Origin: Microbacteriaceae bacterium
GTDB lineage: Bacteria; Actinomycetota; Actinomycetes; Actinomycetales; Microbacteriaceae
DNA: 64,000 bases
Reading direction: 5' to 3'
Assembly (NCBI GenBank): GCA_019638805.1
Contig: JAHBTA010000003.1
Span: forward strand, 186,001 to 250,000
Below the pieces are notes generated by a model. That model was given only the letters and a program-made list of their open reading frames with translations, was not told where the DNA came from and did not search any database. Shown here one piece after another: positions 1 to 64,000 of this stretch (positions are counted from its first letter, which is position 1; each line of letters opens with the position of its first letter). The translations under genes were made by a program, and so were the position numbers.

Positions 1-477
1 ACGCATCGCCGCCTCGATCACCTCATGTTGGGAACGCGCGTCGTTCGGCACCCAGGAGAGGTGCCGAACCAGCTCGGGTTGGAGATACGGGATGCCGTAG
101 AAGTCGACCACGCCGTGCTCATCCGCGATCTCGGTCGGCATTCCGATGTCCGCCGCGTCGGTTCGCAGGTGAAGTCCCGCCGCGGCGGCGAATGGACCGG
201 CGAACCCCAGTCGGACGGCCGAGTCATGATTGCCGCTCGTGAGGACCACCTTGGCGCCCGCATCGAGAATCCCGACAAGGGTCTCCTGCAGGACGGTCAC
301 GGCGTGGGCCGACGGGTTCGTCAGGTCGTAGACATCGCCGGCGACCACGACGACGTCGACCGTGTGCTCGCGAACGATCCCGGGGATCACCCCGAGGACC
401 GCGCGCACCGCGTCCAGGGTGGAGTAGCCGTGAAAGGTGCGACCGATGTGCCAGTCCGAAGTGTGCAGCAGGCGCAT
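1..477 (-). CDS. sbcD: SbcD-type exonuclease subunit (N-terminal part, runs off the window)
   Basis: N-terminal 159 residues of a calcineurin-like phosphoesterase of the SbcD/Mre11 family, the Mn-dependent nuclease half of SbcCD that opens DNA hairpins and processes double-strand ends. Seen: LLHTSDWHIGR at the N-terminus, GDVYD near residue 50 and SGNHDS near residue 80, the metal-binding motifs in the expected order. The reading frame is still open at base 1, so the C-terminus and probably sbcC lie outside. Two adjacent ATGs exist (480 and 477); 477 is preferred because the GGGAGG sequence then has 5-base spacing. It follows the VapC gene by about 40 bases on the same strand. Confidence 0.9.
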   Translation of the reverse strand, partial: MRLLHTSDWHIGRTFHGYSTLDAVRAVLGVIPGIVREHTVDVVVVAGDVYDLTNPSAHAVTVLQETLVGILDAGAKVVLTSGNHDSAVRLGFAGPFAAAAGLHLRTDAADIGMPTEIADEHGVVDFYGIPYLQPELVRHLSWVPNDARSQHEVIEAAMR

Positions 478-516
478 CATCGCCTCCCGCTTCTGACCGC
501 GATCACCAAGGCAGTC

Positions 517-927
517 TTACATCTGGGACGGGTCCAAGAGAGCGACGCCGGTGCGGCGCATGTCCTTGATGTTGCCGGTGACGAGGGTAAGACCATACGC
601 GAGCGCGGTCGCCGCGATGAGCGAATCCATATCCGGTGCCGGGTCGGGGACGTGCATGCCCGCTGCCGCTCGCGCCACGCGCTCATCGACGGGGAGGATG
701 CGCCCTTCGAACATCGGGATCACCGCCCCGTCCAACCAGAGGCGGAGTCGTGCACCGCCGCGGGCATCCTTTCGCTCGGCCCGCCTCACCCCGATGTCGA
801 GTTCCAGCAGGGTGATCGCGCTGATCGCGAGATCCCCGATCGGCTGCCGCGCGATCCAGTCGCCGAAAGGCGACCCCTCGGCCTTGCGCGCGAGGCTCAC
901 CGCATCGGTATCGAGCAGATACTTCAC
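517..927 (-). CDS. vapC: VapC-like PIN-domain ribonuclease toxin
   Basis: 136-aa PIN-domain protein, predicted Mg-dependent endoribonuclease toxin of a type II toxin-antitoxin pair. Seen: first acidic residue in YLLDTDAVSL (residue about 6), a conserved Glu in LLELDIGV, DSLIAATALAYG with the third acidic residue, and the TGN-xxD ending (VTGNIKDM) typical of the FitB/VapC fold. The length is normal for the family. Its GTG/ATG start overlaps the antitoxin stop by 4 bases, the usual antitoxin-first coupled arrangement. The RNA target cannot be read from sequence. Confidence 0.88.
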   Translation of the reverse strand: MKYLLDTDAVSLARKAEGSPFGDWIARQPIGDLAISAITLLELDIGVRRAERKDARGGARLRLWLDGAVIPMFEGRILPVDERVARAAAGMHVPDPAPDMDSLIAATALAYGLTLVTGNIKDMRRTGVALLDPSQM

Positions 928-1169
928 AACGCGGGCACGCGCAACGAGGACTCCCGGCTGCGCTCGGGCAACTCGAGGTCCAGGTCGGTCGGGGCGAATA
1001 GCCGCGATCCAACCGGTTCTGACTGGCGGGAGAGCCGGTCGTAGTCATCGGCAGTCAGAAGCACATGGGAACGTCGACCGTGATCAGTGATCTCCACGGG
1101 CCCCGATTCCGCGGCGCGCTTGGCCGCGCTGACATCGTGGTTCAACTCACGGCTGGTCATCGTGGTCAT
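924..1169 (-). CDS. vapB: Phd/YefM-type antitoxin partner of the PIN toxin
   Basis: 81-aa antitoxin. The N-terminal part (MTSRELNHDVSAAKRAAE, then GPVEITDHGR and HVLLTADDYDRL) is the Phd/YefM DNA-binding fold; the Pro/Glu-rich C-terminus would wrap the toxin. The start at 1169 is chosen over an upstream in-frame start because GGGCGGAG lies a few bases before it and because the family fold begins there; a start at 1253 would run across the operator. Such antitoxins repress their own promoter, consistent with the palindrome at 1184-1204. Confidence 0.85.
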   Translation of the reverse strand: MTTMTSRELNHDVSAAKRAAESGPVEITDHGRRSHVLLTADDYDRLSRQSEPVGSRLFAPTDLDLELPERSRESSLRVPAL

Positions 1170-1183
1170 CGCTCCGCCCTTCG

Positions 1184-1204
1184 TTGTGGGTATTGTACCT
1201 ACAA
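1184..1204. promoter_or_regulatory. Palindromic operator of the toxin-antitoxin unit
   Basis: Inverted repeat TTGTGGGTA (1184-1192) and TACCTACAA (1196-1204), 8 of 9 positions pairing around a 3-base centre, 15 bases upstream of the antitoxin start. Its position and dyad symmetry fit an autoregulatory Phd-type operator; this is inferred. Confidence 0.6.
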
Positions 1205-1229
1205 AGGTCGCGGTGGTGGCCGGAAGAAG

Positions 1230-1302
1230 CTCCCCGGCTTGGACTCGAACCAAGAACCTATCGGTTAACAGCCGATTGCTCTGCCAATTGAGCTACCGAG
1301 GA
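1230..1302 (-). tRNA. tRNA-Asn (anticodon GTT)
   Basis: 73-base cloverleaf: acceptor arms TCCTCGG / CCGGGGA (one G-U pair), D-arm with AGCTCAATTGGCAGAGC, anticodon loop CTGTTAA giving anticodon GTT, T-arm with GGTTCGAGTCC. The discriminator base is G. CCA is not encoded. It stands alone between the toxin-antitoxin pair and the peptide ABC operon; 1303-1369 holds nothing I can name. Confidence 0.96.
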
Positions 1303-1369
1303 TCGCTGCGCGAACAGCCTCGCAAGACTATCAAATCCCGCGCGCCGCCCGGACCATCGGGGCGGGGGC

Positions 1370-2185
1370 TCAGGCCCGGTGCCGGGCCGCGGGCCCCGCC
1401 AGGCTGATCGACTCTGCCAACCGCTCGACGTACGGGTGCAGGGGGTTGGCGAGCACGTCATCCACCTGCCCGAGCCCCACGAACATGCCGCCGTGCATGA
1501 TCGCGATGCGCTCGGTCATGGTGCGCAGTTCACGGATGTCGTGGCCGATCACCAGGGCGGAGAACGCGCGGTCGCGCTGCAGGTCCGCGATGACCGTCAG
1601 GATTCGGCCGCGCACGAGCACGTCGACACCCATGGTCGGGTCGTCCGCGACGAGCAGCGATGGCTCGAGGATGAGGGCGCGCGCGAGTGCGACGCGCTGG
1701 CGCTGGCCGCGGCTGAGCTCGTGCGGGAACTTGTTCATGACCGCGAGCGGCAGGCGCACGGCGTCGATCAGGGCCGCGACCGCCGCCCCGGCCTCGTGGC
1801 GGTCGAACTTGCGATCGCGCGAGTAGATCGGCTCGGAGACGTTCTCGCCCACGGTCAGGTGCGGCTCGAGCGACGAGCCGCCGTCCTGCGGCAGGTAACC
1901 GATGCGCGTCGCGAGGCGGCTTCGCTTGCGATCGCTGATCTCGCGCATGTCCTGGCCGAAGATCTCGAGCTGCCCGCCGAAGATCTTCGGCAGCGGCTTC
2001 TCGCCGTGCAGCACCTGCGCGGCGACCGCGCGCGCGAGCGTGCTCTTGCCCGAGCCGGCCTCGCCGACGATGCCGAGGATGCCGCCCACCGGAATCGAGA
2101 ACGACACGCCACCGACCGCGACGTCGTCGTCCCCGTAGCCCAGGGTGAGATCGTCCGCGAGAACTGCTACCGGTGCCTCCGCCAC
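1370..2185 (-). CDS. Third, motif-degenerate ATPase of the peptide ABC operon
   Basis: 271-aa ABC ATPase of the oligopeptide-importer type, last gene of a five-gene operon and 16 bases after the fused ATPase. Walker A is intact (GEAGSGKST, about residue 42). The signature is LSRGQ instead of LSGGQ, and Walker B reads LLVADDPTMGVD, with Asp in place of the catalytic Glu and VD for LD. The C-terminal NPLHPYVERL resembles the OppD/F tail. The operon already has two ATPase domains, so this may be a regulatory or slow ATPase, or a partner for a different permease. GTG start with GAGG upstream. Confidence 0.8.
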   Translation of the reverse strand: MAEAPVAVLADDLTLGYGDDDVAVGGVSFSIPVGGILGIVGEAGSGKSTLARAVAAQVLHGEKPLPKIFGGQLEIFGQDMREISDRKRSRLATRIGYLPQDGGSSLEPHLTVGENVSEPIYSRDRKFDRHEAGAAVAALIDAVRLPLAVMNKFPHELSRGQRQRVALARALILEPSLLVADDPTMGVDVLVRGRILTVIADLQRDRAFSALVIGHDIRELRTMTERIAIMHGGMFVGLGQVDDVLANPLHPYVERLAESISLAGPAARHRA

Positions 2186-2201
2186 CCCTCAACCGTACCG
2201 G

Positions 2202-3851
2202 TCAGGAGGAGGCGGATCGGCTGCGCGACCGGCGCGCGGCCTGCTCGACCGGGTCCGGCACGGGAAGCGAGTCCAGCAGCCGCTGCGTGTAGGGGTCGGA
2301 GGGCGATCCGAGAACGTCCTTGGTGTGACCCTGCTCGGCGATCCGGCCGTGGTGCAGCACCACGACCCGGTGGGCCAGCAGGTCCACAACCGCCAGATCG
2401 TGCGTGATGAACAGGGTCGCGAAGCCGAACCTCTCCTGCACCTCGCCGAACAGTTCGAGCACACGCGCCTGCACGGACACGTCGAGCGCGCTGGTCGGTT
2501 CGTCGGCGATGAGCAGCTTCGGGTCGAGCGCGATCGCGCGCGCCAGCGACGCCCGCTGACGCTGACCCCCGCTGAGCTCGTGGGGGAAGCGGTCTCCGTA
2601 CTCGCCCAGCAACTGCACGGCGGTGAGCAACTCGTCCACCCGGTCCCGGGCGGCCGCGGCGTTCGGGGCGATGCCGTGGACGATGAGCGGTTCGGCCACG
2701 CACTGAGCGATCGTGAGCAGCGGGTTGAAGCTCGTGGCGGGGTCCTGGAAGACGAAGCCGAGGTCGCGCCGCTTCGGGCGGAAGGAGCTCTCGCGCACAC
2801 CCAGCATCTCGGTGCCCAGCACGCGCAGCGATCCGTCGCTCACCCGCGTGAGCCCCGCGATGGCGCGGCCGATCGTGGTCTTGCCCGAACCGCTCTCCCC
2901 CACCAGGCCGAGCACCTCGCCCGGCCGGATCTCGAAGCTCACGTCGTCGACCGCGCGGAAGGCCTTGCGGCCGAGCCTGCCCGGGTACTCGATGACCAGG
3001 TGCTCGGCCGCCACGACCGCGGGCTCGTCCGAGGCCGCGACCTGCGGCCGGTCGGTGAGCTCGAGGCGCGGCACCGCCGCGAGCAGCTTCTTCGTGTACT
3101 CGTGCTTCGGGGAGGCGAAAAGCTCGCCCACCGGCGCGGTCTCGATCAGCTCGCCGTCGAACATGACGGCGACGCGGTCGGCGAGGTCGGCGACCACGCC
3201 CATGTTGTGGGTGATGAGCACGATCGCGGTACCGAACTCGGCGCGCAGCTCCCGGAGCAGCTCCAGGATCTCGGCCTGCACGGTCACGTCGAGCGCCGTC
3301 GTCGGCTCGTCGGCGATGATGACATCCGGTTCGAGCGCGAGCGCCATGGCGATGACGATGCGCTGCTTCTGCCCGCCCGAGAACTGATGCGGGTAGTCGT
3401 TCACCCGGCGGGCGGCGTCCGGGATGCCGACCTTCTGCAGCATCTCGACCGCGCGACGCCTGGCCTGCTGCGCGGTCACCTTCCCGTGCGCGCGAAGTCC
3501 CTCGGCGAGCTGCCAGCCGACCGGGAAGACCGGGTTGAGCGCTGTGGAGGGCTCCTGGAAGATCATGGCGGCCCGCGTGCCGCGCAGTTCGCGCATGCGC
3601 GCCGCGCTGAGCGTCACGACATCCTCGCCGCCCAGGTAGAGCGCACCCCGCACGGTCGCGGTCTCGGGAATGAGCCCGAGGATGGTCCGGGCGGTGACGG
3701 TCTTCCCGCTGCCGGATTCGCCCACGATCGCGAGCACCTCGCCCGGCTGCACCTGCAGGCTCACATCGCGAACCGCGTGCACGTCTCCGCCGTCGGTGGA
3801 GAACGTGACATCCAGGTCCCGGATGTCGACGGCGGGTTGCGTGGTCGCCAT
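2202..3851 (-). CDS. Fused DppD-DppF ATPase of a peptide ABC importer
   Basis: 549-aa protein with two complete ABC cassettes. First half: Walker A GESGSGKTVTAR, signature FSGGQKQR, Walker B IIADEPTTALD. Second half: GESGSGKTTIGR, LSGGQRQR, LLIADEPTSALD. This DppDF/YejF-type fusion supplies both ATP sites for a type I importer in the membrane. Start ATG at 3851 (MATTQPAVDIRDLDV) was chosen because the permease stop overlaps it (TGATG) and the ABC fold starts directly after; longer in-frame starts enter the permease gene. Substrate is likely di- or oligopeptides. Confidence 0.93.
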   Translation of the reverse strand: MATTQPAVDIRDLDVTFSTDGGDVHAVRDVSLQVQPGEVLAIVGESGSGKTVTARTILGLIPETATVRGALYLGGEDVVTLSAARMRELRGTRAAMIFQEPSTALNPVFPVGWQLAEGLRAHGKVTAQQARRRAVEMLQKVGIPDAARRVNDYPHQFSGGQKQRIVIAMALALEPDVIIADEPTTALDVTVQAEILELLRELRAEFGTAIVLITHNMGVVADLADRVAVMFDGELIETAPVGELFASPKHEYTKKLLAAVPRLELTDRPQVAASDEPAVVAAEHLVIEYPGRLGRKAFRAVDDVSFEIRPGEVLGLVGESGSGKTTIGRAIAGLTRVSDGSLRVLGTEMLGVRESSFRPKRRDLGFVFQDPATSFNPLLTIAQCVAEPLIVHGIAPNAAAARDRVDELLTAVQLLGEYGDRFPHELSGGQRQRASLARAIALDPKLLIADEPTSALDVSVQARVLELFGEVQERFGFATLFITHDLAVVDLLAHRVVVLHHGRIAEQGHTKDVLGSPSDPYTQRLLDSLPVPDPVEQAARRSRSRSASS

Positions 3852-4846
3852 CAGTGCACCTCTCCCATGTCCTCGCGGGCGACGGGCGTCGTCTCGGCCA
3901 CCGCATCCGCGGGGGTCGCAGCGCCCGCGCGGCGCCTGGTGCGCAGCCGCGGGTCGGCGAGGTCGTTGAGGCTCTCGCCGATGAGCGTCACGCCGAGCAC
4001 GATGAGCACGATCGCCAGGCCCGGGAAGATCGAGGTCCACCAGATCCCGCTCGTCACGTCGCTGATCGAGCGGTTGAGGTCGTAGCCCCATTCCGCCGCC
4101 GATGTGGGCTCGATGCCGAAGCCCAGGAACCCCAGCCCGGCCAGGGTCAGGATCGCCTCCGAGCTATTGAGCGTGAAGATGAGCGGCAGCGTGCGCGTCG
4201 AGTTCCGCAGCACGTGCCGGAACATGATGCGCGGGACGGGCGCACCGACCACCTTGGCCGACTCGACGAAGGCCTCGGCCTTGACGCGTACCGCCTCCGC
4301 ACGGATCACACGGAAGTACTGCGGGATGAAAACCACGGTGATCGAGATCGCCGCCGCGAACACACCGCCCAGGAGGTTCGACTGCCCCCGGCTGATGACG
4401 ATGCCCGCCACGATCGCCAGGAGGAGCGTCGGGAAGGCGTACACGGCATCCGCGATCACGACGAGAACCCGGTCGACCCAGCCGCCGATGTATCCGGAGA
4501 TCAGCCCGAGCAGAACGCCCACGAAGACCGAGAGCAGGACCGCGACGATGATGACCATGAAGGCGGTGCGCGATCCCCAGATCACGCGCGAGAGCACGTC
4601 GTAGCCGCCCACGGTCGTGCCGAGCAGGTGCTCGCCGCCTGGCGGCACCTGCGCACCGAAGGTCTCGCCGTCGTCGCCGGTCAACTGGTTGTAGCCGAAC
4701 GGCGCCAGCCACGGCGCGAAGATCGCCATGACGGCGAAGAACCCGGTGATGATCAGGCCCGCGAGCAGCATGCCGCGCTGCAGCCCGACGCTCTGCCGGA
4801 ACTGGTGGACGACCGGGAGCCGCCCGAGGAAGGCGCGCAGCTTCAT
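3851..4846 (-). CDS. Peptide ABC importer permease, DppC type
   Basis: 331-aa inner-membrane permease. After a short cytoplasmic N-terminus (MKLRAFLGRLPVVHQFRQS) it has a first membrane helix (GMLLAGLIITGFFAVMAIF), the DppC-type periplasmic segment ending LLGTTVGGYDVLSRV, then about five more helices. The EAA loop is recognisable in ESAKVVGAPVPRIMFRHVL. Start at 4846 overlaps the DppB stop by one base (TGATG); its own stop overlaps the ATPase start likewise, so the three genes are translationally coupled. It pairs with DppB. Confidence 0.93.
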   Translation of the reverse strand: MKLRAFLGRLPVVHQFRQSVGLQRGMLLAGLIITGFFAVMAIFAPWLAPFGYNQLTGDDGETFGAQVPPGGEHLLGTTVGGYDVLSRVIWGSRTAFMVIIVAVLLSVFVGVLLGLISGYIGGWVDRVLVVIADAVYAFPTLLLAIVAGIVISRGQSNLLGGVFAAAISITVVFIPQYFRVIRAEAVRVKAEAFVESAKVVGAPVPRIMFRHVLRNSTRTLPLIFTLNSSEAILTLAGLGFLGFGIEPTSAAEWGYDLNRSISDVTSGIWWTSIFPGLAIVLIVLGVTLIGESLNDLADPRLRTRRRAGAATPADAVAETTPVAREDMGEVH

Positions 4847-5919
4847 CAGTACCTCACCCTCGGGTCGATCAGCGCGGCGAGGATGTCGACGATGAAATTG
4901 GTGACCGCGACGATCACGGCCAGGAGCGCGACGATGCCCTGGACCGCCACGAAGTCTCGGGCGAGCAGGTACTGGACGAGCTGGAAGCCCAGGCCCTTCC
5001 ACTCGAACGTGGTCTCGGTCAGCACCGCACCGCCCAGCAGGAGCGCGATCTGCAGGCCGATGACCGTGATGATCGGGATGAGCGCCGGCTTGTAGGCGTG
5101 ATGCCGCACCAGACGGAACTCGCTCACACCGCGCGAGCGGGCCGCATCCACATACGGCTGCCCGAGCGTGCCGATCATGTTGGTGCGCACCAGCCGCAGG
5201 AAGATGCCCGCGGTCAGCAGGCCCAGCGCGAGCGCCGGGAGCACGGCGTGGGCGAGGACGTCGCCGATGATCGCGCCGTTGCCGAGCCGGATGGCGTCGA
5301 TCAGGTGAATGCCGGTCGGGTGGTCGAGGCGGTTGAGGGCGACCTCGTTGCGCGCCCCCGCACGCCCGTTGGCGGGCAGCCAGTGCAGCCCGACCGCGAA
5401 GATGAGCTTGAGCACGAGCCCCGCGAAGAACACGGGTGTCGCGTAGAACAGGATGGCGAGCACGCGCAGCACGGCGTCGGGCCAGCGGTCGCGGAGGTAG
5501 GCGGCGAGCATCCCGAGCGGGATGCCCACGATGAAGGCGACGATGAGCGAGTACACCGCGAGCTCGAGCGTCGCGGGGCCGTAGCGCAGCAGGACGTCGG
5601 TCACGAGCTGGTTGTCGCTCAGGGTCCGGCCGAAGTTCCCCGTGAACACCTGGCCGAGGTATTCGACGTACTGCACGATGAGCGGCCGGTCGTAGCCGGC
5701 CTCGTGGATGCGCTCGGCGAGCTGATCCGCGGGGAGGCGACCGCCGAGGGCCGCGGTGATCGGGTCGCCCGTGGTCCGCATGAACAGGAACACGAGGGTG
5801 ACCAGGATGAAGACGGTCGGGAAGATCAGGAGGAAGCGCACCAGGATGTAGCGCCAGAGCGACCCTCCCGAGCTGCGCCGGGTCCGGGTCGTGGGGGGAG
5901 CGACGTCGCTCGTCGTCAT
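4846..5919 (-). CDS. Peptide ABC importer permease, DppB type
   Basis: 357-aa permease. The N-terminal helix (YILVRFLLIFPTVFILVTLVFLF), the region PADQLAERIHEAGYDRPLIVQYVEYL and the EAA loop YVDAARSRGVSEFRLVRHHA are typical of DppB/OppB. About six membrane helices. It is first of the coupled permease-ATPase block and lies 70 bases after the binding-protein gene, with a strong hairpin in the gap. Acts with DppC as the transmembrane channel. Confidence 0.93.
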   Translation of the reverse strand: MTTSDVAPPTTRTRRSSGGSLWRYILVRFLLIFPTVFILVTLVFLFMRTTGDPITAALGGRLPADQLAERIHEAGYDRPLIVQYVEYLGQVFTGNFGRTLSDNQLVTDVLLRYGPATLELAVYSLIVAFIVGIPLGMLAAYLRDRWPDAVLRVLAILFYATPVFFAGLVLKLIFAVGLHWLPANGRAGARNEVALNRLDHPTGIHLIDAIRLGNGAIIGDVLAHAVLPALALGLLTAGIFLRLVRTNMIGTLGQPYVDAARSRGVSEFRLVRHHAYKPALIPIITVIGLQIALLLGGAVLTETTFEWKGLGFQLVQYLLARDFVAVQGIVALLAVIVAVTNFIVDILAALIDPRVRY

Positions 5920-5936
5920 TCGGTACCTGTCGTCAG

Positions 5937-5976
5937 AGTGGTGGGGCGGCCCGCCCAGGCGAACCGCCCCACCACT
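5937..5976 (-). terminator. Intercistronic hairpin between binding protein and permease genes
   Basis: Perfect 13-base stem AGTGGTGGGGCGG (5937-5949) with CCGCCCCACCACT (5964-5976) and a 14-base loop, lying just after the binding-protein stop codon. No U-run follows on the transcribed strand, so it is more likely a partial terminator or a 3' RNA-stabilising structure that raises binding-protein mRNA over permease mRNA than a complete terminator. Confidence 0.65.
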
Positions 5977-5989
5977 TACTCGTGCCGGA

Positions 5990-7621
5990 CTACTTGGTGA
6001 CCGGCGCGTACCGGAACTTGAACGACGCGTCGAGGATGACCCCGTTCACGTCGGCTCCCGCGACCGCCACCTGGGCGCCCTGCAGGAACGGAACCGTGGA
6101 CAGCAGTTCGCCCATGCGGGCCTGGATGTCCTCGATCTCCTGGACGCGCTTGGCCGGGTCGGTCTCGACCGCCTGCTGCAGGATGAGCTGCTCCACCTGA
6201 GAGTCGCTGAAGTGGTTCCCGAGGAAGTTGTTCGTCAGGAAGAACGGCGTCAGGTAGTTGTCGGCGTCCGAGTAGTCCGGGAACCAGCCGAGCTGGTAGG
6301 CCGGGTACACGTCAGCCGTGCGGTCCTTCGAGTACTGGACCCACTCGGTCGACTTGAGGTCGATCGAGAACAGGCCAGTGGACTCCAGCTGCTCCTTGAG
6401 CATGGCGTACTCGTCACCCGACGACGGACCGTAGTGGTCGTCCGAGTTGTACTGCAGGCTCAGCTGCACCGGGGTCTCGACGCCCGCGTCCGCGAGGATC
6501 TGCGCGGCCTTGTCGGCGTCGGGGCCGCCGTTGCCGTCGCCGTACAGGTCCTTCAGGATCTGCGTGGCGCCGGCGAAGCCGTCCGGCACGAAGGAGTAGA
6601 GCGGCGTGTAGGTGCCCTTGTAGACCTGCTCCGCGATCGGCTCGCGGTCGATCAGCGAGGCGAACGCCTGGCGCACGGCCAGGGCCTTCTTCGCGTCGGC
6701 CTGGTCGGTCTTGGCGCCGTACGGCATGGTGTCGAAGTTGAACACCACGTAGCGGATCTCACCACCGGGGCCGTCCACGACCTTGACCGCGTCGTTGCCG
6801 CGCAGGTCCTCGATGTCGGTGGGCGACAGGCTGCGGTAGGCGACGTCGACCTCGCCCTCCTGCACGGCGAGCTTCAGGTTCGACGAGTCGGCGTAGACCG
6901 AGAGGATCACACCGTCGTTGACCGGAGCGTCGAGCAGGCCCTTGTAGTTGGGGTTGGGCGCGAACTCGACAGTCTTGTTGAAGTCGTAGCTCGTGATCGT
7001 GTACGGGCCGCCGAAGGCGTTGGCCGCGACGATGTCCGCGTCCGGCGTGATGGCGTCGGCCGAGAAGGACTCCTCGTCGACGATCGCGCCCGGGAAGCTC
7101 GTCAGGATGAGCGGGAAGATCTGGTCGTTGTCCGTCTTGAGGTGGAACACGACCGTGGTGTCATCCGGCGTCGTCACGCTGTCGAGGTTGTAGAGCAGGC
7201 TGGACGCGCCGTTCGGGTCCGCGATCGCGATGTTGCGGTCGAACGAGAACTTCACGTCGGACGAGGTCAGGTCGTTGCCGTTGGCCCACTTGAGGCCGGC
7301 GGGCAGCGTGACCGTGTACTCGGACGGGCTGGTGAACTCAGCGCTCTCAGCGAGGTCGGGGACCACGTCGGTGCTGTTGTAGTCGGTGTTGACCAGGTAC
7401 GGGAACACCTGCGTCTGCACGGACAGCGAGCCGTTGTCGTACGAACCCGCCGGGTCGAGCGTGGTCACCTTGTCGGTGGTGCCGACGAGGATGACGTTGT
7501 CCTCGTCGCCGCCGCCCGTGCCGCCGTCGCCGCCGGCGCAGCCGGAGAGCACGAGACCCGCAGCGGCGGTGGCCGCGACGAGGCCGAGGCGCACTCGAGC
7601 CTTCTTGGAAACGGAAATCAT
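5990..7621 (-). CDS. Solute-binding lipoprotein, family 5 (peptide importer)
   Basis: 543-aa extracytoplasmic binding protein (SBP_bac_5). Signal peptide with lipobox LVLSGC followed by a GGDGGTGGG linker; lipid anchoring is expected at Cys near residue 29. The body carries the family pattern KVTTLDPAGSYDNGS near the mature N-terminus and a long DppA-like core with AVRQAFASLIDREPIAEQVYKG. Start at 7621 (MISVSKKARVRLG) is preferred to 7651 because AGGAAGAGGT lies 8 bases upstream and the signal peptide then has normal length. First gene of the five-gene import operon. Confidence 0.93.
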   Translation of the reverse strand: MISVSKKARVRLGLVAATAAAGLVLSGCAGGDGGTGGGDEDNVILVGTTDKVTTLDPAGSYDNGSLSVQTQVFPYLVNTDYNSTDVVPDLAESAEFTSPSEYTVTLPAGLKWANGNDLTSSDVKFSFDRNIAIADPNGASSLLYNLDSVTTPDDTTVVFHLKTDNDQIFPLILTSFPGAIVDEESFSADAITPDADIVAANAFGGPYTITSYDFNKTVEFAPNPNYKGLLDAPVNDGVILSVYADSSNLKLAVQEGEVDVAYRSLSPTDIEDLRGNDAVKVVDGPGGEIRYVVFNFDTMPYGAKTDQADAKKALAVRQAFASLIDREPIAEQVYKGTYTPLYSFVPDGFAGATQILKDLYGDGNGGPDADKAAQILADAGVETPVQLSLQYNSDDHYGPSSGDEYAMLKEQLESTGLFSIDLKSTEWVQYSKDRTADVYPAYQLGWFPDYSDADNYLTPFFLTNNFLGNHFSDSQVEQLILQQAVETDPAKRVQEIEDIQARMGELLSTVPFLQGAQVAVAGADVNGVILDASFKFRYAPVTK

Positions 7622-7769
7622 TCCGTGTACCTCTTCCTGTTTGGGGTGCAAGAGAATTGCATGAATCAGGCGCGCGCGTGCAGGTCCTGCGCCACGGCGT
7701 CAGGAATCAGGTCTAACACAGCGCGACCCCGGACCTCCATACGAGGGACGCCCGGTTGCGGATTGTCGC

Positions 7770-7830
7770 GGTATTCGCGCGGCAGGACGCCGGAATCCTG
7801 CATTTGACGCCGATTCCACGCGCGAATACC
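7770..7830. repeat. Large nested inverted repeat after dnaG
   Basis: Outer arms GGTATTCGCGCG (7770-7781) and CGCGCGAATACC (7819-7830) pair perfectly over 12 bases; inside them GGAATC (7792-7797) and GATTCC (7812-7817) pair again. It starts 11 bases after the dnaG stop and lies upstream of the binding-protein gene. It may be the dnaG terminator or a protein-binding dyad. The rest of 7622-7841 must hold the importer promoter, but I see no convincing -35/-10 pair. Confidence 0.6.
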
Positions 7831-7841
7831 ACCGTCGACGC

Positions 7842-9728
7842 TCATTCCTTGCGCAGGCGTCGCCGCTCGCTCTCGAGCTCCGCGGATCGGCGGCTCAGCT
7901 CGCCGAAACGCTCGGTGTCGCCCTCCGCGCTGGCCCGCTGCATCGCGCCGACCAGCTCGAACTTCTCCCGCAAGAGGTCGCGATCCACGAGGCCGGTCAC
8001 CACGAGCGCGCAATACGCCGGGATGCGGTCGGGGCGCTCGGGGAGCGGCGCGACGGCGAGCTGCCCGACGAGCGATGCGAACCCGGTGGGCACCTCCCGG
8101 GCGACCCGGTCGAGGAATCCGGGGCCGGCGAACTCGTCCAGACTCGCGGCGATGCCGTCGCGCACGACCGCGAGGGTCGAATTCTGGAACCGCGCGGCGA
8201 GCATGCGCTCGGTCAGCTCGAGCCCCACGGCGGCCGGATGCTGGATCACCGCCATGAGCGCGTCGCGTTCGCTGCGGGTCACCGGGTCGGTCGGAAGCTC
8301 GGTGAGCGACGCGCCGCGCGGTGCCGGGGGCTCGTCGGGCTCATCGGCGCCGGACGGCGCCCGACGCTCGGGCTCGGCCGACGGGCGCAGGGCGGTGGCA
8401 CCCCGAACTGCCGCGGACACCTCCGCGGGATCCATGCCCAGCCACCCCGCGAGCGTGCGGGCGTAGCCGGAGGCGAGGGCGCGATCCCGGATGCCCGCGA
8501 CGACCGGCGCGGATGCGCGCAGCGCCTGGACGCGACCCTCGACCGTCTCGAGGTCGTGGCCCGCGATCCGACGGCGGATGGCGAACTCGTACATGGGCTT
8601 GCGGGAGGCGACGAGCGAGCGCACGGCCTCGTCCCCGCGGTTCAGCCGCAGATCGCAGGGGTCGAGCCCCTCCGGCCCGACCGCGACGAAGGTCTGCGCG
8701 GCGAAGCGCTGCTCCTCGGCGAACGCCCGGCTGGCGGCCTTCTGGCCGGCCTCGTCCGGGTCGAAGGTGAAGATCACCTCGCCCAGGCCCGCGACATCGG
8801 CGTTGTCGACATCGCCCATGACCCGGCGGATCACCTTGATGTGGTCGACACCGAATGCCGTGCCGCAGGTGGCGACCGCGGTCGTGACGCCCGCGAGATG
8901 GCAGGCCATGACATCCGTGTAGCCCTCGACCACCACGACCCGCTTGCCCTTCGCGATGTCGCGACGGGCCAGGTCGAGCCCGTAGAGCACCTGGCTCTTC
9001 CGGTACACCGGGGTCTCGGGCGTGTTGAGGTACTTGGGCCCCTTATCGGTCTCGTCGTCGAGCAGCTTGCGCGCACCGAAGCCGATGGTCTGCCCGGTGA
9101 CATCGCGGATCGGCCAGATGAGGCGGCCCCTGAACCGATCGTAGGAGCGGCCCCGGTCGTTGGTGCTCAGCAGCCCCGAGGCCTGGAGCTCTGCCTCGGT
9201 GAAACCCTGCGCCTTGAGCGCGTCGCCCAGGGCGTTGAACGAGTTCGGGGCGAAGCCCACCCCGAATCGCTCGGCCGCGGCGGCATCGAATCCGCGTGAA
9301 CCGAGGAAGTCCCGGCCGACCTGCGCCTCGTCGGTCGCGAGCCGGGACCGGAAGAACACCTCCGCCGCCGCGTTCGCGGCCAGCAGGCGACTGCGCTGGC
9401 CGTGGTCGCTGGCCTGCCCGCCGTCTTCGTAGTGCAGCTCGATGCCGACCCGCGCGGCGAGTCGCTCGACCGCCTCCTGGAAGGTGACGTGCTCCATCTT
9501 CTGCAGGAAGTCGAAGACGTCACCGCCCTCACCGCAGCCGAAGCAGTGGTAGTGGCCGGCCTGGGGTCGCACGTGGAAGCTCGGGGTGCGTTCGTCGTGG
9601 AACGGGCAGAGCCCCTTGAGCGAACCGCCGCCCGCGTTCTTGAGCGTCACGTGGTCGCCCACCACGTCGGCGATGTTGACGCGAGCCCGGACCTCGTCGA
9701 TGTCGCTTCTGCGGATGAGGCCGGGCAT
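7842..9728 (-). CDS. dnaG: DNA primase DnaG
   Basis: 628-aa primase that lays RNA primers at the replication fork. Zinc-binding domain with C41, H44, C62, C65 (CPFHDERTPSFH ... YHCFGCGEGGD); the catalytic core carries the TOPRIM motifs VVVVEGYTDVMA, TCGTAF and FTFDPDEAGQKAA; a C-terminal helicase-interaction region follows. Length is normal. Start ATG at 9728 (MPGLIRRSDIDEVRARVNI) matches the usual N-terminus. A TAGAAT box ends six bases before this ATG, so the transcript is probably leaderless although dgt lies 44 bases upstream on the same strand. Confidence 0.97.
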   Translation of the reverse strand: MPGLIRRSDIDEVRARVNIADVVGDHVTLKNAGGGSLKGLCPFHDERTPSFHVRPQAGHYHCFGCGEGGDVFDFLQKMEHVTFQEAVERLAARVGIELHYEDGGQASDHGQRSRLLAANAAAEVFFRSRLATDEAQVGRDFLGSRGFDAAAAERFGVGFAPNSFNALGDALKAQGFTEAELQASGLLSTNDRGRSYDRFRGRLIWPIRDVTGQTIGFGARKLLDDETDKGPKYLNTPETPVYRKSQVLYGLDLARRDIAKGKRVVVVEGYTDVMACHLAGVTTAVATCGTAFGVDHIKVIRRVMGDVDNADVAGLGEVIFTFDPDEAGQKAASRAFAEEQRFAAQTFVAVGPEGLDPCDLRLNRGDEAVRSLVASRKPMYEFAIRRRIAGHDLETVEGRVQALRASAPVVAGIRDRALASGYARTLAGWLGMDPAEVSAAVRGATALRPSAEPERRAPSGADEPDEPPAPRGASLTELPTDPVTRSERDALMAVIQHPAAVGLELTERMLAARFQNSTLAVVRDGIAASLDEFAGPGFLDRVAREVPTGFASLVGQLAVAPLPERPDRIPAYCALVVTGLVDRDLLREKFELVGAMQRASAEGDTERFGELSRRSAELESERRRLRKE

Positions 9729-9734
9729 GCCCCG

Positions 9735-9740
9735 ATTCTA
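9735..9740 (-). promoter_or_regulatory. -10 box of a leaderless dnaG promoter
   Basis: TAGAAT on the minus strand, then CGGGGC, then the dnaG ATG. A transcript starting about 7 bases after the box would begin at the start codon. Confidence 0.55.
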
Positions 9741-9772
9741 GGTTTCGCGGCGCACCGGTGCCGCAGGAGTCC

Positions 9773-11035
9773 TCAGGCCCGCAGCCGCTCCTGCCAGGTG
9801 AGCGCCGAGACGTCGGTCAGCGAGGCCACCTGGTCCAGGACCACGCGCCGGCGGGCCGTGTCGTCCGGCGCCGCGGCCCAGTCGGCGGAGAACCCGATGT
9901 CCAGAAGCGCCGGCCGGGACCAGAACGCGTCGAGCAGCCGGGTCAAGAGCTCGCGCTGCTCGGCGTAGATCGGCTGGCGGGCGTTCGTGGACATGACGTT
10001 CGCCGCGACGATGCCCTTGAGCACCGCGATCTCGGCGCGCGTCTCGGAGGGGACCACGACATCCGCCCCGAAGCGCGCGAGCGCGGCCTGCGGATGCGCG
10101 GCCCGGGTCGCGCGCACCGCCTCGCCGGCGAAACGACCGATGAGCTGACTGGTCAGGTTCTTGAGCCGGGCGAGATCGCGCCGCGAGCCGTCCCAGGTGT
10201 CGATCCAGTACCCGAGGTTGTCGAGCCGGTCGAACGCGGCGATGAGCTCGTCGTGACCGATCTCGCCGCCGATCCATTCGAACATGCTGTCAACGAGCTC
10301 GTCGTGGTCGACGCGTGCGCTCAGTGCCGGTACGTCGAGGTAGCCGCCCACGATGGCGTCCTCGAAGTCGTGCACCGAATAGGCGATGTCGTCGGAGAGA
10401 TCCATGACCTGCGCCTCGATGCAGCGCACGCCCTCGGGCGCATCCTGCCGCAGCCAGGCGAACGCCCCGGCATCGTCGTCGTAGAAGCCGAACTTGCTGC
10501 GGCCGCTGGGGTCGGGAACACCGCGCGACTGCGGCCATGGGTACTTGCAACTCGCGTCGAGACTGGCGCGCGTGAGGTTCAGGCCGCGACTCGTGCCGTC
10601 GGGGGCGAAGACCTTCGGCTCGAGACGGGTCAGCAGCCGCAGGGTCTGCGCGTTGCCCTCGAAGCCCCCGATCTCATCCGCCCAGGCGCTGAGGGCGCGC
10701 TCGCCGTTGTGCCCGAACGGCGGGTGCCCGAGGTCGTGCGCCAGGCAGGCGGTGTCGACCACATCCGGATCGAGTCCGAGATTCGTCGCCAGCTCGCGCC
10801 CCACCTGCGCCACCTCGAGCGAATGCGTGAGGCGGTTGCGGGCGAAGTCGACACCCGCGGTCGGGCTCAGCACCTGGGTCTTCTGAGCGAGCCGGCGCAG
10901 CGCGCTGGAATGCAGCAGCCGCCCCCGATCGCGGGCGAAATCGCTGCGCCGGTTGGCGTGGGTCTCGGGCAACCAGCGCTCGATGTCGCGCTCGGCGTAG
11001 CCGGGCGTGAGCGCGGGACGCGCCTCACCCGCCAC
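9773..11035 (-). CDS. dgt: dGTPase-like deoxynucleotide triphosphohydrolase (HD domain)
   Basis: 420-aa HD-domain protein of the Dgt family, which releases tripolyphosphate from dNTPs. Seen: SSALRRLAQKTQV, the first metal His in NRLTHSLEVAQVG, HD in CLAHDLGHPPFGHNGE, and the later Asp in DLSDDIAYSVHDFEDA. Length fits the bacterial dGTPase-like type found next to dnaG in actinobacteria. GTG start at 11035 overlaps the dusB stop by 11 bases. Nucleotide preference cannot be read from sequence. Confidence 0.92.
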   Translation of the reverse strand: MAGEARPALTPGYAERDIERWLPETHANRRSDFARDRGRLLHSSALRRLAQKTQVLSPTAGVDFARNRLTHSLEVAQVGRELATNLGLDPDVVDTACLAHDLGHPPFGHNGERALSAWADEIGGFEGNAQTLRLLTRLEPKVFAPDGTSRGLNLTRASLDASCKYPWPQSRGVPDPSGRSKFGFYDDDAGAFAWLRQDAPEGVRCIEAQVMDLSDDIAYSVHDFEDAIVGGYLDVPALSARVDHDELVDSMFEWIGGEIGHDELIAAFDRLDNLGYWIDTWDGSRRDLARLKNLTSQLIGRFAGEAVRATRAAHPQAALARFGADVVVPSETRAEIAVLKGIVAANVMSTNARQPIYAEQRELLTRLLDAFWSRPALLDIGFSADWAAAPDDTARRRVVLDQVASLTDVSALTWQERLRA

Positions 11036-12188
11036 TGGTGCTCAGCTCGGCCTCGGTGAGCTCGGCGCGGTGGGCCTCCTGCAACTCGCGGGAATCCAGC
11101 CAGCGCTCGGGCAGGCTCGGGGTCTTGGGCGTCCCCGCACGACCCCGCTGCCCCTCCGCCGCATCGCCGGGATACGGCTGCGCGGCATCGAGCTGACCCA
11201 GCAGATCGTCGATCTCCTGCAGGCTGGATGCCATGGCCAGCGCCGCGCGCAGCTCGCCCCCCACCGCATAGCCCTTGAAATACCAGGCGACGTGCTTGCG
11301 GATGTCGCGGCAGGCGCGCACCTCGTCGTCGAAGAACTCGACGAGCAGTTCGGCGTGCCGGCGGAAGGCCTGTGCCACCTCGCCCAGGGTCGGCTCCGCC
11401 TTGAGCTCTGCCCCCTGGAACGCAGCCGCGAGATCGCCGAACAGCCACGGGCGGCCCAGGCACCCGCGCCCGACGACCACGCCGTCGCATCCGGTCTGCT
11501 CGACCATGCGCAAGGCGTCCTGGGCGCTCCAGATGTCGCCGTTGCCCAGAACGGGCACGCTCGTGATCGCGTCCTTGAGCTTCGCGATCGTCGCCCAGTC
11601 GGCGGTTCCGGAGTAGAACTCGGCCGCAGTCCGCGCGTGCAGGGCGATCGACGCGGCTCCCGCGCCCTCCGCCGCGCGGCCCGCCTCCAGGTAGGTCAGG
11701 TGATCGGCGTCGATACCGGTGCGCATCTTGACGGTGAGCGGGATGCTCCCTGCGGCGCGCGCCGCCCGCTCGACGATGTCGCGGAACAGGCCCAACTTCC
11801 AGGGCAGGGCCGCTCCCCCGCCCTTGCGGGTGACCTTGGGAACGGGGCAGCCGAAGTTGAGGTCGATGTGGTCGGCGCGGTCCTCCGCCACCAGCATCGT
11901 GACCGCCTCCGCAACGGTCTTCGGGTCGACCCCGTAGAGCTGGATGCTGCGCGGCGTCTCGGACTCGTGGTGCCGGATGAGCCGCATCGACTCGGGCGTG
12001 CGCTCGATCAGCGCGCGGCTCGTGATCATCTCGGACACGTAGAGCCCGGCGCCGTACTCGCGGCACAGCCGCCGGAACGCGGTATTGGTGATGCCCGCCA
12101 TGGGCGCGAGCACGACCGGGACGCTCAGGTCGAGGTTCCCGATGCGCAGAGCGGGCGCCGGCGCGGTCACAGTCGATACGGTGGACAT
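11025..12188 (-). CDS. dusB: tRNA-dihydrouridine synthase DusB-like
   Basis: 387-aa FMN-dependent tRNA-dihydrouridine synthase. TIM barrel with VLAPMAGITNTAFRRLCREYG, HIDLNFGCPVPKVTRKGGG, LTVKMRTGID, ARTAAEFYSGTADW, GNGDIW and GVVVGRGCLGRPW; the catalytic Cys is in the NFGCP motif. Start at 12188 (MSTVSTVTAPAPALRIG) was chosen because the fold begins directly after it and longer starts enter the divergent ybaK-like gene. Which uridine is modified is not known from sequence. Confidence 0.93.
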   Translation of the reverse strand: MSTVSTVTAPAPALRIGNLDLSVPVVLAPMAGITNTAFRRLCREYGAGLYVSEMITSRALIERTPESMRLIRHHESETPRSIQLYGVDPKTVAEAVTMLVAEDRADHIDLNFGCPVPKVTRKGGGAALPWKLGLFRDIVERAARAAGSIPLTVKMRTGIDADHLTYLEAGRAAEGAGAASIALHARTAAEFYSGTADWATIAKLKDAITSVPVLGNGDIWSAQDALRMVEQTGCDGVVVGRGCLGRPWLFGDLAAAFQGAELKAEPTLGEVAQAFRRHAELLVEFFDDEVRACRDIRKHVAWYFKGYAVGGELRAALAMASSLQEIDDLLGQLDAAQPYPGDAAEGQRGRAGTPKTPSLPERWLDSRELQEAHRAELTEAELSTSGG

Positions 12189-12219
12189 CGGATCGATTCT
12201 CTCATCGTGGGGTGTGCGC

Positions 12220-12684
12220 ATGCCGACAGGCCGGGAGCGGGTGGCCGCCGACGCGGCGGCGCGGGGCATCCCGGTCGAGTTCGTGGAGCGACCCGCGGCA
12301 CGCTCGCTCGAGGAGGCCGCCGAGATCCTGGGCATCACGCCCGCCGACATCGTGAAGTCGCTCGTGGTCAGGCGGCACGACGGCTCGTTCCTCTTCGCCG
12401 AGGTTCCGGGCGACCGGCAGATCTCCTGGTCGAAACTGCGGGCGCTGGTAGGGGTCAACAAGCTCTCGCTGCCCGAGGCATCCGTCGCCCTGGAGGCGAC
12501 CGGCTACGAGCGCGGCACCATCACGCCGCTCGGATCGACCACCGCCTGGCCGGTCTACGTGGACTTACGGCTGGCCGGCAAGCGGGTATCCATGGGGGCG
12601 GGCGAGCACGGCCTCTCGCTCTTCGTCGAGGTCGACGCGCTCGTCGCGGGCCTCGGCGCCACAGTGGCCGACATCAGCGATTAG
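12220..12684 (+). CDS. YbaK/EbsC-family aminoacyl-tRNA deacylase
   Basis: 154-aa protein of the YbaK/ProX editing family, which hydrolyses mischarged tRNA in trans. Seen: GIPVEFVE, ARSLEEAAEILGITPADIVKSLVVR with the family Lys, LFAEVPGDRQISWSKLRALVG and the terminal GTITPLGS motif. Start ATG at 12220 lies 31 bases from divergent dusB with GTGGGG 8 bases upstream; longer in-frame starts lie inside dusB. Specificity (Cys-tRNAPro, Ala-tRNAPro or other) is not determined. Confidence 0.88.
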   Translation: MPTGRERVAADAAARGIPVEFVERPAARSLEEAAEILGITPADIVKSLVVRRHDGSFLFAEVPGDRQISWSKLRALVGVNKLSLPEASVALEATGYERGTITPLGSTTAWPVYVDLRLAGKRVSMGAGEHGLSLFVEVDALVAGLGATVADISD

Positions 12685-13025
12685 CGCGACTCCGGCAGGC
12701 TCTCGAGGAACTCGCGCAGCACGACGGCCTGGTTGTGCTCGGTGTCGTGCGCCGAGTAGAGCAGGGTCGTGTCGCCGTGCCCGGTGAGCTGCCCGACCGC
12801 CGGGTTGTCGGCGAGCTCGGCCAGGTAGCGCTCGCGGAACCCGGCGAAGCGCTCCGGCCGGTGCCCGAACCAGGCGCGGAGCTCGGTGCTCGGGGCGACA
12901 TCCTTGAGCCAGAGGTCGAGATCCGCCTTCGCCTTGCTGACCCCGCGGGGCCACAGACGATCCACCAGCACCCGGAACCCGTCGGACGGGTCGGGAGCGT
13001 CGTAGATGCGCTTGATCCGGTACGT
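12681..13025 (-). CDS. DUF488 protein lacking a canonical start codon
   Basis: 114-aa DUF488-family protein, function unknown. The family N-terminus is intact: YRIKRIYDAPDPSDGFRVLV is encoded immediately after the stop of the 43-aa gene, then DRLWPRGVSK, DLWLKDVAPS, LRAWFGH. The only codon before YRIKRIYD is ACG, preceded by TAG; there is no ATG, GTG or TTG until a GTG at 12971, 18 codons inside the conserved part. Either ACG is used by stop-coupled reinitiation or a point change (ATG to ACG) has damaged the start. Stop codons of this gene and ybaK overlap convergently. Confidence 0.75.
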   Translation of the reverse strand, partial: TYRIKRIYDAPDPSDGFRVLVDRLWPRGVSKAKADLDLWLKDVAPSTELRAWFGHRPERFAGFRERYLAELADNPAVGQLTGHGDTTLLYSAHDTEHNQAVVLREFLESLPESR

Positions 13026-13157
13026 CTAGACCGCGTCCTCGTCCAGTCGGCGGTTGACGATGGCGTGCTCGCGATGCTCGGGCAGCTCGCAGACCTCGCC
13101 CTCGCACGACGCCGCCGCGTCGCCCATGATCTTCAGCGGCGGGGGTGTCTCCGTCAT
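13026..13157 (-). CDS. 43-aa small protein with two cysteines, coupled to FrnE-like gene
   Basis: Short gene encoding a 43-residue acidic protein. It begins MTETPPPLKIMGDAA, has a Cys pair in SCEGEVCELPEH and ends VNRRLDEDAV. Its ATG overlaps the stop of the thiol-oxidoreductase gene (ATGA) and its TAG abuts the DUF488 reading frame. Function unknown. The CxxxxxC spacing beside a CPWC oxidoreductase could mean a small metal- or redox-active protein, but that is speculation. Codon bias (G/C third positions) and coupling support translation; I recall similar short proteins in Microbacteriaceae, but cannot check. Confidence 0.7.
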   Translation of the reverse strand: MTETPPPLKIMGDAAASCEGEVCELPEHREHAIVNRRLDEDAV

Positions 13158-13804
13158 GCGGCCTGCTCCTTCGCGTCACGCACCTGTTCCAGCACGTTAG
13201 CGAAAACGGCGGTCTCCTGCGCACCGGACACCCCGTACTGCCCCTCGAACACGAAGAACGGCACGCCGTGGATGCCGTAGGCGGCCGCCTGCGCGACATC
13301 GGCCTTGACGTCGGGCAGGTACCGATGCATCTCGAGGGCCTCGCGGGCCTCGTCCCGGTCGAGGCCGACGGTCGCCGCGAGCTCCACCAGGTCGTCGATG
13401 CGCCCGACATGGCCGCCGTCGATGAAGTACGCCCGGAGCAGGGCCTCCTTCATCTCGAGCTGGCGCCCCTGCGCCTTGGCGAAGTGCAGCAGCTCGTGGG
13501 CGATGACCGTGTTGGTCTGGTGCATGTGCGCGTAGTCGTAGTCGAGTCCAACGCTCGCGGCGATGCCGATCACGCGGTCGATCATCTGACGGACGGTGCT
13601 CTCCGGCAGGCCCTTGCGCTCCGCGAGGTACTGCTCGGGGGTTCCGTCGTAGTCGACGGGAGTGTCCGGGGAGAGCTCGAAGGAGTGGTACTCGACCTCG
13701 ACGGGGATCCCGGTCTGCTCGACCGCCGCCTCGAACTTGCGCTTGCCGATGTAGCACCAGGGGCACTGCACGTCCGACCAGATGTCGACCTTGAGGGATG
13801 TCAC
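13154..13804 (-). CDS. FrnE/DsbA-family thiol oxidoreductase
   Basis: 216-aa thioredoxin-fold DsbA-like protein of the FrnE/2-hydroxychromene-isomerase group. Active site CPWC at residues 14-17 (WSDVQCPWCYIGK), cis-Pro region GIHGVPFFVFEGQYGVSGAQ near residue 180. No signal peptide, so cytoplasmic. FrnE proteins act as disulfide oxidoreductases or isomerases and in some species help oxidative-stress survival. GTG start overlaps the CPBP stop by 4 bases. Confidence 0.9.
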   Translation of the reverse strand: MTSLKVDIWSDVQCPWCYIGKRKFEAAVEQTGIPVEVEYHSFELSPDTPVDYDGTPEQYLAERKGLPESTVRQMIDRVIGIAASVGLDYDYAHMHQTNTVIAHELLHFAKAQGRQLEMKEALLRAYFIDGGHVGRIDDLVELAATVGLDRDEAREALEMHRYLPDVKADVAQAAAYGIHGVPFFVFEGQYGVSGAQETAVFANVLEQVRDAKEQAA

Positions 13805-14805
13805 ACCTGGTCCAACGCCGTAGGCGGGGGCAGCATTCCGCCGGTCGTGATGAGGCCCCTGCGCTTCGCGAGGCGATCCACCCAGTAGACCCAGAGCGCC
13901 GTCGTCGCGATGGCGACGCCGACCGTGAAGAGGTTCGCGGCGACGTCGGGCCCCGCGTCGGTCGGGTTGACCGTGGTGCCCTGCACGCCCGATGCCAGGA
14001 TGAGGAAGCCCGAGATGTTGTTAACCGTGTGCACCGCGATGCCGGCCTCCAGCCCGCCTGTGCGCGAGGCCACGATCGCGGCGCCCAGCCCGAAGGCGCC
14101 CACACTCAACAACCCCCACGCGTCGTAGACGTGCCCGGCGACGAAGAGTGCTGTGGTGACGATCCAGCCCACCCAGGCGTAGCGCACCCAGGACCCGATG
14201 GCCTGCGCGAACAGCCCGCGGAAGACGTACTCCTCGGCGGCGGCCTGGAAGGGCGTGAGCACCAGGACGAGCACCGCGCACACCGCGAAGAGCACGGGAT
14301 CCGTCGTGAACGGCCCGAAGGGAACCACCCCGAACGCGAGCGACAGCACGATCGGAATGGCCAGCCCCAGCCCGATGGTCACGAACGCGGGCACCATGCT
14401 GACCAGGAACCAGCGCCAGCGGATGCGGAACGCGACCGAGTGCCGCACCCCCAGTGGTCGCAGCCCGGCGGCGAGCTGGCCGAGGAGTGCACTCGGCAGC
14501 ATGAGGATGACCGATCCGAGCGCCAGGACGAGTTTGAGGGGCGATGCGGCGTCGAGTTCCACGAAACGGAGGAGCGCCTCGTTCGCCTCCTCGATGGTCG
14601 TGCCCATATCCAGCTCGCCGGTGGCCATCGCGACCATGACGATGACGAGCACGAAGATCGTCGATGCGGCGAGGTAGATCGCGGCCGCGACCACGATCGC
14701 GACCACCGGGCGCCAAGCGCGGAACCCCGCGAGGCCCCTGAACAGGCGGTGATAGGGCAGCGCGCCGTACTCGGCGGGAGGCTGCTGGGCGCGGGGAAGG
14801 GTCAT
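13801..14805 (-). CDS. CPBP-family intramembrane metalloprotease
   Basis: 334-aa membrane protein, about eight helices. C-terminal CPBP (Abi, Rce1-like) motifs: [14 protein letters not shown] with EExxx[10 protein letters not shown] with the second-motif His, and HTVNNISG with the third-motif His/Asn. These are glutamate-dependent intramembrane proteases; target unknown. Start ATG at 14805 overlaps the glyS stop (ATGA), so expression follows glyS. The N-terminal 100 residues (with Pro-rich start) are not conserved family features. Confidence 0.88.
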
Positions 14806-16187
14806 GCCCCGATCAGCCGCTCCGCGAGGTAGCCCTCCAGGCGGTCGAGAGAGACGCGCTCCTGCGCCATGGTGTCGCGCTCGCGCACGGTGACCGCGCG
14901 ATCCTCGAGCGTCTCGAAATCGACCGTGACGGCGAAGGGCGTGCCGATCTCGTCCTGGCGGCGGTAGCGGCGGCCGATGGCTCCGGCGTCGTCGAACTCG
15001 ATCATCCAGTGCTGCCGCAGCGTCGCGGCCAGTTCGCGCGCGACGGGCGAGAGCTGCTCGTTGCGCGACAGCGGCAGCACGGCCGCCTTGACGGGTGCGA
15101 GCCGCCGGTCGAGCCGCAGGACGGTGCGCTTGTCGACGCCGCCCTTGGTGTTGGGCGCCTCGTCCTCGGCGTAGGCGTCGATGAGGAAGGCCATGAGCGC
15201 CCGGGTGAGCCCGAACGCGGGCTCGATGACGTAGGGGACCCAGCGCACGTCCTTGGTCTGATCGAAGTAGGACAGGTCGACGCCCGAGTGCTTCGAGTGG
15301 GTGCTGAGGTCGAAGTCGGTGCGGTTGGCGACACCCATGAGCTCGCCCCACTCGCTGCCGGCGAACCGGAAGCGATACTCCAGGTCGATCGTCTTCTTGG
15401 AGTAGTGGGAGAGCTTCTCCTTCGGGTGCTCGTAGCGCCGCAGGTTCTCGGGCGTGATGCCCAGGTCGAGGTACCAGCGCTCGCACGCGTCGATCCAGTA
15501 CTCGAACCACTCGTCGTCGGTGCCGGGCTCGACGAAGAACTCCATCTCCATCTGCTCGAACTCGCGCGTGCGGAAGATGAAGTTGCCTGGCGTGATCTCG
15601 TTGCGGAAGCTCTTGCCGATCTGGGCGATGCCGAAAGGCGGCTTGAGCCGGGCCGACGACATGACGTTGGCGAAGTTCACGAAGATGCCCTGCGCGGTCT
15701 CGGGCCGCAGGTAGTGCAGGCCCTCCTCGTCGTCGACCGGGCCGAGGAAGGTCTTGAGCAGGCCGGAGAAGTTCCGCGGCTCGGTCCAGGCGCCGGGCTG
15801 CCCGGTCTCGGGGTCGTTGATATCGGCGAGGCCGTTCGCGGGCGGGTGGCCGTGCTTGGACTCGTAGGCCTCGATGAGGTGGTCGGCGCGGTAGCGCTTG
15901 TGGGTGTGCAGCGATTCGACGAGCGGGTCGGAGAACACCTCGACGTGCCCGCTGGCCTCCCACACCTGCTTGGGCAGGATGACGGAGGAGTCGATGCCGA
16001 CGATGTCGTCCCGGCTCTGCACCATGAAGCGCCACCACTGACGCTTGATGTTCTCCTTGAGCGCCGTGCCGAGCGGGCCGTAGTCCCACGCCGAACGCGA
16101 TCCGCCGTAGATCTCCCCCGCCTGGTAGACGAAGCCGCGGCGCTTGGCCAGCGAGATGATCGAATCGAGCGGATTGGGCGTTGCCAT
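14802..16187 (-). CDS. glyS: Glycyl-tRNA synthetase (alpha2 type)
   Basis: 461-aa class II synthetase of the eukaryote-like dimeric type used by actinobacteria. Seen: motif 1 region with [17 protein letters not shown] and [12 protein letters not shown], motif 2 [25 protein letters not shown], motif 3 [16 protein letters not shown], and the C-terminal anticodon-binding domain. Start ATG at 16187 ([15 protein letters not shown]) preferred; a GTG six bases earlier is possible. The gene lies 11 bases after the NifS-type gene, leaving no room for a T-box leader. Confidence 0.96.
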
Positions 16188-16198
16188 GAGCACCGAGC

Positions 16199-17374
16199 CT
16201 ACCGGCGCGCGAGGGCGGCCACGGCATCCACGACCCGGTCGACGACGAGAGCGGCGTCGTCCACGGTGAACCCGTGCGGCAGCGTGAAGCGCACGGCGGT
16301 CTGCGCGACCTCGGGCGCGATGCCGAGCGCGAGCAGCACGGGTGACGGTTCGTCGCGCCCCGCCGCGCAGGCCGAGCCGGATGAGCAGGTGACGCCGCGA
16401 CGTTCCAGCTCGAGCAGGACCGCCTCCCCCGCCGTGCCCGGGAAGCAGAAGGACGCGTGATTCGGGATGCGGTGCTCCCGCGACCCGGTCAGGAACGCCC
16501 CAGCGACCCGGCTTTCGATCCCGTCGATGAGGGCGTCGCGCGCCGCTGCCGCGGCGGCGACATCCCGGCTCTCGTCACGCGCGAGCCGCAGCGCCGTCGC
16601 GAGGGCCACGGCCCCCGCGACGTTCTCCGTCCCGGAGCGTCGCCCGCGCTCCTGTCCCCCGCCGTGCAGCAGCGGCTCGAGCGGCGTCCCCGCGCGCACC
16701 ACGAGGGCGCCAACGCCCTTGGGGGCGCCGAACTTGTGCCCGGCGATGCTGATCGCGTCGACGCCGAGCCCGTCCGGCCCACCGAGCCCGCCCGGCCCGC
16801 CCAGCCGCACGTCGAGCCAGCCCGCGGTCTGCACGGCGTCGGTGTGGATCGGGACGCCCGCGGCACGCGCTACTGCGGCGAGTTCGGCGATGGGCTGCAC
16901 CGTTCCGATCTCGTTGCTCGCGTGCTGGATGCTCACGAGCGCGGTGTCCGGGGCGGCCGCGAGCGCCTCAGCGAGGGCCTCCGGGTCGATGCGCCCGTCG
17001 CTAGTGTTCGGCAGCACCGTGCTGCGGAACCCTAGCGCGCGGGAGAGGAACCCGACGCTCTCGGCGACGGCCTCGTGCTCGAGCGCCGTCGTGATGACGT
17101 GGCGCCCGCGCGTACTCGCCAGCGCGATGCCCTTGATCGCGAGGTTGTCCGCCTCGGTTCCCCCTGCGGTCAGCACGACCTCGCCCGGCCGGCAGCCGAG
17201 CAGCTCCGCGAGTTCCGCGCGCGCGGCGGCCAGCGCGTCGGCCGCCCGGCGCCCGGTTTCGTGCGTGCTCGACGGGTTGCCGAAGACCCCCTGCTCGCCT
17301 CCCGCCAGGTAGGGCCACATGGCCTCCAGCACCTCGCGGCGCACCGGTGCGGTCGCGGCGGTGTCGAGGTACAT
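16199..17374 (-). CDS. NifS/IscS-type cysteine desulfurase of the NAD operon
   Basis: 391-aa PLP-dependent cysteine desulfurase, class V aminotransferase fold. Seen: [39 protein letters not shown]-Lys in [13 protein letters not shown] and the catalytic Cys loop [15 protein letters not shown]. Its stop-start overlap with nadC (TGATG) and place at the end of nadA-nadB-nadC suggest it builds the [4Fe-4S] cluster of NadA. Odd: a Gly/Pro/Leu repeat-like insert ([14 protein letters not shown]) sits just before the PLP lysine segment. Start 17374 preferred over a start three codons earlier. Confidence 0.93.
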
Positions 17375-18216
17375 CAGGTGCACACCTCGATGTCGAGCCC
17401 GAGGTCGAGCGCCCGCACGCTGTGGGTCAGCGCACCCACCGAGATGATGTCCACCCCGGTGCGGGCGATCTCGCCCACGGTCTGCAGGTTCACGCCCCCG
17501 CTGGCCTCGACGAGCGCGCGCCCGGCGACGAGGGCCACACCGGCGCGCAGCTCGTCGGGCGTGAAGTTGTCGAGCATGATGGTGTCCACCCCGGCGGCCA
17601 CGACCTCCTCGACCTGGTCGAGCCGGTCGACCTCGACCTCCAGGTGCACGGTGTGCCCGATACGCTCGCGCGCCCGGCGGATCGCCTCACCCACCGGGAT
17701 GCCCGCGGCGGCCAGCACCGCCAGGTGGTTGTCCTTGGCGAGCACCGCATCCGAGAGCGAGTACCGGTGGTTGTGGCCGCCTCCGTCGCGGACCGCCTGC
17801 CGCTCGAGGGCGCGCAGGCCCGGTGTGGTCTTGCGCGTGTCGACGACACGTGCGGGGGTGCCGGCGACCGCCTCGACGAAGCGGGCGGTCTGGGTGGCGA
17901 TGCCCGACATCCGCTGCACCAGGTTGAGGGCGACGCGCTCGGCGCACAGCACGGCACGCGCGGGGCCCTGGATGCGGGCGAGCACGTCGCCGGCAGCGAA
18001 CCGCGAGCCGTCGTCCACCTCGAGCGCCGTCTCGACGCCGCCCAGCTCGAAGACCCGCGCGAAGACCCCGATGCCGCTGAGAACCCCGTCTTCGCGCGCG
18101 GCCAGCACGGCGCTCGCGGCCGCGTCGGCGGGCAGGAACGCATCGCTCGTGGTGTCGCCCCACGGGGCGTCCTCCTCCAGCGCGCGGCGGATCAAGTCGT
18201 CGTGCTGCGTCGTCAT
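17374..18216 (-). CDS. nadC: Nicotinate-nucleotide pyrophosphorylase (carboxylating)
   Basis: 280-aa quinolinate phosphoribosyltransferase, third step of de novo NAD synthesis: quinolinate plus PRPP to nicotinate mononucleotide. Seen: LNLVQRMSGIATQTARFV, DTRKTTPGLRALERQAVRDGGGHNHR split over the active site, LEVEVDRLDQ, IMLDNFTPDELR and EASGGVNLQTVGEIARTGVDIISVG. Start 18216 overlaps the nadB stop (ATGA). Normal length. Confidence 0.96.
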   Translation of the reverse strand: MTTQHDDLIRRALEEDAPWGDTTSDAFLPADAAASAVLAAREDGVLSGIGVFARVFELGGVETALEVDDGSRFAAGDVLARIQGPARAVLCAERVALNLVQRMSGIATQTARFVEAVAGTPARVVDTRKTTPGLRALERQAVRDGGGHNHRYSLSDAVLAKDNHLAVLAAAGIPVGEAIRRARERIGHTVHLEVEVDRLDQVEEVVAAGVDTIMLDNFTPDELRAGVALVAGRALVEASGGVNLQTVGEIARTGVDIISVGALTHSVRALDLGLDIEVCT

Positions 18217-19808
18217 CGAATCCTCCAGCTCTGCGAGTGCGCCGCGTCGGCGCTGGTGTCCGGGAAGTCGCTGCGATAGTGCGCGCCGCGCGACTCCTCC
18301 CGGCGCAGGGCGGCGCCGACCAGCAGCCGCGCGAGCGCGAGCAGGTTGGCGTCTTCGTGTCCGCTCGCGTCCGTGGGCTCGCGTGCGTCCGTGGGCTCGC
18401 GTGCGTCCGCGGGCCCGCTCGCGTCCGTGGGCCCGCTCGCGCCGCCGGGCACCGGAGTCTCCGCCGACCAGGCCGCCAGGGTCGCGGCGGCGGCGTGCAG
18501 ACCCTCCGCGTCGCGCTCCAGGCCCGCGCGCTCCCACATGAGCTCGCGCAGCGCCGTACGAGTGAACGGGGGTGCACCGGATGCCGCGGCCGACTCCTCC
18601 GGCACGCTCGCGTCCGCGATCCCCGGCTCGCGCCACGGAGCATCGAGTGCATCGGCCGCCCGCCAGGCGAACACGAGCGACTCCAGCAGCGAGTTCGACG
18701 CGAGCCGGTTCGCACCGTGCACCCCCGTGCGCGCGGCCTCGCCGATCGCATAGAGGCCCTCGACGCTCGTGCGGCCGTCCTCGTCGGTGCGGATCCCGCC
18801 CATCCAGTAGTGCGCGGCGGGCGTCACGGGCACCGGGACCGTGCCCCAGTCGAAGCCGGCCGCCCGCACGACGGCGTCGATGCCCGGGAACCGGCGGGCC
18901 AGGTACTCCGCGCCGAGCGAGGTCGCGTCGAGCAGGACCGGCCGCCCGCCCTGACCGGCCATGGCCCGCGCGATCCCGCGGGCCACCACGTCGCGCGGGG
19001 CGAGCTCGGCATCCGGGTGCACGTCGAGCATGAAGCGCCTGCCCGCCTCGTCGCGCAGCACCGCCCCGTCGCCGCGCACCGCCTCGGAGATCAGGTGGTT
19101 ACCCGGAACCGCGAGCGCCGTCGGGTGGAACTGGAAGAACTCGAGGTCGCTGAGCACCGCGCCGGCGCGCCAGGCGGCGGCGATGCCGTCGCCCGTCGTG
19201 ACGGCGGGGTTGGTGGTGTGGGCGTAGAGCTGCCCCGCGCCCCCGGTGGCGAGCACCACGGCGTCGGCGGCGATGCGGAGGGCGGCGCCGTCGGGCCCGA
19301 GCAGATCGACCCCGGTGACCCGCGGCCCGTCGGGCCCCGGCTCGACCACCAGGTCGCGCAGGAACGCGTGCTCGTGCACCTCCACGGCGATGGCCTTGAC
19401 CGCCCGCAGCAGCGCGACCTCGATCGCCAGCCCGGTTGCGTCGCCTCCGGCGTGCAGCACCCGCCGGGCCGAGTGCGCGGCCTCGTGCCCGCGAGCGAGT
19501 GCTCCCGAGGCGTCGGTGTCGAACGCGACGCCCAGCGCGATGAGGTCGCGCACCCGCTCAGGCCCCTCCGTGCACAGAACCTCGACCGCGTGCGGGTCGC
19601 ACAGCCCGGCACCCGCCGCGAGCGTGTCGGCGACGTGCGCGGCGGGCGAGTCGTCGGGGAACAGTGCAGCGGCGATCCCGCCCTGCGCATAGCGCGTGCT
19701 GCTCTCGGCGAGCTCGGCCTTGGTCACGAGGACGACCTCGTGTCGCGCCGAGGCGCGGTGCGCGGCGATGAGCCCGGCGATGCCGGTGCCGACGATGACG
19801 ACGCGCAT
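18213..19808 (-). CDS. nadB: L-aspartate oxidase
   Basis: 531-aa flavoprotein that oxidises L-aspartate to iminoaspartate, the substrate of NadA. Seen: FAD-binding VVIVGTGIAGLIAAHRA, ESSTRYAQGGIAAA, LGGDATG-type region (HAGGDATGLAI), ATGGAGQLY, HPTALAVPG, PVTPAAHYWMGGIRTDEDGRT and GANRLASNSLLESLVFA. Between the FAD part and the C-terminal helical part, residues about 457-486 are five near-identical six-residue units, an in-frame minisatellite. Start 19808 overlaps nadA's stop by one base (TGATG). Confidence 0.96.
   Translation of the reverse strand: MRVVIVGTGIAGLIAAHRASARHEVVLVTKAELAESSTRYAQGGIAAALFPDDSPAAHVADTLAAGAGLCDPHAVEVLCTEGPERVRDLIALGVAFDTDASGALARGHEAAHSARRVLHAGGDATGLAIEVALLRAVKAIAVEVHEHAFLRDLVVEPGPDGPRVTGVDLLGPDGAALRIAADAVVLATGGAGQLYAHTTNPAVTTGDGIAAAWRAGAVLSDLEFFQFHPTALAVPGNHLISEAVRGDGAVLRDEAGRRFMLDVHPDAELAPRDVVARGIARAMAGQGGRPVLLDATSLGAEYLARRFPGIDAVVRAAGFDWGTVPVPVTPAAHYWMGGIRTDEDGRTSVEGLYAIGEAARTGVHGANRLASNSLLESLVFAWRAADALDAPWREPGIADASVPEESAAASGAPPFTRTALRELMWERAGLERDAEGLHAAAATLAAWSAETPVPGGASGPTDASGPADAREPTDAREPTDASGHEDANLLALARLLVGAALRREESRGAHYRSDFPDTSADAAHSQSWRIR
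18349..18438. repeat. 18-base in-frame minisatellite inside nadB
   Basis: Five tandem 18-base units starting at 18349, 18367, 18385, 18403 and 18421. Units two and three are identical (GCGTCCGTGGGCTCGCGT on the plus strand); units four and five differ by a few bases and unit one is most diverged. In NadB they encode SGPTDA, SGPADA, REPTDA, REPTDA, SGHEDA. A whole number of codons per unit keeps the frame whatever the copy number. Confidence 0.9.
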
Positions 19809-21076
19809 CAGACGGCCGCCGGAACGGGTCGCAGGGCGAGCATGCGGTCCAGGGCGACGCGCGCGTGGGAGGCGACCGCGTCATCCACCCGGATGCGGTT
19901 GACGACGCGGCCGGCGACCAGCTCTTCGAGCACCCAGGCCAGGTAGCCGGGGTGGATGCGGTACATGGTCGAGCACGGGCAGATCACCGGGTCGAGGCAG
20001 AAGATGGTGTGCTGCGGATGCTCGGCCGCGAGCCGGTTGACCATGTTGACCTCGGTGCCGATCGCGAAGGTGGTCGGCTCGGTCGCGGCGGCGACGGCGC
20101 GGCGGATGTAGTCGGTCGAACCCGCCTCGTCGGCGGCGTCCACCACGTCCATGGGGCATTCCGGGTGCACGATGACGCGCACGCCCGGGTGCTCGGCCCG
20201 CGCCTGGTCGATCTGCGCGGTCGTGAAGCGCTTGTGCACGCTGCAGAACCCGTGCCAGAGGATGACGCGTGCATCGCGCAGCTCCTCGGCCGTGTTGCCG
20301 CCGAGCGGCGTGCGCGGGTTCCACATGGGCATGCTCTCCAGCGGTACGCCCAGGCGTTTGGCGGTGTTGCGGCCCAGGTGCTGATCGGGGAAGAACAGCA
20401 CGCGCTGCCCGCGCTCGAACGCGTCGGCGAGCACGGTCTCGGCGTTGCTGCTCGTGCACACGACACCGCCGTGACGGCCGCAGAACGCCTTGAGGGCGGC
20501 CGAGCTGTTCATGTAGGTGACCGGGATGATGCTCGCCCGGCCCTCCGCGTCGGGCTCGTCGCCGTAGAGCGCCATGAGCTGGGCCCAGCAGTCCTCCACC
20601 GAGTCCTCGTCGGCCATGTCGGCCATCGAGCATCCCGCCGCGAGGTTGGGCAGGATCACGCTCTGCCCCTCGCGCGCGAGGATGTCGGCGGTCTCGGCCA
20701 TGAAGTGCACGCCGCAGAACACGATCGCCTCGGCGTCGGGCACGGTCTGCGCGGCGTTCGCGAGCTGGAACGAGTCCCCCACGAAGTCGGCGTGCTGCAC
20801 GACCTCGTCGCGCTGGTAGAAGTGGCCGAGGATCACGACCCGGTCGCCGAGGGTCTGCTTAGCGGCGCGGATGCGGTCGTGCAGCTCGGCGTCGGAGGCC
20901 TCGCGGTACTCGGCGGGCAGCTCGCCCTGGCGCGGCGACCCGACCGGGATGACGTCGGTCATCGACGAGCCCGGGCCGTAGCCGGGCACGGCGTCGAAGT
21001 CCCAGGGGCCGTCGGCCAGCTCGGGTGCGCAGGCGGCGGCGGGGGCGGCCTGGATGGTCAGGTTGATCGAGGGCAT
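19808..21076 (-). CDS. nadA: Quinolinate synthase
   Basis: 422-aa quinolinate synthase, which condenses iminoaspartate with dihydroxyacetone phosphate on a [4Fe-4S] cluster. Cluster Cys candidates are in VFCGVHFMAETAD, HPECPMDVVDAADEAGSTD and DPVICPCSTMYRI. Substrate motifs ILGHFYQRDEVVQHAD, DSFQLA and NSSAALKAFCGRHGG are present. The N-terminal extension of about 70 residues is of the long actinobacterial kind. GGAGAG precedes the ATG at 21076. It follows the NUDIX regulator by 24 bases and begins the nadABC-nifS block. Confidence 0.96.
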   Translation of the reverse strand: MPSINLTIQAAPAAACAPELADGPWDFDAVPGYGPGSSMTDVIPVGSPRQGELPAEYREASDAELHDRIRAAKQTLGDRVVILGHFYQRDEVVQHADFVGDSFQLANAAQTVPDAEAIVFCGVHFMAETADILAREGQSVILPNLAAGCSMADMADEDSVEDCWAQLMALYGDEPDAEGRASIIPVTYMNSSAALKAFCGRHGGVVCTSSNAETVLADAFERGQRVLFFPDQHLGRNTAKRLGVPLESMPMWNPRTPLGGNTAEELRDARVILWHGFCSVHKRFTTAQIDQARAEHPGVRVIVHPECPMDVVDAADEAGSTDYIRRAVAAATEPTTFAIGTEVNMVNRLAAEHPQHTIFCLDPVICPCSTMYRIHPGYLAWVLEELVAGRVVNRIRVDDAVASHARVALDRMLALRPVPAAV

Positions 21077-21100
21077 GTTCTCTCCTTCGGCGCTGCCGAG

Positions 21101-21772
21101 TCAGCCGAGCGGCCCGTTGTCGGCCAGCTGCACGGTCGTGTCGTAGCGGTAGAGCCGCGGGGGCCGATGCCGCCCGCCGCTGACCACCTCGTCGGTCGCG
21201 ACGACCGCGGGGCTCGACTCGATCTGCCGCCGGAAGTTCGCCGGGTCGAGCGAGACCTGCCGCACGATCTCGTGCACGTGGCGCAGCTGCGTGAGGGTGA
21301 AGGTCTCACCGAGGAAGGCCTGCGCGATGCGCGAGTACTCGAGCTTGTTGCGCAGGCGCCAGAGCGCGTACTCGACGATGCGGTTGTGGTCGAAGGCGAG
21401 CTCGGGCAGCTCGTCGGCGGGGAACCAGCGCACGTTCTCGCCCTCGGCCGCCTGCTCGGCGAGTTCGGCACGCACGAGTGCCCAGTACACGACGCTCACG
21501 ACGCGGCCGCTCCACGAGCGATCGGTGTCGCCGAACGCGTAGAGCTGCTCGAGGTAGGCGGGGGCCAGCTGCGTGGTCTCGTAGAGCTTGCGCGCGGCGG
21601 TGTCGGCGAGGCCCTCGGCCTCATCGGCGGCACCGCCCGGGAGCGACCATCGCCCCGCGAACGGCTCGCGCGTGCGACGCACGAGCGGGATCGAGAGGAT
21701 GCCGCGCTCGGCGGGATCGCTCGCCGGACGAATCGCGAAGATCACCGTCGAGACCGCGAGGTCGATGCCCAT
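21101..21772 (-). CDS. nrtR: NrtR-like NUDIX transcriptional regulator of NAD synthesis
   Basis: 223-aa protein with an N-terminal NUDIX-like domain (FAGRWSLPGGAADEAEGLADTAARKLYETT) and a C-terminal winged-helix segment (ALWRLRNKLEYSRIAQAFLG, FTLTQLRHVHEIV, NFRRQI). This is the NrtR layout, in which the NUDIX domain senses ADP-ribose and the wing binds DNA. The NUDIX box is degenerate (KLYETT for REL-EE), as expected for a sensor. Placement directly before nadA strongly supports control of de novo NAD synthesis. An ADP-ribose hydrolase role is the main alternative. Confidence 0.85.
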   Translation of the reverse strand: MGIDLAVSTVIFAIRPASDPAERGILSIPLVRRTREPFAGRWSLPGGAADEAEGLADTAARKLYETTQLAPAYLEQLYAFGDTDRSWSGRVVSVVYWALVRAELAEQAAEGENVRWFPADELPELAFDHNRIVEYALWRLRNKLEYSRIAQAFLGETFTLTQLRHVHEIVRQVSLDPANFRRQIESSPAVVATDEVVSGGRHRPPRLYRYDTTVQLADNGPLG

Positions 21773-21804
21773 GGTGCGCCGCCCATCCGTGCGAATCAGT
21801 AAGA

Positions 21805-21815
21805 GTCACAATGAC
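21805..21815. promoter_or_regulatory. Candidate NrtR operator
   Basis: Perfect palindrome GTCA-CAA-TGAC 33 bases upstream of the nrtR start and about ten bases past the -10 box, in the region an autorepressor would occupy. Assignment to NrtR is inferred from position and symmetry only. Confidence 0.45.
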
Positions 21816-21823
21816 TAGAACAG

Positions 21824-21853
21824 AGCCTAGCACTAAAGGTTGCAGTGACACAA
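21824..21853 (-). promoter_or_regulatory. Promoter of the nrtR-nadABC-nifS operon
   Basis: Minus-strand -35 TTGTGT (21848-21853), 18-base spacer, -10 TAGGCT (21824-21829). It lies in the AT-richest part of the 93-base gap between uppS and nrtR. Confidence 0.5.
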
Positions 21854-21865
21854 ACCCGCCGCGCC

Positions 21866-22648
21866 TCAGGTGTTCGGCGCGTCGACCGCCCCGCCGAAGC
21901 GCCGGGCGCGCCGCGCGTAGGTCTCGATGGCCTCCCACAGCTGCACGCGGGAGAAGTCCGGCCACAGGGTGTCGAGGAACACCAGCTCGGCATAGGCCGA
22001 CTGCCAGAGCAGGAAGTTCGAGGTGCGCTGCTCCCCCGAGGAGCGCACGAAGAGGTCGACGTCGGGCAGGTCGGCCGTGTAGAGGTGCCGCTGGATCGAC
22101 TTCTCCGTGATCGGCGCCCCGGAATCGGCCATGGCGCGCACGGCGTCCACGAGCTCCTGCCGCCCGCCGTAGTTGACGCACATGGTCAGAGTGAGCACGT
22201 CGTTGTGCGCCGTGAGGCGTTCGGCGAACTGCAACTCGTCGATGACCGAACGCCAGAGCCGGGGCTTCCGTCCGGCCCAGCGCACGCGCACCCCCCAATC
22301 GTTGAGCTGGTCGCGCCTGCGGTGCAGCACGTCGCGATTGAAGCCCATGAGGAAGCGCACCTCGTCGGGGCTGCGCTTCCAGTTCTCGGTCGAGAACGCG
22401 TAGACGCTGAGATGCTTGACCCCGATCTGGATGGCCCCGGCCACCACGTCCAGGAGCGCCGCCTCCCCGGCACGGTGGCCCTCGATCCGGGTGAGGCCCT
22501 GCCGGTTGGCCCAGCGGCCGTTGCCGTCCATGACGATCGCGACGTGCTCGGGCACGGCCCCGGCCGGCAGGGGCGGCGGGTACAGCCCGGTCCAGTCGAT
22601 GGGCTTGAAGTCGACGGCATCCCTGTGGGTCTTGCCGACCGGGCTCAC
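21866..22648 (-). CDS. uppS: Isoprenyl (cis-prenyl) transferase, UppS family
   Basis: 260-aa cis-prenyltransferase that elongates allylic diphosphates with isopentenyl diphosphate to make the lipid carrier for wall synthesis. Seen: [17 protein letters not shown] with the Mg-binding Asp at residue 41, [41 protein letters not shown], and [28 protein letters not shown] start overlaps the recO stop by 4 bases. Actinobacteria often carry two paralogues (Z-FPP and decaprenyl types); product length is not readable here. Confidence 0.95.
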
Positions 22649-23376
22649 GCGGTCTCCCGATCCTGCAGCTCGAGCGAACGCAGCCCGCGCTCGAGGTGGA
22701 ACTGCGCATACGCTGCCGTGACACCCGACGCCTGATCGCGGGTGCGCTCATCGGAGTCCTCGGCGGCCTCCCAGTCACCGGCCAGAAGCGCCCCGAGCAG
22801 CGAGAGCGTGGCGGCATCGAGCCGGACCGCCCCGGGAGGCGCCACCGCATCCGCCACGACGCCGCCGAGTTGGGGCACGAACGCGCTGTGCGGGCCGGCT
22901 GCCCCCGTCACGGCGCAGTCCACGAACGACGGAGCCCACCCCGCGATCGACAGCGCGCGCAACAGGTAGGAGTCACGCGTCAAACCCGCGGGGTGCTCGG
23001 CGCGCGCGAGCGAGCGTAGCGCCCCGACCAGCAGCAGGTAGTGCGGCGTGCCCGCCTCGTGCTCGGTCAGCCGGTCGGCCGCCTCGACCATGGCGTGCGC
23101 GACCGTGTAACGGGCGTAGTCGGCGGCGATGTCCGCCCCGTAGGAACCGGCCGAGTCGACCTGTTGAACGATGTCGAGCGTGCGACCCACATAGAACTGC
23201 GCGTCGACCACCATGAACGGCTCCAGCCGCGCCCCGAATCGCGAACCGGTGCGGCGCACACCCTTGGCGACCGCGCGGATCTTGCCGTGCCGACGCCCGA
23301 TCATCGTCACGATGCGGTCGGCCTCACCCAGCTTGTGGGTGCGCAGCACGACGGCTTCGTCACGGTAGGTCGGCAC
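22645..23376 (-). CDS. recO: DNA repair protein RecO
   Basis: 243-aa RecO, RecFOR-pathway mediator that loads RecA on SSB-coated DNA. Seen: N-terminal OB fold [44 protein letters not shown], and the C-terminal helical part with [22 protein letters not shown]; the zinc Cys cluster of other RecO proteins is reduced. GTG at 23376 is chosen because a CATAAT box ends six bases before it and the fold begins there; longer starts cross the divergent promoter. Confidence 0.93.
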
Positions 23377-23382
23377 GGTTCG

Positions 23383-23388
23383 ATTATG
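23383..23388 (-). promoter_or_regulatory. -10 box of leaderless recO promoter
   Basis: CATAAT (5 of 6 consensus) on the minus strand, then six bases, then the recO GTG. Confidence 0.6.
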
Positions 23389-23395
23389 GGCGCCG

Positions 23396-23401
23396 TACTG
23401 T
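23396..23401 (+). promoter_or_regulatory. -10 box before the divergent NAD(P)-binding protein gene
   Basis: TACTGT followed by GGAGTC and ATG at 23408. The spacing suggests a leaderless transcript, though GGAG could serve as a ribosome site if transcription starts further upstream. Confidence 0.4.
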
Positions 23402-23407
23402 GGAGTC

Positions 23408-24172
23408 ATGGGTGAGCGCGCCGCAGTCCTCGTCACCGGCGGCACGGGGCGGCTCGGCCGTCACGCCGTCGATTCGCTGCGTTCCCGCGGGCATGACGTC
23501 CGCGTCCTGAGCCGCCGCCCCGGCGACGACCACGTGGTGGGTGACCTCGCGACCGGCGAGGGGCTCGCCGCCGCGCTCGACGGTGTGGACACGGTCGTGC
23601 ACCTGGCGACCTCGCGCTCGAAGGACATCGGCCAGACCCGGAATCTGCTGGATGCGATGGCCGGGTCCGGATCGAAGAGCCCCGCGCACCTGATCTTCAT
23701 CTCGATCGTCGGCGTCGACCGCATCCCGTACGGCTACTACCGCGACAAGGTGTCGAGCGAGCAGGCGATCGAGGCGTCCGGGGTGCCGCACACGATCATC
23801 CGGGTCACCCAGTTCCACGGGTTCGTGCACGAGGTTCTCGAGGCACAGCGCCGGCTGCCCGTTACGCTCGTACTTCCGGTCTCGGCGCAGACCATCCACA
23901 TGCCCGAGGTGGCCGAGCGCCTGGCCGATCTCGTCGACGCGGGACCTTCGGGGCGGGTCGCCGACCTCGGCGGCCCCGAGCAGCTCACGCTGCGCGAATA
24001 CGCGCAGCAGTGGCAGGCCGCGCGAGGGGTCAAGCGCCCGATCTGGGCGCTGCACCTGCCCGGCAAGGCGATCGCGGCCTTCGCAGCCGGTCATCACATG
24101 TCCGGGCTGCCCGGTGCCGGCACGGTCACCTACCGCGAGTTCCTCGTCGAGGGTGCTACGAATGAGCCGTGA
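23408..24172 (+). CDS. NAD(P)-binding NmrA/atypical SDR family protein
   Basis: 254-aa Rossmann-fold protein. Glycine motif [18 protein letters not shown] at the N-terminus, then [41 protein letters not shown] with YxxxK, and [10 protein letters not shown]. This is the pattern of NmrA-like or NADH:ubiquinone oxidoreductase 39-kDa-like atypical short-chain dehydrogenases, which often bind NAD(P) as sensors or reductases. Substrate unknown. Its stop overlaps the next gene's GTG by 4 bases, so the two are one unit. Confidence 0.8.
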
Positions 24173-24924
24173 CCGGCGCGCCTCTCATCATCCCGCTGTG
24201 GGCTGACCTCCTCGCGGTCGGCATCGGGAGCCTGCAGGGGGCGCTCTTCGCGGCGCAGTTCCGTGACCGGCGGCTCGACCTGCTGGGGGTCGCGCTCATC
24301 GGCATCGCGACCGGCTTCGGCGGCGGCATCGTGCGCGACGTGCTGCTCGGGCAGGTGCCCGCCGCGCTGGACAGCAACGGGTATCTGCCGGTCGCCACCG
24401 CATCCGCCCTCATCGGCATGCTGTTGGAGCGACTGTTCCACCGGCTGCGGCACCTCATCACGGTGCTCGACGCCCTCACGATCGGGCTGTTCGGGGCGAT
24501 CGGCACGACCAAGGCGCTCGCGTTCGGACTGCCCGAGATCCCGGCGATCTTCCTCGGCGTGATCACGGCCGTGGGCGGCTCGATCCTGCGCGATCTGCTG
24601 CTCAACGTGCCCATCGCGCTCATGAGCGTCGGGTCGCTCTACGCGGTCGCCGCCCTGGTGGGGGCGACGAGCCTCGTCGTGATCGTGGCGCTCGGCGGCG
24701 ACATCCTGCTCGCGGCCACCGCATGCGTCGTGCTGACCTTCGTCGTGCGGGTGCTGGCCGTGTTGTTCAAGTGGACGCTGCCCGAGCAGGTCTCCCTGCG
24801 CCGGCGACGGCCGCGCCCGATCGAGCCGGGCACGGGGAACATCCCGATCACCGGCGAGGACCGCCAGGTCACCCGGCGTCCGACGGATGGGCCTTCCACG
24901 CGACCGCCTCGATCTCGACCATGA
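24169..24924 (+). CDS. UPF0126 / TRIC-like membrane protein
   Basis: 251-aa membrane protein with about seven helices in two repeats. Each repeat bears the family glycine motif: GFGGGIVRDVLLGQVP near residue 50 and VGGSILRDLLLNVP near residue 137. The family includes prokaryotic TRIC-like cation channels and proposed glycine transporters (YicG-like). Coupled to the upstream gene by a GTGA overlap. Its basic, Pro-rich C-terminal tail (after residue 210) overlaps the 3' end of the convergent ridA-like gene by 56 bases. Confidence 0.85.
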   Translation: MTGAPLIIPLWADLLAVGIGSLQGALFAAQFRDRRLDLLGVALIGIATGFGGGIVRDVLLGQVPAALDSNGYLPVATASALIGMLLERLFHRLRHLITVLDALTIGLFGAIGTTKALAFGLPEIPAIFLGVITAVGGSILRDLLLNVPIALMSVGSLYAVAALVGATSLVVIVALGGDILLAATACVVLTFVVRVLAVLFKWTLPEQVSLRRRRPRPIEPGTGNIPITGEDRQVTRRPTDGPSTRPPRSRP

Positions 24925-25276
24925 ACTCCGCGCGTGACAGCGGGCCGATCTGGACGGTCGCACGCGCCGGACGATGATCCCCGAACGCCGCGCGATAGGC
25001 GGTGTTCATTCCCTCGCTGAGCGTGATGTCGGTGAGATAGACGGTGGTCTTGACCACGTCCGAGAGCGACGCTCCCGCTTGCATCAGCACCCGTTCGATG
25101 TTGCCGATCACGCGCGCCGTCTGCTCCTGGATTCCGCCCGGAACGGTCTCCCCGGTCTCGAGATCGAACGGGACGCATCCCGAGACGTACACGAAGGGCG
25201 GCGCCCAGTAGCCCTGCGAGTAGGGCGCAGCGGGCGCCCGTGCGCCCGGGACGGAGAGCGGACCCGGGCGGATCAC
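24869..25276 (-). CDS. RidA-family enamine/imine deaminase
   Basis: 135-aa RidA/YjgF protein. Family pattern: PYSQGYWAPPFVYVSGCVPFD, Q-rich ARVIGNIERVLMQAGASLSDVVKTTVYLTD, RATVQIGPLSRAEFMVEIEAVAW; the usual active-site Arg is in PARATV and the final Glu in VEIEAVA. These proteins hydrolyse reactive enamines/imines made by PLP or amine-oxidising enzymes. It is the last gene of the PotABCD-like transport operon (GTGA overlap), so it probably acts on an intermediate from the imported substrate. GTG start at 25276 chosen from the overlap. Confidence 0.87.
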   Translation of the reverse strand: MIRPGPLSVPGARAPAAPYSQGYWAPPFVYVSGCVPFDLETGETVPGGIQEQTARVIGNIERVLMQAGASLSDVVKTTVYLTDITLSEGMNTAYRAAFGDHRPARATVQIGPLSRAEFMVEIEAVAWKAHPSDAG

Positions 25277-26352
25277 GGGGTCGCCTCTCCGAGGTCGATG
25301 ACCGCGTCGGCGGCCCACCAGATCGATACCGCGCTCCCGGGCTCGCGCTCGACATCGCCCGCGCCCGCACGCACGACCAGCTCGCCCACCGCTGTCTCGA
25401 CGCTGTATTGAAGGGTGTGCCCCAGGTAGTTCAGCTCGGTGACCCTCCCGTGCAGGGCGTCCTTGCGGCCCGCCGGTCCGACCTCCATCCGCTCCGGCCG
25501 GACGGCGATCCGCCAGCGCTTCCCCGTCGAGGCGCTCGAGGGGACGTCCACCGGACTGCCGTCGACGACGCCGCTCACCCGCCCGCCGACCTTCCGGACC
25601 TCGACCTCGAACGCGTTGAGCTCGCCGACGAAGTCGGCGACGAACGGATCGGCGGGGGTGCCGTAGATCTCGCGCGGCGTTCCGACCTGGAGCAGACGGC
25701 CGTCGTTCATGATCCCGATGCGATCCGACATCAAGAGCGCTTCCTCCTGGTCGTGGGTGACGTAGACGAACGTCGTGCCGAGCCGCTCCTGGATCGACTT
25801 CAGCTCGAGCTGCATGCGCTTGCGCAGTTTGACGTCGAGAGCGCTCAGCGGCTCGTCGAGCAGAAGCGCACGTGGACGGTTCACCAGCGCGCGGGCGAGG
25901 GCGACGCGCTGCTGCTGTCCGCCCGAGAGCTGATCGGCCCGGCGGTCGGCGAAGGCGCCGACCCCGACCGTCTCGAGCATCTCGTCGACGCGGTCGTCGA
26001 TCTCGGCGCGCGGCACCCGCCTCACCTTGAGCCCGTAGCCGACATTGCGGCGCACCGTCATATGCGGGAAGAGCTCGTACTTCTGGAAGACCAGGTTCAC
26101 CTGGCGCCGGTGGGCCGGGACCTCGGTCACATCGTGGCCGTCGAGCCGGATGCTCCCCGCGTCGGGGAACTCGAACCCGGCCATCATTCGCAGCGTCGTG
26201 GTCTTGCCGCAGCCCGACGGGCCGAGCAGCGAGAAGAACTCGCCCTGCGCGATCGTCAGGTCGAGGTGGCGCACCGCGGGCGCTTGCCCATAGGCCTTCT
26301 CGATTCCGACGAGCTCGATCGCGGGGCTCGTGCTGTCCGGGGTGGCACTCAC
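25273..26352 (-). CDS. Polyamine-type ABC importer ATPase (PotA-like)
   Basis: 359-aa ATPase. Walker A GPSGCGKTTTLR, Q-loop VFQKYELFPHMTV, signature [15 protein letters not shown], Walker B ALLLDEPLSALD, H-loop YVTHDQEEAL, then a C-terminal TOBE-like regulatory domain (IAVRPERMEV). This is the PotA/FbpC/CUT2 layout of importers for polyamines, opines, phosphonates or amino sugars. GTG start at 26352 overlaps the permease stop; RidA follows by the same 4-base overlap. Confidence 0.9.
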   Translation of the reverse strand: MSATPDSTSPAIELVGIEKAYGQAPAVRHLDLTIAQGEFFSLLGPSGCGKTTTLRMMAGFEFPDAGSIRLDGHDVTEVPAHRRQVNLVFQKYELFPHMTVRRNVGYGLKVRRVPRAEIDDRVDEMLETVGVGAFADRRADQLSGGQQQRVALARALVNRPRALLLDEPLSALDVKLRKRMQLELKSIQERLGTTFVYVTHDQEEALLMSDRIGIMNDGRLLQVGTPREIYGTPADPFVADFVGELNAFEVEVRKVGGRVSGVVDGSPVDVPSSASTGKRWRIAVRPERMEVGPAGRKDALHGRVTELNYLGHTLQYSVETAVGELVVRAGAGDVEREPGSAVSIWWAADAVIDLGEATP

Positions 26353-27143
26353 AGGGATTCCTTCGAGGTTCGACGGGCGGAGATGAAGGCGAGGGCGGAG
26401 GTGACCACGAGCAGAACCGTGCCGATGGCGTTGATCGACGGGTCCAGCTTGATGTTGATCCGCCCGTACATGATCAGCGGCAGCGTCTTGTCCTGTCCCG
26501 CGGTGAAGAACGCCACGATGAACTCGTCCGCCGAGAGGGCCATCGCCAGGAGCATCGATCCGAGCACCGCCGGAAGGATGATCGGCAGGGTGATGGTGCG
26601 GAAGGCGTGGAAAGCTCCCGCCCCGAGATCGCGTGCCGCCTCGATGAGCGAGAATCTGAACCGATCGAGGGTTGCCGAGATCACCAGCAGCACGAAGGGC
26701 AGCGACTGGATGATCTGCCCGGCGATGGTGGCGCCCAACGAGAATCCGACCCCGAGCTCCCGGTAGTACACCGCGAGGCCGATGGCGAACAGCAGGGCGG
26801 GGAACGACATCGGGATCATCGCGAAGAACATCACCGCGCCCTTGGTGCGCGAACTGAGCCCGACGATGCCGAGGCCGGCGAGGGTTCCGAGGATCGCGGT
26901 CACCAGACCGGTGGTCACGGCGGCGATGGCCGACCGTCCCATCGCGCGGACCACCTCGACGTCGGTGAAGATCTCCTCGTACCAGCGGAGCGAGAAGCCC
27001 TGGAACGGGAAGGCCATCCGCGGACTGGAGTGGAACGAGAAGAGCACGACGATCGCCAGCGGGGCGAACAGGAAGAGGAGCACCGCGCCGACGTAGAGGA
27101 TCGACGGCCACGGGACGCGGCGCCAGCGCGCGAGCCGCCTCAT
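26349..27143 (-). CDS. Polyamine-type ABC importer permease (PotC-like)
   Basis: 264-aa permease with about six helices: starts MRRLARWRRVPWPSILYVG, EAA loop IEAARDLGAGAFHAFRTITLPII, ending after the helix INAIGTVLLVVTSALAFIS. The sequence LSFHSSPRMAFPFQGFSLRWYEEIF-like first periplasmic loop is typical of PotC. ATGA overlap with the partner permease. Works with the PotB-like protein as a heterodimer. Confidence 0.9.
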   Translation of the reverse strand: MRRLARWRRVPWPSILYVGAVLLFLFAPLAIVVLFSFHSSPRMAFPFQGFSLRWYEEIFTDVEVVRAMGRSAIAAVTTGLVTAILGTLAGLGIVGLSSRTKGAVMFFAMIPMSFPALLFAIGLAVYYRELGVGFSLGATIAGQIIQSLPFVLLVISATLDRFRFSLIEAARDLGAGAFHAFRTITLPIILPAVLGSMLLAMALSADEFIVAFFTAGQDKTLPLIMYGRINIKLDPSINAIGTVLLVVTSALAFISARRTSKESL

Positions 27144-27985
27144 CGCACCCACCTCCGCACGACGGTGAAGAGCGCCCCGAGCAGGACGGCCAGCACCACG
27201 ACCAGAGTCACCGCGAGCGCCGCCCCGAGCGGCCAGTCGAATCCGGCGCCGAACTGGTAGGCGATCCGGTTGCCGATCATCTGGTCCTCGGTGCCGCCCA
27301 GCAATTGCGGCGTCAGCCACTCGGCGGCCGTCGCGATGAAGGTGAACACGAACGCCACCGTGACCCCCCGCAGCGCCAGCGGCAGCACGATCTTGCCCGC
27401 CGCCCCGAGCCGGGAGGAGCCGAGATCCTGCGCCGCCTCGATCTGACCCGGCCCGACGTTCTGCATCGCGGCGTAGATCGGCAGGATTCCGAGCGGGAGG
27501 TAGAAGTTGATCATGGCGATGATGATGGCGAACTCCCCGTTGCGCAGCAGATCGAGCGGCTCGGCGATGATCCCCGTCGACATGAGGGCCGAGTTCGCGA
27601 TGCCCTCGGTGCCGAAGATGCTGCGCCAGGCGTAGATGCGCACCAGGTACCCGCCGAACATGCTGACCAGCACGAAGAAGTACAGCAGGGAACGGTGGGC
27701 GCGAAGCGTGTACGTGATGACGTACGAGTAGAAGAACGCGACCACGGCGATCACCGCGGCGGTGATCGCCGAGATCCGGAGGGTGCGGATGAAGTAGGTG
27801 CGATACACCTCGCTCGTCCACGCCGTGACGTAGTTGTCGAGCGTGAACTCGGGGACGAAGTCGAAGTTCTCCGTCGTGTAGAAGCTGTAGGCGACCAGTA
27901 CCAGCAGTGGCGCGCCGAAGAGGGCCGAGTAGTACACCGATGCCGGAGCCAGCTGCAGGGCAGCCACGATTCGGTTCGGTTTCAC
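27140..27985 (-). CDS. Polyamine-type ABC importer permease (PotB-like)
   Basis: 281-aa permease. N-terminal helix after MKPNRIVAALQL, PotB-like first loop NFDFVPEFTLDNYV, EAA loop IEAAQDLGSSRLGAAGKIVLPLA, about six helices. GTG start at 27985, 35 bases after the binding-protein stop. Same operon as the binding protein, PotC, PotA and RidA. Confidence 0.9.
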   Translation of the reverse strand: MKPNRIVAALQLAPASVYYSALFGAPLLVLVAYSFYTTENFDFVPEFTLDNYVTAWTSEVYRTYFIRTLRISAITAAVIAVVAFFYSYVITYTLRAHRSLLYFFVLVSMFGGYLVRIYAWRSIFGTEGIANSALMSTGIIAEPLDLLRNGEFAIIIAMINFYLPLGILPIYAAMQNVGPGQIEAAQDLGSSRLGAAGKIVLPLALRGVTVAFVFTFIATAAEWLTPQLLGGTEDQMIGNRIAYQFGAGFDWPLGAALAVTLVVVLAVLLGALFTVVRRWVR

Positions 27986-28020
27986 TCGGCCCTCTTCTCA
28001 GTGCGCAAACGGGGGTGAGA

Positions 28021-29169
28021 TCAGCTACCGGAGGTGATCTGCTCCCAGGCGTCGAGCCAATCCTGGTAGCTAGTCATCCCATCCGGCACATCCTCCTGCG
28101 GGATCATCGGCCCGAAGACGTTGGTCGTCGGGTCCATGACGGAGGACTCGTAGTCGTACACGTCCGCGGGCCCACCCGCCGTCGCCTCGATCGCCTGGGT
28201 GTTGACGACACCCGAGATGAGGTTCTCGGCGATCTGCACCTGAGCGTCCACGCCGATCATCTGGTCGATGTAGAGCGCCGCGCACTCCGCGTTCTGCGCG
28301 GTGGTCGGGATGGCGATCGCATCCCACCAGCCCGTGCGACCCTCATCGAAGTAGCCCCAGTCGAGCGTCACTCCGCGTTCCGCAGCCGCGGCGACCTGCG
28401 CCTGCCAGCCGTTGATCACGAGGTCGACGTCGCCAGAGACCATGCGGTCCGTGGCGTCCTGGTAGTTCGTGGCGAAGGCGGCGGCGTTCTGCACCAGCGT
28501 CTTCGCTGTGGCGGCCACCTCCTCGAGCTCCTCCGGCGTGAGGTTCGGCGAGTCGAATCCGAGCGCGTTGCCGATGAAGTAGAACGAGCGACCGGGCGAG
28601 TTGAACAGCACGAAGCGGTCCTTCCACTCCGGCTTGGTCAGGTCCAGGATCGACAGGCGGTCGTCCACGATCTCGGCCTTGTCCGGGCGGTAGACGAACG
28701 GTCCGTCACCCCAGGCGATCGGCGCACCGTAGATCACGCCATCGGCATCGCGGATGTTGGAGGACTCGGCCATGCCGGGCACCATATCGGCCCAGTTGCC
28801 GAGGCGCTCGGTGGGAAGCGCCTGGAAGATCCCGCCCTCGACCATGCGCTGTGCGTCGTCCTTGGTCATGGTCGCCAGATCGAACTGCTGACCGGACTTG
28901 ATGGCGGCGATCAGCTGCGACATGTCCGCGGTGGACGTCGTCTGCAGCGTCATGTCGTGCTCGGCCCGCCAGTCGGCGAGCTCCTTGTCGCCCTGCTCGC
29001 CATCGAGCCCGATGAAGCTGAGCGTGACGCCGTCGCAGGCGGTGGGATCGATCGGGCCGGAGCCCGTCGGGGTCTCTCCGCCGCCGCCACCGCCGGTGCA
29101 GCCGGCGAGGACGGTGGTGAGGGTGAGTGCTGCGGCGATCGCGCCGCCGCGGATGACACGGTGAGACAT
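28021..29169 (-). CDS. PotD-like solute-binding lipoprotein
   Basis: 382-aa extracytoplasmic binding protein. Signal peptide with lipobox VLAGC and a Gly-rich linker. The mature part carries LSFIGLDGEQ, FDLATMTKDDAQRMVEGG, GVIYGAPIAWGDGPFVYRPD, WKDRFVLFNSPGRSF and INGWQAQVAAAAERG, typical of family 1 polyamine/iron-type binding proteins. Ligand not deducible; the PotD acidic ligand residues cannot be mapped with confidence. First gene of the import operon, with AAGGAG before the ATG and operator site A within its promoter. Confidence 0.88.
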   Translation of the reverse strand: MSHRVIRGGAIAAALTLTTVLAGCTGGGGGGETPTGSGPIDPTACDGVTLSFIGLDGEQGDKELADWRAEHDMTLQTTSTADMSQLIAAIKSGQQFDLATMTKDDAQRMVEGGIFQALPTERLGNWADMVPGMAESSNIRDADGVIYGAPIAWGDGPFVYRPDKAEIVDDRLSILDLTKPEWKDRFVLFNSPGRSFYFIGNALGFDSPNLTPEELEEVAATAKTLVQNAAAFATNYQDATDRMVSGDVDLVINGWQAQVAAAAERGVTLDWGYFDEGRTGWWDAIAIPTTAQNAECAALYIDQMIGVDAQVQIAENLISGVVNTQAIEATAGGPADVYDYESSVMDPTTNVFGPMIPQEDVPDGMTSYQDWLDAWEQITSGS

Positions 29170-29206
29170 TGACTCTCCTTGGGGTGAAGGGGACGATGCT
29201 ACTCAG

Positions 29207-29235
29207 AGCCTAGGACCTAAGTACTAAGCTGTCAA
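29207..29235 (-). promoter_or_regulatory. Import-operon promoter with operator site A in the spacer
   Basis: Minus strand: -35 TTGACA (29230-29235, perfect consensus), 17-base spacer, -10 TAGGCT (29207-29212). The spacer contains CTTAGTACTTAGGTCC (29228 down to 29213), the same motif as sites B, C and D. A repressor bound here would block RNA polymerase. Confidence 0.8.
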
Positions 29236-29253
29236 CGCGAGCACGGCGGCGGC

Positions 29254-30231
29254 TCATCCGACGGCCTCGACCGCACCGGAACGCAGGGAGCGCGATGCCG
29301 CCTCGATCACCGCGAGGCAGCCGTCGACCGTGTGCGCGGCCGCACGCGGTGATGCTCCGCCCCGTGCCGCCGTCGCGAAGTCGGCCAGCTGGGCACGGAA
29401 GCCCTCCGCGAGCACGGCGCTCTCGTCCGCGGAGTAGATGCTTCGTCCGTCGAGCGCGAGCGACCGATAGCCGGAGAACAGCAGCGTTCCCGCTCGGCCG
29501 ACGACGAGCAGATCGTGCAGCGGCTCGCGACTGGAGAACGACTGGTTGAGCGCGATCCGGCCGCCGTTCGACAGGTCCCCGAGCAGGTTGATGCTGTCGA
29601 GGCCGTCGAATCCGGGGACTCCCGATCCCCCGCGGCACAGCACCCGGGTCACGCGCACCCCCAGCAGGTCCAGGACGAGATCGATCGAGTGCGAGCCCCA
29701 GTGGTGCAGGAGGAAGTCGTCGGTGTCCGACCACCAGGGCGCGGCGGCCGCGCGATGCTCGACCCGGCGCTCGACGATCTGCTCGACCTCGCCGATCGCG
29801 CCCGAGTCCAGCAGGGTCCTCGCCGCGCTCACCGTCGGGAGGAATCGCACGACCTGTCCGCTGACGAGCACCCGGCCGACGCCCTCCGCGCGTGCCACGA
29901 GAGAGCGCAGCTCCTGGCGCGAAGGGGCCACCGGCTTCTCGATCATGGCGTGCAGCCCGGCGTCCAGGGCCTCCGCGCCGATCCGGGTGTGGGTGGCGGT
30001 CGGGGTCGCGATGATCGCCGCGTCGGCCGGCGCCGAGGCGAGGGCGGCGGCGAGGTCGGGCGCGACGACGACCGGCCGGTCCCTCGCCAGCGCGGCCGCC
30101 GCGCCCAGATCGGGGTCGGCGACCGCCGCCAGCTCGACATCGGGCACCGCGTCGATCGCCCGGACATGGTCGGCCGCGATCCTCCCGGCGCCCACCAGGA
30201 CGACCCGGAGCGGCCCGGAGCGGTCAGGCAC
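29254..30231 (-). CDS. Gfo/Idh/MocA-family oxidoreductase
   Basis: 325-aa NAD(P)-dependent oxidoreductase. Rossmann motif VVLVGAGRIAADHVRAI, ATPTATH, the EKP motif in AMIEKPVAPSRQEL, and a C-terminal beta-sheet domain (DDFLLHHWGSHSIDLVLDLLG with the catalytic-type His). The family oxidises sugars, inositols, amino sugars and their acids. Third gene of the operon starting at the class V PLP gene (8-base overlap with the amidohydrolase). Substrate not predictable; a cyclitol or sugar-like intermediate is inferred. Confidence 0.87.
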   Translation of the reverse strand: MPDRSGPLRVVLVGAGRIAADHVRAIDAVPDVELAAVADPDLGAAAALARDRPVVVAPDLAAALASAPADAAIIATPTATHTRIGAEALDAGLHAMIEKPVAPSRQELRSLVARAEGVGRVLVSGQVVRFLPTVSAARTLLDSGAIGEVEQIVERRVEHRAAAAPWWSDTDDFLLHHWGSHSIDLVLDLLGVRVTRVLCRGGSGVPGFDGLDSINLLGDLSNGGRIALNQSFSSREPLHDLLVVGRAGTLLFSGYRSLALDGRSIYSADESAVLAEGFRAQLADFATAARGGASPRAAAHTVDGCLAVIEAASRSLRSGAVEAVG

Positions 30232-31669
30232 GCAGCATCCCGTCCCGGCGCGGGAGGTACCCGGTCCGGGCGACCATCGCCCGTGCAGCCGTCTCGACGG
30301 CGGCGAGCGCCTCCGGTTCGTCGACGCCCGTGAGCCGACCGTCGCGCAGGACGACCCGCCCGTCGATCACCACCGAGCGCACCGTCCGGGAGCCCGCCGC
30401 GTAGACCAGATTCCGCACCGGGTCGAAGGCGGGAGCCGACTCGGGGCGATCCGCGGAGTGGATCACGAGATCGGCGCGCTTCCCCGGCTCCAGCGAGCCG
30501 ATACGATCGCCGAGCCCGGCGGCGCGCGCGCCGCCGATGGTCGCGATCCGGAGGGCGTCGACGGCCCCGAGAGCCGCGCGATCCCCCTCGATGGTGCGGC
30601 TCAGCAGGATCGCGAGCTGAGCCTGCCTGAACAGATCGAAGACGTTCGACCAGTTGCTCGAGTCCGAGCCGAGGCCGACCGATCCGCCGGCCCGCCAGAA
30701 CCGCGCGTGCCTGCTCGACAGCACGACCGAGTGACCCCAGATCATCGAGGCGGCGGGCGCCCAGGACAGCCCCGCCCCGGTGGTCAGCAGAGCATCCGTC
30801 TCACGATCCGAGAGCACGTTGGCATGGCTGAGCAGGAGCGACTCGTCCAGAACGCCGAGCGCCTCGAGCCCGAGCACCGGGTCGGTGCCGAACATCCGGG
30901 AGACCGCCTCGTGATCCGACTCCTCGTAGGCGTGGTGCATGTTGAGGATCGCCCCGTGCCTCACCGCGAGCTCATGACAGTGCCCGATGAGCTCCGGGCT
31001 CGCGGTTCCCAGCCCCCGCAGAGCGATATGACCGGTCACGAGCGCATCGGGGTCGGCATTGCGCCAGAGCTGACCGCCGGCCACCTGCAGAGCCTGGTCG
31101 AGGTCCTGCGGCTCGCGGGAGGCGCGCGCGGTGCTCACGGTCGATCCGGCGCGCATGTCCCAGATGAATCCATCCGGCTGATCCATCAGGAACGCGTCGG
31201 CCAGGACCGCACGGATACCCACCCCCGTGGCCGCCCGCGCGGCGGCATCGGGTGCGAAGACCGAACCGGCCTCGACGAAGCAGGTGGTGCCGTTGCGCAC
31301 CATCTCGATCGCCGCCAGCTGGACCGCGAGGAACTCCTCCTCCTCGGTGACGGTGTCCAGATAGGCCCGGGTGAAGCCGGGGAAGACCTCGTCCTCGGGG
31401 ACGTCGTCCGCGAAGATCCCGCGGTACAGGTGGTAGGCGGGATGCACGTGCGTCTCGACCAGCCCGGGGTGCACGGGCGCGCCCGCCGCGTCGATCTCAT
31501 GGTCGGCGGCGAAGCGGCGCGAGAGCTCGGCGTCGTCCCCGATCGCGACGATGTCGCGACCGCGGATCGCCACCGCGCCGTCCGGGAGGACGCTGCCGCG
31601 GTCGTCCATCGTGATCAGGTAGCCATGGCGGATCAGCAGATCCGCCTCGAGACGCTCCTCGGCCGTCAC
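30224..31669 (-). CDS. TRZ/ATZ-type amidohydrolase (metal-dependent deaminase/hydrolase)
   Basis: 481-aa amidohydrolase-superfamily enzyme of the SsnA/MtaD/TrzN group. Metal ligands: H74 and H76 in GLVETHVHPAYHLYRG, His in ILNMHHAYEESDHE, His in LSHANVLSDRE and Asp in GLGSDSSNWSN. N- and C-terminal beta-sandwich segments are present (PDGAVAIRGRDIVAIGDD, LEPGKRADLVIHSADR). Members deaminate aromatic amines or hydrolyse C-N or C-Cl bonds of purines, triazines and related rings. GTGA overlap with the upstream class V gene. Substrate unknown. Confidence 0.87.
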   Translation of the reverse strand: MTAEERLEADLLIRHGYLITMDDRGSVLPDGAVAIRGRDIVAIGDDAELSRRFAADHEIDAAGAPVHPGLVETHVHPAYHLYRGIFADDVPEDEVFPGFTRAYLDTVTEEEEFLAVQLAAIEMVRNGTTCFVEAGSVFAPDAAARAATGVGIRAVLADAFLMDQPDGFIWDMRAGSTVSTARASREPQDLDQALQVAGGQLWRNADPDALVTGHIALRGLGTASPELIGHCHELAVRHGAILNMHHAYEESDHEAVSRMFGTDPVLGLEALGVLDESLLLSHANVLSDRETDALLTTGAGLSWAPAASMIWGHSVVLSSRHARFWRAGGSVGLGSDSSNWSNVFDLFRQAQLAILLSRTIEGDRAALGAVDALRIATIGGARAAGLGDRIGSLEPGKRADLVIHSADRPESAPAFDPVRNLVYAAGSRTVRSVVIDGRVVLRDGRLTGVDEPEALAAVETAARAMVARTGYLPRRDGMLRA

Positions 31670-32805
31670 GCGGCGTGTCCGTCCGGCACGGCCAGTCGTT
31701 CGACGAAGCGCTCGAGCTCCTCCGGCGTGTTGTAGATGTACGGGGATACCCGCAGCACGCCCTCCCGCCCCCAGACGTGGATGCCCTCGGAGGCGAGACG
31801 CGCCGCGACGGCATCGGCGTCGGGCGTCGGAATGGTCACGATCCCGACTCTACGGTCCGGTTCGACGGGGCCGTACGCGATGCCACGGGCGGCCAGCCCG
31901 GCGACGAGCACCTCGAGCAGTTCGGCCGTGCGCTCCGCCCGTGCCGCGAGCCCGAGGGTCTCGAGGAACCTCAGGCTCTCGAGCAGCACCGCGAGTCCGA
32001 GGTAGTTCGGCATCCCGTCCTCCAGGCGGCGAGCGTCCTCGTGCAGGCGATGCCGTCGCAGGCGCTCCGGGTCGAAGGCATCCGCCACGCCACGCCACCC
32101 GCGATAGGCCGGCACGCGGTCGGCCATGGTCCGCGGGTTGCGATGGATGACCGCCAGACCGTGAGGGCCGAGGAGCCACTTGTAGGTGCCGAAGACGAGG
32201 ACGTCGATGTCGTCCAGCGGCAGGTCCACGAGGCCGGCGGACTGGATGGCATCGACGATCAGCACCGGGCGACGCGGCCCGAGAAGGCGGCGGAGCTCCC
32301 CGATGTCGACCCGCCTCCCGGTGATGAAGCTCACCGAGCTCACGACGACGACGACCGTGCGCTCGTCGACGCGCTCCGCGAGCTCGCGCTCGCCGGCGGT
32401 CGCGATCCCCATCGCCGGGACCAGTCGCAGCTCGGCCCCGGCTTCGCGCAGCCGCTGGCCGGTCACGATCGCCGTGGGGAATTCGCTGTCGAGCATCACC
32501 ACGTTGCTCCCCTCCGGGATGTCGACGAGCCCGACCGCCGCATCGAGGGCGCGGCTAGTGGAAGAGACGAACGCGACATCGGCGGGATCGCCGCCGAGCA
32601 GGCGCGCGACCGCCTCGCGCGCCTGCGCCTCGATCGTCGCCAGCGCCGGTCGACCGAGCGCGCCGCGCTGCTTGGCCTCGGCGTATCGGGCGAAGGCGAC
32701 GTCGGCGTCGCGGGGCCACAGGCCCTCGGCGGAGGTGTTCAGGTAGGCACCGGGACCGTCCCAGCTGAAGTGCCCGCGGATGTCCTTCCATGCGAGTTCC
32801 GACAT
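31666..32805 (-). CDS. Class V PLP-dependent enzyme (aminotransferase/lyase/epimerase type)
   Basis: 379-aa fold-type I PLP enzyme. Seen: AYLNTSAEGLWP, FVSSTSRALDAAVG, LDSEFPTAIVT, VDAIQSAGLVDL with D185 and Q188, and the Schiff-base lysine K209 in VFGTYKWLLGPHG, plus a C-terminal domain ending IHVWGREGVLRVSPYIYN. It resembles isopenicillin-N-epimerase/selenocysteine-lyase-like proteins rather than NifS, as the catalytic Cys loop is absent. First gene of a three-gene operon divergent from kdgD, apparently leaderless. Could be a transaminase, C-N/C-S lyase or racemase. Confidence 0.85.
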   Translation of the reverse strand: MSELAWKDIRGHFSWDGPGAYLNTSAEGLWPRDADVAFARYAEAKQRGALGRPALATIEAQAREAVARLLGGDPADVAFVSSTSRALDAAVGLVDIPEGSNVVMLDSEFPTAIVTGQRLREAGAELRLVPAMGIATAGERELAERVDERTVVVVVSSVSFITGRRVDIGELRRLLGPRRPVLIVDAIQSAGLVDLPLDDIDVLVFGTYKWLLGPHGLAVIHRNPRTMADRVPAYRGWRGVADAFDPERLRRHRLHEDARRLEDGMPNYLGLAVLLESLRFLETLGLAARAERTAELLEVLVAGLAARGIAYGPVEPDRRVGIVTIPTPDADAVAARLASEGIHVWGREGVLRVSPYIYNTPEELERFVERLAVPDGHAA

Positions 32806-32811
32806 GCTGCT

Positions 32812-32843
32812 ACGGTATCAGAACTAAAGACTTAGGTCATTAG
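32812..32843. promoter_or_regulatory. Divergent promoter region with operator site B
   Basis: Plus strand CTAAAGACTTAGGTCATTAG (32824-32843) is site B of the island regulon. On the minus strand a TACCGT box (32812-32817) ends six bases before the class V gene's ATG, so site B covers its spacer and -35 region. The kdgD transcript starts from the same 58-base gap; its -10 box is not clear. Confidence 0.7.
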
Positions 32844-32863
32844 TAAGCGAAAGGACCTCTCCC

Positions 32864-33784
32864 ATGCCCCTCGACCCCACCGCCCTCGCGGCGCAGCTCG
32901 GCACCGGGCTGCTGTCGTTCCCCGTCACCCACTTCGATGACGACCTGGCCTTCGATCGAGCCGGGTACGAGGAGCATCTCGCCTGGATGGCCGGCCATCC
33001 CGTCGCGGGCCTGTTCGCCGCGGGGGGCACGGGCGAGTACTTCTCCCTCGGCCACGCCGAGGTCGCCCAGGTGGTGCGCACCGCGATCGCCGCCACCTCG
33101 GGGCGGGTGCCGATCCTCGCTCCGGCCGGCGGCTCCACCGTCGATGCCGTCGCCCAGGCGCGCGACGCCGAAGCGGCCGGAGCCGACGGCATCCTGCTCT
33201 TCCCCCCGTACCTCACCGAATCGACCGATGAGGGACTGGTCGCCCGCGCCCGCGCCGTCTGCGCGGCCACCGGCCTCGGGGTCGTCTACTACAACCGAGG
33301 CAACGGCACCCTGGGGGCACCGGCCGTCGTCCGCCTGGCCGAGGAGTGCCCGACCCTCATCGGGTTCAAGGACGGAGTCGGCAGCGTCGAGCTGATCACC
33401 CGGATCGTGACGCGGCTCGGGTCGCGGCTGGTCTACATCGGCGGGCTCCCCACCGCGGAGACTTTCGCGCTGCCCTACCTGCAGCTCGGGGTCACCACCT
33501 ACTCCTCCGCGATGTTCAACTTCGTGCCGGAGTTCGCGCTGCGCTTCTACGACAGCGTCCGCGCACTCGACACCGCCGCGGTCGCTCGACTGCTCGACGC
33601 CTTCGTGCTGCCCTATCTGGACATCCGCGACCGCCACCCGGCGACCGCCGTCTCGATCGTCAAGGGGGGTTTGCGCGCCATCGGCCGCCCGGCTGGGAGC
33701 GTGCGGCCGCCACTGATCGACCTGCCCGAGGGGGATGTCGCCGACCTCGGCCGCCTGATCGCGGGAATCGAGGAGCTCCGATGA
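32864..33784 (+). CDS. kdgD: 5-dehydro-4-deoxyglucarate dehydratase (KdgD)
   Basis: 306-aa DHDPS-superfamily enzyme, predicted to dehydrate and decarboxylate 5-keto-4-deoxy-glucarate to 2,5-dioxopentanoate (alpha-ketoglutarate semialdehyde). KdgD hallmarks: LLSFPVTHFDDDLAFD, GLFAAGGTGEYFSL, FPPYLTEST, VYYNRGNGTL with Tyr near 143, Schiff-base K169 in LIGFKDGVGSVEL, GGLPTAETFALPY, and TYSSAMFNFVPEFAL. These separate it from Pyr4H2C deaminase and DapA. AAAGGA lies 9 bases before the ATG. Coupled by ATGA to the aldehyde dehydrogenase, the next step. Confidence 0.88.
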   Translation: MPLDPTALAAQLGTGLLSFPVTHFDDDLAFDRAGYEEHLAWMAGHPVAGLFAAGGTGEYFSLGHAEVAQVVRTAIAATSGRVPILAPAGGSTVDAVAQARDAEAAGADGILLFPPYLTESTDEGLVARARAVCAATGLGVVYYNRGNGTLGAPAVVRLAEECPTLIGFKDGVGSVELITRIVTRLGSRLVYIGGLPTAETFALPYLQLGVTTYSSAMFNFVPEFALRFYDSVRALDTAAVARLLDAFVLPYLDIRDRHPATAVSIVKGGLRAIGRPAGSVRPPLIDLPEGDVADLGRLIAGIEELR

Positions 33785-35295
33785 CGACGACCGCGGGTCT
33801 CATCGCCGACGGCGTGCTCATCGACGGCGAGGCGGCGATCGCGACGACCGTCGATCCGTCCACCGGGGCGACCGTCGGGGCGTTCCGCGGTGCGACCCGT
33901 TCCCAGCTCGATCGGATCGCGGGGCTGGCCGCCGACGCGGAGGACCGATTCCGACACACCGGCGCTGCCGTCCGGGCCGCCCTCCTCGAGGACATCGCGC
34001 TGCGGATGGAGGACGCCGGCGACGAGATCGTCGATCTGGCGGTGGCGGAGTCCGGCCTCTCACGAGCGCGCATGGTCTCGGAGCTCGGGCGGACCACCGG
34101 ACAGCTGCGCATGTTCGCCGCCGCCCTGGAGGAGGGCGGCATCGGGCACCGCCGCGCCGACTCCACGGGTGGTCCGACCCCTGTGCCTCTGCTGCTGCGG
34201 ACGCTCGCGGTCGGCCCGGTCGCGGTGTTCGCCGCCAGCAACTTCCCCCTCGCGTTCTCGACGGCCGGCGGCGACGTGGCGTCGGCGCTGGCCGCCGGCT
34301 GCCCGGTCATCGTGAAGGCGCACAGCGCGCACGTCGCGACGAGCGTCCGCGTGGCACGGGCGATCGCCGACGCGGTCCGCGCCTCCGGGCTCCCCGGCGG
34401 CGTGTTCGGGCATCTGATCGGCGATCGGGAGATCGGAACCGGGCTGGTGGCCCATCCGGCGATCCGGGCCGTCGGGTTCACCGGCTCGCGCGGCGGCGGG
34501 CAGGCACTCGCCCGGGTCGCGGCGGAGCGCCCGCATCCCATCCCCGTCTTCGCCGAGATGAGCTCGGTCAATCCGGTCTTCGTCCTGCCGGGCTCGGCGA
34601 CCGAGGCGGTCGCCGATGGCTTCGTCGCGTCCCTGACGCTCGGCGGCGGGCAGTTCTGCACCAACCCCGGTCTGGTGTTCGTTCCCGCGGGGGCGGCGGG
34701 CGACGCCTTCGTGGCGCGATCGGCGAGGCTGGTCGAGGATGCCGCCGCGCAGACCATGCTGACCGGTGCGATCGCGAGGGCGTACTCGTCCTCGGTCGAG
34801 GATGCGTGCCGTCGGGGCGCGCAGCTGGTCGCGAGCGGGATCGCCGCCGAGCCGCGCAACGCGCCGGCCGCTCACCTCCTCGAGATCGACCTGGCGGCTT
34901 TCCAGGAGGACGCCCGCTGGATGGACGAGATGTTCGGGGCGGCGGGCCTCGTGGTCCGCTACCCTGGCGCCGCCCAGCTGGTCGCCGCCGCGGAAGCGCT
35001 CGACGGGCAGCTGACCGCGACGATCTGGCACGAGGGCGCCGATGACGAGGCGACGCTGCGCGCACTGCTGCCGGTTCTCGAGCGGAAGGCCGGGCGTCTG
35101 ATCTCCAACGGCTGGCCGACCGGTGTCGCCGTGAGCCCGGCGATGGTGCACGGCGGCCCCTCGCCGGCGACGACGGATGCCCGATTCACGGCAGTGGGAA
35201 CGCTGGCGGCCGACCGCTTCCTGCGTCCGGTCGCCTACCAGGGGTTCCCGGAGTCGCTGCTCGAGGGAGTGCTCGGTGCCGACACCAACTCCTGA
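33781..35295 (+). CDS. 2,5-dioxovalerate (alpha-ketoglutarate semialdehyde) dehydrogenase
   Basis: 504-aa NAD(P)-dependent aldehyde dehydrogenase. Seen: VFAASNFPLAFS with N154, K179 in VIVKAHSAH, FTGSRGGG, general base E259 in PVFAEMSSVNP and nucleophile C293 in LGGGQFCTNPG. The long, Ala-rich form and these motifs match the KGSA dehydrogenases encoded with kdgD, giving 2-oxoglutarate. Start ATG at 33781 overlaps the kdgD stop (ATGA). Operator site C begins two bases after its stop codon. Confidence 0.88.
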   Translation: MTTTAGLIADGVLIDGEAAIATTVDPSTGATVGAFRGATRSQLDRIAGLAADAEDRFRHTGAAVRAALLEDIALRMEDAGDEIVDLAVAESGLSRARMVSELGRTTGQLRMFAAALEEGGIGHRRADSTGGPTPVPLLLRTLAVGPVAVFAASNFPLAFSTAGGDVASALAAGCPVIVKAHSAHVATSVRVARAIADAVRASGLPGGVFGHLIGDREIGTGLVAHPAIRAVGFTGSRGGGQALARVAAERPHPIPVFAEMSSVNPVFVLPGSATEAVADGFVASLTLGGGQFCTNPGLVFVPAGAAGDAFVARSARLVEDAAAQTMLTGAIARAYSSSVEDACRRGAQLVASGIAAEPRNAPAAHLLEIDLAAFQEDARWMDEMFGAAGLVVRYPGAAQLVAAAEALDGQLTATIWHEGADDEATLRALLPVLERKAGRLISNGWPTGVAVSPAMVHGGPSPATTDARFTAVGTLAADRFLRPVAYQGFPESLLEGVLGADTNS

Positions 35296-35296
35296 C

Positions 35297-35324
35297 CTAG
35301 TACCTAGGACTTACCTGCTAGGCT
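35297..35324 (+). promoter_or_regulatory. Promoter of the amidohydrolase pair with operator site C
   Basis: CTAGTACCTAGGACTTA (35297-35313) precedes an extended -10, TGC-TAGGCT (35319-35324 for the hexamer). Site C fills the -35 and spacer region. The downstream genes start at 35360 with GGAGGG upstream. Confidence 0.7.
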
Positions 35325-35359
35325 GGGCGAAACCGAACGCCGCAACCGGAGGGATCTAG

Positions 35360-36178
35360 ATGCCGCTCGCCGAGGCCGTCGTGCGACATGACATGCACGC
35401 CCACATCTGGCGCGCTCCCCGGCACCCCGATCGCGTCCCGCCGGGAGTCGACGGGAGCGTCGAGGCGCTCCTGGCCGATATGACCGCCGCGAAGGTGTCC
35501 CGCGCCGCGATCATCACCCCGAGGTCGATGGGCTGGGACGACGGGGTCACCCTCGACGCGGCGCGCGCGCATCCCGACCGACTGGTCGCCGTGGTCCGCT
35601 GCGACCTCGAGTCCGGCGACGCCGCCGAGCGCCTGGGCGAGGCCATCGCCGCGGGCGCCCGCGGCGTGCGGATCGCGGCGGACGACGGCCCCCTCGACCG
35701 GCTGCTCGACGACGACACGGAGCGAGTCCGCGCCGTCCTGCGCCGGACCGGGATCCCCCTCGCCCTGCACGCATACCCCGCCGACCTCGACGCCGTCGAC
35801 GGGATCCTCCGCGCGCTCCCCGGGCACCCGGTGCTCCTCGACCACCTCGGCCGGCCGTCCGTGGCGGACGGCGTCGACGAGCCCATCTTCCAGCGCGTGC
35901 TGCGGATGGCAGCGCACCCCGGTCTGCACCTCAAGACGCCCGATGTGCCGTTCTTCACCCCGGAGGGCGGCGCCTTCGAGGATCTCGTTCCCTTCCTCGC
36001 CGCCGCGCTCGAGGCCTTCGGCCCGGCGCGGATCGCCTGGGGCTCCGACTGGCCGCTCTGCGTCACGGCGCACGACTACTCGGCGGTGCTGGCGCCGATC
36101 GCCACCGCTCTGGAGCCGTACCGCCCGGACGAGCGCGAGTTGGTGTGGAGCGGCAACTTCGATCGGCTCTACGGATGA
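35360..36178 (+). CDS. Amidohydrolase_2 / COG3618 lactonase-like hydrolase
   Basis: 272-aa TIM-barrel protein of the group containing 2-pyrone-4,6-dicarboxylate lactonase, L-fuconolactonase and galactarolactone isomerase. Seen: HDMHAHIW (H13, H15), LALHAYP, LLDHLGRP and WGSDWPLC (Asp), the conserved active-site positions. Beside kdgD and the semialdehyde dehydrogenase, a role in opening or isomerising an aldaric-acid lactone is plausible, as galactarolactone isomerase does in uronate oxidation. This is an inference; other lactones or imides are possible. ATGA overlap with the next gene. Confidence 0.83.
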   Translation: MPLAEAVVRHDMHAHIWRAPRHPDRVPPGVDGSVEALLADMTAAKVSRAAIITPRSMGWDDGVTLDAARAHPDRLVAVVRCDLESGDAAERLGEAIAAGARGVRIAADDGPLDRLLDDDTERVRAVLRRTGIPLALHAYPADLDAVDGILRALPGHPVLLDHLGRPSVADGVDEPIFQRVLRMAAHPGLHLKTPDVPFFTPEGGAFEDLVPFLAAALEAFGPARIAWGSDWPLCVTAHDYSAVLAPIATALEPYRPDERELVWSGNFDRLYG

Positions 36179-37395
36179 GCGGGCGCGCGGGCTGGCTCCG
36201 GGTCGGCGCGGCAGTCGTCGCCGGGGAGCTCCGGCATGACCAGGCGGTGCGCATCCAGGACGGACGGATCGCCGAGATCGCGGCGGGAGGCGCCGCGCCG
36301 GCCGATGCCCGCCACGCCCCGAACGCCACCCTGATCCCCGGATTCGTCGACGCCCACTGCCACCTCAGCTTCGGCTACGCCGAGGACCACGCGACCGTGC
36401 GCCGGATCGCCGAGGATGCCGACCTCGCCGGGCTTCGCGATCAGATCCGGCGCCACGCGGGCGAGTGCCTCGCCGGCGGGGTGACCGCCATCCGCGACTG
36501 CGGGGACCGCGACTTCGCCACCCTCGCCGTACGCGACGAGATCCGTCGCGGCGAGCTCGCCGGCCCGGTCATGCTCGCGGCCGGGCCGCCCGTGACCACC
36601 CCCGGCGGACACCTCAACTGGTGCGGCGGCGCCGTGGGCCCCGAGGACGACATCCAAGCCGCCGTCGACCGGCTCGGCGACGCCGGAACGGACCTGGTCA
36701 AGGTGCTCGCCAGCGGAGGCGGGATGACGGCGGAGTCCGACCCGCACCACCCGCAGTTCTCGCGCGAGCGACTCGAGCTTCTCGTCCGGCGGGCACGGGA
36801 GCGCGGCCTGCCGGTCGCCGCGCACGCGCACAGCACCGACGCGATCGCGCTCAGCGTCGCCGCCGGCGTCAGCACCGTCGAGCACTGCAGCTGGAAGGGG
36901 ATCGACGGGTCGGCCGATGTCCGGCTCGACGTCGTCGACTCGATCGCCCGCCAGGGCATCGCGGTCGTGCTCACGATGGCCGGCATCCACCGCGTCATGC
37001 TGCCCGGCCGCGGGACGGATGCCGACCAGGTCCGCAGCGCTCTCGAGAGCTCGGCCACCGGACGGCTCGCCGATGACTTCGCGTGGGCGCGAACCCTCCG
37101 CGAACGCGGCTGCGAACTCGTCATCGCCAGCGACGCGGGCGTGCGCTTCACCCCGTTCATCGGCTTCATCGACTCGGTGCGCTGCGGGATCGAGGCGCTT
37201 CGGATCACGGCGGTCGAGGCGATCGGCATGGCGACCGCCGCCCCGGCGCGCGCGCTGGGCCTGGCCGACGTGGTCGGCGAGCTCGCCGAGGGCAGGCAGG
37301 CGGATGCCGTTCTCCTGGACGGGCTCCTGACCCCCGAGTCGTCCGAGCTGCCGGACATCGTGGCCGTCTGGGCGAAGGGGCTTCAGGTCGTCTAG
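36175..37395 (+). CDS. Imidazolonepropionase/prolidase-like amidohydrolase
   Basis: 406-aa amidohydrolase of the COG1228 type. Metal motif GFVDAHCHLSFG (H61, H63), a candidate carboxylated Lys in DLVKVLASGGGMT, His in VAAHAHSTDA, His in TVEHCSWKG and Asp in LVIASDAGVRF. Flanking beta-sandwich parts are present (GELAEGRQADAVLLDG). Relatives hydrolyse cyclic amides, imides and X-Pro dipeptides. Start ATG at 36175 overlaps the lactonase-like stop. Its TAG stop and the gntR TAG share a palindromic CTAG. Confidence 0.84.
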   Translation: MSGRAGWLRVGAAVVAGELRHDQAVRIQDGRIAEIAAGGAAPADARHAPNATLIPGFVDAHCHLSFGYAEDHATVRRIAEDADLAGLRDQIRRHAGECLAGGVTAIRDCGDRDFATLAVRDEIRRGELAGPVMLAAGPPVTTPGGHLNWCGGAVGPEDDIQAAVDRLGDAGTDLVKVLASGGGMTAESDPHHPQFSRERLELLVRRARERGLPVAAHAHSTDAIALSVAAGVSTVEHCSWKGIDGSADVRLDVVDSIARQGIAVVLTMAGIHRVMLPGRGTDADQVRSALESSATGRLADDFAWARTLRERGCELVIASDAGVRFTPFIGFIDSVRCGIEALRITAVEAIGMATAAPARALGLADVVGELAEGRQADAVLLDGLLTPESSELPDIVAVWAKGLQVV

Positions 37396-38105
37396 CTGCG
37401 ACGCGAGGCGTCCACGCTCGCGCGAACGCGGTCGAGGTGCGCCATCATGAGGCGCTGCGCGGCATCCCCGTCGTGGGAGGCGAGGGCGTCGAGGATCGCG
37501 CGGTGCTCGGTGTCGCTGGTGGAGTGCGACCCGCCCGTCGACTCGGTCGCCGCGAGGCCCTGCTCGCGCTCACGGGTCAGGGCGTCGAAGAGGGCGTCGA
37601 CGATGGCGCTCACGAAGCTGTTGCCGGCCGCCCGCGCCACGCCCGAGTGGAACTCGACGTCGAGCTCCGAGCGCGAGACATCGTGATCGCCGTCGGCCCC
37701 CTCGATGCGGACCAGCAGGTCCTCGAGCTCGCCGAGCTTGCGATCGGAGATCCGGCTCGCGGCGAGCGCGGCGGAGGCGCCCTCGAGGATGCGGCGGAAC
37801 TCCAGCAGGTCGCCCAGCCCGCCGTCGCGACTGTCCAGCAGGAGACGGAAGTACTGCCGGACGGCCACCGGCGGCAGGTTCGCGACCTCGCTGCGGCGGC
37901 CCTGTTGCGTGCGGATCACGCCGAGCTGACTCAGCATCCGGAGCGCATCGCGCACGACCCGCATGCTCGCCCCGTAGGTGCGGGCGATCTCCTGCTCGGA
38001 CGGCAGCGGGTCGCCGTCGACGAGACCTTCGGTCCGGATGTGATCGACCAGTTGATCCGCGAGTTGCGTCCCGAGGTACGGCGCTCCGAAGTCCTTGGTG
38101 AGCAT
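37392..38105 (-). CDS. GntR/FCD (FadR-subfamily) transcriptional regulator of the island
   Basis: 237-aa regulator. N-terminal winged helix: LADQLVDHIRTEGLVDGDPLPSEQEIARTYGASMRVVRDALRMLSQLGVIRTQQG. C-terminal FCD ligand domain: LLEFRRILEGASAALAA, metal-type D and H in LDVEFHSGVARAAGN, and TEHRAILDALASHD. Such repressors leave DNA on binding a pathway metabolite. Site D overlaps its -35 region, indicating autoregulation, and the three similar sites A-C in the island point to it as their regulator. TAGACT ends six bases before the ATG (leaderless). Confidence 0.9.
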   Translation of the reverse strand: MLTKDFGAPYLGTQLADQLVDHIRTEGLVDGDPLPSEQEIARTYGASMRVVRDALRMLSQLGVIRTQQGRRSEVANLPPVAVRQYFRLLLDSRDGGLGDLLEFRRILEGASAALAASRISDRKLGELEDLLVRIEGADGDHDVSRSELDVEFHSGVARAAGNSFVSAIVDALFDALTREREQGLAATESTGGSHSTSDTEHRAILDALASHDGDAAQRLMMAHLDRVRASVDASRRS

Positions 38106-38111
38106 GCGTCC

Positions 38112-38139
38112 AGTCTAGGCCACGCCCCCCAACTAGTAC

Positions 38140-38146
<7 letters not shown>
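38112..38146 (-). promoter_or_regulatory. gntR promoter with operator site D
   Basis: -10 TAGACT (38112-38117, minus strand) ends six bases before the gntR ATG. Plus-strand CTAGTACCTAGGTC (38133-38146) covers the expected -35 position and includes the stop codon of the esterase gene (38140-38142). Confidence 0.72.
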
Positions 38147-41020
<2,874 letters not shown>

Positions 41021-41026
41021 GGCACA

Positions 41027-41032
41027 AGGGTA
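41027..41032 (-). promoter_or_regulatory. -10 box of the leuA leader transcript
   Basis: TACCCT on the minus strand, six bases before the leader GTG. The -35 candidate 17 bases upstream (TTCGTG) is weak. Confidence 0.45.
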
Positions 41033-41107
41033 GCACCATGGCGCTGACGCACGAATCGCGGCGAACGTTGGGTGGTGCCGGCTCGGGGTCCCGCGCAGGC
41101 TGGAGTC

Positions 41108-41746
41108 ATGACCAAGCGCCACCTTGCCCTCGCCGCTGCCCTCGGCGGCGCCCTCATGCTCGCCGGATGCGCGGGAGCCGCATCCGGCCCCGGATCGACC
41201 GGAGGCGACACGAGCGACCCCGCCGGCATCGGAGCGACCATCGCGGCCCCGGGCGAGGTGGTCGGTCAGGGCACCGTCCTGCAGACCGGGGATGCCGCGC
41301 CGCAGTTCTGCCTGGGACCGGTCGCCGAGTCCTACCCGCCGCAATGCTCGGGCCCCGAACTGATCGGCTGGGACTGGGATGCCGTGGAGGGCCACGAGAC
41401 CGCCGGTGACACGACGTTCGGCGCCTACGCGATCTGGGGCGCATGGGACGGCGAGCGCCTCACCGTCACGAGCTCGATCATGCTGGCGCTCTACGACCCG
41501 ATGCCCTTCGAGGATCCGCTGCTCGACGAGGCGAACGCGGGTGACGCCGACCCCGCCGAACTGGAGCGCATCCAGACCGAGATCGCCGAGTCGGCGCCCT
41601 TCGTCGTGCTGAGCTCGGCGGTCATGAACGGCTACCTGTTCGTCGACGTGCTCTACGACGACGGACGCCTGCAGGCGTGGGCCGACGCGCGCTACCTGCC
41701 CGACGTCGTGGCGATCCGGCCCGCGCTGCGCGACGTGGAGGCGTAG
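41108..41746 (+). CDS. Predicted lipoprotein of unknown function
   Basis: 212-aa protein with signal peptide MTKRHLALAAALGGALMLAGC (lipobox LAGC, Cys about residue 21) followed by an Ala/Gly/Ser/Thr/Asp linker. The mature part has FCLGPVAESYPPQCSGPELIGWDWDAV, a two-Cys motif seen in actinobacterial surface proteins, then a small beta-rich domain. No enzymatic motif recognised. The start at 41108 is chosen by signal-peptide geometry and GGAG just upstream. Divergent from leuA. Confidence 0.75.
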   Translation: MTKRHLALAAALGGALMLAGCAGAASGPGSTGGDTSDPAGIGATIAAPGEVVGQGTVLQTGDAAPQFCLGPVAESYPPQCSGPELIGWDWDAVEGHETAGDTTFGAYAIWGAWDGERLTVTSSIMLALYDPMPFEDPLLDEANAGDADPAELERIQTEIAESAPFVVLSSAVMNGYLFVDVLYDDGRLQAWADARYLPDVVAIRPALRDVEA

Positions 41747-41777
41747 CGCGGGCTGCCCCGCACTCCTCGACGCCCGG

Positions 41778-43196
41778 CTACTCGACGGCCAGCGCCGTGA
41801 CGGGCGACACCCGGGTGGCTCGCCGCGTCGGCGCCCAGCTCGCGATCGCGGTGAGCAGCGCGCCGCCGCCCACGACCACCGCCAGGATAACCCACGGAAC
41901 GGCCGGGAACACCAGGCCGGGTGCACCGTTGAGCGAGCCCAGCATGGACTGCGCGCCGGCCCAGCCGTAGAAGCCGCCCAGCACCACGCCCAGGATCACG
42001 GCGGTCAGCGTCAGCTGAGCGCTCTCGGACAGGATCATCCGGCGCAGCTGCCCGACCGAGAACCCCAGCGCGCGAAGCAGACCGAGTTCGCGCGTGCGCT
42101 GCAGCACGCTGAGCGACAGGTTGTTGACCAGTCCGACCGCCGCGATGACGCCGCTGAACCCGATGAGGATGGAGAACACCGTGACGAGAGCGGTCACCAG
42201 CTGGTCGACCCCGCGGTACAGCTCCGGGTTCGCCTCGCCCGCGGCAAGCAGGATCTGCTGCCAGGTCGTCATCGCGACGCCGAAGGTCATGAGCAGAGTC
42301 ACGCCGATCACGAGCCCGATGGTCGCCCGCGAACTGCGCTGCGGATGCCGCAGTGCGTTCTCGGCCGCCAGTCGCGCGGGCGCGGCGCGACCGAGCATCC
42401 GCCCGACCAGACGCAGAGCGGGCGGCATGACCCGGTCCGCGGCGAGCACGATGCCCGTGAAGGAGACGATACCGCCCACAAGTCCGATGAGAACCCCGAG
42501 CGGGCTGGCCAGTCCGACCAGGAGCCCGAGCGCGAGGAAGCCGAATCCGAGTACCACGAGCACGAGCGAGAGCGCGTTGCGCGCGGGCCGGGCGGCGACC
42601 TCCTCCCGGCTGAGCTCCTCCGACCCGCCGAGGGCCTGCAGGGGCGTGACGTCGAGCACGCGCTTCGACCCGATCCACGACGCCGCCCAGGTGGTCAGGA
42701 CCACCCCGAGGACGGGCAGCACGAGCACCGGATCCCAGAACCCGTAGGCGGGGTCGGGAACCGCATCCATCGCGATCGCGGCGCGCGCCATGCCGACCGC
42801 AGCGCCCGTGCCCACCGCGGCGCCGATCGCGGCACCCGCGACGCCCACGAAGAGGCCCTCGACCGCGATCCCGCGCCGCTGCGCGCCCGCACTCGAGCCG
42901 AGCAGGCGCAGCAGGGCGATCGAGCGCGCACGTCCCGCGACGATGGTCGCGAAGGTGTTCGCCGTGATGATGGCGCTCACGTAGACCGCGATGACGATGA
43001 AGACGATCGCCACGATCGAGAGCATGATGCGCACCGTCCCGGAGGATCCGGTGACGTCGTCGCCGACGATGACCGCGGCCATGAAGCCGGTGAGCTGGAG
43101 CAGCCCGACCCCGAAAGCCGCGCTGAGCGCGGCGACCAGGACGCTCGGCACGTGCTCGCGCACGGGGGTGCGAACGGATGCGGGGGCCCGGCTCAC
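41778..43196 (-). CDS. FtsX-like ABC exporter permease
   Basis: 472-aa membrane protein with two FtsX domains: helices near residues 18-45 and 55-90 and a second set in the C-terminal third (VFSILIGFSGVIAAVGLVNNLSLSV, then ELGLLRALGFSVGQLRRMIL). It resembles MacB/LolC-type permeases of mechanotransmission or antimicrobial-peptide-resistance exporters. GTG start overlaps the ATPase stop by 4 bases. Next to a two-component pair, hence likely envelope-stress or peptide-antibiotic related. Confidence 0.87.
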   Translation of the reverse strand: MSRAPASVRTPVREHVPSVLVAALSAAFGVGLLQLTGFMAAVIVGDDVTGSSGTVRIMLSIVAIVFIVIAVYVSAIITANTFATIVAGRARSIALLRLLGSSAGAQRRGIAVEGLFVGVAGAAIGAAVGTGAAVGMARAAIAMDAVPDPAYGFWDPVLVLPVLGVVLTTWAASWIGSKRVLDVTPLQALGGSEELSREEVAARPARNALSLVLVVLGFGFLALGLLVGLASPLGVLIGLVGGIVSFTGIVLAADRVMPPALRLVGRMLGRAAPARLAAENALRHPQRSSRATIGLVIGVTLLMTFGVAMTTWQQILLAAGEANPELYRGVDQLVTALVTVFSILIGFSGVIAAVGLVNNLSLSVLQRTRELGLLRALGFSVGQLRRMILSESAQLTLTAVILGVVLGGFYGWAGAQSMLGSLNGAPGLVFPAVPWVILAVVVGGGALLTAIASWAPTRRATRVSPVTALAVE

Positions 43197-43954
43197 GCCG
43201 CCACCTCCATCCCCAGCATGAAGGCTCCGATCTCGGCCGCATCCATGCGCGCGCGATCCTCGACCACCGTGCCGTCCGCCAGGAAGATCACCCGGTCCGC
43301 GTAGCTCGCCGCGATGGGATCATGCGTGACCATGGCGATGCTCTGCCCGTACTGCCGGCTGGCGCTGCGCAGCAGCTCCAGCACCTCGCGTCCGGTCCGG
43401 GAGTCGAGGTTGCCGGTCGGCTCGTCCGCGAAGACCAGCTCGGGCCGCGTGGCGAGCGCGCGGGCGATCGCGACGCGCTGCTGCTGACCGCCCGAGAGCT
43501 CGTGCGGCCGGTGGCGCAGGCGCCCGGACAGGCCCAGCGACGCCTCCAGCTCGTCGATCCAGGCGCGCTCGGCGGGGGTGGGGCGACGGGCGTCGAGCTC
43601 GAAGGGCAGCAGCAGGTTGCCCTCGACGTCGAGCGTGGGCACCAGGTTGAACGACTGGAACACGAAGCCCACGCGGCGGCGGCGCAGCACGGTCAGCTGC
43701 GCATCCGACATCCCCGAGATCTCCGCCTCCCCGAGCCACACCCGCCCGCTCGTCGGGGCGTCCAGCCCCGCCATGATGTGCATGAGCGTCGACTTGCCCG
43801 AACCCGACGGGCCCATGATGGCGGTGAACTCCCCCCGGCGGATGCCGATGCTCACCTCCCGCAGGGCGTCGACGCGCGTGCCCTCCCTGCCGTAGCTCTT
43901 GCTGAGGTCCTTGACCCGGGCGACCAGGCCCGGTTCGGTCGTGGTGGTCTGCAT
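43193..43954 (-). CDS. MacB/LolD-type ABC exporter ATPase
   Basis: 253-aa ATPase. Walker [30 protein letters not shown], signature [15 protein letters not shown], Walker [14 protein letters not shown]-loop MVTHDP. The DEPTGNLDS pattern places it in the MacB/FtsE/LolD group that pairs with FtsX-type permeases, found directly downstream. A TAGCGT box lies seven bases before its ATG, as before the sensor-kinase gene, so it may have its own promoter. Confidence 0.92.
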
Positions 43955-43961
43955 GCCCTCG

Positions 43962-43967
43962 ACGCTA
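43962..43967 (-). promoter_or_regulatory. -10 box of the exporter ATPase gene
   Basis: TAGCGT on the minus strand, seven bases before the ATG. The same hexamer and spacing precede the histidine kinase gene. Confidence 0.4.
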
Positions 43968-44046
43968 CGGACGGGCGCCCCGGCCGGGATCGGGCTCGGG
44001 TCGCGACGCGGTCATCCCCCGGGATGATCCTCGAGCACCGAACGGC

Positions 44047-44715
44047 TCAGTCCACCAGCCGGTGCTCGAAGGCATACACCACGAGCTGCACACGGTCGCG
44101 CAGCCCGAGCTTGGCCAGGACGCGGCTGATGTGCGTCTTGACGGTCGCCTCGCTCAGGAACTCCCCCGCCGCGATCTCGGCGTTGGACATGCCGCGGGCG
44201 GCCAGCAGGAAGACCTCGCGCTCACGCGCCGTGAGGCTCCCGAACGCCTCAGGCTCCTCGCCCCCGACCGCGCGGGAGTCGAAATGCCGGAACAGCTCAC
44301 GCGTCGCGCTGGGTGCCACCACGGCCGTTCCCGCGTGAACGGCGCGGATCGCGGCGAGTAGGAACTCCGGGTCCGAGTCCTTGAGCAGGAACCCGCTCGC
44401 GCCGCCGCGGATGGCGCGCGTGGCCGCCTCGTCGAGATCGAAAGTCGTGAGCACGATGACGCGCGGGGTCTGCGAGCCGCGGGCCACGGCATCCGCCACG
44501 ATGCGCTCGGTCGCGACGATCCCGTCCATGACGGGCATGCGCAGGTCCATGAGGACGACATCGGGGCGCGTGCTCGCGACCAGGTCGACCCCCTCGCGGC
44601 CGTTGCCGGCCTCCCCCGCGAACTCGAGGTCGGGCTGGGAGTCGACGAGCATCCGGATGCCCGTGCGGAAGAGCGCCTGATCGTCGACCAGGGCGACGCG
44701 GATCGGGGCGCTCAT
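44047..44715 (-). CDS. NarL/LuxR-family response regulator
   Basis: 222-aa regulator. Receiver domain: VALVDDQALFRTGIRML, phospho-acceptor Asp in DVVLMDLRMPVMDG, VLTTFDLDE and the Lys in GFLLKDSDPE. C-terminal LuxR-type helix-turn-helix: FGSLTAREREVFLLAARGMSN and FLSEATVKTHISRVLAKLGL. ATGA overlap with its kinase. The exporter genes directly downstream are the natural targets. Confidence 0.94.
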   Translation of the reverse strand: MSAPIRVALVDDQALFRTGIRMLVDSQPDLEFAGEAGNGREGVDLVASTRPDVVLMDLRMPVMDGIVATERIVADAVARGSQTPRVIVLTTFDLDEAATRAIRGGASGFLLKDSDPEFLLAAIRAVHAGTAVVAPSATRELFRHFDSRAVGGEEPEAFGSLTAREREVFLLAARGMSNAEIAAGEFLSEATVKTHISRVLAKLGLRDRVQLVVYAFEHRLVD

Positions 44716-45926
44716 GCGGTCGCCTCGACGGGCGCGGGATCCGCGGGGACGGTCGGGTGGGCGGGCAGCCAGGCGCGCACCACGAAGCTCCCGTCGACAG
44801 GCCCGGCCGTGAGCCGCCCTCCGGCCAGGAGCGCGCGCTCGGTCATGCCCGCGACTCCGTGCCCGGTGGATGTCGCCCCGGTCCTGATCGCGCCCGTCCG
44901 GCCCGTGGGCGCTCGCAGTGCGCTGGCGATCGTGAGGTCGAGACCATGCGGGGTCCAGTCGAAGCGGACCCTCACCGGCCGGGCGGTGTCGGCGTGCCGC
45001 AGCGCGTTGGTGAGCGACTCCTGCACGATGCGGTACACCGCGAGCTGCGGAGCCGTGCCGAGTGCGAGCGGCGAGCCCGACTGCTCGCGCTCGATGTCGA
45101 GCCCGGCGGTGCGCACCTGCTCGAACAGCCGGTCCAGGTCGACCAGGGTCGGCTGGGGGCCGTCGCCCTGCGCGTGGCGCAACTGGGCCAGCAGCAGTCG
45201 CACGTCGGCGAGTGCCTCGCGAGCGGTTGACGAGATGGTCACGAGCGCCTCCTCGGTGGCCTGCGGGTCCTTCTGGGCGATGTACCTGGCACCATCGGCC
45301 TGCGCGACGACGACCGCGAGCGAGTGGGCGACCACGTCATGCATATCGCGCGCGATGCGGGTGCGCTCCTGCTCGGCGGCGATCTCCTGCTCGGCGGCCA
45401 ACGCGTCGCGGCGGTTGGCGCGGGCGCGGCGGATCGTGCTCCAGAGCAGCCCGGCCGTCCAGGACAGCAGGAACGCCACGAGCGCCGCGACGAACACGAT
45501 GACGACTCCCCCGAACGCCCCCGGCACGCTCAGCAGCGCCGACAGGTCGCGACCGACCAGCTGCTCGACCAGCTCGGGCAGGACGACGGACAGCGTGATG
45601 ACGGTCGCACCCACGAAGGTCGAGGCGAATCCCAGCCAGCGCACGACCCGCGTGCCGTAGGCCGCGGTCGCATAGAGGATGGCGAGGATCGCCAGGTTCG
45701 AGACCTGCGGAGGGACGTCGACGGCGACCTGGGCGAGCGAAACCGCCCACGCGATCGCGAGCGCCAGACCCGGGCTGAACCGGCGCGGGACGAGCGCGAG
45801 CCCCATGCCGACCGTCACGAGCATGCCGCCGAGGGAATCCCGCGTGATCCAGAGCCCGAACAGCACGAGCAGCAGGGGTACGGCGACGTCGACCGCATAC
45901 TGCACGGGTGTCAGCCGTCGGAACAT
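44712..45926 (-). CDS. Sensor histidine kinase (HisKA_3 type)
   Basis: 404-aa kinase. About five N-terminal membrane helices with very short loops (no large extracellular sensor), a coiled-coil linker, then the dimerisation/phosphorylation helix IARDMHDVVAHSLAVVV with His near residue 196. The HATPase_c part has YRIVQESLTNALRHAD, and the G box is HGVAGMTERALLAGG. It resembles intramembrane-sensing LiaS/DesK-like kinases. Start 45926; TAGCGT is seven bases upstream. Confidence 0.93.
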   Translation of the reverse strand: MFRRLTPVQYAVDVAVPLLLVLFGLWITRDSLGGMLVTVGMGLALVPRRFSPGLALAIAWAVSLAQVAVDVPPQVSNLAILAILYATAAYGTRVVRWLGFASTFVGATVITLSVVLPELVEQLVGRDLSALLSVPGAFGGVVIVFVAALVAFLLSWTAGLLWSTIRRARANRRDALAAEQEIAAEQERTRIARDMHDVVAHSLAVVVAQADGARYIAQKDPQATEEALVTISSTAREALADVRLLLAQLRHAQGDGPQPTLVDLDRLFEQVRTAGLDIEREQSGSPLALGTAPQLAVYRIVQESLTNALRHADTARPVRVRFDWTPHGLDLTIASALRAPTGRTGAIRTGATSTGHGVAGMTERALLAGGRLTAGPVDGSFVVRAWLPAHPTVPADPAPVEATA

Positions 45927-45933
45927 GTGCTCA

Positions 45934-45939
45934 ACGCTA
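45934..45939 (-). promoter_or_regulatory. -10 box of the histidine kinase gene
   Basis: TAGCGT on the minus strand, seven bases before the ATG; near-leaderless. Confidence 0.4.
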
Positions 45940-46030
45940 GGCGGCCACGCGGGCAGAGCCTACCCGGGCGGGCCGAAATCGTTCCCGGGACGTGACCGGA
46001 TCATCCCTCCGACGGATGCTCTCGCGGCCC

Positions 46031-46036
46031 TATTCT
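46031..46036 (+). promoter_or_regulatory. -10 box of a leaderless lipoprotein gene
   Basis: TATTCT followed by CAGTGC and the ATG at 46043. Confidence 0.55.
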
Positions 46037-46042
46037 CAGTGC

Positions 46043-46609
46043 ATGAACCGCATCCTGCTGGTCGTACCGCTCATCGCCGCCGGTCTGGCCCTCGCCGGCT
46101 GCCAGCCCACCGCGCCCGCCGAGACCTCGGACTCGCCGGAGCCCACGCCCACCGAGACCGTCGTCACGCCCGAGGAGCCGCCCGCTCCCGTGTTCTCGCT
46201 GCCCGCGGACTGCGATCACATCGCCTCCACGGCGACGCTCAACACCGTGTTCGGAGGCGTCGACCAGCGCGACCCGGCGGATCTCACCCGGCCGGCCCCC
46301 GCATCCGCCACCAAGCTGCTGACCTGCTCATGGTTCGCGGGCGATGTGACGGGCGGCGACGTCATCTACTACCAGACGACCGCCGCGGCCGCGCAGTCCT
46401 ACCTGAGCGTCGTCGAGGCGAACGGCTACTCGTGCCTCGCCGCCTTCGAGGGCACGCGCTGCGACAAGCAGACCACCAACTCCGAGTTCGGGACCACGAG
46501 CATCGAGACGGTCTTCACGCGCGACGACACCTGGATCTACATCGGAACCTCGAATGTGGACCCGGCGCCGCTGCTGCCCGACCTGGTCGCGACCGCCTGG
46601 AGCGCGTAG
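46043..46609 (+). CDS. Predicted lipoprotein of unknown function
   Basis: 188-aa protein. Signal peptide MNRILLVVPLIAAGLALAGC (lipobox LAGC, Cys 20), then a long Pro/Thr/Glu linker. The mature domain has four Cys (ADCDHI, LLTCSWFAG, YSCLAAFEGTRCDK), likely two disulfides. No function recognised. Start chosen from the signal peptide and the TATTCT box six bases upstream. It ends 3 bases from the convergent era stop; no separate terminator is visible. Confidence 0.78.
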   Translation: MNRILLVVPLIAAGLALAGCQPTAPAETSDSPEPTPTETVVTPEEPPAPVFSLPADCDHIASTATLNTVFGGVDQRDPADLTRPAPASATKLLTCSWFAGDVTGGDVIYYQTTAAAAQSYLSVVEANGYSCLAAFEGTRCDKQTTNSEFGTTSIETVFTRDDTWIYIGTSNVDPAPLLPDLVATAWSA

Positions 46610-46612
46610 CGC

Positions 46613-47515
46613 TCAGAATCCGAGGCGACCCAGCTGTTTGGGGTCGCGCTGCCATTCTCGCGCGACCTTGACGTGCAGCGACAGGTACACCCTGCGGCCG
46701 ACGAGTTCCTCGATCCCGGCTCGCGCGCGCGAGCCGACGTCCTGCAGGCGGCTGCCGCCGCGGCCGATCACGATGCCCTTCTGGCTGTCGCGCTCGACCC
46801 ACAGGTTCGCGTAGATCTCCAGGAGCCCGTCCTCGCGCTCGACCGTGTCGTCGATCGTGACGGCGAGTGAATGCGGCAGTTCGTCGTCGACGCCCTCGAG
46901 CGCGGCCTCGCGGATCAGCTCGGCGATCCGCGACTCGACCGACTCGTCCGTCACCGCGTCCTCCGGGTAGAGGGGCGGGCCCTCGGGCAGCAGGCTCAGC
47001 AGTTCGCCCACCAGCACGTCGAGCTGGATGCGGTCGGCCGCCGACACCGGGACGATCGCCTCCCAGTCGCGCAGCTCGCTCACCGCCAGGAGGCGTTCGG
47101 CGACCACGGGCTTCGGGACGGCGTCGATCTTCGTGAGGATGGCCAGTTTGCGCGCCTTCGGGAAGTCCTCGAGCCGCCGCTCGATGAAGCGGTCCCCCGG
47201 CCCGAGCTTCTCGTCAGCGGGGAGGCAGAACCCGATGACGTCGACATCGCCCAGGGTCGCGGTGACGACGTCGTTGAGGCGCTGCCCGAGGAGCGTGCGC
47301 GGCCGGTGAACTCCGGGAGTGTCGACGATGACCAGCTGACCGCCCGGCGCGCTCACCACGCCGCGGATGGCACGGCGCGTGGTCTGCGGCTTGGACGAGG
47401 TGATCGCGACCTTCTCGCCGACGAGCGCGTTGGTCAGGGTGGACTTGCCCACGTTCGGGCGGCCCACGAAGGTCACGAAGCCCGAGCGGTACGGCTCCCG
47501 CGGCGAGGTGCTCAC
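46613..47515 (-). CDS. era: GTPase Era
   Basis: 300-aa Era, the GTPase that assists 16S rRNA 3'-end and small-subunit maturation. G1 GRPNVGKSTLTNALVG, switch region SSKPQTTRRAIRG, G3 DTPGVHRP, G4 TKID, then the KH domain with IVIGRGGSRLQDVGSRAR. The C-terminus KLHVKVAREWQRDPKQLGRLGF-like helix is normal. GTG start overlaps the CNNM gene stop by 4 bases. Confidence 0.97.
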   Translation of the reverse strand: MSTSPREPYRSGFVTFVGRPNVGKSTLTNALVGEKVAITSSKPQTTRRAIRGVVSAPGGQLVIVDTPGVHRPRTLLGQRLNDVVTATLGDVDVIGFCLPADEKLGPGDRFIERRLEDFPKARKLAILTKIDAVPKPVVAERLLAVSELRDWEAIVPVSAADRIQLDVLVGELLSLLPEGPPLYPEDAVTDESVESRIAELIREAALEGVDDELPHSLAVTIDDTVEREDGLLEIYANLWVERDSQKGIVIGRGGSRLQDVGSRARAGIEELVGRRVYLSLHVKVAREWQRDPKQLGRLGF

Positions 47516-48765
47516 GATGCGGCGCGCTCCACGATCAGGGTGCGCAGGCGCCGCCCCCGGCGCTCGACGCGCTCCGCGCGGAGCACGAGCCCCTCCACCT
47601 CCACCCGATCCCCGGTGCGCGGCGGACGACCGATGGCCTTGATGAGCAGTCCGCCCGCCGAGTCCACGTCGTCGTCCTCGATCTCGATGCCGAAGATCTC
47701 GCCGAGCTCGTCCTTGGACAACCGGGCGCTCACCCGGAAGACGCCGCCGCCCAGCGCTGCGACCTCGGGGGCGCCCTGGTCGTACTCGTCGGAGATGTCG
47801 CCCACGAGTTCCTCGATGAGGTCCTCCAGGGTCACCAGGCCCGCGATGCCGCCGTACTCGTCCACCAGGACCGCCAGGTGGTTCGCGCGCGCCTGCATCT
47901 CACGCAGCAGTTCGTCGGCCTTCTTCGACTCCGGAACGAACTCGGCGTCGCGCATGAGCTCGACGACCGGGCGGGAGCCGGCCGTCGCGGGCTCCTCATG
48001 CAGCAGGCGGGCCAGGTCGCGCAGATACAGGATGCCGCGCACCTCGTCCGCATCCTTGCCGACCACGGGCATGCGCGAGACGCCGCTGCGCAGGAAGATG
48101 CCCATGGCATCCGCCACCGTCTCGTCGTCGTCGACCGTGATCATGTCGGTGCGCGGGATCATGACCTCGCGCGCGAGGGTGTCGCCCCACTCGAAGATCG
48201 AGTGGATGAGCTCGCGGTCGTCCTCCTCGAGGACCTCCTGCTCCGCGGCCTCGTCGACCATGCTCAGCAGTTGCTCCTCGCTCGAGAAGGTCTGCGTGCC
48301 CGGACGGCCCGGAGTGACCCGATCGCCCAGGGCCACGAGGCCCGCCGCGAGCGGACCCAGCAGCACCCGGGTGGCGTGCACCGGGAACGCGGCGATGCGC
48401 ATGAGGCCCCGCGCGTGAGCGCGCCCGACCGAACGTGGACTCGACCCCACCAGCACGAACGAGACGCCCGTCATGATGAGCGCCGCGATCAGCAGGACCC
48501 ACCACCACTGGTCGATGAGCAGCCCGAGCGCGAGCGTGACCAGCACGGCCGCCGTCGTCTCCGAGGTGACGCGCAGGAAGTTGACGGCGTTGACGTGCGA
48601 GGGCACGTCAGCCGCGATCGCCAGAAGCGACCGGCGCACGCGGCTGCCCTCGGCCAGTTCGGTCAGGTCGGCGCGGGACAGCACCGCCATGGCCGCGTCG
48701 GCCGCGGCCAGCAGACCGCCGAACGCGACCAGCAGCACGGCCACCGCGATGAAGACCCCGGTCAC
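47512..48765 (-). CDS. CNNM/CBS-domain transporter (CorC/HlyC family)
   Basis: 417-aa membrane protein. N-terminal CNNM domain with about three or four helices (VLLVAFGGLLAAADAAMAVLSRADL), a tandem CBS pair (REVMIPRTDMITVDDDETVADAMGIFLRSGVSRMPVV and the ANHLAVLVDEYGGIAGLVTLEDLIEELVGDISDEYD region), then a CorC_HlyC C-terminal domain. Such proteins are linked to Mg2+/Co2+ efflux. Its place between ybeY and era is the usual one. Confidence 0.92.
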   Translation of the reverse strand: MTGVFIAVAVLLVAFGGLLAAADAAMAVLSRADLTELAEGSRVRRSLLAIAADVPSHVNAVNFLRVTSETTAAVLVTLALGLLIDQWWWVLLIAALIMTGVSFVLVGSSPRSVGRAHARGLMRIAAFPVHATRVLLGPLAAGLVALGDRVTPGRPGTQTFSSEEQLLSMVDEAAEQEVLEEDDRELIHSIFEWGDTLAREVMIPRTDMITVDDDETVADAMGIFLRSGVSRMPVVGKDADEVRGILYLRDLARLLHEEPATAGSRPVVELMRDAEFVPESKKADELLREMQARANHLAVLVDEYGGIAGLVTLEDLIEELVGDISDEYDQGAPEVAALGGGVFRVSARLSKDELGEIFGIEIEDDDVDSAGGLLIKAIGRPPRTGDRVEVEGLVLRAERVERRGRRLRTLIVERAAS

Positions 48766-48781
48766 TGCGCCACCGTCCGGG

Positions 48782-49239
48782 TCACCGTCGTCGCTCGGCC
48801 AGGGTGAAGCCGACCAGGATGTCGCGCTGCACCTCGAACATCTCGCGCTCGTCGTCCGGTTCGGCGTGATCGAATCCGAGCAGGTGCAGGATGCCGTGCG
48901 CGGTCAGCAAGAGCAGCTCGTCCATCGCGCCGTGGCCCGCCTGCTCGGCCTGGGCCACCGCGACCTGGGGGCACAGCACGATGTCGCCGAGCAGACCGGG
49001 CGGGGTGATGTCCTCCTCGTTGCCCGGTCGCAACTCGTCCATGGGGAAGCTGAGGACATCCGTCGGACCCGGCTCGTCCATCCACTGCACGTGCAGCTGC
49101 TCCATGGCGGCCTCGTCCACGAGAAGGATCGCGAGGTCGGCATCCGCGTGCACGCGCAGGTGATCGAGGGCGTAGATCGCGAGCCGCTGAAGGGCGGCAT
49201 CGTCGACCTGGACCCCGGACTCGTTGTTGAGCTCGATGC

Positions 49240-49243
<4 letters not shown>
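48782..49243 (-). CDS. ybeY: Endoribonuclease YbeY
   Basis: 153-aa zinc endoribonuclease for rRNA maturation and ribosome quality control. Metal motif [11 protein letters not shown] (the three-His H3xH5xH pattern) near residue 115; also [12 protein letters not shown] and [11 protein letters not shown], both typical. ATG overlaps the phoH stop (ATGA); the CNNM gene follows after 16 bases. Confidence 0.96.
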
Positions 49244-50314
<1,071 letters not shown>

Positions 50315-50328
<14 letters not shown>

Positions 50329-50671
50329 GGGAGCCTTCCTCGAGGGTGCCGCCCGCCAGCACGTGGGCGTGCACGTGGAACACGGTCTGACCGGCGTCGG
50401 CGCCCGTGTTGAAGACCAGCCGGAACTGCCCGTTAGCGTGCTCCCCGGCGAGCCGGTTCGCGATCCCGACGATCTCGGCGAGCAGCTGCGGATCGGCGGC
50501 GGCGAGTTCGCCCGCGTTCGCGTACTCCGCGGTCTTGGGGATGACCAGCAGGTGCACGGGCGCCTGCGGGGCGATGTCCTTGATCGCGATGACCCGGTCG
50601 TTCTCGAAGACGATGTCGGCCGGGATCTCGCGCGCGATGATGCGCTCGAAGACGCTGGGCTCGGTCGTCAT
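50315..50671 (-). CDS. HIT-family nucleotide-binding protein (HINT-like)
   Basis: 118-aa histidine-triad protein: FERIIAREIPADIVFENDRVIAIKDIAPQAPVHLLVIPK and the triad QTVFHVHAHVLAGG. HINT-type proteins hydrolyse aminoacyl-AMP or nucleoside phosphoramidates. A TAAGCT box ends six bases before the ATG, so it can start its own leaderless transcript and drive phoH-ybeY-CNNM-era. Confidence 0.93.
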
Positions 50672-50677
50672 GTCTCT

Positions 50678-50683
50678 AGCTTA
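50678..50683 (-). promoter_or_regulatory. -10 box of leaderless HIT gene promoter
   Basis: TAAGCT on the minus strand, six bases before the HIT-gene ATG, in the 9-base gap and end of the preceding gene. Confidence 0.5.
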
Positions 50684-51397
50684 AGGCTCGTCTTCGGCGT
50701 TCCACAGATCGCGGTAGAACGCGATGCGTACGGCGTCCGGATCGACGCCGTACGCGTCCCAGAAGTAGTCCTCGCACGGCGGATCGAAGTTCCAGTGCAG
50801 GCTCATGCTCGCCACCGCGAGATCCGCCCAGCGATCCGCGACGCCGAGCGACCCGAGGTCGACGAAGCCGCCCGGGCTGCCGTACGCGCCGATCAGGAAG
50901 TTGGGCGCGCAGGCGTCGCCGTGGCAGACCACGAGCACGTCGATGTCCGGGACATCGCGCCCGGGCAGGCGCCGGGCGCCACCGCGGGACTCGACGGACC
51001 AGTCGAACGGGCAGGCGGGGACGGGAAGCGCGTCGTGCAGAAGCCGGAGCCCGCGGCCGATCGCGCGCACCGCATCCGCCGGGCGCTCGCGCCATCCCGC
51101 GCTGACAGCGCTCTCGGCGTCGAGGGCACGGGTGACCATCACCTGCCCCGCGTCGTCCCGGACGCGGTCGAGCACCTCCGGGACGGTCACGAACCGCCGC
51201 GCCCAGTCGAGGCGCCGGTGCTCCCCCTCGAGGTCGATGCCCGATCCGCGGGGGTTCCACTTGTAGAACCGGTCCGCCGACCGGAAGGTCAGGCCGCCGA
51301 GCTCGTTGCGCCAGACCGCGTCGACCGGGACGCCGCCGGCCACCGCCCGCACCAGCACGGGCACCTCGACCGGCCCGCGCGGGATCTCGGCGATCAC
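50681..51397 (-). CDS. APH(3')-like small-molecule kinase
   Basis: 238-aa protein of the aminoglycoside/choline-kinase fold. Catalytic loop LVVCHGDACAPNFLIG (HGD-x4-N) and Mg-binding GGFVDLGSLGVADRWADLAVA; N-lobe Lys in DRFYKWNP. These motifs are those of APH(3') enzymes, but the protein is shorter at its N-terminus and sits in housekeeping DNA between rsmE and the HIT gene, so an intrinsic kinase with unknown substrate is as likely as antibiotic resistance. GTG start overlaps the rsmE stop by 4 bases. Confidence 0.83.
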   Translation of the reverse strand: MIAEIPRGPVEVPVLVRAVAGGVPVDAVWRNELGGLTFRSADRFYKWNPRGSGIDLEGEHRRLDWARRFVTVPEVLDRVRDDAGQVMVTRALDAESAVSAGWRERPADAVRAIGRGLRLLHDALPVPACPFDWSVESRGGARRLPGRDVPDIDVLVVCHGDACAPNFLIGAYGSPGGFVDLGSLGVADRWADLAVASMSLHWNFDPPCEDYFWDAYGVDPDAVRIAFYRDLWNAEDEP

Positions 51398-52122
51398 CAG
51401 CGACCCAGTCGTGCGTTGAGCACGGCGAGCGCGGCCGGACCCGCCGTGGAGGTGCGCAGGATCTCGGACCCGAGCCGCACCGGCTGAGCGCCCGCCGCCG
51501 CGAGGCGCTCGAGTTCGGCCGGTGAGACGCCGCCCTCCGGCCCCACGACGAGCGTGATGCGCTCCTGCCCCGCCGGGTCGAACCCGGTGAGCGGGGCGGA
51601 TGCCGTGGGCTCCAGCACGAGCACCGCACCCCCCAGCGCGGCCAATTGCGAAACCGTGGCGACGGGTTCCACGCGCGGCACCCAGGCGCGGACCGACTGC
51701 TTGCTCGCCTCCCGCACGATGCTCCGCCACCGCTCTTCGCCGCGCTGCGCCTTCACGCCCTCCCAACGGCTCACCGACCGTTCGGCCTGCCAGGGGATCA
51801 CGCCCGCGACGCCGAGCTCGGTCGCCGCCTGCACCGCCAACTCGTCGCGGTCGCCCTTGGCGAGGGCCTGCGCCAGCCACAGCTCCGGGATCGCGGGCTC
51901 CTCGCGCCGCACCAGCTCCGGGTCGAGCTCGAGCGCGCCGTCCGCGACGGCGGCGACGGTCCCCTCGACGATCAGGCCGGCGCCGTCGCCCACCGCGAGG
52001 CGCTCGCCCACGCGCACGCGCGCGACCGAGATCGCATGCCGCGCCTCGTCACCGGTGATGCGCACCCGGCCGGCCGCGGCATCCGCCTCGCTCAGCGCGG
52101 GGTCCAGGTACAGCGAGGCCAT
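51394..52122 (-). CDS. rsmE: 16S rRNA (uracil1498-N3)-methyltransferase
   Basis: 242-aa SPOUT methyltransferase that makes m3U1498 in 16S rRNA. Seen: HAISVARVRVGERLAVGDGAG N-terminal PUA-like part, ALAKGDRDELAVQAATELGVAGVIPWQAERSV, and the knot region ITLVVGPEGGVSPAELERL with LGSEILRTSTAGPAAL. Usual neighbour of dnaJ; separated here by a 153-base gap with an inverted repeat. Confidence 0.95.
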   Translation of the reverse strand: MASLYLDPALSEADAAAGRVRITGDEARHAISVARVRVGERLAVGDGAGLIVEGTVAAVADGALELDPELVRREEPAIPELWLAQALAKGDRDELAVQAATELGVAGVIPWQAERSVSRWEGVKAQRGEERWRSIVREASKQSVRAWVPRVEPVATVSQLAALGGAVLVLEPTASAPLTGFDPAGQERITLVVGPEGGVSPAELERLAAAGAQPVRLGSEILRTSTAGPAALAVLNARLGRW

Positions 52123-52153
52123 CCCCCCACTCTCCCGGATCCCCCGCGCCGTT

Positions 52154-52233
52154 GAAAATTCAGGAAAGTCGACGGCTCGGATGCGGTGGCCGCGCTCCCA
52201 CGGACGTTGCGCGGGGAAGTCTCCTGAGTTTCC
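52154..52233. repeat. Inverted repeat pair in the dnaJ-rsmE gap
   Basis: GAAAATTCAGGAAAGTC (52154-52170) and, inverted, GAAGTCTCCTGAGTTTCC (52216-52233) share roughly 12 to 13 of 17 positions and are each followed by a GACGG. They are 45 bases apart in the gap 52123-52275, which holds no gene. They could form a stem or be remnants of a dispersed repeat. Confidence 0.5.
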
Positions 52234-52275
52234 GACGGGCGGAGGGCGGGGCGCCCACGAGAACGGGGGTCTGGG

Positions 52276-53382
52276 TCAGACGCCGAGGAAGCGGTCGCGC
52301 AGCTTCGCGAACAGACCCTGCTGGAACGTCGCGAACTCCGGGGGCACGGGCCGGCGGGTGGCGGCGAACTGCGTCATGAGCTCGGTCTCCTTCGAGTTGA
52401 GCCGCACCGGGGTGATGACCTGGATGCCGATCTTGAGGTCGCCGCGGCCGCCCCCGCGCAGACGCGTGACCCCGCGGTCCTTGACCGTGACGATGTCCGC
52501 GCTCTGGGTTCCCGGCTTGATCTCGATCGCGACATCGCCATCGAGGGCGGCGAGGGTCGCGACCGTGCCGAGCACGGCATCCGTCATCTGCACCTCGAGC
52601 GTCGCGAGCAGGTCGTCGCCGTTGCGGCTGAAGACCTTGTGGTGCTTGACCTTGACCTCGAGGTACAAATCGCCGTTCGAGCCCCCGGCCGGCCCCGCCT
52701 CGCCCTCACCGGGCAGGTGCAGCCGCATGCCGGTGTCGACGCCCGCGGGCACATCGACCTTGACCGTGCGCTTGGCGCGCACGCGACCCTGGCCCGCGCA
52801 TGCCGGACACGGGTTGGGGACGACCGTGCCGTAGCCGCGGCAGGTGCCGCAGGGGCTCGAGGTCATGACGTTGCCCAAGAGTGAGCGCATCGCGCGCTGC
52901 ACCTGCCCCGTGCCGTGACAGATGTCGCAGGTCACCGGCTGGGTGCCGGGAGCGCAGCACGACCCCTCACACGCCTCGCACAGCACGGCGGTGTCGACCT
53001 CGATCTCGCGCGTCGTGCCGAAGATCACCTCGTCGAGGTCGACCTCGATGCGCAGCAGGGCGTCCTGGCCGCGCTCGGTGCGCGACCGGGGGCCGGCCGT
53101 GCGACTCTGCGCCGCGCCGAAGAAGGTCTCGAAGATGTCGCCGAAGCCGAACGAGCCACCCCCGCCGCCGAAGCCCGCGTTCGGGCCCAGGTCGTAGCGC
53201 TCGCGCTGGTCGGGATCGCTCAGCACGTCGTACGCGTGCGTCACGGCCTTGAAGCGCTCGGCCGCCTCCGCGCTCGGGTTCACGTCGGGGTGCAGCTCGC
53301 GCGCGAGCCGGCGGTACGCCTTCTTGATCTCCTCGGGCGTCGCGGTGCGATCGATGCCGAGGACCTCGTAGTGGTCGGCCAC
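52276..53382 (-). CDS. dnaJ: Chaperone DnaJ (DnaJ2 type)
   Basis: 368-aa J-protein co-chaperone of DnaK. J domain with HPD at about residue 31 ([14 protein letters not shown]), Gly/Phe region ([19 protein letters not shown]), zinc region with [40 protein letters not shown], then the C-terminal substrate-binding domain ([22 protein letters not shown]). The first zinc repeat ends in Cys-Cys rather than Gly-Ala, which I associate with actinobacterial DnaJ2. It starts 9 bases after hrcA, hence under HrcA control. Confidence 0.96.
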
Positions 53383-53391
53383 GTGCGGGGT

Positions 53392-54414
53392 CTACTCCTC
53401 TGCCAGCAGGCGGGTCAGGTACCGGGCCACCGCGCGCACGGCCGCCATGTTGGTCGAATAGTCCATGCGGGTCGGCCCGAGAACTCCCAGCCGCGCGACG
53501 CTGCCGCCGGATGCCGTGTAACCCCCCGCGAGGACGCTCGTCTCGCCGAGACCGAACTCCTCGTTCTCGCGCCCGATGCGCACCTCGACCTCGTCGTCGC
53601 CGATCTCCATCTCGCTGAAGAGCTTGAGCAGGGTGACCTGCTCTTCGATGGCCTCCAGGACGGGGTAGATGCTGCCGGAGAAGTCGCCCTCGGTGCGGGC
53701 GAGATTCGCCGCACCGGCCATGACGAGGCGGTCCTGCCGATTCGCCGCCACCTGCTCGCCGAGGCTGCGCGCGACCTCGGCGGCCACCGCGCGGCGCTCG
53801 GGTGGCAGCTTCTCGGCCACGCCGCGCAGAGCCATGGCCGCATCGGCGAGCGCGAGACCGTCGAGTTCGGAGTTGAACGTGTCGCGAAGCAGCGCCAGCC
53901 CGGCGTCGTCCAGCCCGTGCGGACCGTCGATCAGGTGCTGGTCCACGCGCCCGGTGTCGGTGATGAGCACGGTCATGAGCCGGGTGGGCGCCAGGGCGAC
54001 GACTTCGATGTGGCGCACGCGTGCGTTCCCGAAGGACGGGTACTGCGCGAGAGCGACCTGGTTCGTGAGGATCGACAGGTGCCGAACGGTGCGGATCAGG
54101 ACGTCGTCGAGGTCGATCGCCTTGCCCAGGAACGTCTCGATCGCCTGGCGCTGGCCGGCCGAGAGCGGTCGCTGATCGGCGAGCTGATCGACGAAGACCC
54201 GGTAGCCCTTGTCGGTGGGCACGCGGCCCGACGAGGTGTGCGGGGCCGCGATCAGCTCCTCCTCCTCCAGCTGGGCCATGTCGTTGCGGATGGTGGCCGC
54301 CGAAACACCGAAGGAATGGCGCTCGACGATGGTCTTCGAGCCCACCGGCTCGCGCGAGGCGACGTAGTCCTGCACGATGACGCGCAGCACGGCGAGGCTG
54401 CGTTCCGACACCAT
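53392..54414 (-). CDS. hrcA: Heat-inducible repressor HrcA
   Basis: 340-aa HrcA, which binds CIRCE elements and represses chaperone genes. Seen: MVSERSLAVLRVIVQDYVAS, the helix-turn-helix GSKTIVERHSFGVSAATIRNDMAQLEEE, SSGRVPTDKGYRVFVD, and the C-terminal LGVLGPTRMDY motif. Start at 54414 is chosen from the family N-terminus. A CIRCE-like site lies 41 bases upstream, so it is autoregulated along with dnaJ. Confidence 0.96.
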   Translation of the reverse strand: MVSERSLAVLRVIVQDYVASREPVGSKTIVERHSFGVSAATIRNDMAQLEEEELIAAPHTSSGRVPTDKGYRVFVDQLADQRPLSAGQRQAIETFLGKAIDLDDVLIRTVRHLSILTNQVALAQYPSFGNARVRHIEVVALAPTRLMTVLITDTGRVDQHLIDGPHGLDDAGLALLRDTFNSELDGLALADAAMALRGVAEKLPPERRAVAAEVARSLGEQVAANRQDRLVMAGAANLARTEGDFSGSIYPVLEAIEEQVTLLKLFSEMEIGDDEVEVRIGRENEEFGLGETSVLAGGYTASGGSVARLGVLGPTRMDYSTNMAAVRAVARYLTRLLAEE

Positions 54415-54454
54415 CCGCCACACCGCCTTCCGCAGATCGAGCCTGGCCGAAGTG

Positions 54455-54486
54455 CTGGCACTCGGCGCTCGGGACTGCCAAGTCTA
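54455..54486 (-). promoter_or_regulatory. CIRCE operator and -10 box of hrcA-dnaJ
   Basis: Minus strand TTGGCAGTC, nine bases, GAGTGCCAG (54481 down to 54455). The right arm matches the actinobacterial CIRCE half-site; the left differs at one central position (G for C). The TAGACT -10 box (54486-54481) abuts and overlaps the operator by one base. Confidence 0.82.
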
Positions 54487-54510
54487 GCGCGACACGCTGT
54501 TACCGGACCG

Positions 54511-54539
54511 TTGCACGCGGCGCGGGCCGACGCTAACTT
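54511..54539 (+). promoter_or_regulatory. Promoter of the first DUF4870 gene
   Basis: -35 TTGCAC (54511-54516), 17-base spacer, -10 TAACTT (54534-54539). Divergent from the hrcA promoter; leaves a leader of about 85 bases containing a small CCCCCTTCGGGG hairpin. Confidence 0.6.
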
Positions 54540-54633
54540 GTGGATGTGCTTGCGCTCCCCCTTCGGGGTACGCGGAGCGCCGTCCGGGTTCCCGGATTCG
54601 AGAACCATCCGACACCGAAAGGTACGACACACC

Positions 54634-55032
54634 ATGACCGAACCCGCTCAGCAGCCGGCCGCTCCGCAGCCGGCCGCACCGCTCACCGAGGCCGAGGACA
54701 AGCAGTGGGCCTCGTTCGCGCACCTCGGCGGCATCCTCGGCTTCATCCCGGCTCTGATCATCTGGCTCGTGTTCAAGGACCGCGGCGCCAAGACCAACGT
54801 CGAGGGCAAGGAGGCCCTCAACTTCCAGATCACCGTCGCCATCGCTCAGGTCGCCGCGTTCATCATCAACGCCATCCTGACCGCGGTGACCCTCGGGTTC
54901 TGGGGCCTCATCTCCTGGGTGCTCCCGCTGGGCATCTGGGTCCTCTCGCTGGTCTGGTCGATCATGGGCTTCCAGAAGGTCAACGCCGGCGGAAGCTACC
55001 GCTACCCGATCAACATCCGCTTCATCAAGTAG
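54634..55032 (+). CDS. DUF4870 membrane protein (first of two)
   Basis: 132-aa protein: Pro/Ala-rich N-terminus, then DKQWASFAHLGGILGFIPALIIWLVFKDRG, NFQITVAIAQVAAFIINAILT and a third hydrophobic segment ending YRYPINIRFIK. Three or four membrane helices. DUF4870/Tic20-like fold; function unknown. AAAGGT lies 12 bases before the ATG. A strong terminator follows, separating it from its paralogue. Confidence 0.85.
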   Translation: MTEPAQQPAAPQPAAPLTEAEDKQWASFAHLGGILGFIPALIIWLVFKDRGAKTNVEGKEALNFQITVAIAQVAAFIINAILTAVTLGFWGLISWVLPLGIWVLSLVWSIMGFQKVNAGGSYRYPINIRFIK

Positions 55033-55047
55033 CGGAACGAACGAGAG

Positions 55048-55080
55048 AGCGCCGGGCCCTGTGCCCGGCGCTTTCCGTTT
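55048..55080 (+). terminator. Rho-independent terminator after the first DUF4870 gene
   Basis: Perfect 10-base stem AGCGCCGGGC (55048-55057) with GCCCGGCGCT (55063-55072), five-base loop, followed by TTCCGTTT. Confidence 0.85.
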
Positions 55081-55108
55081 CACGGGTGCGTGTTCACGGG
55101 TGCGTGTT
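55081..55108. repeat. 14-base perfect tandem repeat upstream of second DUF4870 gene
   Basis: CACGGGTGCGTGTT occurs twice head to tail (55081-55094, 55095-55108), directly before the TTTAAT -10 box (55107-55112). It occupies the -35/spacer region. Confidence 0.9.
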
Positions 55109-55112
55109 TAAT
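55107..55112 (+). promoter_or_regulatory. -10 box of leaderless second DUF4870 gene
   Basis: TTTAAT, then GGCCGC, then the ATG at 55119. Confidence 0.55.
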
Positions 55113-55118
55113 GGCCGC

Positions 55119-55511
55119 ATGAGCGATCAGCCCGCAGGACCCGGCCCGTACCCGACACCCATGGCCGTGCCGCTCCGTCCGGACGAGGAGCGCAACATCG
55201 CGATGCTGTCGCACCTGATCTCACTCGTCGCGATCGTGCTCAGCGCATCCTGGGTCTCGGCGCTGATCTTCTATCTGATCTACAAGGATCGCGGTCCGTT
55301 CGTTCGCGCCCACACCGCGACCGAGTTGAACTTCCAGATCACGATGATCATCGCGGCGATCGCGGGCGCGATTCTGTCCATCGTGTTCATCGGCTTCATC
55401 GTCCTCATCGCCGTTCCGATCGTCATGATCGTGCTGGGCATCATCGCCACGATCAAGGCCAACAACGGGGAGTGGTACACCTACCCGATCGCCATTCGCT
55501 TCGTGCGCTGA
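55119..55511 (+). CDS. DUF4870 membrane protein (second of two)
   Basis: 130-aa paralogue of the preceding gene. RPDEERNIAMLSHLISLVAIVLSASWVSALIFYLIYKDRGPFV-like helices, then HTATELNFQITMIIAA and a third helix, ending WYTYPIAIRFVR. The shared KDRG, LNFQIT and YPI-IRF motifs prove the common family. Function unknown. It ends 11 bases from the convergent hemW stop. Confidence 0.85.
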   Translation: MSDQPAGPGPYPTPMAVPLRPDEERNIAMLSHLISLVAIVLSASWVSALIFYLIYKDRGPFVRAHTATELNFQITMIIAAIAGAILSIVFIGFIVLIAVPIVMIVLGIIATIKANNGEWYTYPIAIRFVR

Positions 55512-55522
55512 GCGGCGCCGGG

Positions 55523-56749
55523 TCACTCCGGGAGCAGCCGACGCACGACGGCGTCGGCCAGCAGCCGCCCGCGAAGGGTCAGCACCACCCGCCCCGCGAT
55601 GGCGGCCGCCCCCTCGACCAGGCCATCGGCGATGAGCCCGGCAATGGCGAGACGGCCCGCGTCATCGAGCACGCCCGTCGGCAGCCCCTCCACCAGGCGC
55701 ACCCGCAGCAGCACGTCCTCGACCCGTCGCGTATCCGGGTCCAGCGTCTCGCGGCCCACCGCGGGCGACTCACCGCGGGCGAGGCGCTCCGCATACGCGG
55801 CGGGATGCTTCGCGTTCCACCAGCGCACGCCCCCGACGTGACTGTGCGCGCCCGGGCCGATGCCCCACCAGTCCTGTCCGGTCCAGTACGTCAGGTTGTG
55901 CCGCGAGCGATGCGCAGGCTCGCGAGCCCAGTTGCTGACCTCGTACCAGGAGAAGCCCGCGGAGGCGAGAACCGCATCCGCCTGCTCGTACAGGTCGGCG
56001 GCGAGATCGTCGTCGGGGGTGGGCACCTCGCCACGGGCGATCTGGCGTGCGAGCTTCGTGCCGGGCTCGACGATCAGGGCGTAGGCGCTCAGGTGATCGG
56101 GCTGCTGCTCCAGCGCCAGGTCCAGGCTGCGCTGCCAGTCGGCCGCGGTCTCGCCCGGGGTGCCGTAGATGAGGTCGAGGCTGACCTGCAGCCCGGCCGC
56201 GCGCGCCCACCGCACGACCAGCGGAATGCGCTCGGGGTCGTGCGTGCGCTCGAGTGTCGCGAGCACGCGCGGCACGGCCGACTGCATCCCGAAGCTCACC
56301 CGGGTGAATCCCGCGTCGGCCAGAGCCGCGAGCGAGGCCTCGTCGACCGAGTCGGGGTTGGCCTCGGTCGTGACCTCCGCACCGGGCTCGATGCCCCAGG
56401 TGCCACGGACCCCCGACAGCATCTCGGCCAGGTCCGCCGCGGGGAGGATCGTCGGCGTGCCGCCCCCGAAGAAGACCGTGGACGCCGGGCGCGCAGGTGC
56501 GCCGGTGCGCTCGAGCACGCGCGCCGCGAAGCCCACCTCGGCGAGCGCCTGACCCGCATAGTCGGACTGGCGGACGCCCCGGATCTCCTCGGCCGTGTAG
56601 GTGTTGAAGTCGCAGTACCCGCAGCGCACCCGGCAGAACGGGACGTGCAGGTAGACGCCGAATGCGCGATCCGCCCAGCCGTCGACCGCGCTCGCCGGGA
56701 GCAGTCCGTCGGTCGGTGCGGGATCGGCGATCGGCAGCGCGGAGGGCAC
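55523..56749 (-). CDS. hemW: HemW-like radical SAM heme chaperone
   Basis: 408-aa radical SAM protein of the HemN/HemW group. Cluster motif YLHVPFCRVRCGYCDFNTYT (CxxxCxxC plus F), FFGGGTPTILPAADL, TTEANPDSVDEASLAAL, RVSFGMQSA, SLDLIYGTPGET. The length and HVPFC-RC-YC form with no HemN N-terminal extension fit HemW, a heme chaperone, not coproporphyrinogen oxidase. GTG start overlaps the DUF2510 gene's TAG by one base. Normal neighbour of lepA and hrcA. Confidence 0.93.
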   Translation of the reverse strand: MPSALPIADPAPTDGLLPASAVDGWADRAFGVYLHVPFCRVRCGYCDFNTYTAEEIRGVRQSDYAGQALAEVGFAARVLERTGAPARPASTVFFGGGTPTILPAADLAEMLSGVRGTWGIEPGAEVTTEANPDSVDEASLAALADAGFTRVSFGMQSAVPRVLATLERTHDPERIPLVVRWARAAGLQVSLDLIYGTPGETAADWQRSLDLALEQQPDHLSAYALIVEPGTKLARQIARGEVPTPDDDLAADLYEQADAVLASAGFSWYEVSNWAREPAHRSRHNLTYWTGQDWWGIGPGAHSHVGGVRWWNAKHPAAYAERLARGESPAVGRETLDPDTRRVEDVLLRVRLVEGLPTGVLDDAGRLAIAGLIADGLVEGAAAIAGRVVLTLRGRLLADAVVRRLLPE

Positions 56750-57378
56750 TACGAGGTCACGTAACCCGGCATCGCGGCGAATATCTGATTCATGAGCACG
56801 ACGGTCCACACCAGCGACGCCACGATGACGATGGCGTATGCCACGATCGCGACGACGGTCGGCAGGAACCCGCCTCCGGTGCGCCGCTTCACGACCACAC
56901 CGCGACCGATCGGGTACACGATGCCGGCACCCGCGAGCACGAAGAACCCGAACGCCCAGTGGAAGGGCGTAGGAACCCCGCGGGCTTTGAGGGCGCGCCA
57001 GTCGAGGTAGCCGAAGACGATGGTGGCGATCGTCACTCCCCAGCCGAGGACCGTCGCGATCAGGTAGCCGGGGGTGAACAGGGACGCCATGGCGGTGGGT
57101 GAGCCGGGGTTGGCCAGCGAACTCTCTACGTACCCGCTCACGTCGATCAGGAAGATCGCGGGGATGCTCAGAAGGGGCAGCAGCGCGACGAGCCAGATCC
57201 AGACCGTGCCGGTCTTCGTGCCGTCGGGAGCCTTCGCCGCCTGCACGGGCTGATAGGCGGATGCCGTGGAGACCGCCGTGTGCTCCGTCCAGCGGGTGCC
57301 GTCCCACCAGCGCTGACCGCCGGGGGCGTTGGCGTCGGGATACCATCCGGGTGCGGCCTGGCCGCTCTGCTCGCTCAC
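56749..57378 (-). CDS. DUF2510-containing membrane protein
   Basis: 209-aa protein: N-terminal DUF2510 motif APGWYPDANAPGGQRWWDGTRWTEH, then four hydrophobic segments (around residues 57-80, 100-125, 140-160, 172-200). DUF2510 is an actinobacterial WW-like module of unknown role. GTG start; a TAGACT box ends six bases upstream. Confidence 0.85.
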   Translation of the reverse strand: MSEQSGQAAPGWYPDANAPGGQRWWDGTRWTEHTAVSTASAYQPVQAAKAPDGTKTGTVWIWLVALLPLLSIPAIFLIDVSGYVESSLANPGSPTAMASLFTPGYLIATVLGWGVTIATIVFGYLDWRALKARGVPTPFHWAFGFFVLAGAGIVYPIGRGVVVKRRTGGGFLPTVVAIVAYAIVIVASLVWTVVLMNQIFAAMPGYVTS

Positions 57379-57384
57379 GCGGTC

Positions 57385-57390
57385 AGTCTA
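57385..57390 (-). promoter_or_regulatory. -10 box of leaderless DUF2510 gene promoter
   Basis: TAGACT on the minus strand, then GACCGC, then GTG. It overlaps the stop of the DUF1990 gene. Confidence 0.5.
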
Positions 57391-58059
57391 GGCCGCGGGC
57401 CCCGTGGAGTCCTCGTCATCGATCGGTCCCGCGAGCGAACGCTCGTACCGGCTCTGGTACACCTCCTGCAGGAAACGCAGAACCGGATACCCCACCCAGT
57501 AGATCCACGCCGACGGCCGGGAGAACGACCGCTGGATCAGCCACACCGAGTCGTCGTCCCGGTACTCCACCGCGAAGGCCGCCTCGCCGGACTCCGGGTG
57601 CCCCGGGAGCGTGCCGTACGCGAAGCCCTTGCGCAGCGGCTCGTCGATCACGTACACCACGCGCGCGGGGAGCCGGAGCGGGAACCAGGGGAACCCCAGG
57701 AGCACGGTGTCCCCTGGACCGAGGAGCGCGCCGCCGTCGGGTGCGTAGGCGACCTCCCCCTGGCTGCCGTCGGGCGGAATGGGCGTGCCGTCCGGCTGGA
57801 ACGCGATCGGGCGGTAGGGGGCGTCCGTCGCCTCTGCGGGGGCCTCGAGCGGCGTCACCCGGATGCCGGCGCGCCGCTGCACGCACCAGGTCATGACCTC
57901 GAGGGCGGCGTGCTCCCAGCGCGCGCGGCCGTGGCCGATGCGCGCGCGGCGCTCCGTCGGACGGTAGCCCCGCGGGGGGAAGCTCATCAGGTCGGGTGCC
58001 TGCGTGGCGCCCACCGCGCCATAGGTGACGGGCTGCTGCCAGAGCGCCGCCGCATCCAC
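57388..58059 (-). CDS. DUF1990 family protein
   Basis: 223-aa protein of the DUF1990 family, function unknown. Seen: VTYGAVGATQAPDLMSFPPRGYRP, IGHGRARWEHAALEVMTW, the GFAYGTLPGHPESGEAAFAVEYRDDDSVWL core and a C-terminal helix (LRFLQEVYQSRYERSL). The core pattern is diagnostic. The GTG start shares one base with the lepA stop (TAGTG), so it is coupled to lepA. Confidence 0.87.
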   Translation of the reverse strand: MDAAALWQQPVTYGAVGATQAPDLMSFPPRGYRPTERRARIGHGRARWEHAALEVMTWCVQRRAGIRVTPLEAPAEATDAPYRPIAFQPDGTPIPPDGSQGEVAYAPDGGALLGPGDTVLLGFPWFPLRLPARVVYVIDEPLRKGFAYGTLPGHPESGEAAFAVEYRDDDSVWLIQRSFSRPSAWIYWVGYPVLRFLQEVYQSRYERSLAGPIDDEDSTGPAA

Positions 58060-59915
58060 TATTTCTTGTCCTTCTTGGACTCGACGTCGCCCGAGAGCGC
58101 GGCGATGAAAGCCTCCTGGGGGACCTCGACGCGCCCGACCATCTTCATGCGCTTCTTGCCCTCCTTCTGCTTCTCGAGCAGCTTGCGCTTGCGGGTGATG
58201 TCGCCGCCGTAGCACTTCGCGAGGACATCCTTGCGCATGGCGCGGATGTTCTCGCGGGCGATGATCCGCGCTCCGATCGCGGCCTGGATGGGAACCTCGA
58301 ACTGCTGGCGGGGGATCAGCTTGCGGAGCCGCTCGGTCATCATCGTGCCGTACGCATAGGCCTTGTCGCGGTGCACGATCGCGCTGAACGCGTCGACCGT
58401 CTCGCCCTGCAACAGGATGTCGACCTTCACCAGGTCGGCCTCCTGCGTTCCGGCGGGCTCGTAGTCCAGGCTCGCGTAGCCCTGCGTGCGGGACTTCAGC
58501 TGATCGAAGAAGTCGAACACGATCTCGCCCAGAGGCATCGTGTAGTGCAGCTCGACGCGGTCCTCGCCGAGGTAGTCCATGCCGTTCATGGTGCCGCGGC
58601 GGGACTGGCACAGCTCCATGATCGTGCCCACGTAGTCCTTGGGGGCGAGGATCGACGCCTTCACGGTGGGCTCCTCCACCGCGGCGATCTTGGTGCCGGT
58701 CGGGAACTCGCTCGGGTTGGTCACGGTGTGCCGCTTGCGGTCCTCGGTCGTGACCTCGTAGATCACACTGGGCGCGGTCGTGATGAGGTCGAGGTCGAAC
58801 TCGCGCTGGAGGCGCTCGGTCACGATCTCCAGGTGCAGCAGGCCCAGGAATCCGCAGCGGAAGCCGAACCCGAGCGCGACCGAGGTCTCCGGTTCGTAGT
58901 TGAGGGCGGCATCCGAGAGCTTGAGCTTGTCCAGCGCGTCGCGCAGGTCCGGGTAGTCGCTGCCGTCGATCGGGTAGATGCCCGAGAACACCATGGGCAG
59001 CGGTTCGGTGTAGCCGGGCAGCGCGTCGGCGGCCGGCTTCGTCGCCGTGGTCACGGTGTCGCCCACCTTGGACTGGCGGACGTCCTTGACGCCCGTGATC
59101 AGGTAGCCGACCTCGCCCACGCCGAGCCCCTGCGACGGGGTCGGCTCGGGACTCGAAACCCCGATCTCGAGGATGTCGTGGGTCGCCTTCGTGGACATCA
59201 TCTGGATGCGCTCCCGCGGCTGCAATCTGCCGTCGACCATGCGCACGTAGGTGACCACGCCGCGGTAGGAGTCGTACACGGAGTCGAAGATCATCGCGCG
59301 GGCGGGCGCGCCGGCGTCGCCGACCGGCGCAGGGATGCGTTCGACCACGCGGTCCAGCAGGGCCTCGACGCCCTCGCCGGTCTTGCCGGACACGCGCAGC
59401 ACGTCGTCGGGCGAGCCGCCGATGAGCTGCGCGAGCTCGCGGCTGTACTTCTCGGGGTCGGCCGCGGGCAGGTCGATCTTGTTGAGCACCGGGATGATCT
59501 CGAGGTCGTTGTCGAGGGCCAGGTACAGATTGGCGAGGGTCTGCGCCTCGATGCCCTGGGCGGCATCCACGAGCAGGATCGCGCCCTCGCAGGCGGCGAG
59601 CGAGCGCGAGACCTCGTAGGTGAAGTCGACGTGGCCGGGGGTGTCGATCATGTTGAGGGCATACGTGCCGTCGGCGGTCGCCCACGGCATGCGCACGGCC
59701 TGCGATTTGATCGTGATGCCGCGCTCGCGCTCGATGTCCATGCGGTCGAGGTACTGCGCGCGCATGTCGCGGTCGGACACGACGCCGGTGATCTGCAGCA
59801 TGCGGTCGGCCAGGGTCGACTTGCCGTGGTCGATGTGGGCGATGATGCAGAAATTGCGGATGCGCGACGGGTCGGTGGCAGCCGGGGCGAGGGGCTGCGA
59901 GGCGCGCGGAGACAT
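58059..59915 (-). CDS. lepA: Elongation factor 4 (LepA)
   Basis: 618-aa translational GTPase. G1 [15 protein letters not shown], switch [14 protein letters not shown]3 [29 protein letters not shown]4 NKIDLP, then domain II, the EF-G-like domains ([19 protein letters not shown]) and the LepA-specific C-terminal domain rich in Lys. Start ATG at 59915 chosen from the family N-terminus. Acts on ribosomes or in 30S assembly. Confidence 0.97.
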
Positions 59916-59958
59916 GTCGTGCCATTCTCCCATGCGCGTGCGCGGGATTCCGACGCGA

Positions 59959-59995
59959 GAGGGCCCTCGAACCCGCTACGCGGACGAGGGCCCTC
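59959..59995 (-). terminator. Hairpin after the DUF4190-like gene
   Basis: Perfect 11-base stem GAGGGCCCTCG (59959-59969) with CGAGGGCCCTC (59985-59995), 15-base loop, 21 bases after the small membrane-protein stop and before lepA. U-run weak. Confidence 0.6.
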
Positions 59996-60016
59996 CCCGG
60001 TCGGAGTCGTGCGCGA

Positions 60017-60370
60017 TCAGCGGTTCCAGACGTCCCAGAGGCCGATGTTCGCGAAGTCCCAGGGCGTGACAACCCCCCAGAACGCGAGCGGGGCGAACAG
60101 CGTGAGGCCGATGATCCCCAGCAGGATGCCGCCGAAGACTCCGACGAAGCCGAGCACGAGACCCCAGTTCGCCATGAGCCGGGCGGCGGGTTCCTTGCTG
60201 CGGGCGACGAAGCCGATGACCACGGCGACGACCGAGAGGAGCCACTGGCCGAGGACGATCCCGGTGATGCCCAGGACGAGCGCCGTGATGCTGAACCCGT
60301 TGGTGGTCGCGGCCGGCGCGGGCGCCGCGATCGCGGGAGTGTCGGTGGGGTTGGAGGTCGTGGTTGCCAT
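60017..60370 (-). CDS. Small DUF4190-like membrane protein
   Basis: 117-aa protein: Thr/Ala/Pro-rich start, then NGFSITALVLGITGIVLGQWLLSVV and a second helix pair (WGLVLGFVGVFGGILLGIIGL). Resembles DUF4190 proteins; function unknown. A TAGCCT box precedes the ATG by six bases. Bounded downstream by a hairpin, so a single-gene unit. Confidence 0.75.
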   Translation of the reverse strand: MATTTSNPTDTPAIAAPAPAATTNGFSITALVLGITGIVLGQWLLSVVAVVIGFVARSKEPAARLMANWGLVLGFVGVFGGILLGIIGLTLFAPLAFWGVVTPWDFANIGLWDVWNR

Positions 60371-60376
60371 GACTCC

Positions 60377-60382
60377 AGGCTA
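60377..60382 (-). promoter_or_regulatory. -10 box of the small membrane protein gene
   Basis: TAGCCT on the minus strand, then GGAGTC and the ATG. Confidence 0.5.
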
Positions 60383-60410
60383 GGAATCCCGGGCCGGCCC
60401 GCCCATGGGG

Positions 60411-61358
60411 TTACCCCCCGGATCTCGCGGGGGCGGGCTCCGGCCGGAGGATGTCGCGCAGGGCGCCCTCGAGGTCGGGGAACGCGAACTCGAACCCCGC
60501 GTCGAGCAGGCGCTTCGGCAGCACCCACCGGCTCTTGAGGATGAGCTCGGTCTCGGTGCGCATCGCCAGCGCGCCCAGCTCGAGTGCGAAACGGGGCAGC
60601 GGGATGCCGACGGGCACCCCGAGGACGCGCCGGATCGTGGCCATCACCTCGCGATTCGTCGAGGGGTTGGGGCTCGCGATGTTGACCGGGCCGTCGAGGT
60701 CGCTCGTCTCGAGGAACCTCATGGCCCGGTAGACGTCGTCCAGGTGCACCCAGCTGAAGCGCTGCCGGCCGCCGTGCAGTCCGGCGCCGCGGTTGCTCGG
60801 GCCTCCGAGTTGCGGTCCGCCCAGCCCGAATCGCGCGAGCATCGCGAGCGGGGTGAGCGCCGATCCGCGCCCGAGGGTGATCGCGGTGCGCATCGCGACC
60901 TGACGCACGCCCTCACGCGCCGCGTCGAAGAACATGCGCTCCCAGCTCGTCGCCACCTCGACCGAGAAGCCGTGCCCGAGTTCGCCGTCGGCCTCGGTCT
61001 GCGGCCCGTCGTCGGCGTGCCGGTAGATCGTGGCGGTGCTCGCGTTGAGCCACACGGGCGGCGGAGCGTCCACCTGGGCCACCGCGCGACCCAGTTCGGC
61101 GGTGGTCTCGAGGCGCGAGCGGAAGATCTCGGCCTTGTTGCGGTCGTTGTAGCGGCAGTCGACGCTCTTGCCGGCCAGGTTGACCAGCACGTCGGCGCCG
61201 TCGACCAGTCGCGCGATCGCGGCCGCATCACCCCAGACCGCGTCGGCGTCGCGTCGGCCAACGGTCTGGACGGTGTCGCCCTCGGCGCGGTACAGCTCGG
61301 CGAACCTGGTGCCCATGAAGCCGTGCGCCCCGGCGATCACGATGCAACGGGGAGCCAT
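60411..61358 (-). CDS. TIGR01777-family NAD-dependent epimerase/dehydratase-like protein
   Basis: 315-aa extended-SDR-like protein (YfcH group). Rossmann motif IVIAGAHGFMGTRFAELY, DVLVNLAGKSVDCRYNDRNKAEI, NASTATIY, ATSWERMF, and a C-terminal DUF1731 part (LPRFALELGALAMRTETELILKSRWVLP). Function unknown in the family. TAGCCT lies six bases before the ATG. Divergent from rpsT. Confidence 0.87.
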   Translation of the reverse strand: MAPRCIVIAGAHGFMGTRFAELYRAEGDTVQTVGRRDADAVWGDAAAIARLVDGADVLVNLAGKSVDCRYNDRNKAEIFRSRLETTAELGRAVAQVDAPPPVWLNASTATIYRHADDGPQTEADGELGHGFSVEVATSWERMFFDAAREGVRQVAMRTAITLGRGSALTPLAMLARFGLGGPQLGGPSNRGAGLHGGRQRFSWVHLDDVYRAMRFLETSDLDGPVNIASPNPSTNREVMATIRRVLGVPVGIPLPRFALELGALAMRTETELILKSRWVLPKRLLDAGFEFAFPDLEGALRDILRPEPAPARSGG

Positions 61359-61364
61359 ACCGCC

Positions 61365-61370
61365 AGGCTA
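61365..61370 (-). promoter_or_regulatory. -10 box of TIGR01777 gene
   Basis: TAGCCT on the minus strand, then GGCGGT and the ATG. Confidence 0.5.
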
Positions 61371-61438
61371 TCCCGGCTCTCGCTGTCCCGGCTCTCGGCG
61401 GCCCGCGTCCCGGTGACTCGCCGCCGCCTGGGCCGCTC

Positions 61439-61447
61439 TGGTATCGT
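61439..61447 (+). promoter_or_regulatory. Extended -10 promoter of rpsT
   Basis: TGG-TATCGT, an extended -10, about 100 bases upstream of the rpsT ATG. The leader between (61448-61546) contains small hairpins (GCGTGTGG/CCACGC) and no ORF; S20 genes are often autoregulated at this level. Confidence 0.45.
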
Positions 61448-61546
61448 TGACCCTCGGTTTGCGTGTGGTTCCCTCCACGCGATTCGCGTCGGCGTCCCTC
61501 TACCGCCTGCGCAGACATCCACTCGATCAACACAGAAGGCACACGC

Positions 61547-61807
61547 ATGGCGAACATCAAGTCGCAGATCAAGCGCATCGGCACCAACAAGAAGGCGCAG
61601 GAGCGCAACAAGGCCGTCAAGAGCGAGCTCAAGACCGCCATCCGCACCACGCGCGAGGCGATCGCGGCCGGCGACAAGAAGAAGGCCGCCGCGGCCCTCC
61701 AGCTGGCCACCAAGAAGCTCGACAAGGCCACCAGCAAGGGCGTCATCCACGCCAACCAGGCCGCGAACCGCAAGAGCGCGATCGCGAAGCAGGTCGCCGC
61801 GCTCTGA
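61547..61807 (+). CDS. rpsT: 30S ribosomal protein S20
   Basis: 86-aa, very Lys/Ala-rich: [55 protein letters not shown]. Complete and normal. Start at 61547 matches the family; GAAGG is 8 bases upstream. Convergent with holA, with a tandem repeat in the 84-base gap. Confidence 0.97.
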
Positions 61808-61827
61808 GGCGAGGCACCCAGAGGCGC

Positions 61828-61903
61828 GTGCTCAGCCGCGACGGCGCAGTGCCCTTTGTGCTCAGCCGCGACGGCGCAGCACCTTCTGGGCTCAGCCGCG
61901 ACG
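61828..61903. repeat. 30-base tandem repeat at the holA 3' end
   Basis: GTGCTCAGCCGCGACGGCGCAG occurs at 61828-61849 and 61858-61879 (30-base period) and a third copy, GGGCTCAGCCGCGACG, at 61888-61903 overlaps the last codons and stop of holA. The repeated unit thus copies the holA end (Arg-Arg-Gly-stop) twice downstream. Confidence 0.85.
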
Positions 61904-62905
61904 ACTGAGCTGCTCGACGAGCCGCTCGAGGGCGTAGACCGGGTCACGGCCACCGCCCTTGACCTGGGCGTCGGTCTCCGCCAGAGCCTCGATCGCGCGC
62001 CCGAGCCCCTCGTCGGTCCAGCCCCGGAGATCGCGGGCCGCGCGCTCCACCTGCCACGGAGCCAGCCCGAAGCGCTTGGCCAGCTCGGCCGCGCTGCCCC
62101 GTGCGCCCGCGACCTTGGCCATGGTGCGGACCTTGCTCGCAATCGCGGCGATCATCGGCACCGGGTCGGCGCCCGACGCCAGGGCGTGCCGGAGCAGACC
62201 CAGCGCCTCGCCATGCCGGCCGGCGATCGCGGCATCCGCGACCGCGAACGCACTGGTCTCGACCCGGCCGCCGTAGTAGGTCGCGACGATCTGCTCGGTG
62301 ATCTCCTCCGCCGAGTCGGCCAGCAGCTGACGGCAGGCCGCGGCCAGCTCGGCCAGGTCCTCCGAGAACGCGTTCACGAGAGCGCGCTGCGCGCCCGGCG
62401 CGATCCGGCGCCTCGCCGCAGCGAACTCGGTGCGCACGAAGTCGAGCTTGTCGGAGTCGCGCTTGAGCTCGGCGCACACCACCTCGATGCCGCCGCCGGA
62501 GCCTGCGCGCACGGCGTCGAGCAGCTTCTTGCCGCGCACACCACCCGCGTGCCGCAGGACGAGGCAGGTGTCGTCGGCCACCGCATCCAGGTAGGCCAGC
62601 GCATCGTCGAGGAAGGCGTCACTGCTGCGCTCGACGCCGTCGACCCGGATGAAACGGGGCTCGCCGAACAGGCTCGGGCTGGCCAGCGTGAGCAGTTCGC
62701 CCGGCGCGTACCCCGCGGCGTCGAGCTCGGAGACCTCGAGGGTCGGATCCTCCGCGCGCAGGGTGTCGCGCAGCAGGCGGATCGCCCGGTCGGCCAGCAC
62801 CTGCTCGCCGCCCGAGACCAGGACGACGGGGGCGGGGCGGATGGCGTCCCAGCTCAGCTGCGGGATCGCCGCCTTCGCGGGTGCGCGCTTCGCCGGTGCC
62901 GCCAT
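61892..62905 (-). CDS. holA: DNA polymerase III subunit delta
   Basis: 337-aa clamp-loader delta subunit, opens the beta clamp. Seen: PVVLVSGGEQVLADRAIRLL, LDAAGYAPGELLTLASPSLFGEPRFIRVDGV, LDFVRTEFAAARRRIAPGAQRALV, ITEQIVATYYGGRVETSAFAVADA, MIAAIASKVRTMAKV and FGLAPWQVERAARDLRGW. Start at 62905 chosen because longer in-frame starts enter the comEC 3' region; a GGGAG lies upstream. TAGGCT about 19 bases before may be its -10 box. Confidence 0.93.
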   Translation of the reverse strand: MAAPAKRAPAKAAIPQLSWDAIRPAPVVLVSGGEQVLADRAIRLLRDTLRAEDPTLEVSELDAAGYAPGELLTLASPSLFGEPRFIRVDGVERSSDAFLDDALAYLDAVADDTCLVLRHAGGVRGKKLLDAVRAGSGGGIEVVCAELKRDSDKLDFVRTEFAAARRRIAPGAQRALVNAFSEDLAELAAACRQLLADSAEEITEQIVATYYGGRVETSAFAVADAAIAGRHGEALGLLRHALASGADPVPMIAAIASKVRTMAKVAGARGSAAELAKRFGLAPWQVERAARDLRGWTDEGLGRAIEALAETDAQVKGGGRDPVYALERLVEQLSRRG

Positions 62906-62994
62906 GAGTCTCCCTTCCCGCCCCAGCCTAGGGCGCGCCCCGGACGCCCGGCGCCGACGTCCGGCGCCTCGCCAGGCGCCCCTCCCGGGAACAC

Positions 62995-64000
62995 TCAACC
63001 CCGCTCGGTCCACACCCGTACCCGACCGGGCTCATCCCCCGGCGCCACGAGCACGAGTCCGTCGAGATCGCTGCGCTCGGGTGTCGTGCCCGCGGCAGCG
63101 AGAATGCCCAGCAGCGCGTCGCTCGGATGCCCGTAGTCGTTGTCCGCGCCCACTCCGATCAGGCCGACCACGGCATCCAGCTCGTCGTAGAGCCCGGCAT
63201 CCTGATCGGCGGACCCGTGGTGCGCAACCTTGACCACGTCGACGCGCGGGACACCCCCCGACTGGCGCAGCGCACCCAGGAGCCGGCGCTGCGACTCCTC
63301 CCCCAAGTCGCCCAGGAAGATCCCGCTGAGACACCGGCACGCCGTGGTCGGCTGCACGAGCAGGGCCACGCTGGCCGGGTTGCCCGGCTCGACCCCCGAC
63401 GGCGGCGGCCAGAGCACCCTCCAGGACAGCTCACCCAGCGTGCCGCTCTCCCCGGTGCTGACGTGGTCCACGCGAGCCCCGCCACGGGCGAGCGCGTCGG
63501 CGATGGCTGTGTCTCCAGAATCGGAGACCGGGCCGACCATCGTGCGATCCACCCTTCCGAGAACCGCCTCGACGCCTCCCACGTGATCCAGGTCGTAGTG
63601 GGTCAGGACGAGCAGCTGGATGCGGCCCACCCCGAGCTCGTCGAGGCACGCGCCCAGCGGGGCCGGGTCCGGACCCGTGTCGATGAGCGCGACCTGCCCC
63701 GCACTGCGGATGACGACGGCGTCGCCCTGGCCCACATCGCACAGCGCGATCTGCCAGTCGCCGGGCCGCCCCGCGAGCGTCGCGACCCGGCCGCCAGCGA
63801 GCACCGCGAGATAGATCGCGAGCGAGAGAACCATCGCCCGCATCAGCCCGGCGCGCAGCCGTTCCGACCCCGCGCCGAGGATGAGCGCCGCTGCGACCAC
63901 GGTCACGACCCCCATGAGCACCACCCCCGGAGGACCCGTCGGCCACGGACTGCGCGCTCCCGGAAGACCCGCGAAGAAGGATGCGACGCCCGCGATCCAG
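62995..64000 (-). CDS. comEC: ComEC/Rec2-family DNA-uptake channel (C-terminal part, runs off the window)
   Basis: C-terminal 334 residues of a ComEC-type protein. The open frame extends to base 64000 (upstream residues WIAGVASFFAGLPGARSPWP). Seen: two membrane helices, then the metallo-beta-lactamase-like domain IALCDVGQGDAVVIRS, LIDTGPDP, LTHYDLDHVGG with metal ligands, SGIFLGDLGEESQRRLL, VVKVAHHGSADQDAGLYDEL, and NDYGHPSD. ComEC to holA is a common order. The missing N-terminal part holds the Competence domain. DNA uptake in this organism is not shown. Confidence 0.93.
   Translation of the reverse strand, partial: WIAGVASFFAGLPGARSPWPTGPPGVVLMGVVTVVAAALILGAGSERLRAGLMRAMVLSLAIYLAVLAGGRVATLAGRPGDWQIALCDVGQGDAVVIRSAGQVALIDTGPDPAPLGACLDELGVGRIQLLVLTHYDLDHVGGVEAVLGRVDRTMVGPVSDSGDTAIADALARGGARVDHVSTGESGTLGELSWRVLWPPPSGVEPGNPASVALLVQPTTACRCLSGIFLGDLGEESQRRLLGALRQSGGVPRVDVVKVAHHGSADQDAGLYDELDAVVGLIGVGADNDYGHPSDALLGILAAAGTTPERSDLDGLVLVAPGDEPGRVRVWTERG

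Follow-up and report, generated by a model that had tools for sequence, protein, structure and literature searches.

The oxidative pathway for uronates and aldarates consists of uronate dehydrogenase, a lactonase or isomerase, glucarate or galactarate dehydratase, KdgD and KGSA dehydrogenase. Bacterial capsules and wall polymers contain 2-amino-2-deoxy-uronic acids, for which, to our knowledge, no catabolic route has been described. None of the matches listed in our literature search announced such a route in its title or in the beginning of its abstract, a negative result that is weak because the search was restricted to open-licence papers. Queries on peptidyl nucleosides, on glucosaminate with RidA and on KdgD with RidA and an amidohydrolase revealed, among the matches listed and as far as the available excerpts go, no such pathway except the Ong pathway (PMC9537276). 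According to the parts of that paper that were consulted, an amidohydrolase and a PLP deaminase of Pseudoalteromonas turn N-acetylglucosaminate into KDG, and a RidA protein is needed for growth (PMC9537276).

The locus studied here lies in a stretch of 64,000 nucleotides (the window) from a Microbacteriaceae genome. Its genes form operator-led units (Table 1): KdgD with an aldehyde dehydrogenase (ALDH); two amidohydrolases; a third amidohydrolase grouped with a PLP enzyme and a Gfo/Idh oxidoreductase; and a transporter series in which RidA comes last. An operon comprising transporter and RidA genes is inferred because the genes overlap, that of RidA overlapping the ATPase gene. The first-pass annotation had reported KdgD, a kdgD-type ALDH and a COG3618-type amidohydrolase, and their ORFs and coordinates were confirmed exactly. 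It had also suggested, as one possibility, that deamination of an amino-substituted sugar acid feeds KdgD; in support of this, the PLP enzyme, Gfo/Idh and RidA share the operator-led organization with KdgD.

Table 1. Features of the cluster, in window coordinates
Feature	Position	Strand	Evidence or remark
RidA-family enamine/imine deaminase	24869..25276	-	Pfam PF01042 7.7e-31; GTG start at 25276, overlapping the ABC ATPase gene end; ORF opens at 25318
ABC transporter ATPase	25273..26352	-	PF00005 + TOBE_2 (scanned span 25273-26322); GTG start 26352
ABC permease	26349..27143	-	PF00528
ABC permease	27140..27985	-	PF00528
Solute-binding protein, distantly PotD-like	28021..29169	-	62.1 bits vs cut-off 582
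Operator before transporter-RidA operon	29208..29222	+	GCCTAGGACCTAAGT, identical 15 bases in G475; half-site 29214-29222(-)
Gfo/Idh/MocA oxidoreductase (proposed C1 oxidation)	29254..30231	-	PF01408 1.2e-21
AH1, TRZ/ATZ-type amidohydrolase (proposed C-N hydrolase)	30224..31669	-	NF006549 216 bits, cut-off 540; nearest structure 4f0r
PLP enzyme of class V and fold type I, with Lys209 (proposed amino-hexarate deaminase)	31666..32805	-	PF00266
Operator half-site, divergent PLP/KdgD promoter region	32830..32838	+	ACTTAGGTC; weakest of four sites
KdgD, 5-dehydro-4-deoxyglucarate dehydratase/decarboxylase	32864..33784	+	NCBIfam profiles, 4UR7 alignment, residues, tree
Aldehyde dehydrogenase, assigned by kinship to the alpha-ketoglutarate-semialdehyde type	33781..35295	+	
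Operator half-site before AH2-AH3	35302..35310	+	ACCTAGGAC
AH2, COG3618/Amidohydro_2 protein (proposed lactonase)	35360..36178	+	PF04909 1.3e-33
AH3, Amidohydro_1, Xaa-Pro-dipeptidase/carboxypeptidase-like (proposed N-deacylase)	36175..37395	+	NF051886 159 bits, cut-off 500; 3be7
FadR/GntR-FCD regulator	37392..38105	-	PF07729 + PF00392
Operator half-site before regulator gene	38138..38146	+	ACCTAGGTC

Study of the distribution of the half-site ACYTAGGWC revealed 4 copies in the 64 kb, all in intergenic regions of the cluster, against 0.29 expected; as many as 4 were reached in none of 100 shuffles. A longer form of the operator has 3 perfect copies genome-wide, all within the cluster, and the half-site at 32830..32838 is not among its genome matches. 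The most degenerate operator is that of the KdgD/PLP promoter, which counts against the route proposed below. The FadR-type regulator is predicted to bind the shared operator. A scan for promoters and terminators gave no signal above shuffles.

The co-occurrence of KdgD and a semialdehyde dehydrogenase without gudD or garD, noted at first for the locus, holds for the whole genome: neither gudD (TIGR03247) nor garD (PF04295) had a match in the assembly, which is 98.2% complete. Since no dehydratase of the GudD/GarD kind is found, the assembly, to the extent of its completeness, rules out the refuting case named in the first-pass annotation, a gudD elsewhere that shares the operator of the cluster. 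The family MR_MLE_C has four matches in the genome: a rhamnonate dehydratase (658.8 bits), a protein at G000:C1:706248 that weakly resembles talarate/galactarate dehydratase (82.6 bits vs 500), and two which, from their sequences and neighbours, are a probable menC and an enolase. An aldarate dehydratase of the IlvD/EDD type was also considered and rejected, the single IlvD/EDD match being taken as the biosynthetic IlvD. Among 22 other KdgD neighbourhoods, surveyed with a partial protein as the E. coli GarD query, GudD was present within the fetched stretch in 14 and missing from 8; three of these 8 (L099, L109 and L110, G475 among them) have another MR_MLE-type gene nearby. A kdgD locus without GudD is nothing unusual; the genome-wide absence, established for the window's own genome alone, is the stronger fact.

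KdgD itself exceeds the cut-off of the subfamily NF002958 (397.2 bits vs 278) and misses that of the equivalog TIGR03249 by 1.1 bits (372.8 vs 373.95). Its alignment with A. tumefaciens KdgD (4UR7) is near full-length (281 bits, 48.6% identity). The available parts of one paper name G53/T54, Y141, K167, P194, A214 and a serine in AbKdgD (PMC13398020), and those of another name the same kinds of residues (PMC5114784); the roles given are a Schiff-base Lys, a catalytic Tyr, a Gly-Thr pair holding carboxylates and a Ser for water release (PMC13398020, PMC5114784). From the 4UR7 alignment and motif position, the window protein has G55/T56, Y143, K169, P196, S214/S215 and A216, the correspondence with AbKdgD being a constant shift of 2 mapped in the present analysis. 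It keeps 82 of the 86 columns that are invariant across 15 reference KdgDs; the four changes are H128R, D187S, G260A and Y261T, and H128 is altered, among 24 aligned KdgD rows, solely here and in the KdgD of G475 (Y), a genome of another genus whose KdgD reaches 410.8 bits on TIGR03249. In the tree the window protein has a long branch and falls inside the KdgD clade, in a 98/94 group of 8 rows (three gudD-linked proteins and 4UR7 included) for which the bootstrap had not settled. The plasmid records listed, 30 of 722, contain full-length matches of two classes, one of 44-62% identity and annotated kdgD wherever a name is given, the other of no more than about 32%; by identity the window protein groups with the former class. 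Because it lies in the KdgD clade and retains the catalytic and carboxylate-binding residues, it should still require 2-keto-3-deoxy-hexarate. The shortfall on TIGR03249, the four changed residues and the long branch count against a KdgD fed by deamination. As for the ALDH, it reaches no NCBIfam cut-off (semialdehyde equivalogs NF042993, 84.6 vs 770 bits, and NF052305, 87.7 vs 750 bits) and scores 373.5 bits against the NADP+ aldehyde dehydrogenase 3v4c. Related ALDHs, 47-56% identical to it, occur in 15 of the 22 other kdgD loci, and it is on account of this kinship that an alpha-ketoglutarate-semialdehyde function is ascribed to it.

AH2 has the Amidohydro_2 family in common with the COG3618 lactonases (LigI, fuconolactonase, galactarolactone isomerase), and D-H-L-G and D-W-P stretches are conserved in the three COG3618 proteins aligned; it differs from these lactonases in reaching no equivalog cut-off, the nearest being sulfomuconolactone hydrolase (81.5 bits vs 500) and fuconolactonase (67.9 vs 400). 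The first-pass annotation had suggested galactarolactone isomerase as a possible role. This suggestion was not supported, because the profile search showed no preference for 4mup, the structure of that enzyme (61 bits, seventh of 10), over other solved COG3618 proteins such as 2ffi (98 bits) and 4d8l (79 bits). AH1 belongs to a deaminase-rich family and not to a known deacetylase one, a point against the proposed route. The PLP enzyme shares its fold and Schiff-base lysine with SufS, the cystine lyase C-DES, PvdN and EgtE; its highest TM-scores, 0.82-0.83 among the best 50 structural rows, are to C-DES, and identities are about 20-24% among the rows shown. It differs from these class V enzymes in having no cysteine at all (0 Cys in 379 residues), so that persulfide chemistry is not possible and the role of cysteine desulfurase, which needs the catalytic Cys, was rejected.

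We tentatively predict, giving it somewhat less than half of our confidence, that the FadR-controlled cluster catabolises an N-substituted amino-sugar acid, either a uronic acid or a diacid, at the 2-amino-2-deoxy-hexarate level (in our reading an N-acyl amino-hexuronate or -hexarate), with deamination feeding KdgD. Such a compound would be imported by the ABC transporter; Gfo/Idh would oxidise a sugar carbon to give a lactone, whose ring AH2 could open, and the N-acyl group, or whatever other C-N group is present, would be taken off by AH3 and/or AH1. The 2-amino-3-hydroxy acid may then lose water through the PLP enzyme, with help from RidA in hydrolysing the enamine/imine, yielding ammonia and 2-keto-3-deoxy-hexarate (5-dehydro-4-deoxyglucarate) with no aldarate dehydratase involved. 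From this product KdgD would release CO2 to leave ketoglutarate semialdehyde, which the ALDH would turn into 2-oxoglutarate. We infer every step upstream of KdgD, as well as the order of steps and the substrate.

Comparison of neighbourhoods favours the predicted deamination of an amino-substituted sugar acid. Much of the set is found again in G475: regulator and operator, two of the amidohydrolases, Gfo/Idh and KdgD, there accompanied by another PLP enzyme. A module of AH2 (44-46%), AH3 (50%) and FadR (53%) is present twice in G475, one copy being near KdgD (56%), Gfo/Idh (30%) and a PLP enzyme of fold type II that resembles D-cysteine desulfhydrase/ACC deaminase below their cut-offs; the 15-base operator is conserved. 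An MR_MLE enzyme adjoins this KdgD and could be a dehydratase or a cycloisomerase, and no operator was seen upstream of the KdgD gene; both points count against the proposed route. Around 8 actinobacterial relatives of the PLP enzyme we found Gfo/Idh in 7, an M20 deacylase in 6, RidA in 5, COG3618 in 5 (one as a COG3618::PLP fusion protein), rhamnose mutarotase in 4 and creatininase in 2. These loci are not independent (three are from one genus and two from another), and five of the queries were taken from G270, itself one of the 8 and thus self-matching. The same queries around the 22 KdgD loci, a neighbourhood control and not a random genome sample, gave 0 for RidA, M20, COG3618 and rhamnose mutarotase, and 1 each for Gfo/Idh and creatininase. 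The 8 relatives are 29-37% identical to the window enzyme, their COG3618 proteins are of a different subfamily from AH2, and none of the 8 stretches has a match to KdgD, AH1, AH3, the KGSA-type ALDH or the window AH2. At the same cut-off none of the queried features was found around G787, 8 plasmid relatives or 24 distant relatives (22-28% identity, from a contig scan with the PLP enzyme; many of these 24 stretches are short). The plasmid relatives, 8 of 49 matching records, have mixed amino-acid contexts with RidA annotated nearby in 2 of 8. Low identity of the PLP relatives and the lack of KdgD in their stretches count against the deamination-fed reading.

Three other explanations were weighed. 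Ordinary aldarate or uronate oxidation, in which an unlinked MR_MLE dehydratase or cycloisomerase feeds KdgD, AH2 is an aldarolactonase and PLP enzyme and RidA act separately, appears unlikely. The G000:C1:706248 protein is the candidate, and the MR_MLE-type genes near kdgD in G475 and two other loci, like the frequent linkage of GudD, agree with it; but besides its low score it has other sugar genes as neighbours (similarity identifies a Gfo/Idh and another DHDPS, and reading of the ORFs a mutarotase-like one) and no operator match, and PLP enzyme, RidA and three amidohydrolases under the KdgD operator would be left unexplained.

Even less probable, in our opinion, is that the cluster splits a conjugate, namely an amide formed between a sugar diacid and an amine or amino acid; this amide would be cut by the amidohydrolases, PLP enzyme and RidA taking the amino part and KdgD and ALDH the sugar part. 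This would account for three different amidohydrolases, with AH3 dipeptidase/carboxypeptidase-like, and for the distantly PotD-like binding protein; among AH1 relatives (3 of 516 matching records inspected, two without annotation), that of Microvirga VF16 stands with similar ABC permeases and with what reads, from the ORFs, as an M20 hydrolase. However, a dehydratase would then still be required between the sugar diacid and KdgD, and the COG3618::PLP fusion and Gfo/Idh neighbours favour a single substrate chain. It is very improbable that KdgD has drifted to another substrate, e.g. pyrroline-4-hydroxy-2-carboxylate, in a pathway for a cyclic imino acid: the long branch, the changed columns and the H128 change common to window and G475 would fit, but the named residues are kept and the protein falls with the plasmid kdgD class. 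A hydroxyproline route in particular is unlikely because 4-hydroxyproline epimerase (PF05544) has no match in the genome and the residues are those of a true KdgD.

Returning to deamination as the source of the KdgD substrate, it is possible, if rather doubtful, that 2-acetamido-2-deoxy-hexuronic acids from bacterial polysaccharides (GlcNAcA, ManNAcA, GalNAcA) or 5-amino-5-deoxy-hexuronosyl compounds, peptidyl-nucleoside antibiotics included, enter the aldarate pathway dehydratase-free via 2-amino-2-deoxy-hexarates, a SufS-like PLP enzyme and RidA; these candidates are suggested on chemical grounds. The cluster might then be a diacid counterpart of the oxidised-chitin route built from unrelated enzymes, with G475 as a second version using a fold-II PLP enzyme, a suggestion we hold with similar reserve. 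If true, use of amino-sugar diacids could be recognised by a KdgD that lacks gudD/garD and is accompanied instead by a PLP enzyme, RidA and Gfo/Idh, and a group of as yet unassigned SufS-like enzymes would gain a testable activity.

With the oxidative aldarate pathway the cluster shares KdgD, a semialdehyde-type dehydrogenase and possibly a lactonase; it differs in that GudD/GarD, part of that pathway, are without a match in this genome, and in that its operator-led units also contain three amidohydrolases, RidA and a PLP enzyme. The Ong pathway, as far as the consulted parts of its description go, is alike in removing an amide by an amidohydrolase, in obtaining a 2-keto-3-deoxy acid from a 2-amino sugar acid through deamination by a PLP enzyme, and in having a RidA protein and a dedicated repressor (PMC9537276). 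From the same parts, OngC is of fold type III whereas the window PLP enzyme is fold type I class V (PF00266), OngB is a D-aminoacylase-type enzyme unlike the window amidohydrolases, and regulator and transporter families differ; the Ong route continues via KDG kinase, whereas that of the window would continue via KdgD, which requires a C6 diacid.

KdgD (5-dehydro-4-deoxyglucarate dehydratase/decarboxylase), an aldehyde dehydrogenase of the alpha-ketoglutarate-semialdehyde type (ALDH) and the COG3618 protein AH2 are encoded where the first-pass annotation had placed them, in a genome of 3.14 Mb (10 contigs, 98.2% complete, of high G+C and, as read from the sequence, apparently actinobacterial). 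The roles of the three amidohydrolases (AH1 to AH3) and of the Gfo/Idh oxidoreductase are predicted, being assigned by family and context. An acetyl-xylan-esterase family protein (PF05448) is encoded next to the regulator gene.

Genes of the KdgD cluster and its neighbour in the window
Feature	Positions	Strand
Transporter genes, RidA	24869-29169	minus
Gfo/Idh oxidoreductase, AH1 (TRZ/ATZ-type amidohydrolase), class V PLP enzyme	29254-32805	minus
KdgD, ALDH	32864-35295	plus
AH2 (COG3618/Amidohydro_2), AH3 (Amidohydro_1, carboxypeptidase-like)	35360-37395	plus
FadR-type regulator	37392-38105	minus
Acetyl-xylan-esterase family protein	38140-39072	

The same annotation had remarked on the lack of a glucarate or galactarate dehydratase gene, and a search of the own genome bears this out, with no match to either gudD or garD. 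The genome contains one IlvD/EDD match and four matches to the MR_MLE superfamily, two of which are a rhamnonate dehydratase and a protein weakly resembling talarate/galactarate dehydratases, the other two being, in our reading, probable menC and enolase. An unlinked MR_MLE dehydratase is one possible source of the KdgD substrate. Elsewhere, GudD (61-68% identical to that of E. coli) is present in 14 of 22 other KdgD neighbourhoods, in one of them cut by the end of the stretch, and absent from 8, one of which lies on a contig of 7.8 kb; another MR_MLE-type gene lies nearby in three of these eight (L099, L109 and L110). The missing neighbour, taken alone, is therefore common.

The cluster carries a shared operator. 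Its half-site, ACYTAGGWC, occurs four times in the 64 kb: before the transporter series, in the gap between the PLP enzyme and KdgD genes, before AH2-AH3 and before the regulator gene; shuffled sequences contain 0.29 copies on average and none of 100 reached four. In the window scan, no half-site was found in front of the acetyl-xylan-esterase gene. The longer operator TAGTACYTAGGWC has three perfect copies in the whole genome, all within the cluster, and seven further places with two mismatches (none with one); the KdgD/PLP promoter site, the most degenerate of the operators, is outside these 10 places. We infer that the units of the cluster form one regulon, with the FadR protein predicted to bind the operator sites.

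A search of 345 genomes of the class found relatives of KdgD (E<=1e-70) in 23, counting the own one, and no other match at this threshold is labelled as coming from the own genome's family. The window protein is 48.6% identical to the A. tumefaciens enzyme (4UR7) and 55-66% to its class relatives, and it falls into a 98/94 group of eight rows in a tree whose bootstrap had not settled, together with three gudD-linked rows, 4UR7, the row of another genus (G475) and loci L100 and L104. With AbKdgD numbering mapped by a shift of 2, it retains the Gly-Thr, Tyr, Lys, Pro, Ser and Ala to which passages of the literature assign roles in catalysis, carboxylate binding or the substrate pocket (PMC13398020, PMC5114784). 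Across 15 reference rows 86 columns are invariant; the window protein is altered at four of them (H128R, D187S, G260A and Y261T), none of which belongs to the residues named in those passages. When the references were left out one at a time, 13 of the 14 gudD-linked rows differed at 0-3 columns, L116 at 6 and 4UR7 at 23; the eight rows without a nearby GudD differ at 0, 0, 0, 2, 3, 3, 3 and 4. His128 is intact in 22 of 24 aligned rows, 4UR7 included, and altered only in the two KdgDs near AH2-AH3-FadR genes, to R in the window and to Y in G475 (L110). Judged by sequence, the window protein is a real KdgD. Since KdgDs are described as highly specific (PMC13398020), its clade and retained residues make it very probable that the pathway forms a 2-keto-3-deoxy-hexarate.

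AH3 relatives were found in 2 of 394 class genomes (E<=1e-60). Apart from the own genome this is G475, with two copies, both in an AH2-AH3-FadR module (44-46%, 50% and 53% identity, respectively). At the C5 copy the AH2 match is split into two pieces in different frames. The C36 copy is accompanied by KdgD (56%), Gfo/Idh (30%), a creatininase-family protein, SDR-type and nitrilase-type proteins, an MR_MLE enzyme and a fold-II PLP enzyme resembling, below cut-offs, CuyA, D-cysteine desulfhydrase and ACC deaminase; it is also the single match of the window AH2 query among the 22 KdgD loci. Two genera therefore combine AH2, AH3, Gfo/Idh and KdgD with a PLP enzyme of either kind. The window (at 29208) and the G475 creatininase-AH2 gap share the 15-base operator GCCTAGGACCTAAGT without a difference, and variants of it precede both G475 regulator genes; no site within three mismatches was found in front of the G475 KdgD. 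Upstream of this KdgD, at L119:747-1041, lies a tRNA-like gene apparently split by an insert, which matches the group I intron model RF00028 over its full length at 32.7 bits (E 1.7e-6; gathering score of 50 not reached); ARAGORN gave no tRNA call there.

Several other loci recall parts of the cluster. A second cluster of like logic in the own genome (L047, C1:668000-684000) encodes a RidA 74% identical to that of the window over 92 residues, AH3-like and AH2-like proteins, Gfo/Idh, a threonine-synthase/dehydratase-type (fold-II) PLP enzyme, a PTE-type lactonase, a DHDPS-type protein and a tartronate-semialdehyde-reductase-like protein, and gave no MR_MLE or garD match. L100 (G573) and L104 (G329) have KdgD-ALDH clusters with an NMT1-type ABC transporter and no GudD in the stretch; L104 shows a weak creatinase/M24-type and a YjgF/RidA-type Pfam match, L100 being similar by sequence, and the two possibly represent a further amine-linked route to KdgD. 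On a plasmid of Microvirga sp. VF16 (L132), an AH1 relative (35%) accompanies ABC permeases like those of the window (38% and 32%) and ORFs that we read as an M20-type hydrolase, a beta-keto-acid-cleavage-type protein and a class III aminotransferase.

Relatives of the window PLP enzyme are rare: 6 of 299 family genomes (E<=1e-40), 3 of 394 class genomes (E<=1e-50) and 2 of 396 phylum genomes (E<=1e-36), each time counting the own one. Of the stretches fetched around eight actinobacterial relatives, 5 contain RidA, 6 an M20 deacylase, 7 Gfo/Idh, 5 COG3618 (one as a fusion), 4 a rhamnose mutarotase and 2 a creatininase; the same queries, in this order, gave 0, 0, 1, 0, 0 and 1 in the 22 KdgD loci. 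G787 had none of the queried neighbours, and KdgD, AH1, AH3 and the window AH2 query had no match in the eight loci. In G419, a single protein contains both COG3618 (PF04909, 5-267) and PLP (PF00266, 346-654) domains. Because sugar-type enzymes here adjoin an N-deacylase, the PLP enzyme and RidA, these neighbours suggest that the substrate is an N-acylated amino sugar acid. The window enzyme has the lysine and not a single cysteine; its predicted structure (mean pLDDT 77.7, pTM 0.83) matches class V enzymes, with PvdN and SufS at the head by E-value; among the 50 matches listed, C-DES, a cystine lyase, has the highest TM-score. This would fit a beta-elimination.

Candidates for the substrate of the cluster are a uronic acid, an aldarate derivative and a nucleoside-type uronic acid. 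The first-pass annotation had considered deamination of an amino-substituted sugar acid and a role of AH2 as galactarolactone isomerase, and the results support it in part: the isomerase role is not favoured, and deamination appears to us the best of the explanations, with slightly less than even confidence. A precedent is found in the oxidised-chitin (Ong) pathway of Pseudoalteromonas: OngB, an amidohydrolase related to D-aminoacylases (PMC12017989), deacetylates N-acetylglucosaminate, OngC, a PLP enzyme of fold III, converts glucosaminate to KDG and ammonia, and growth depends on the RidA protein OngD (PMC9537276). By the same chemistry, an OngC-like elimination acting on a 2-amino-2-deoxy-hexarate would yield the substrate of KdgD.
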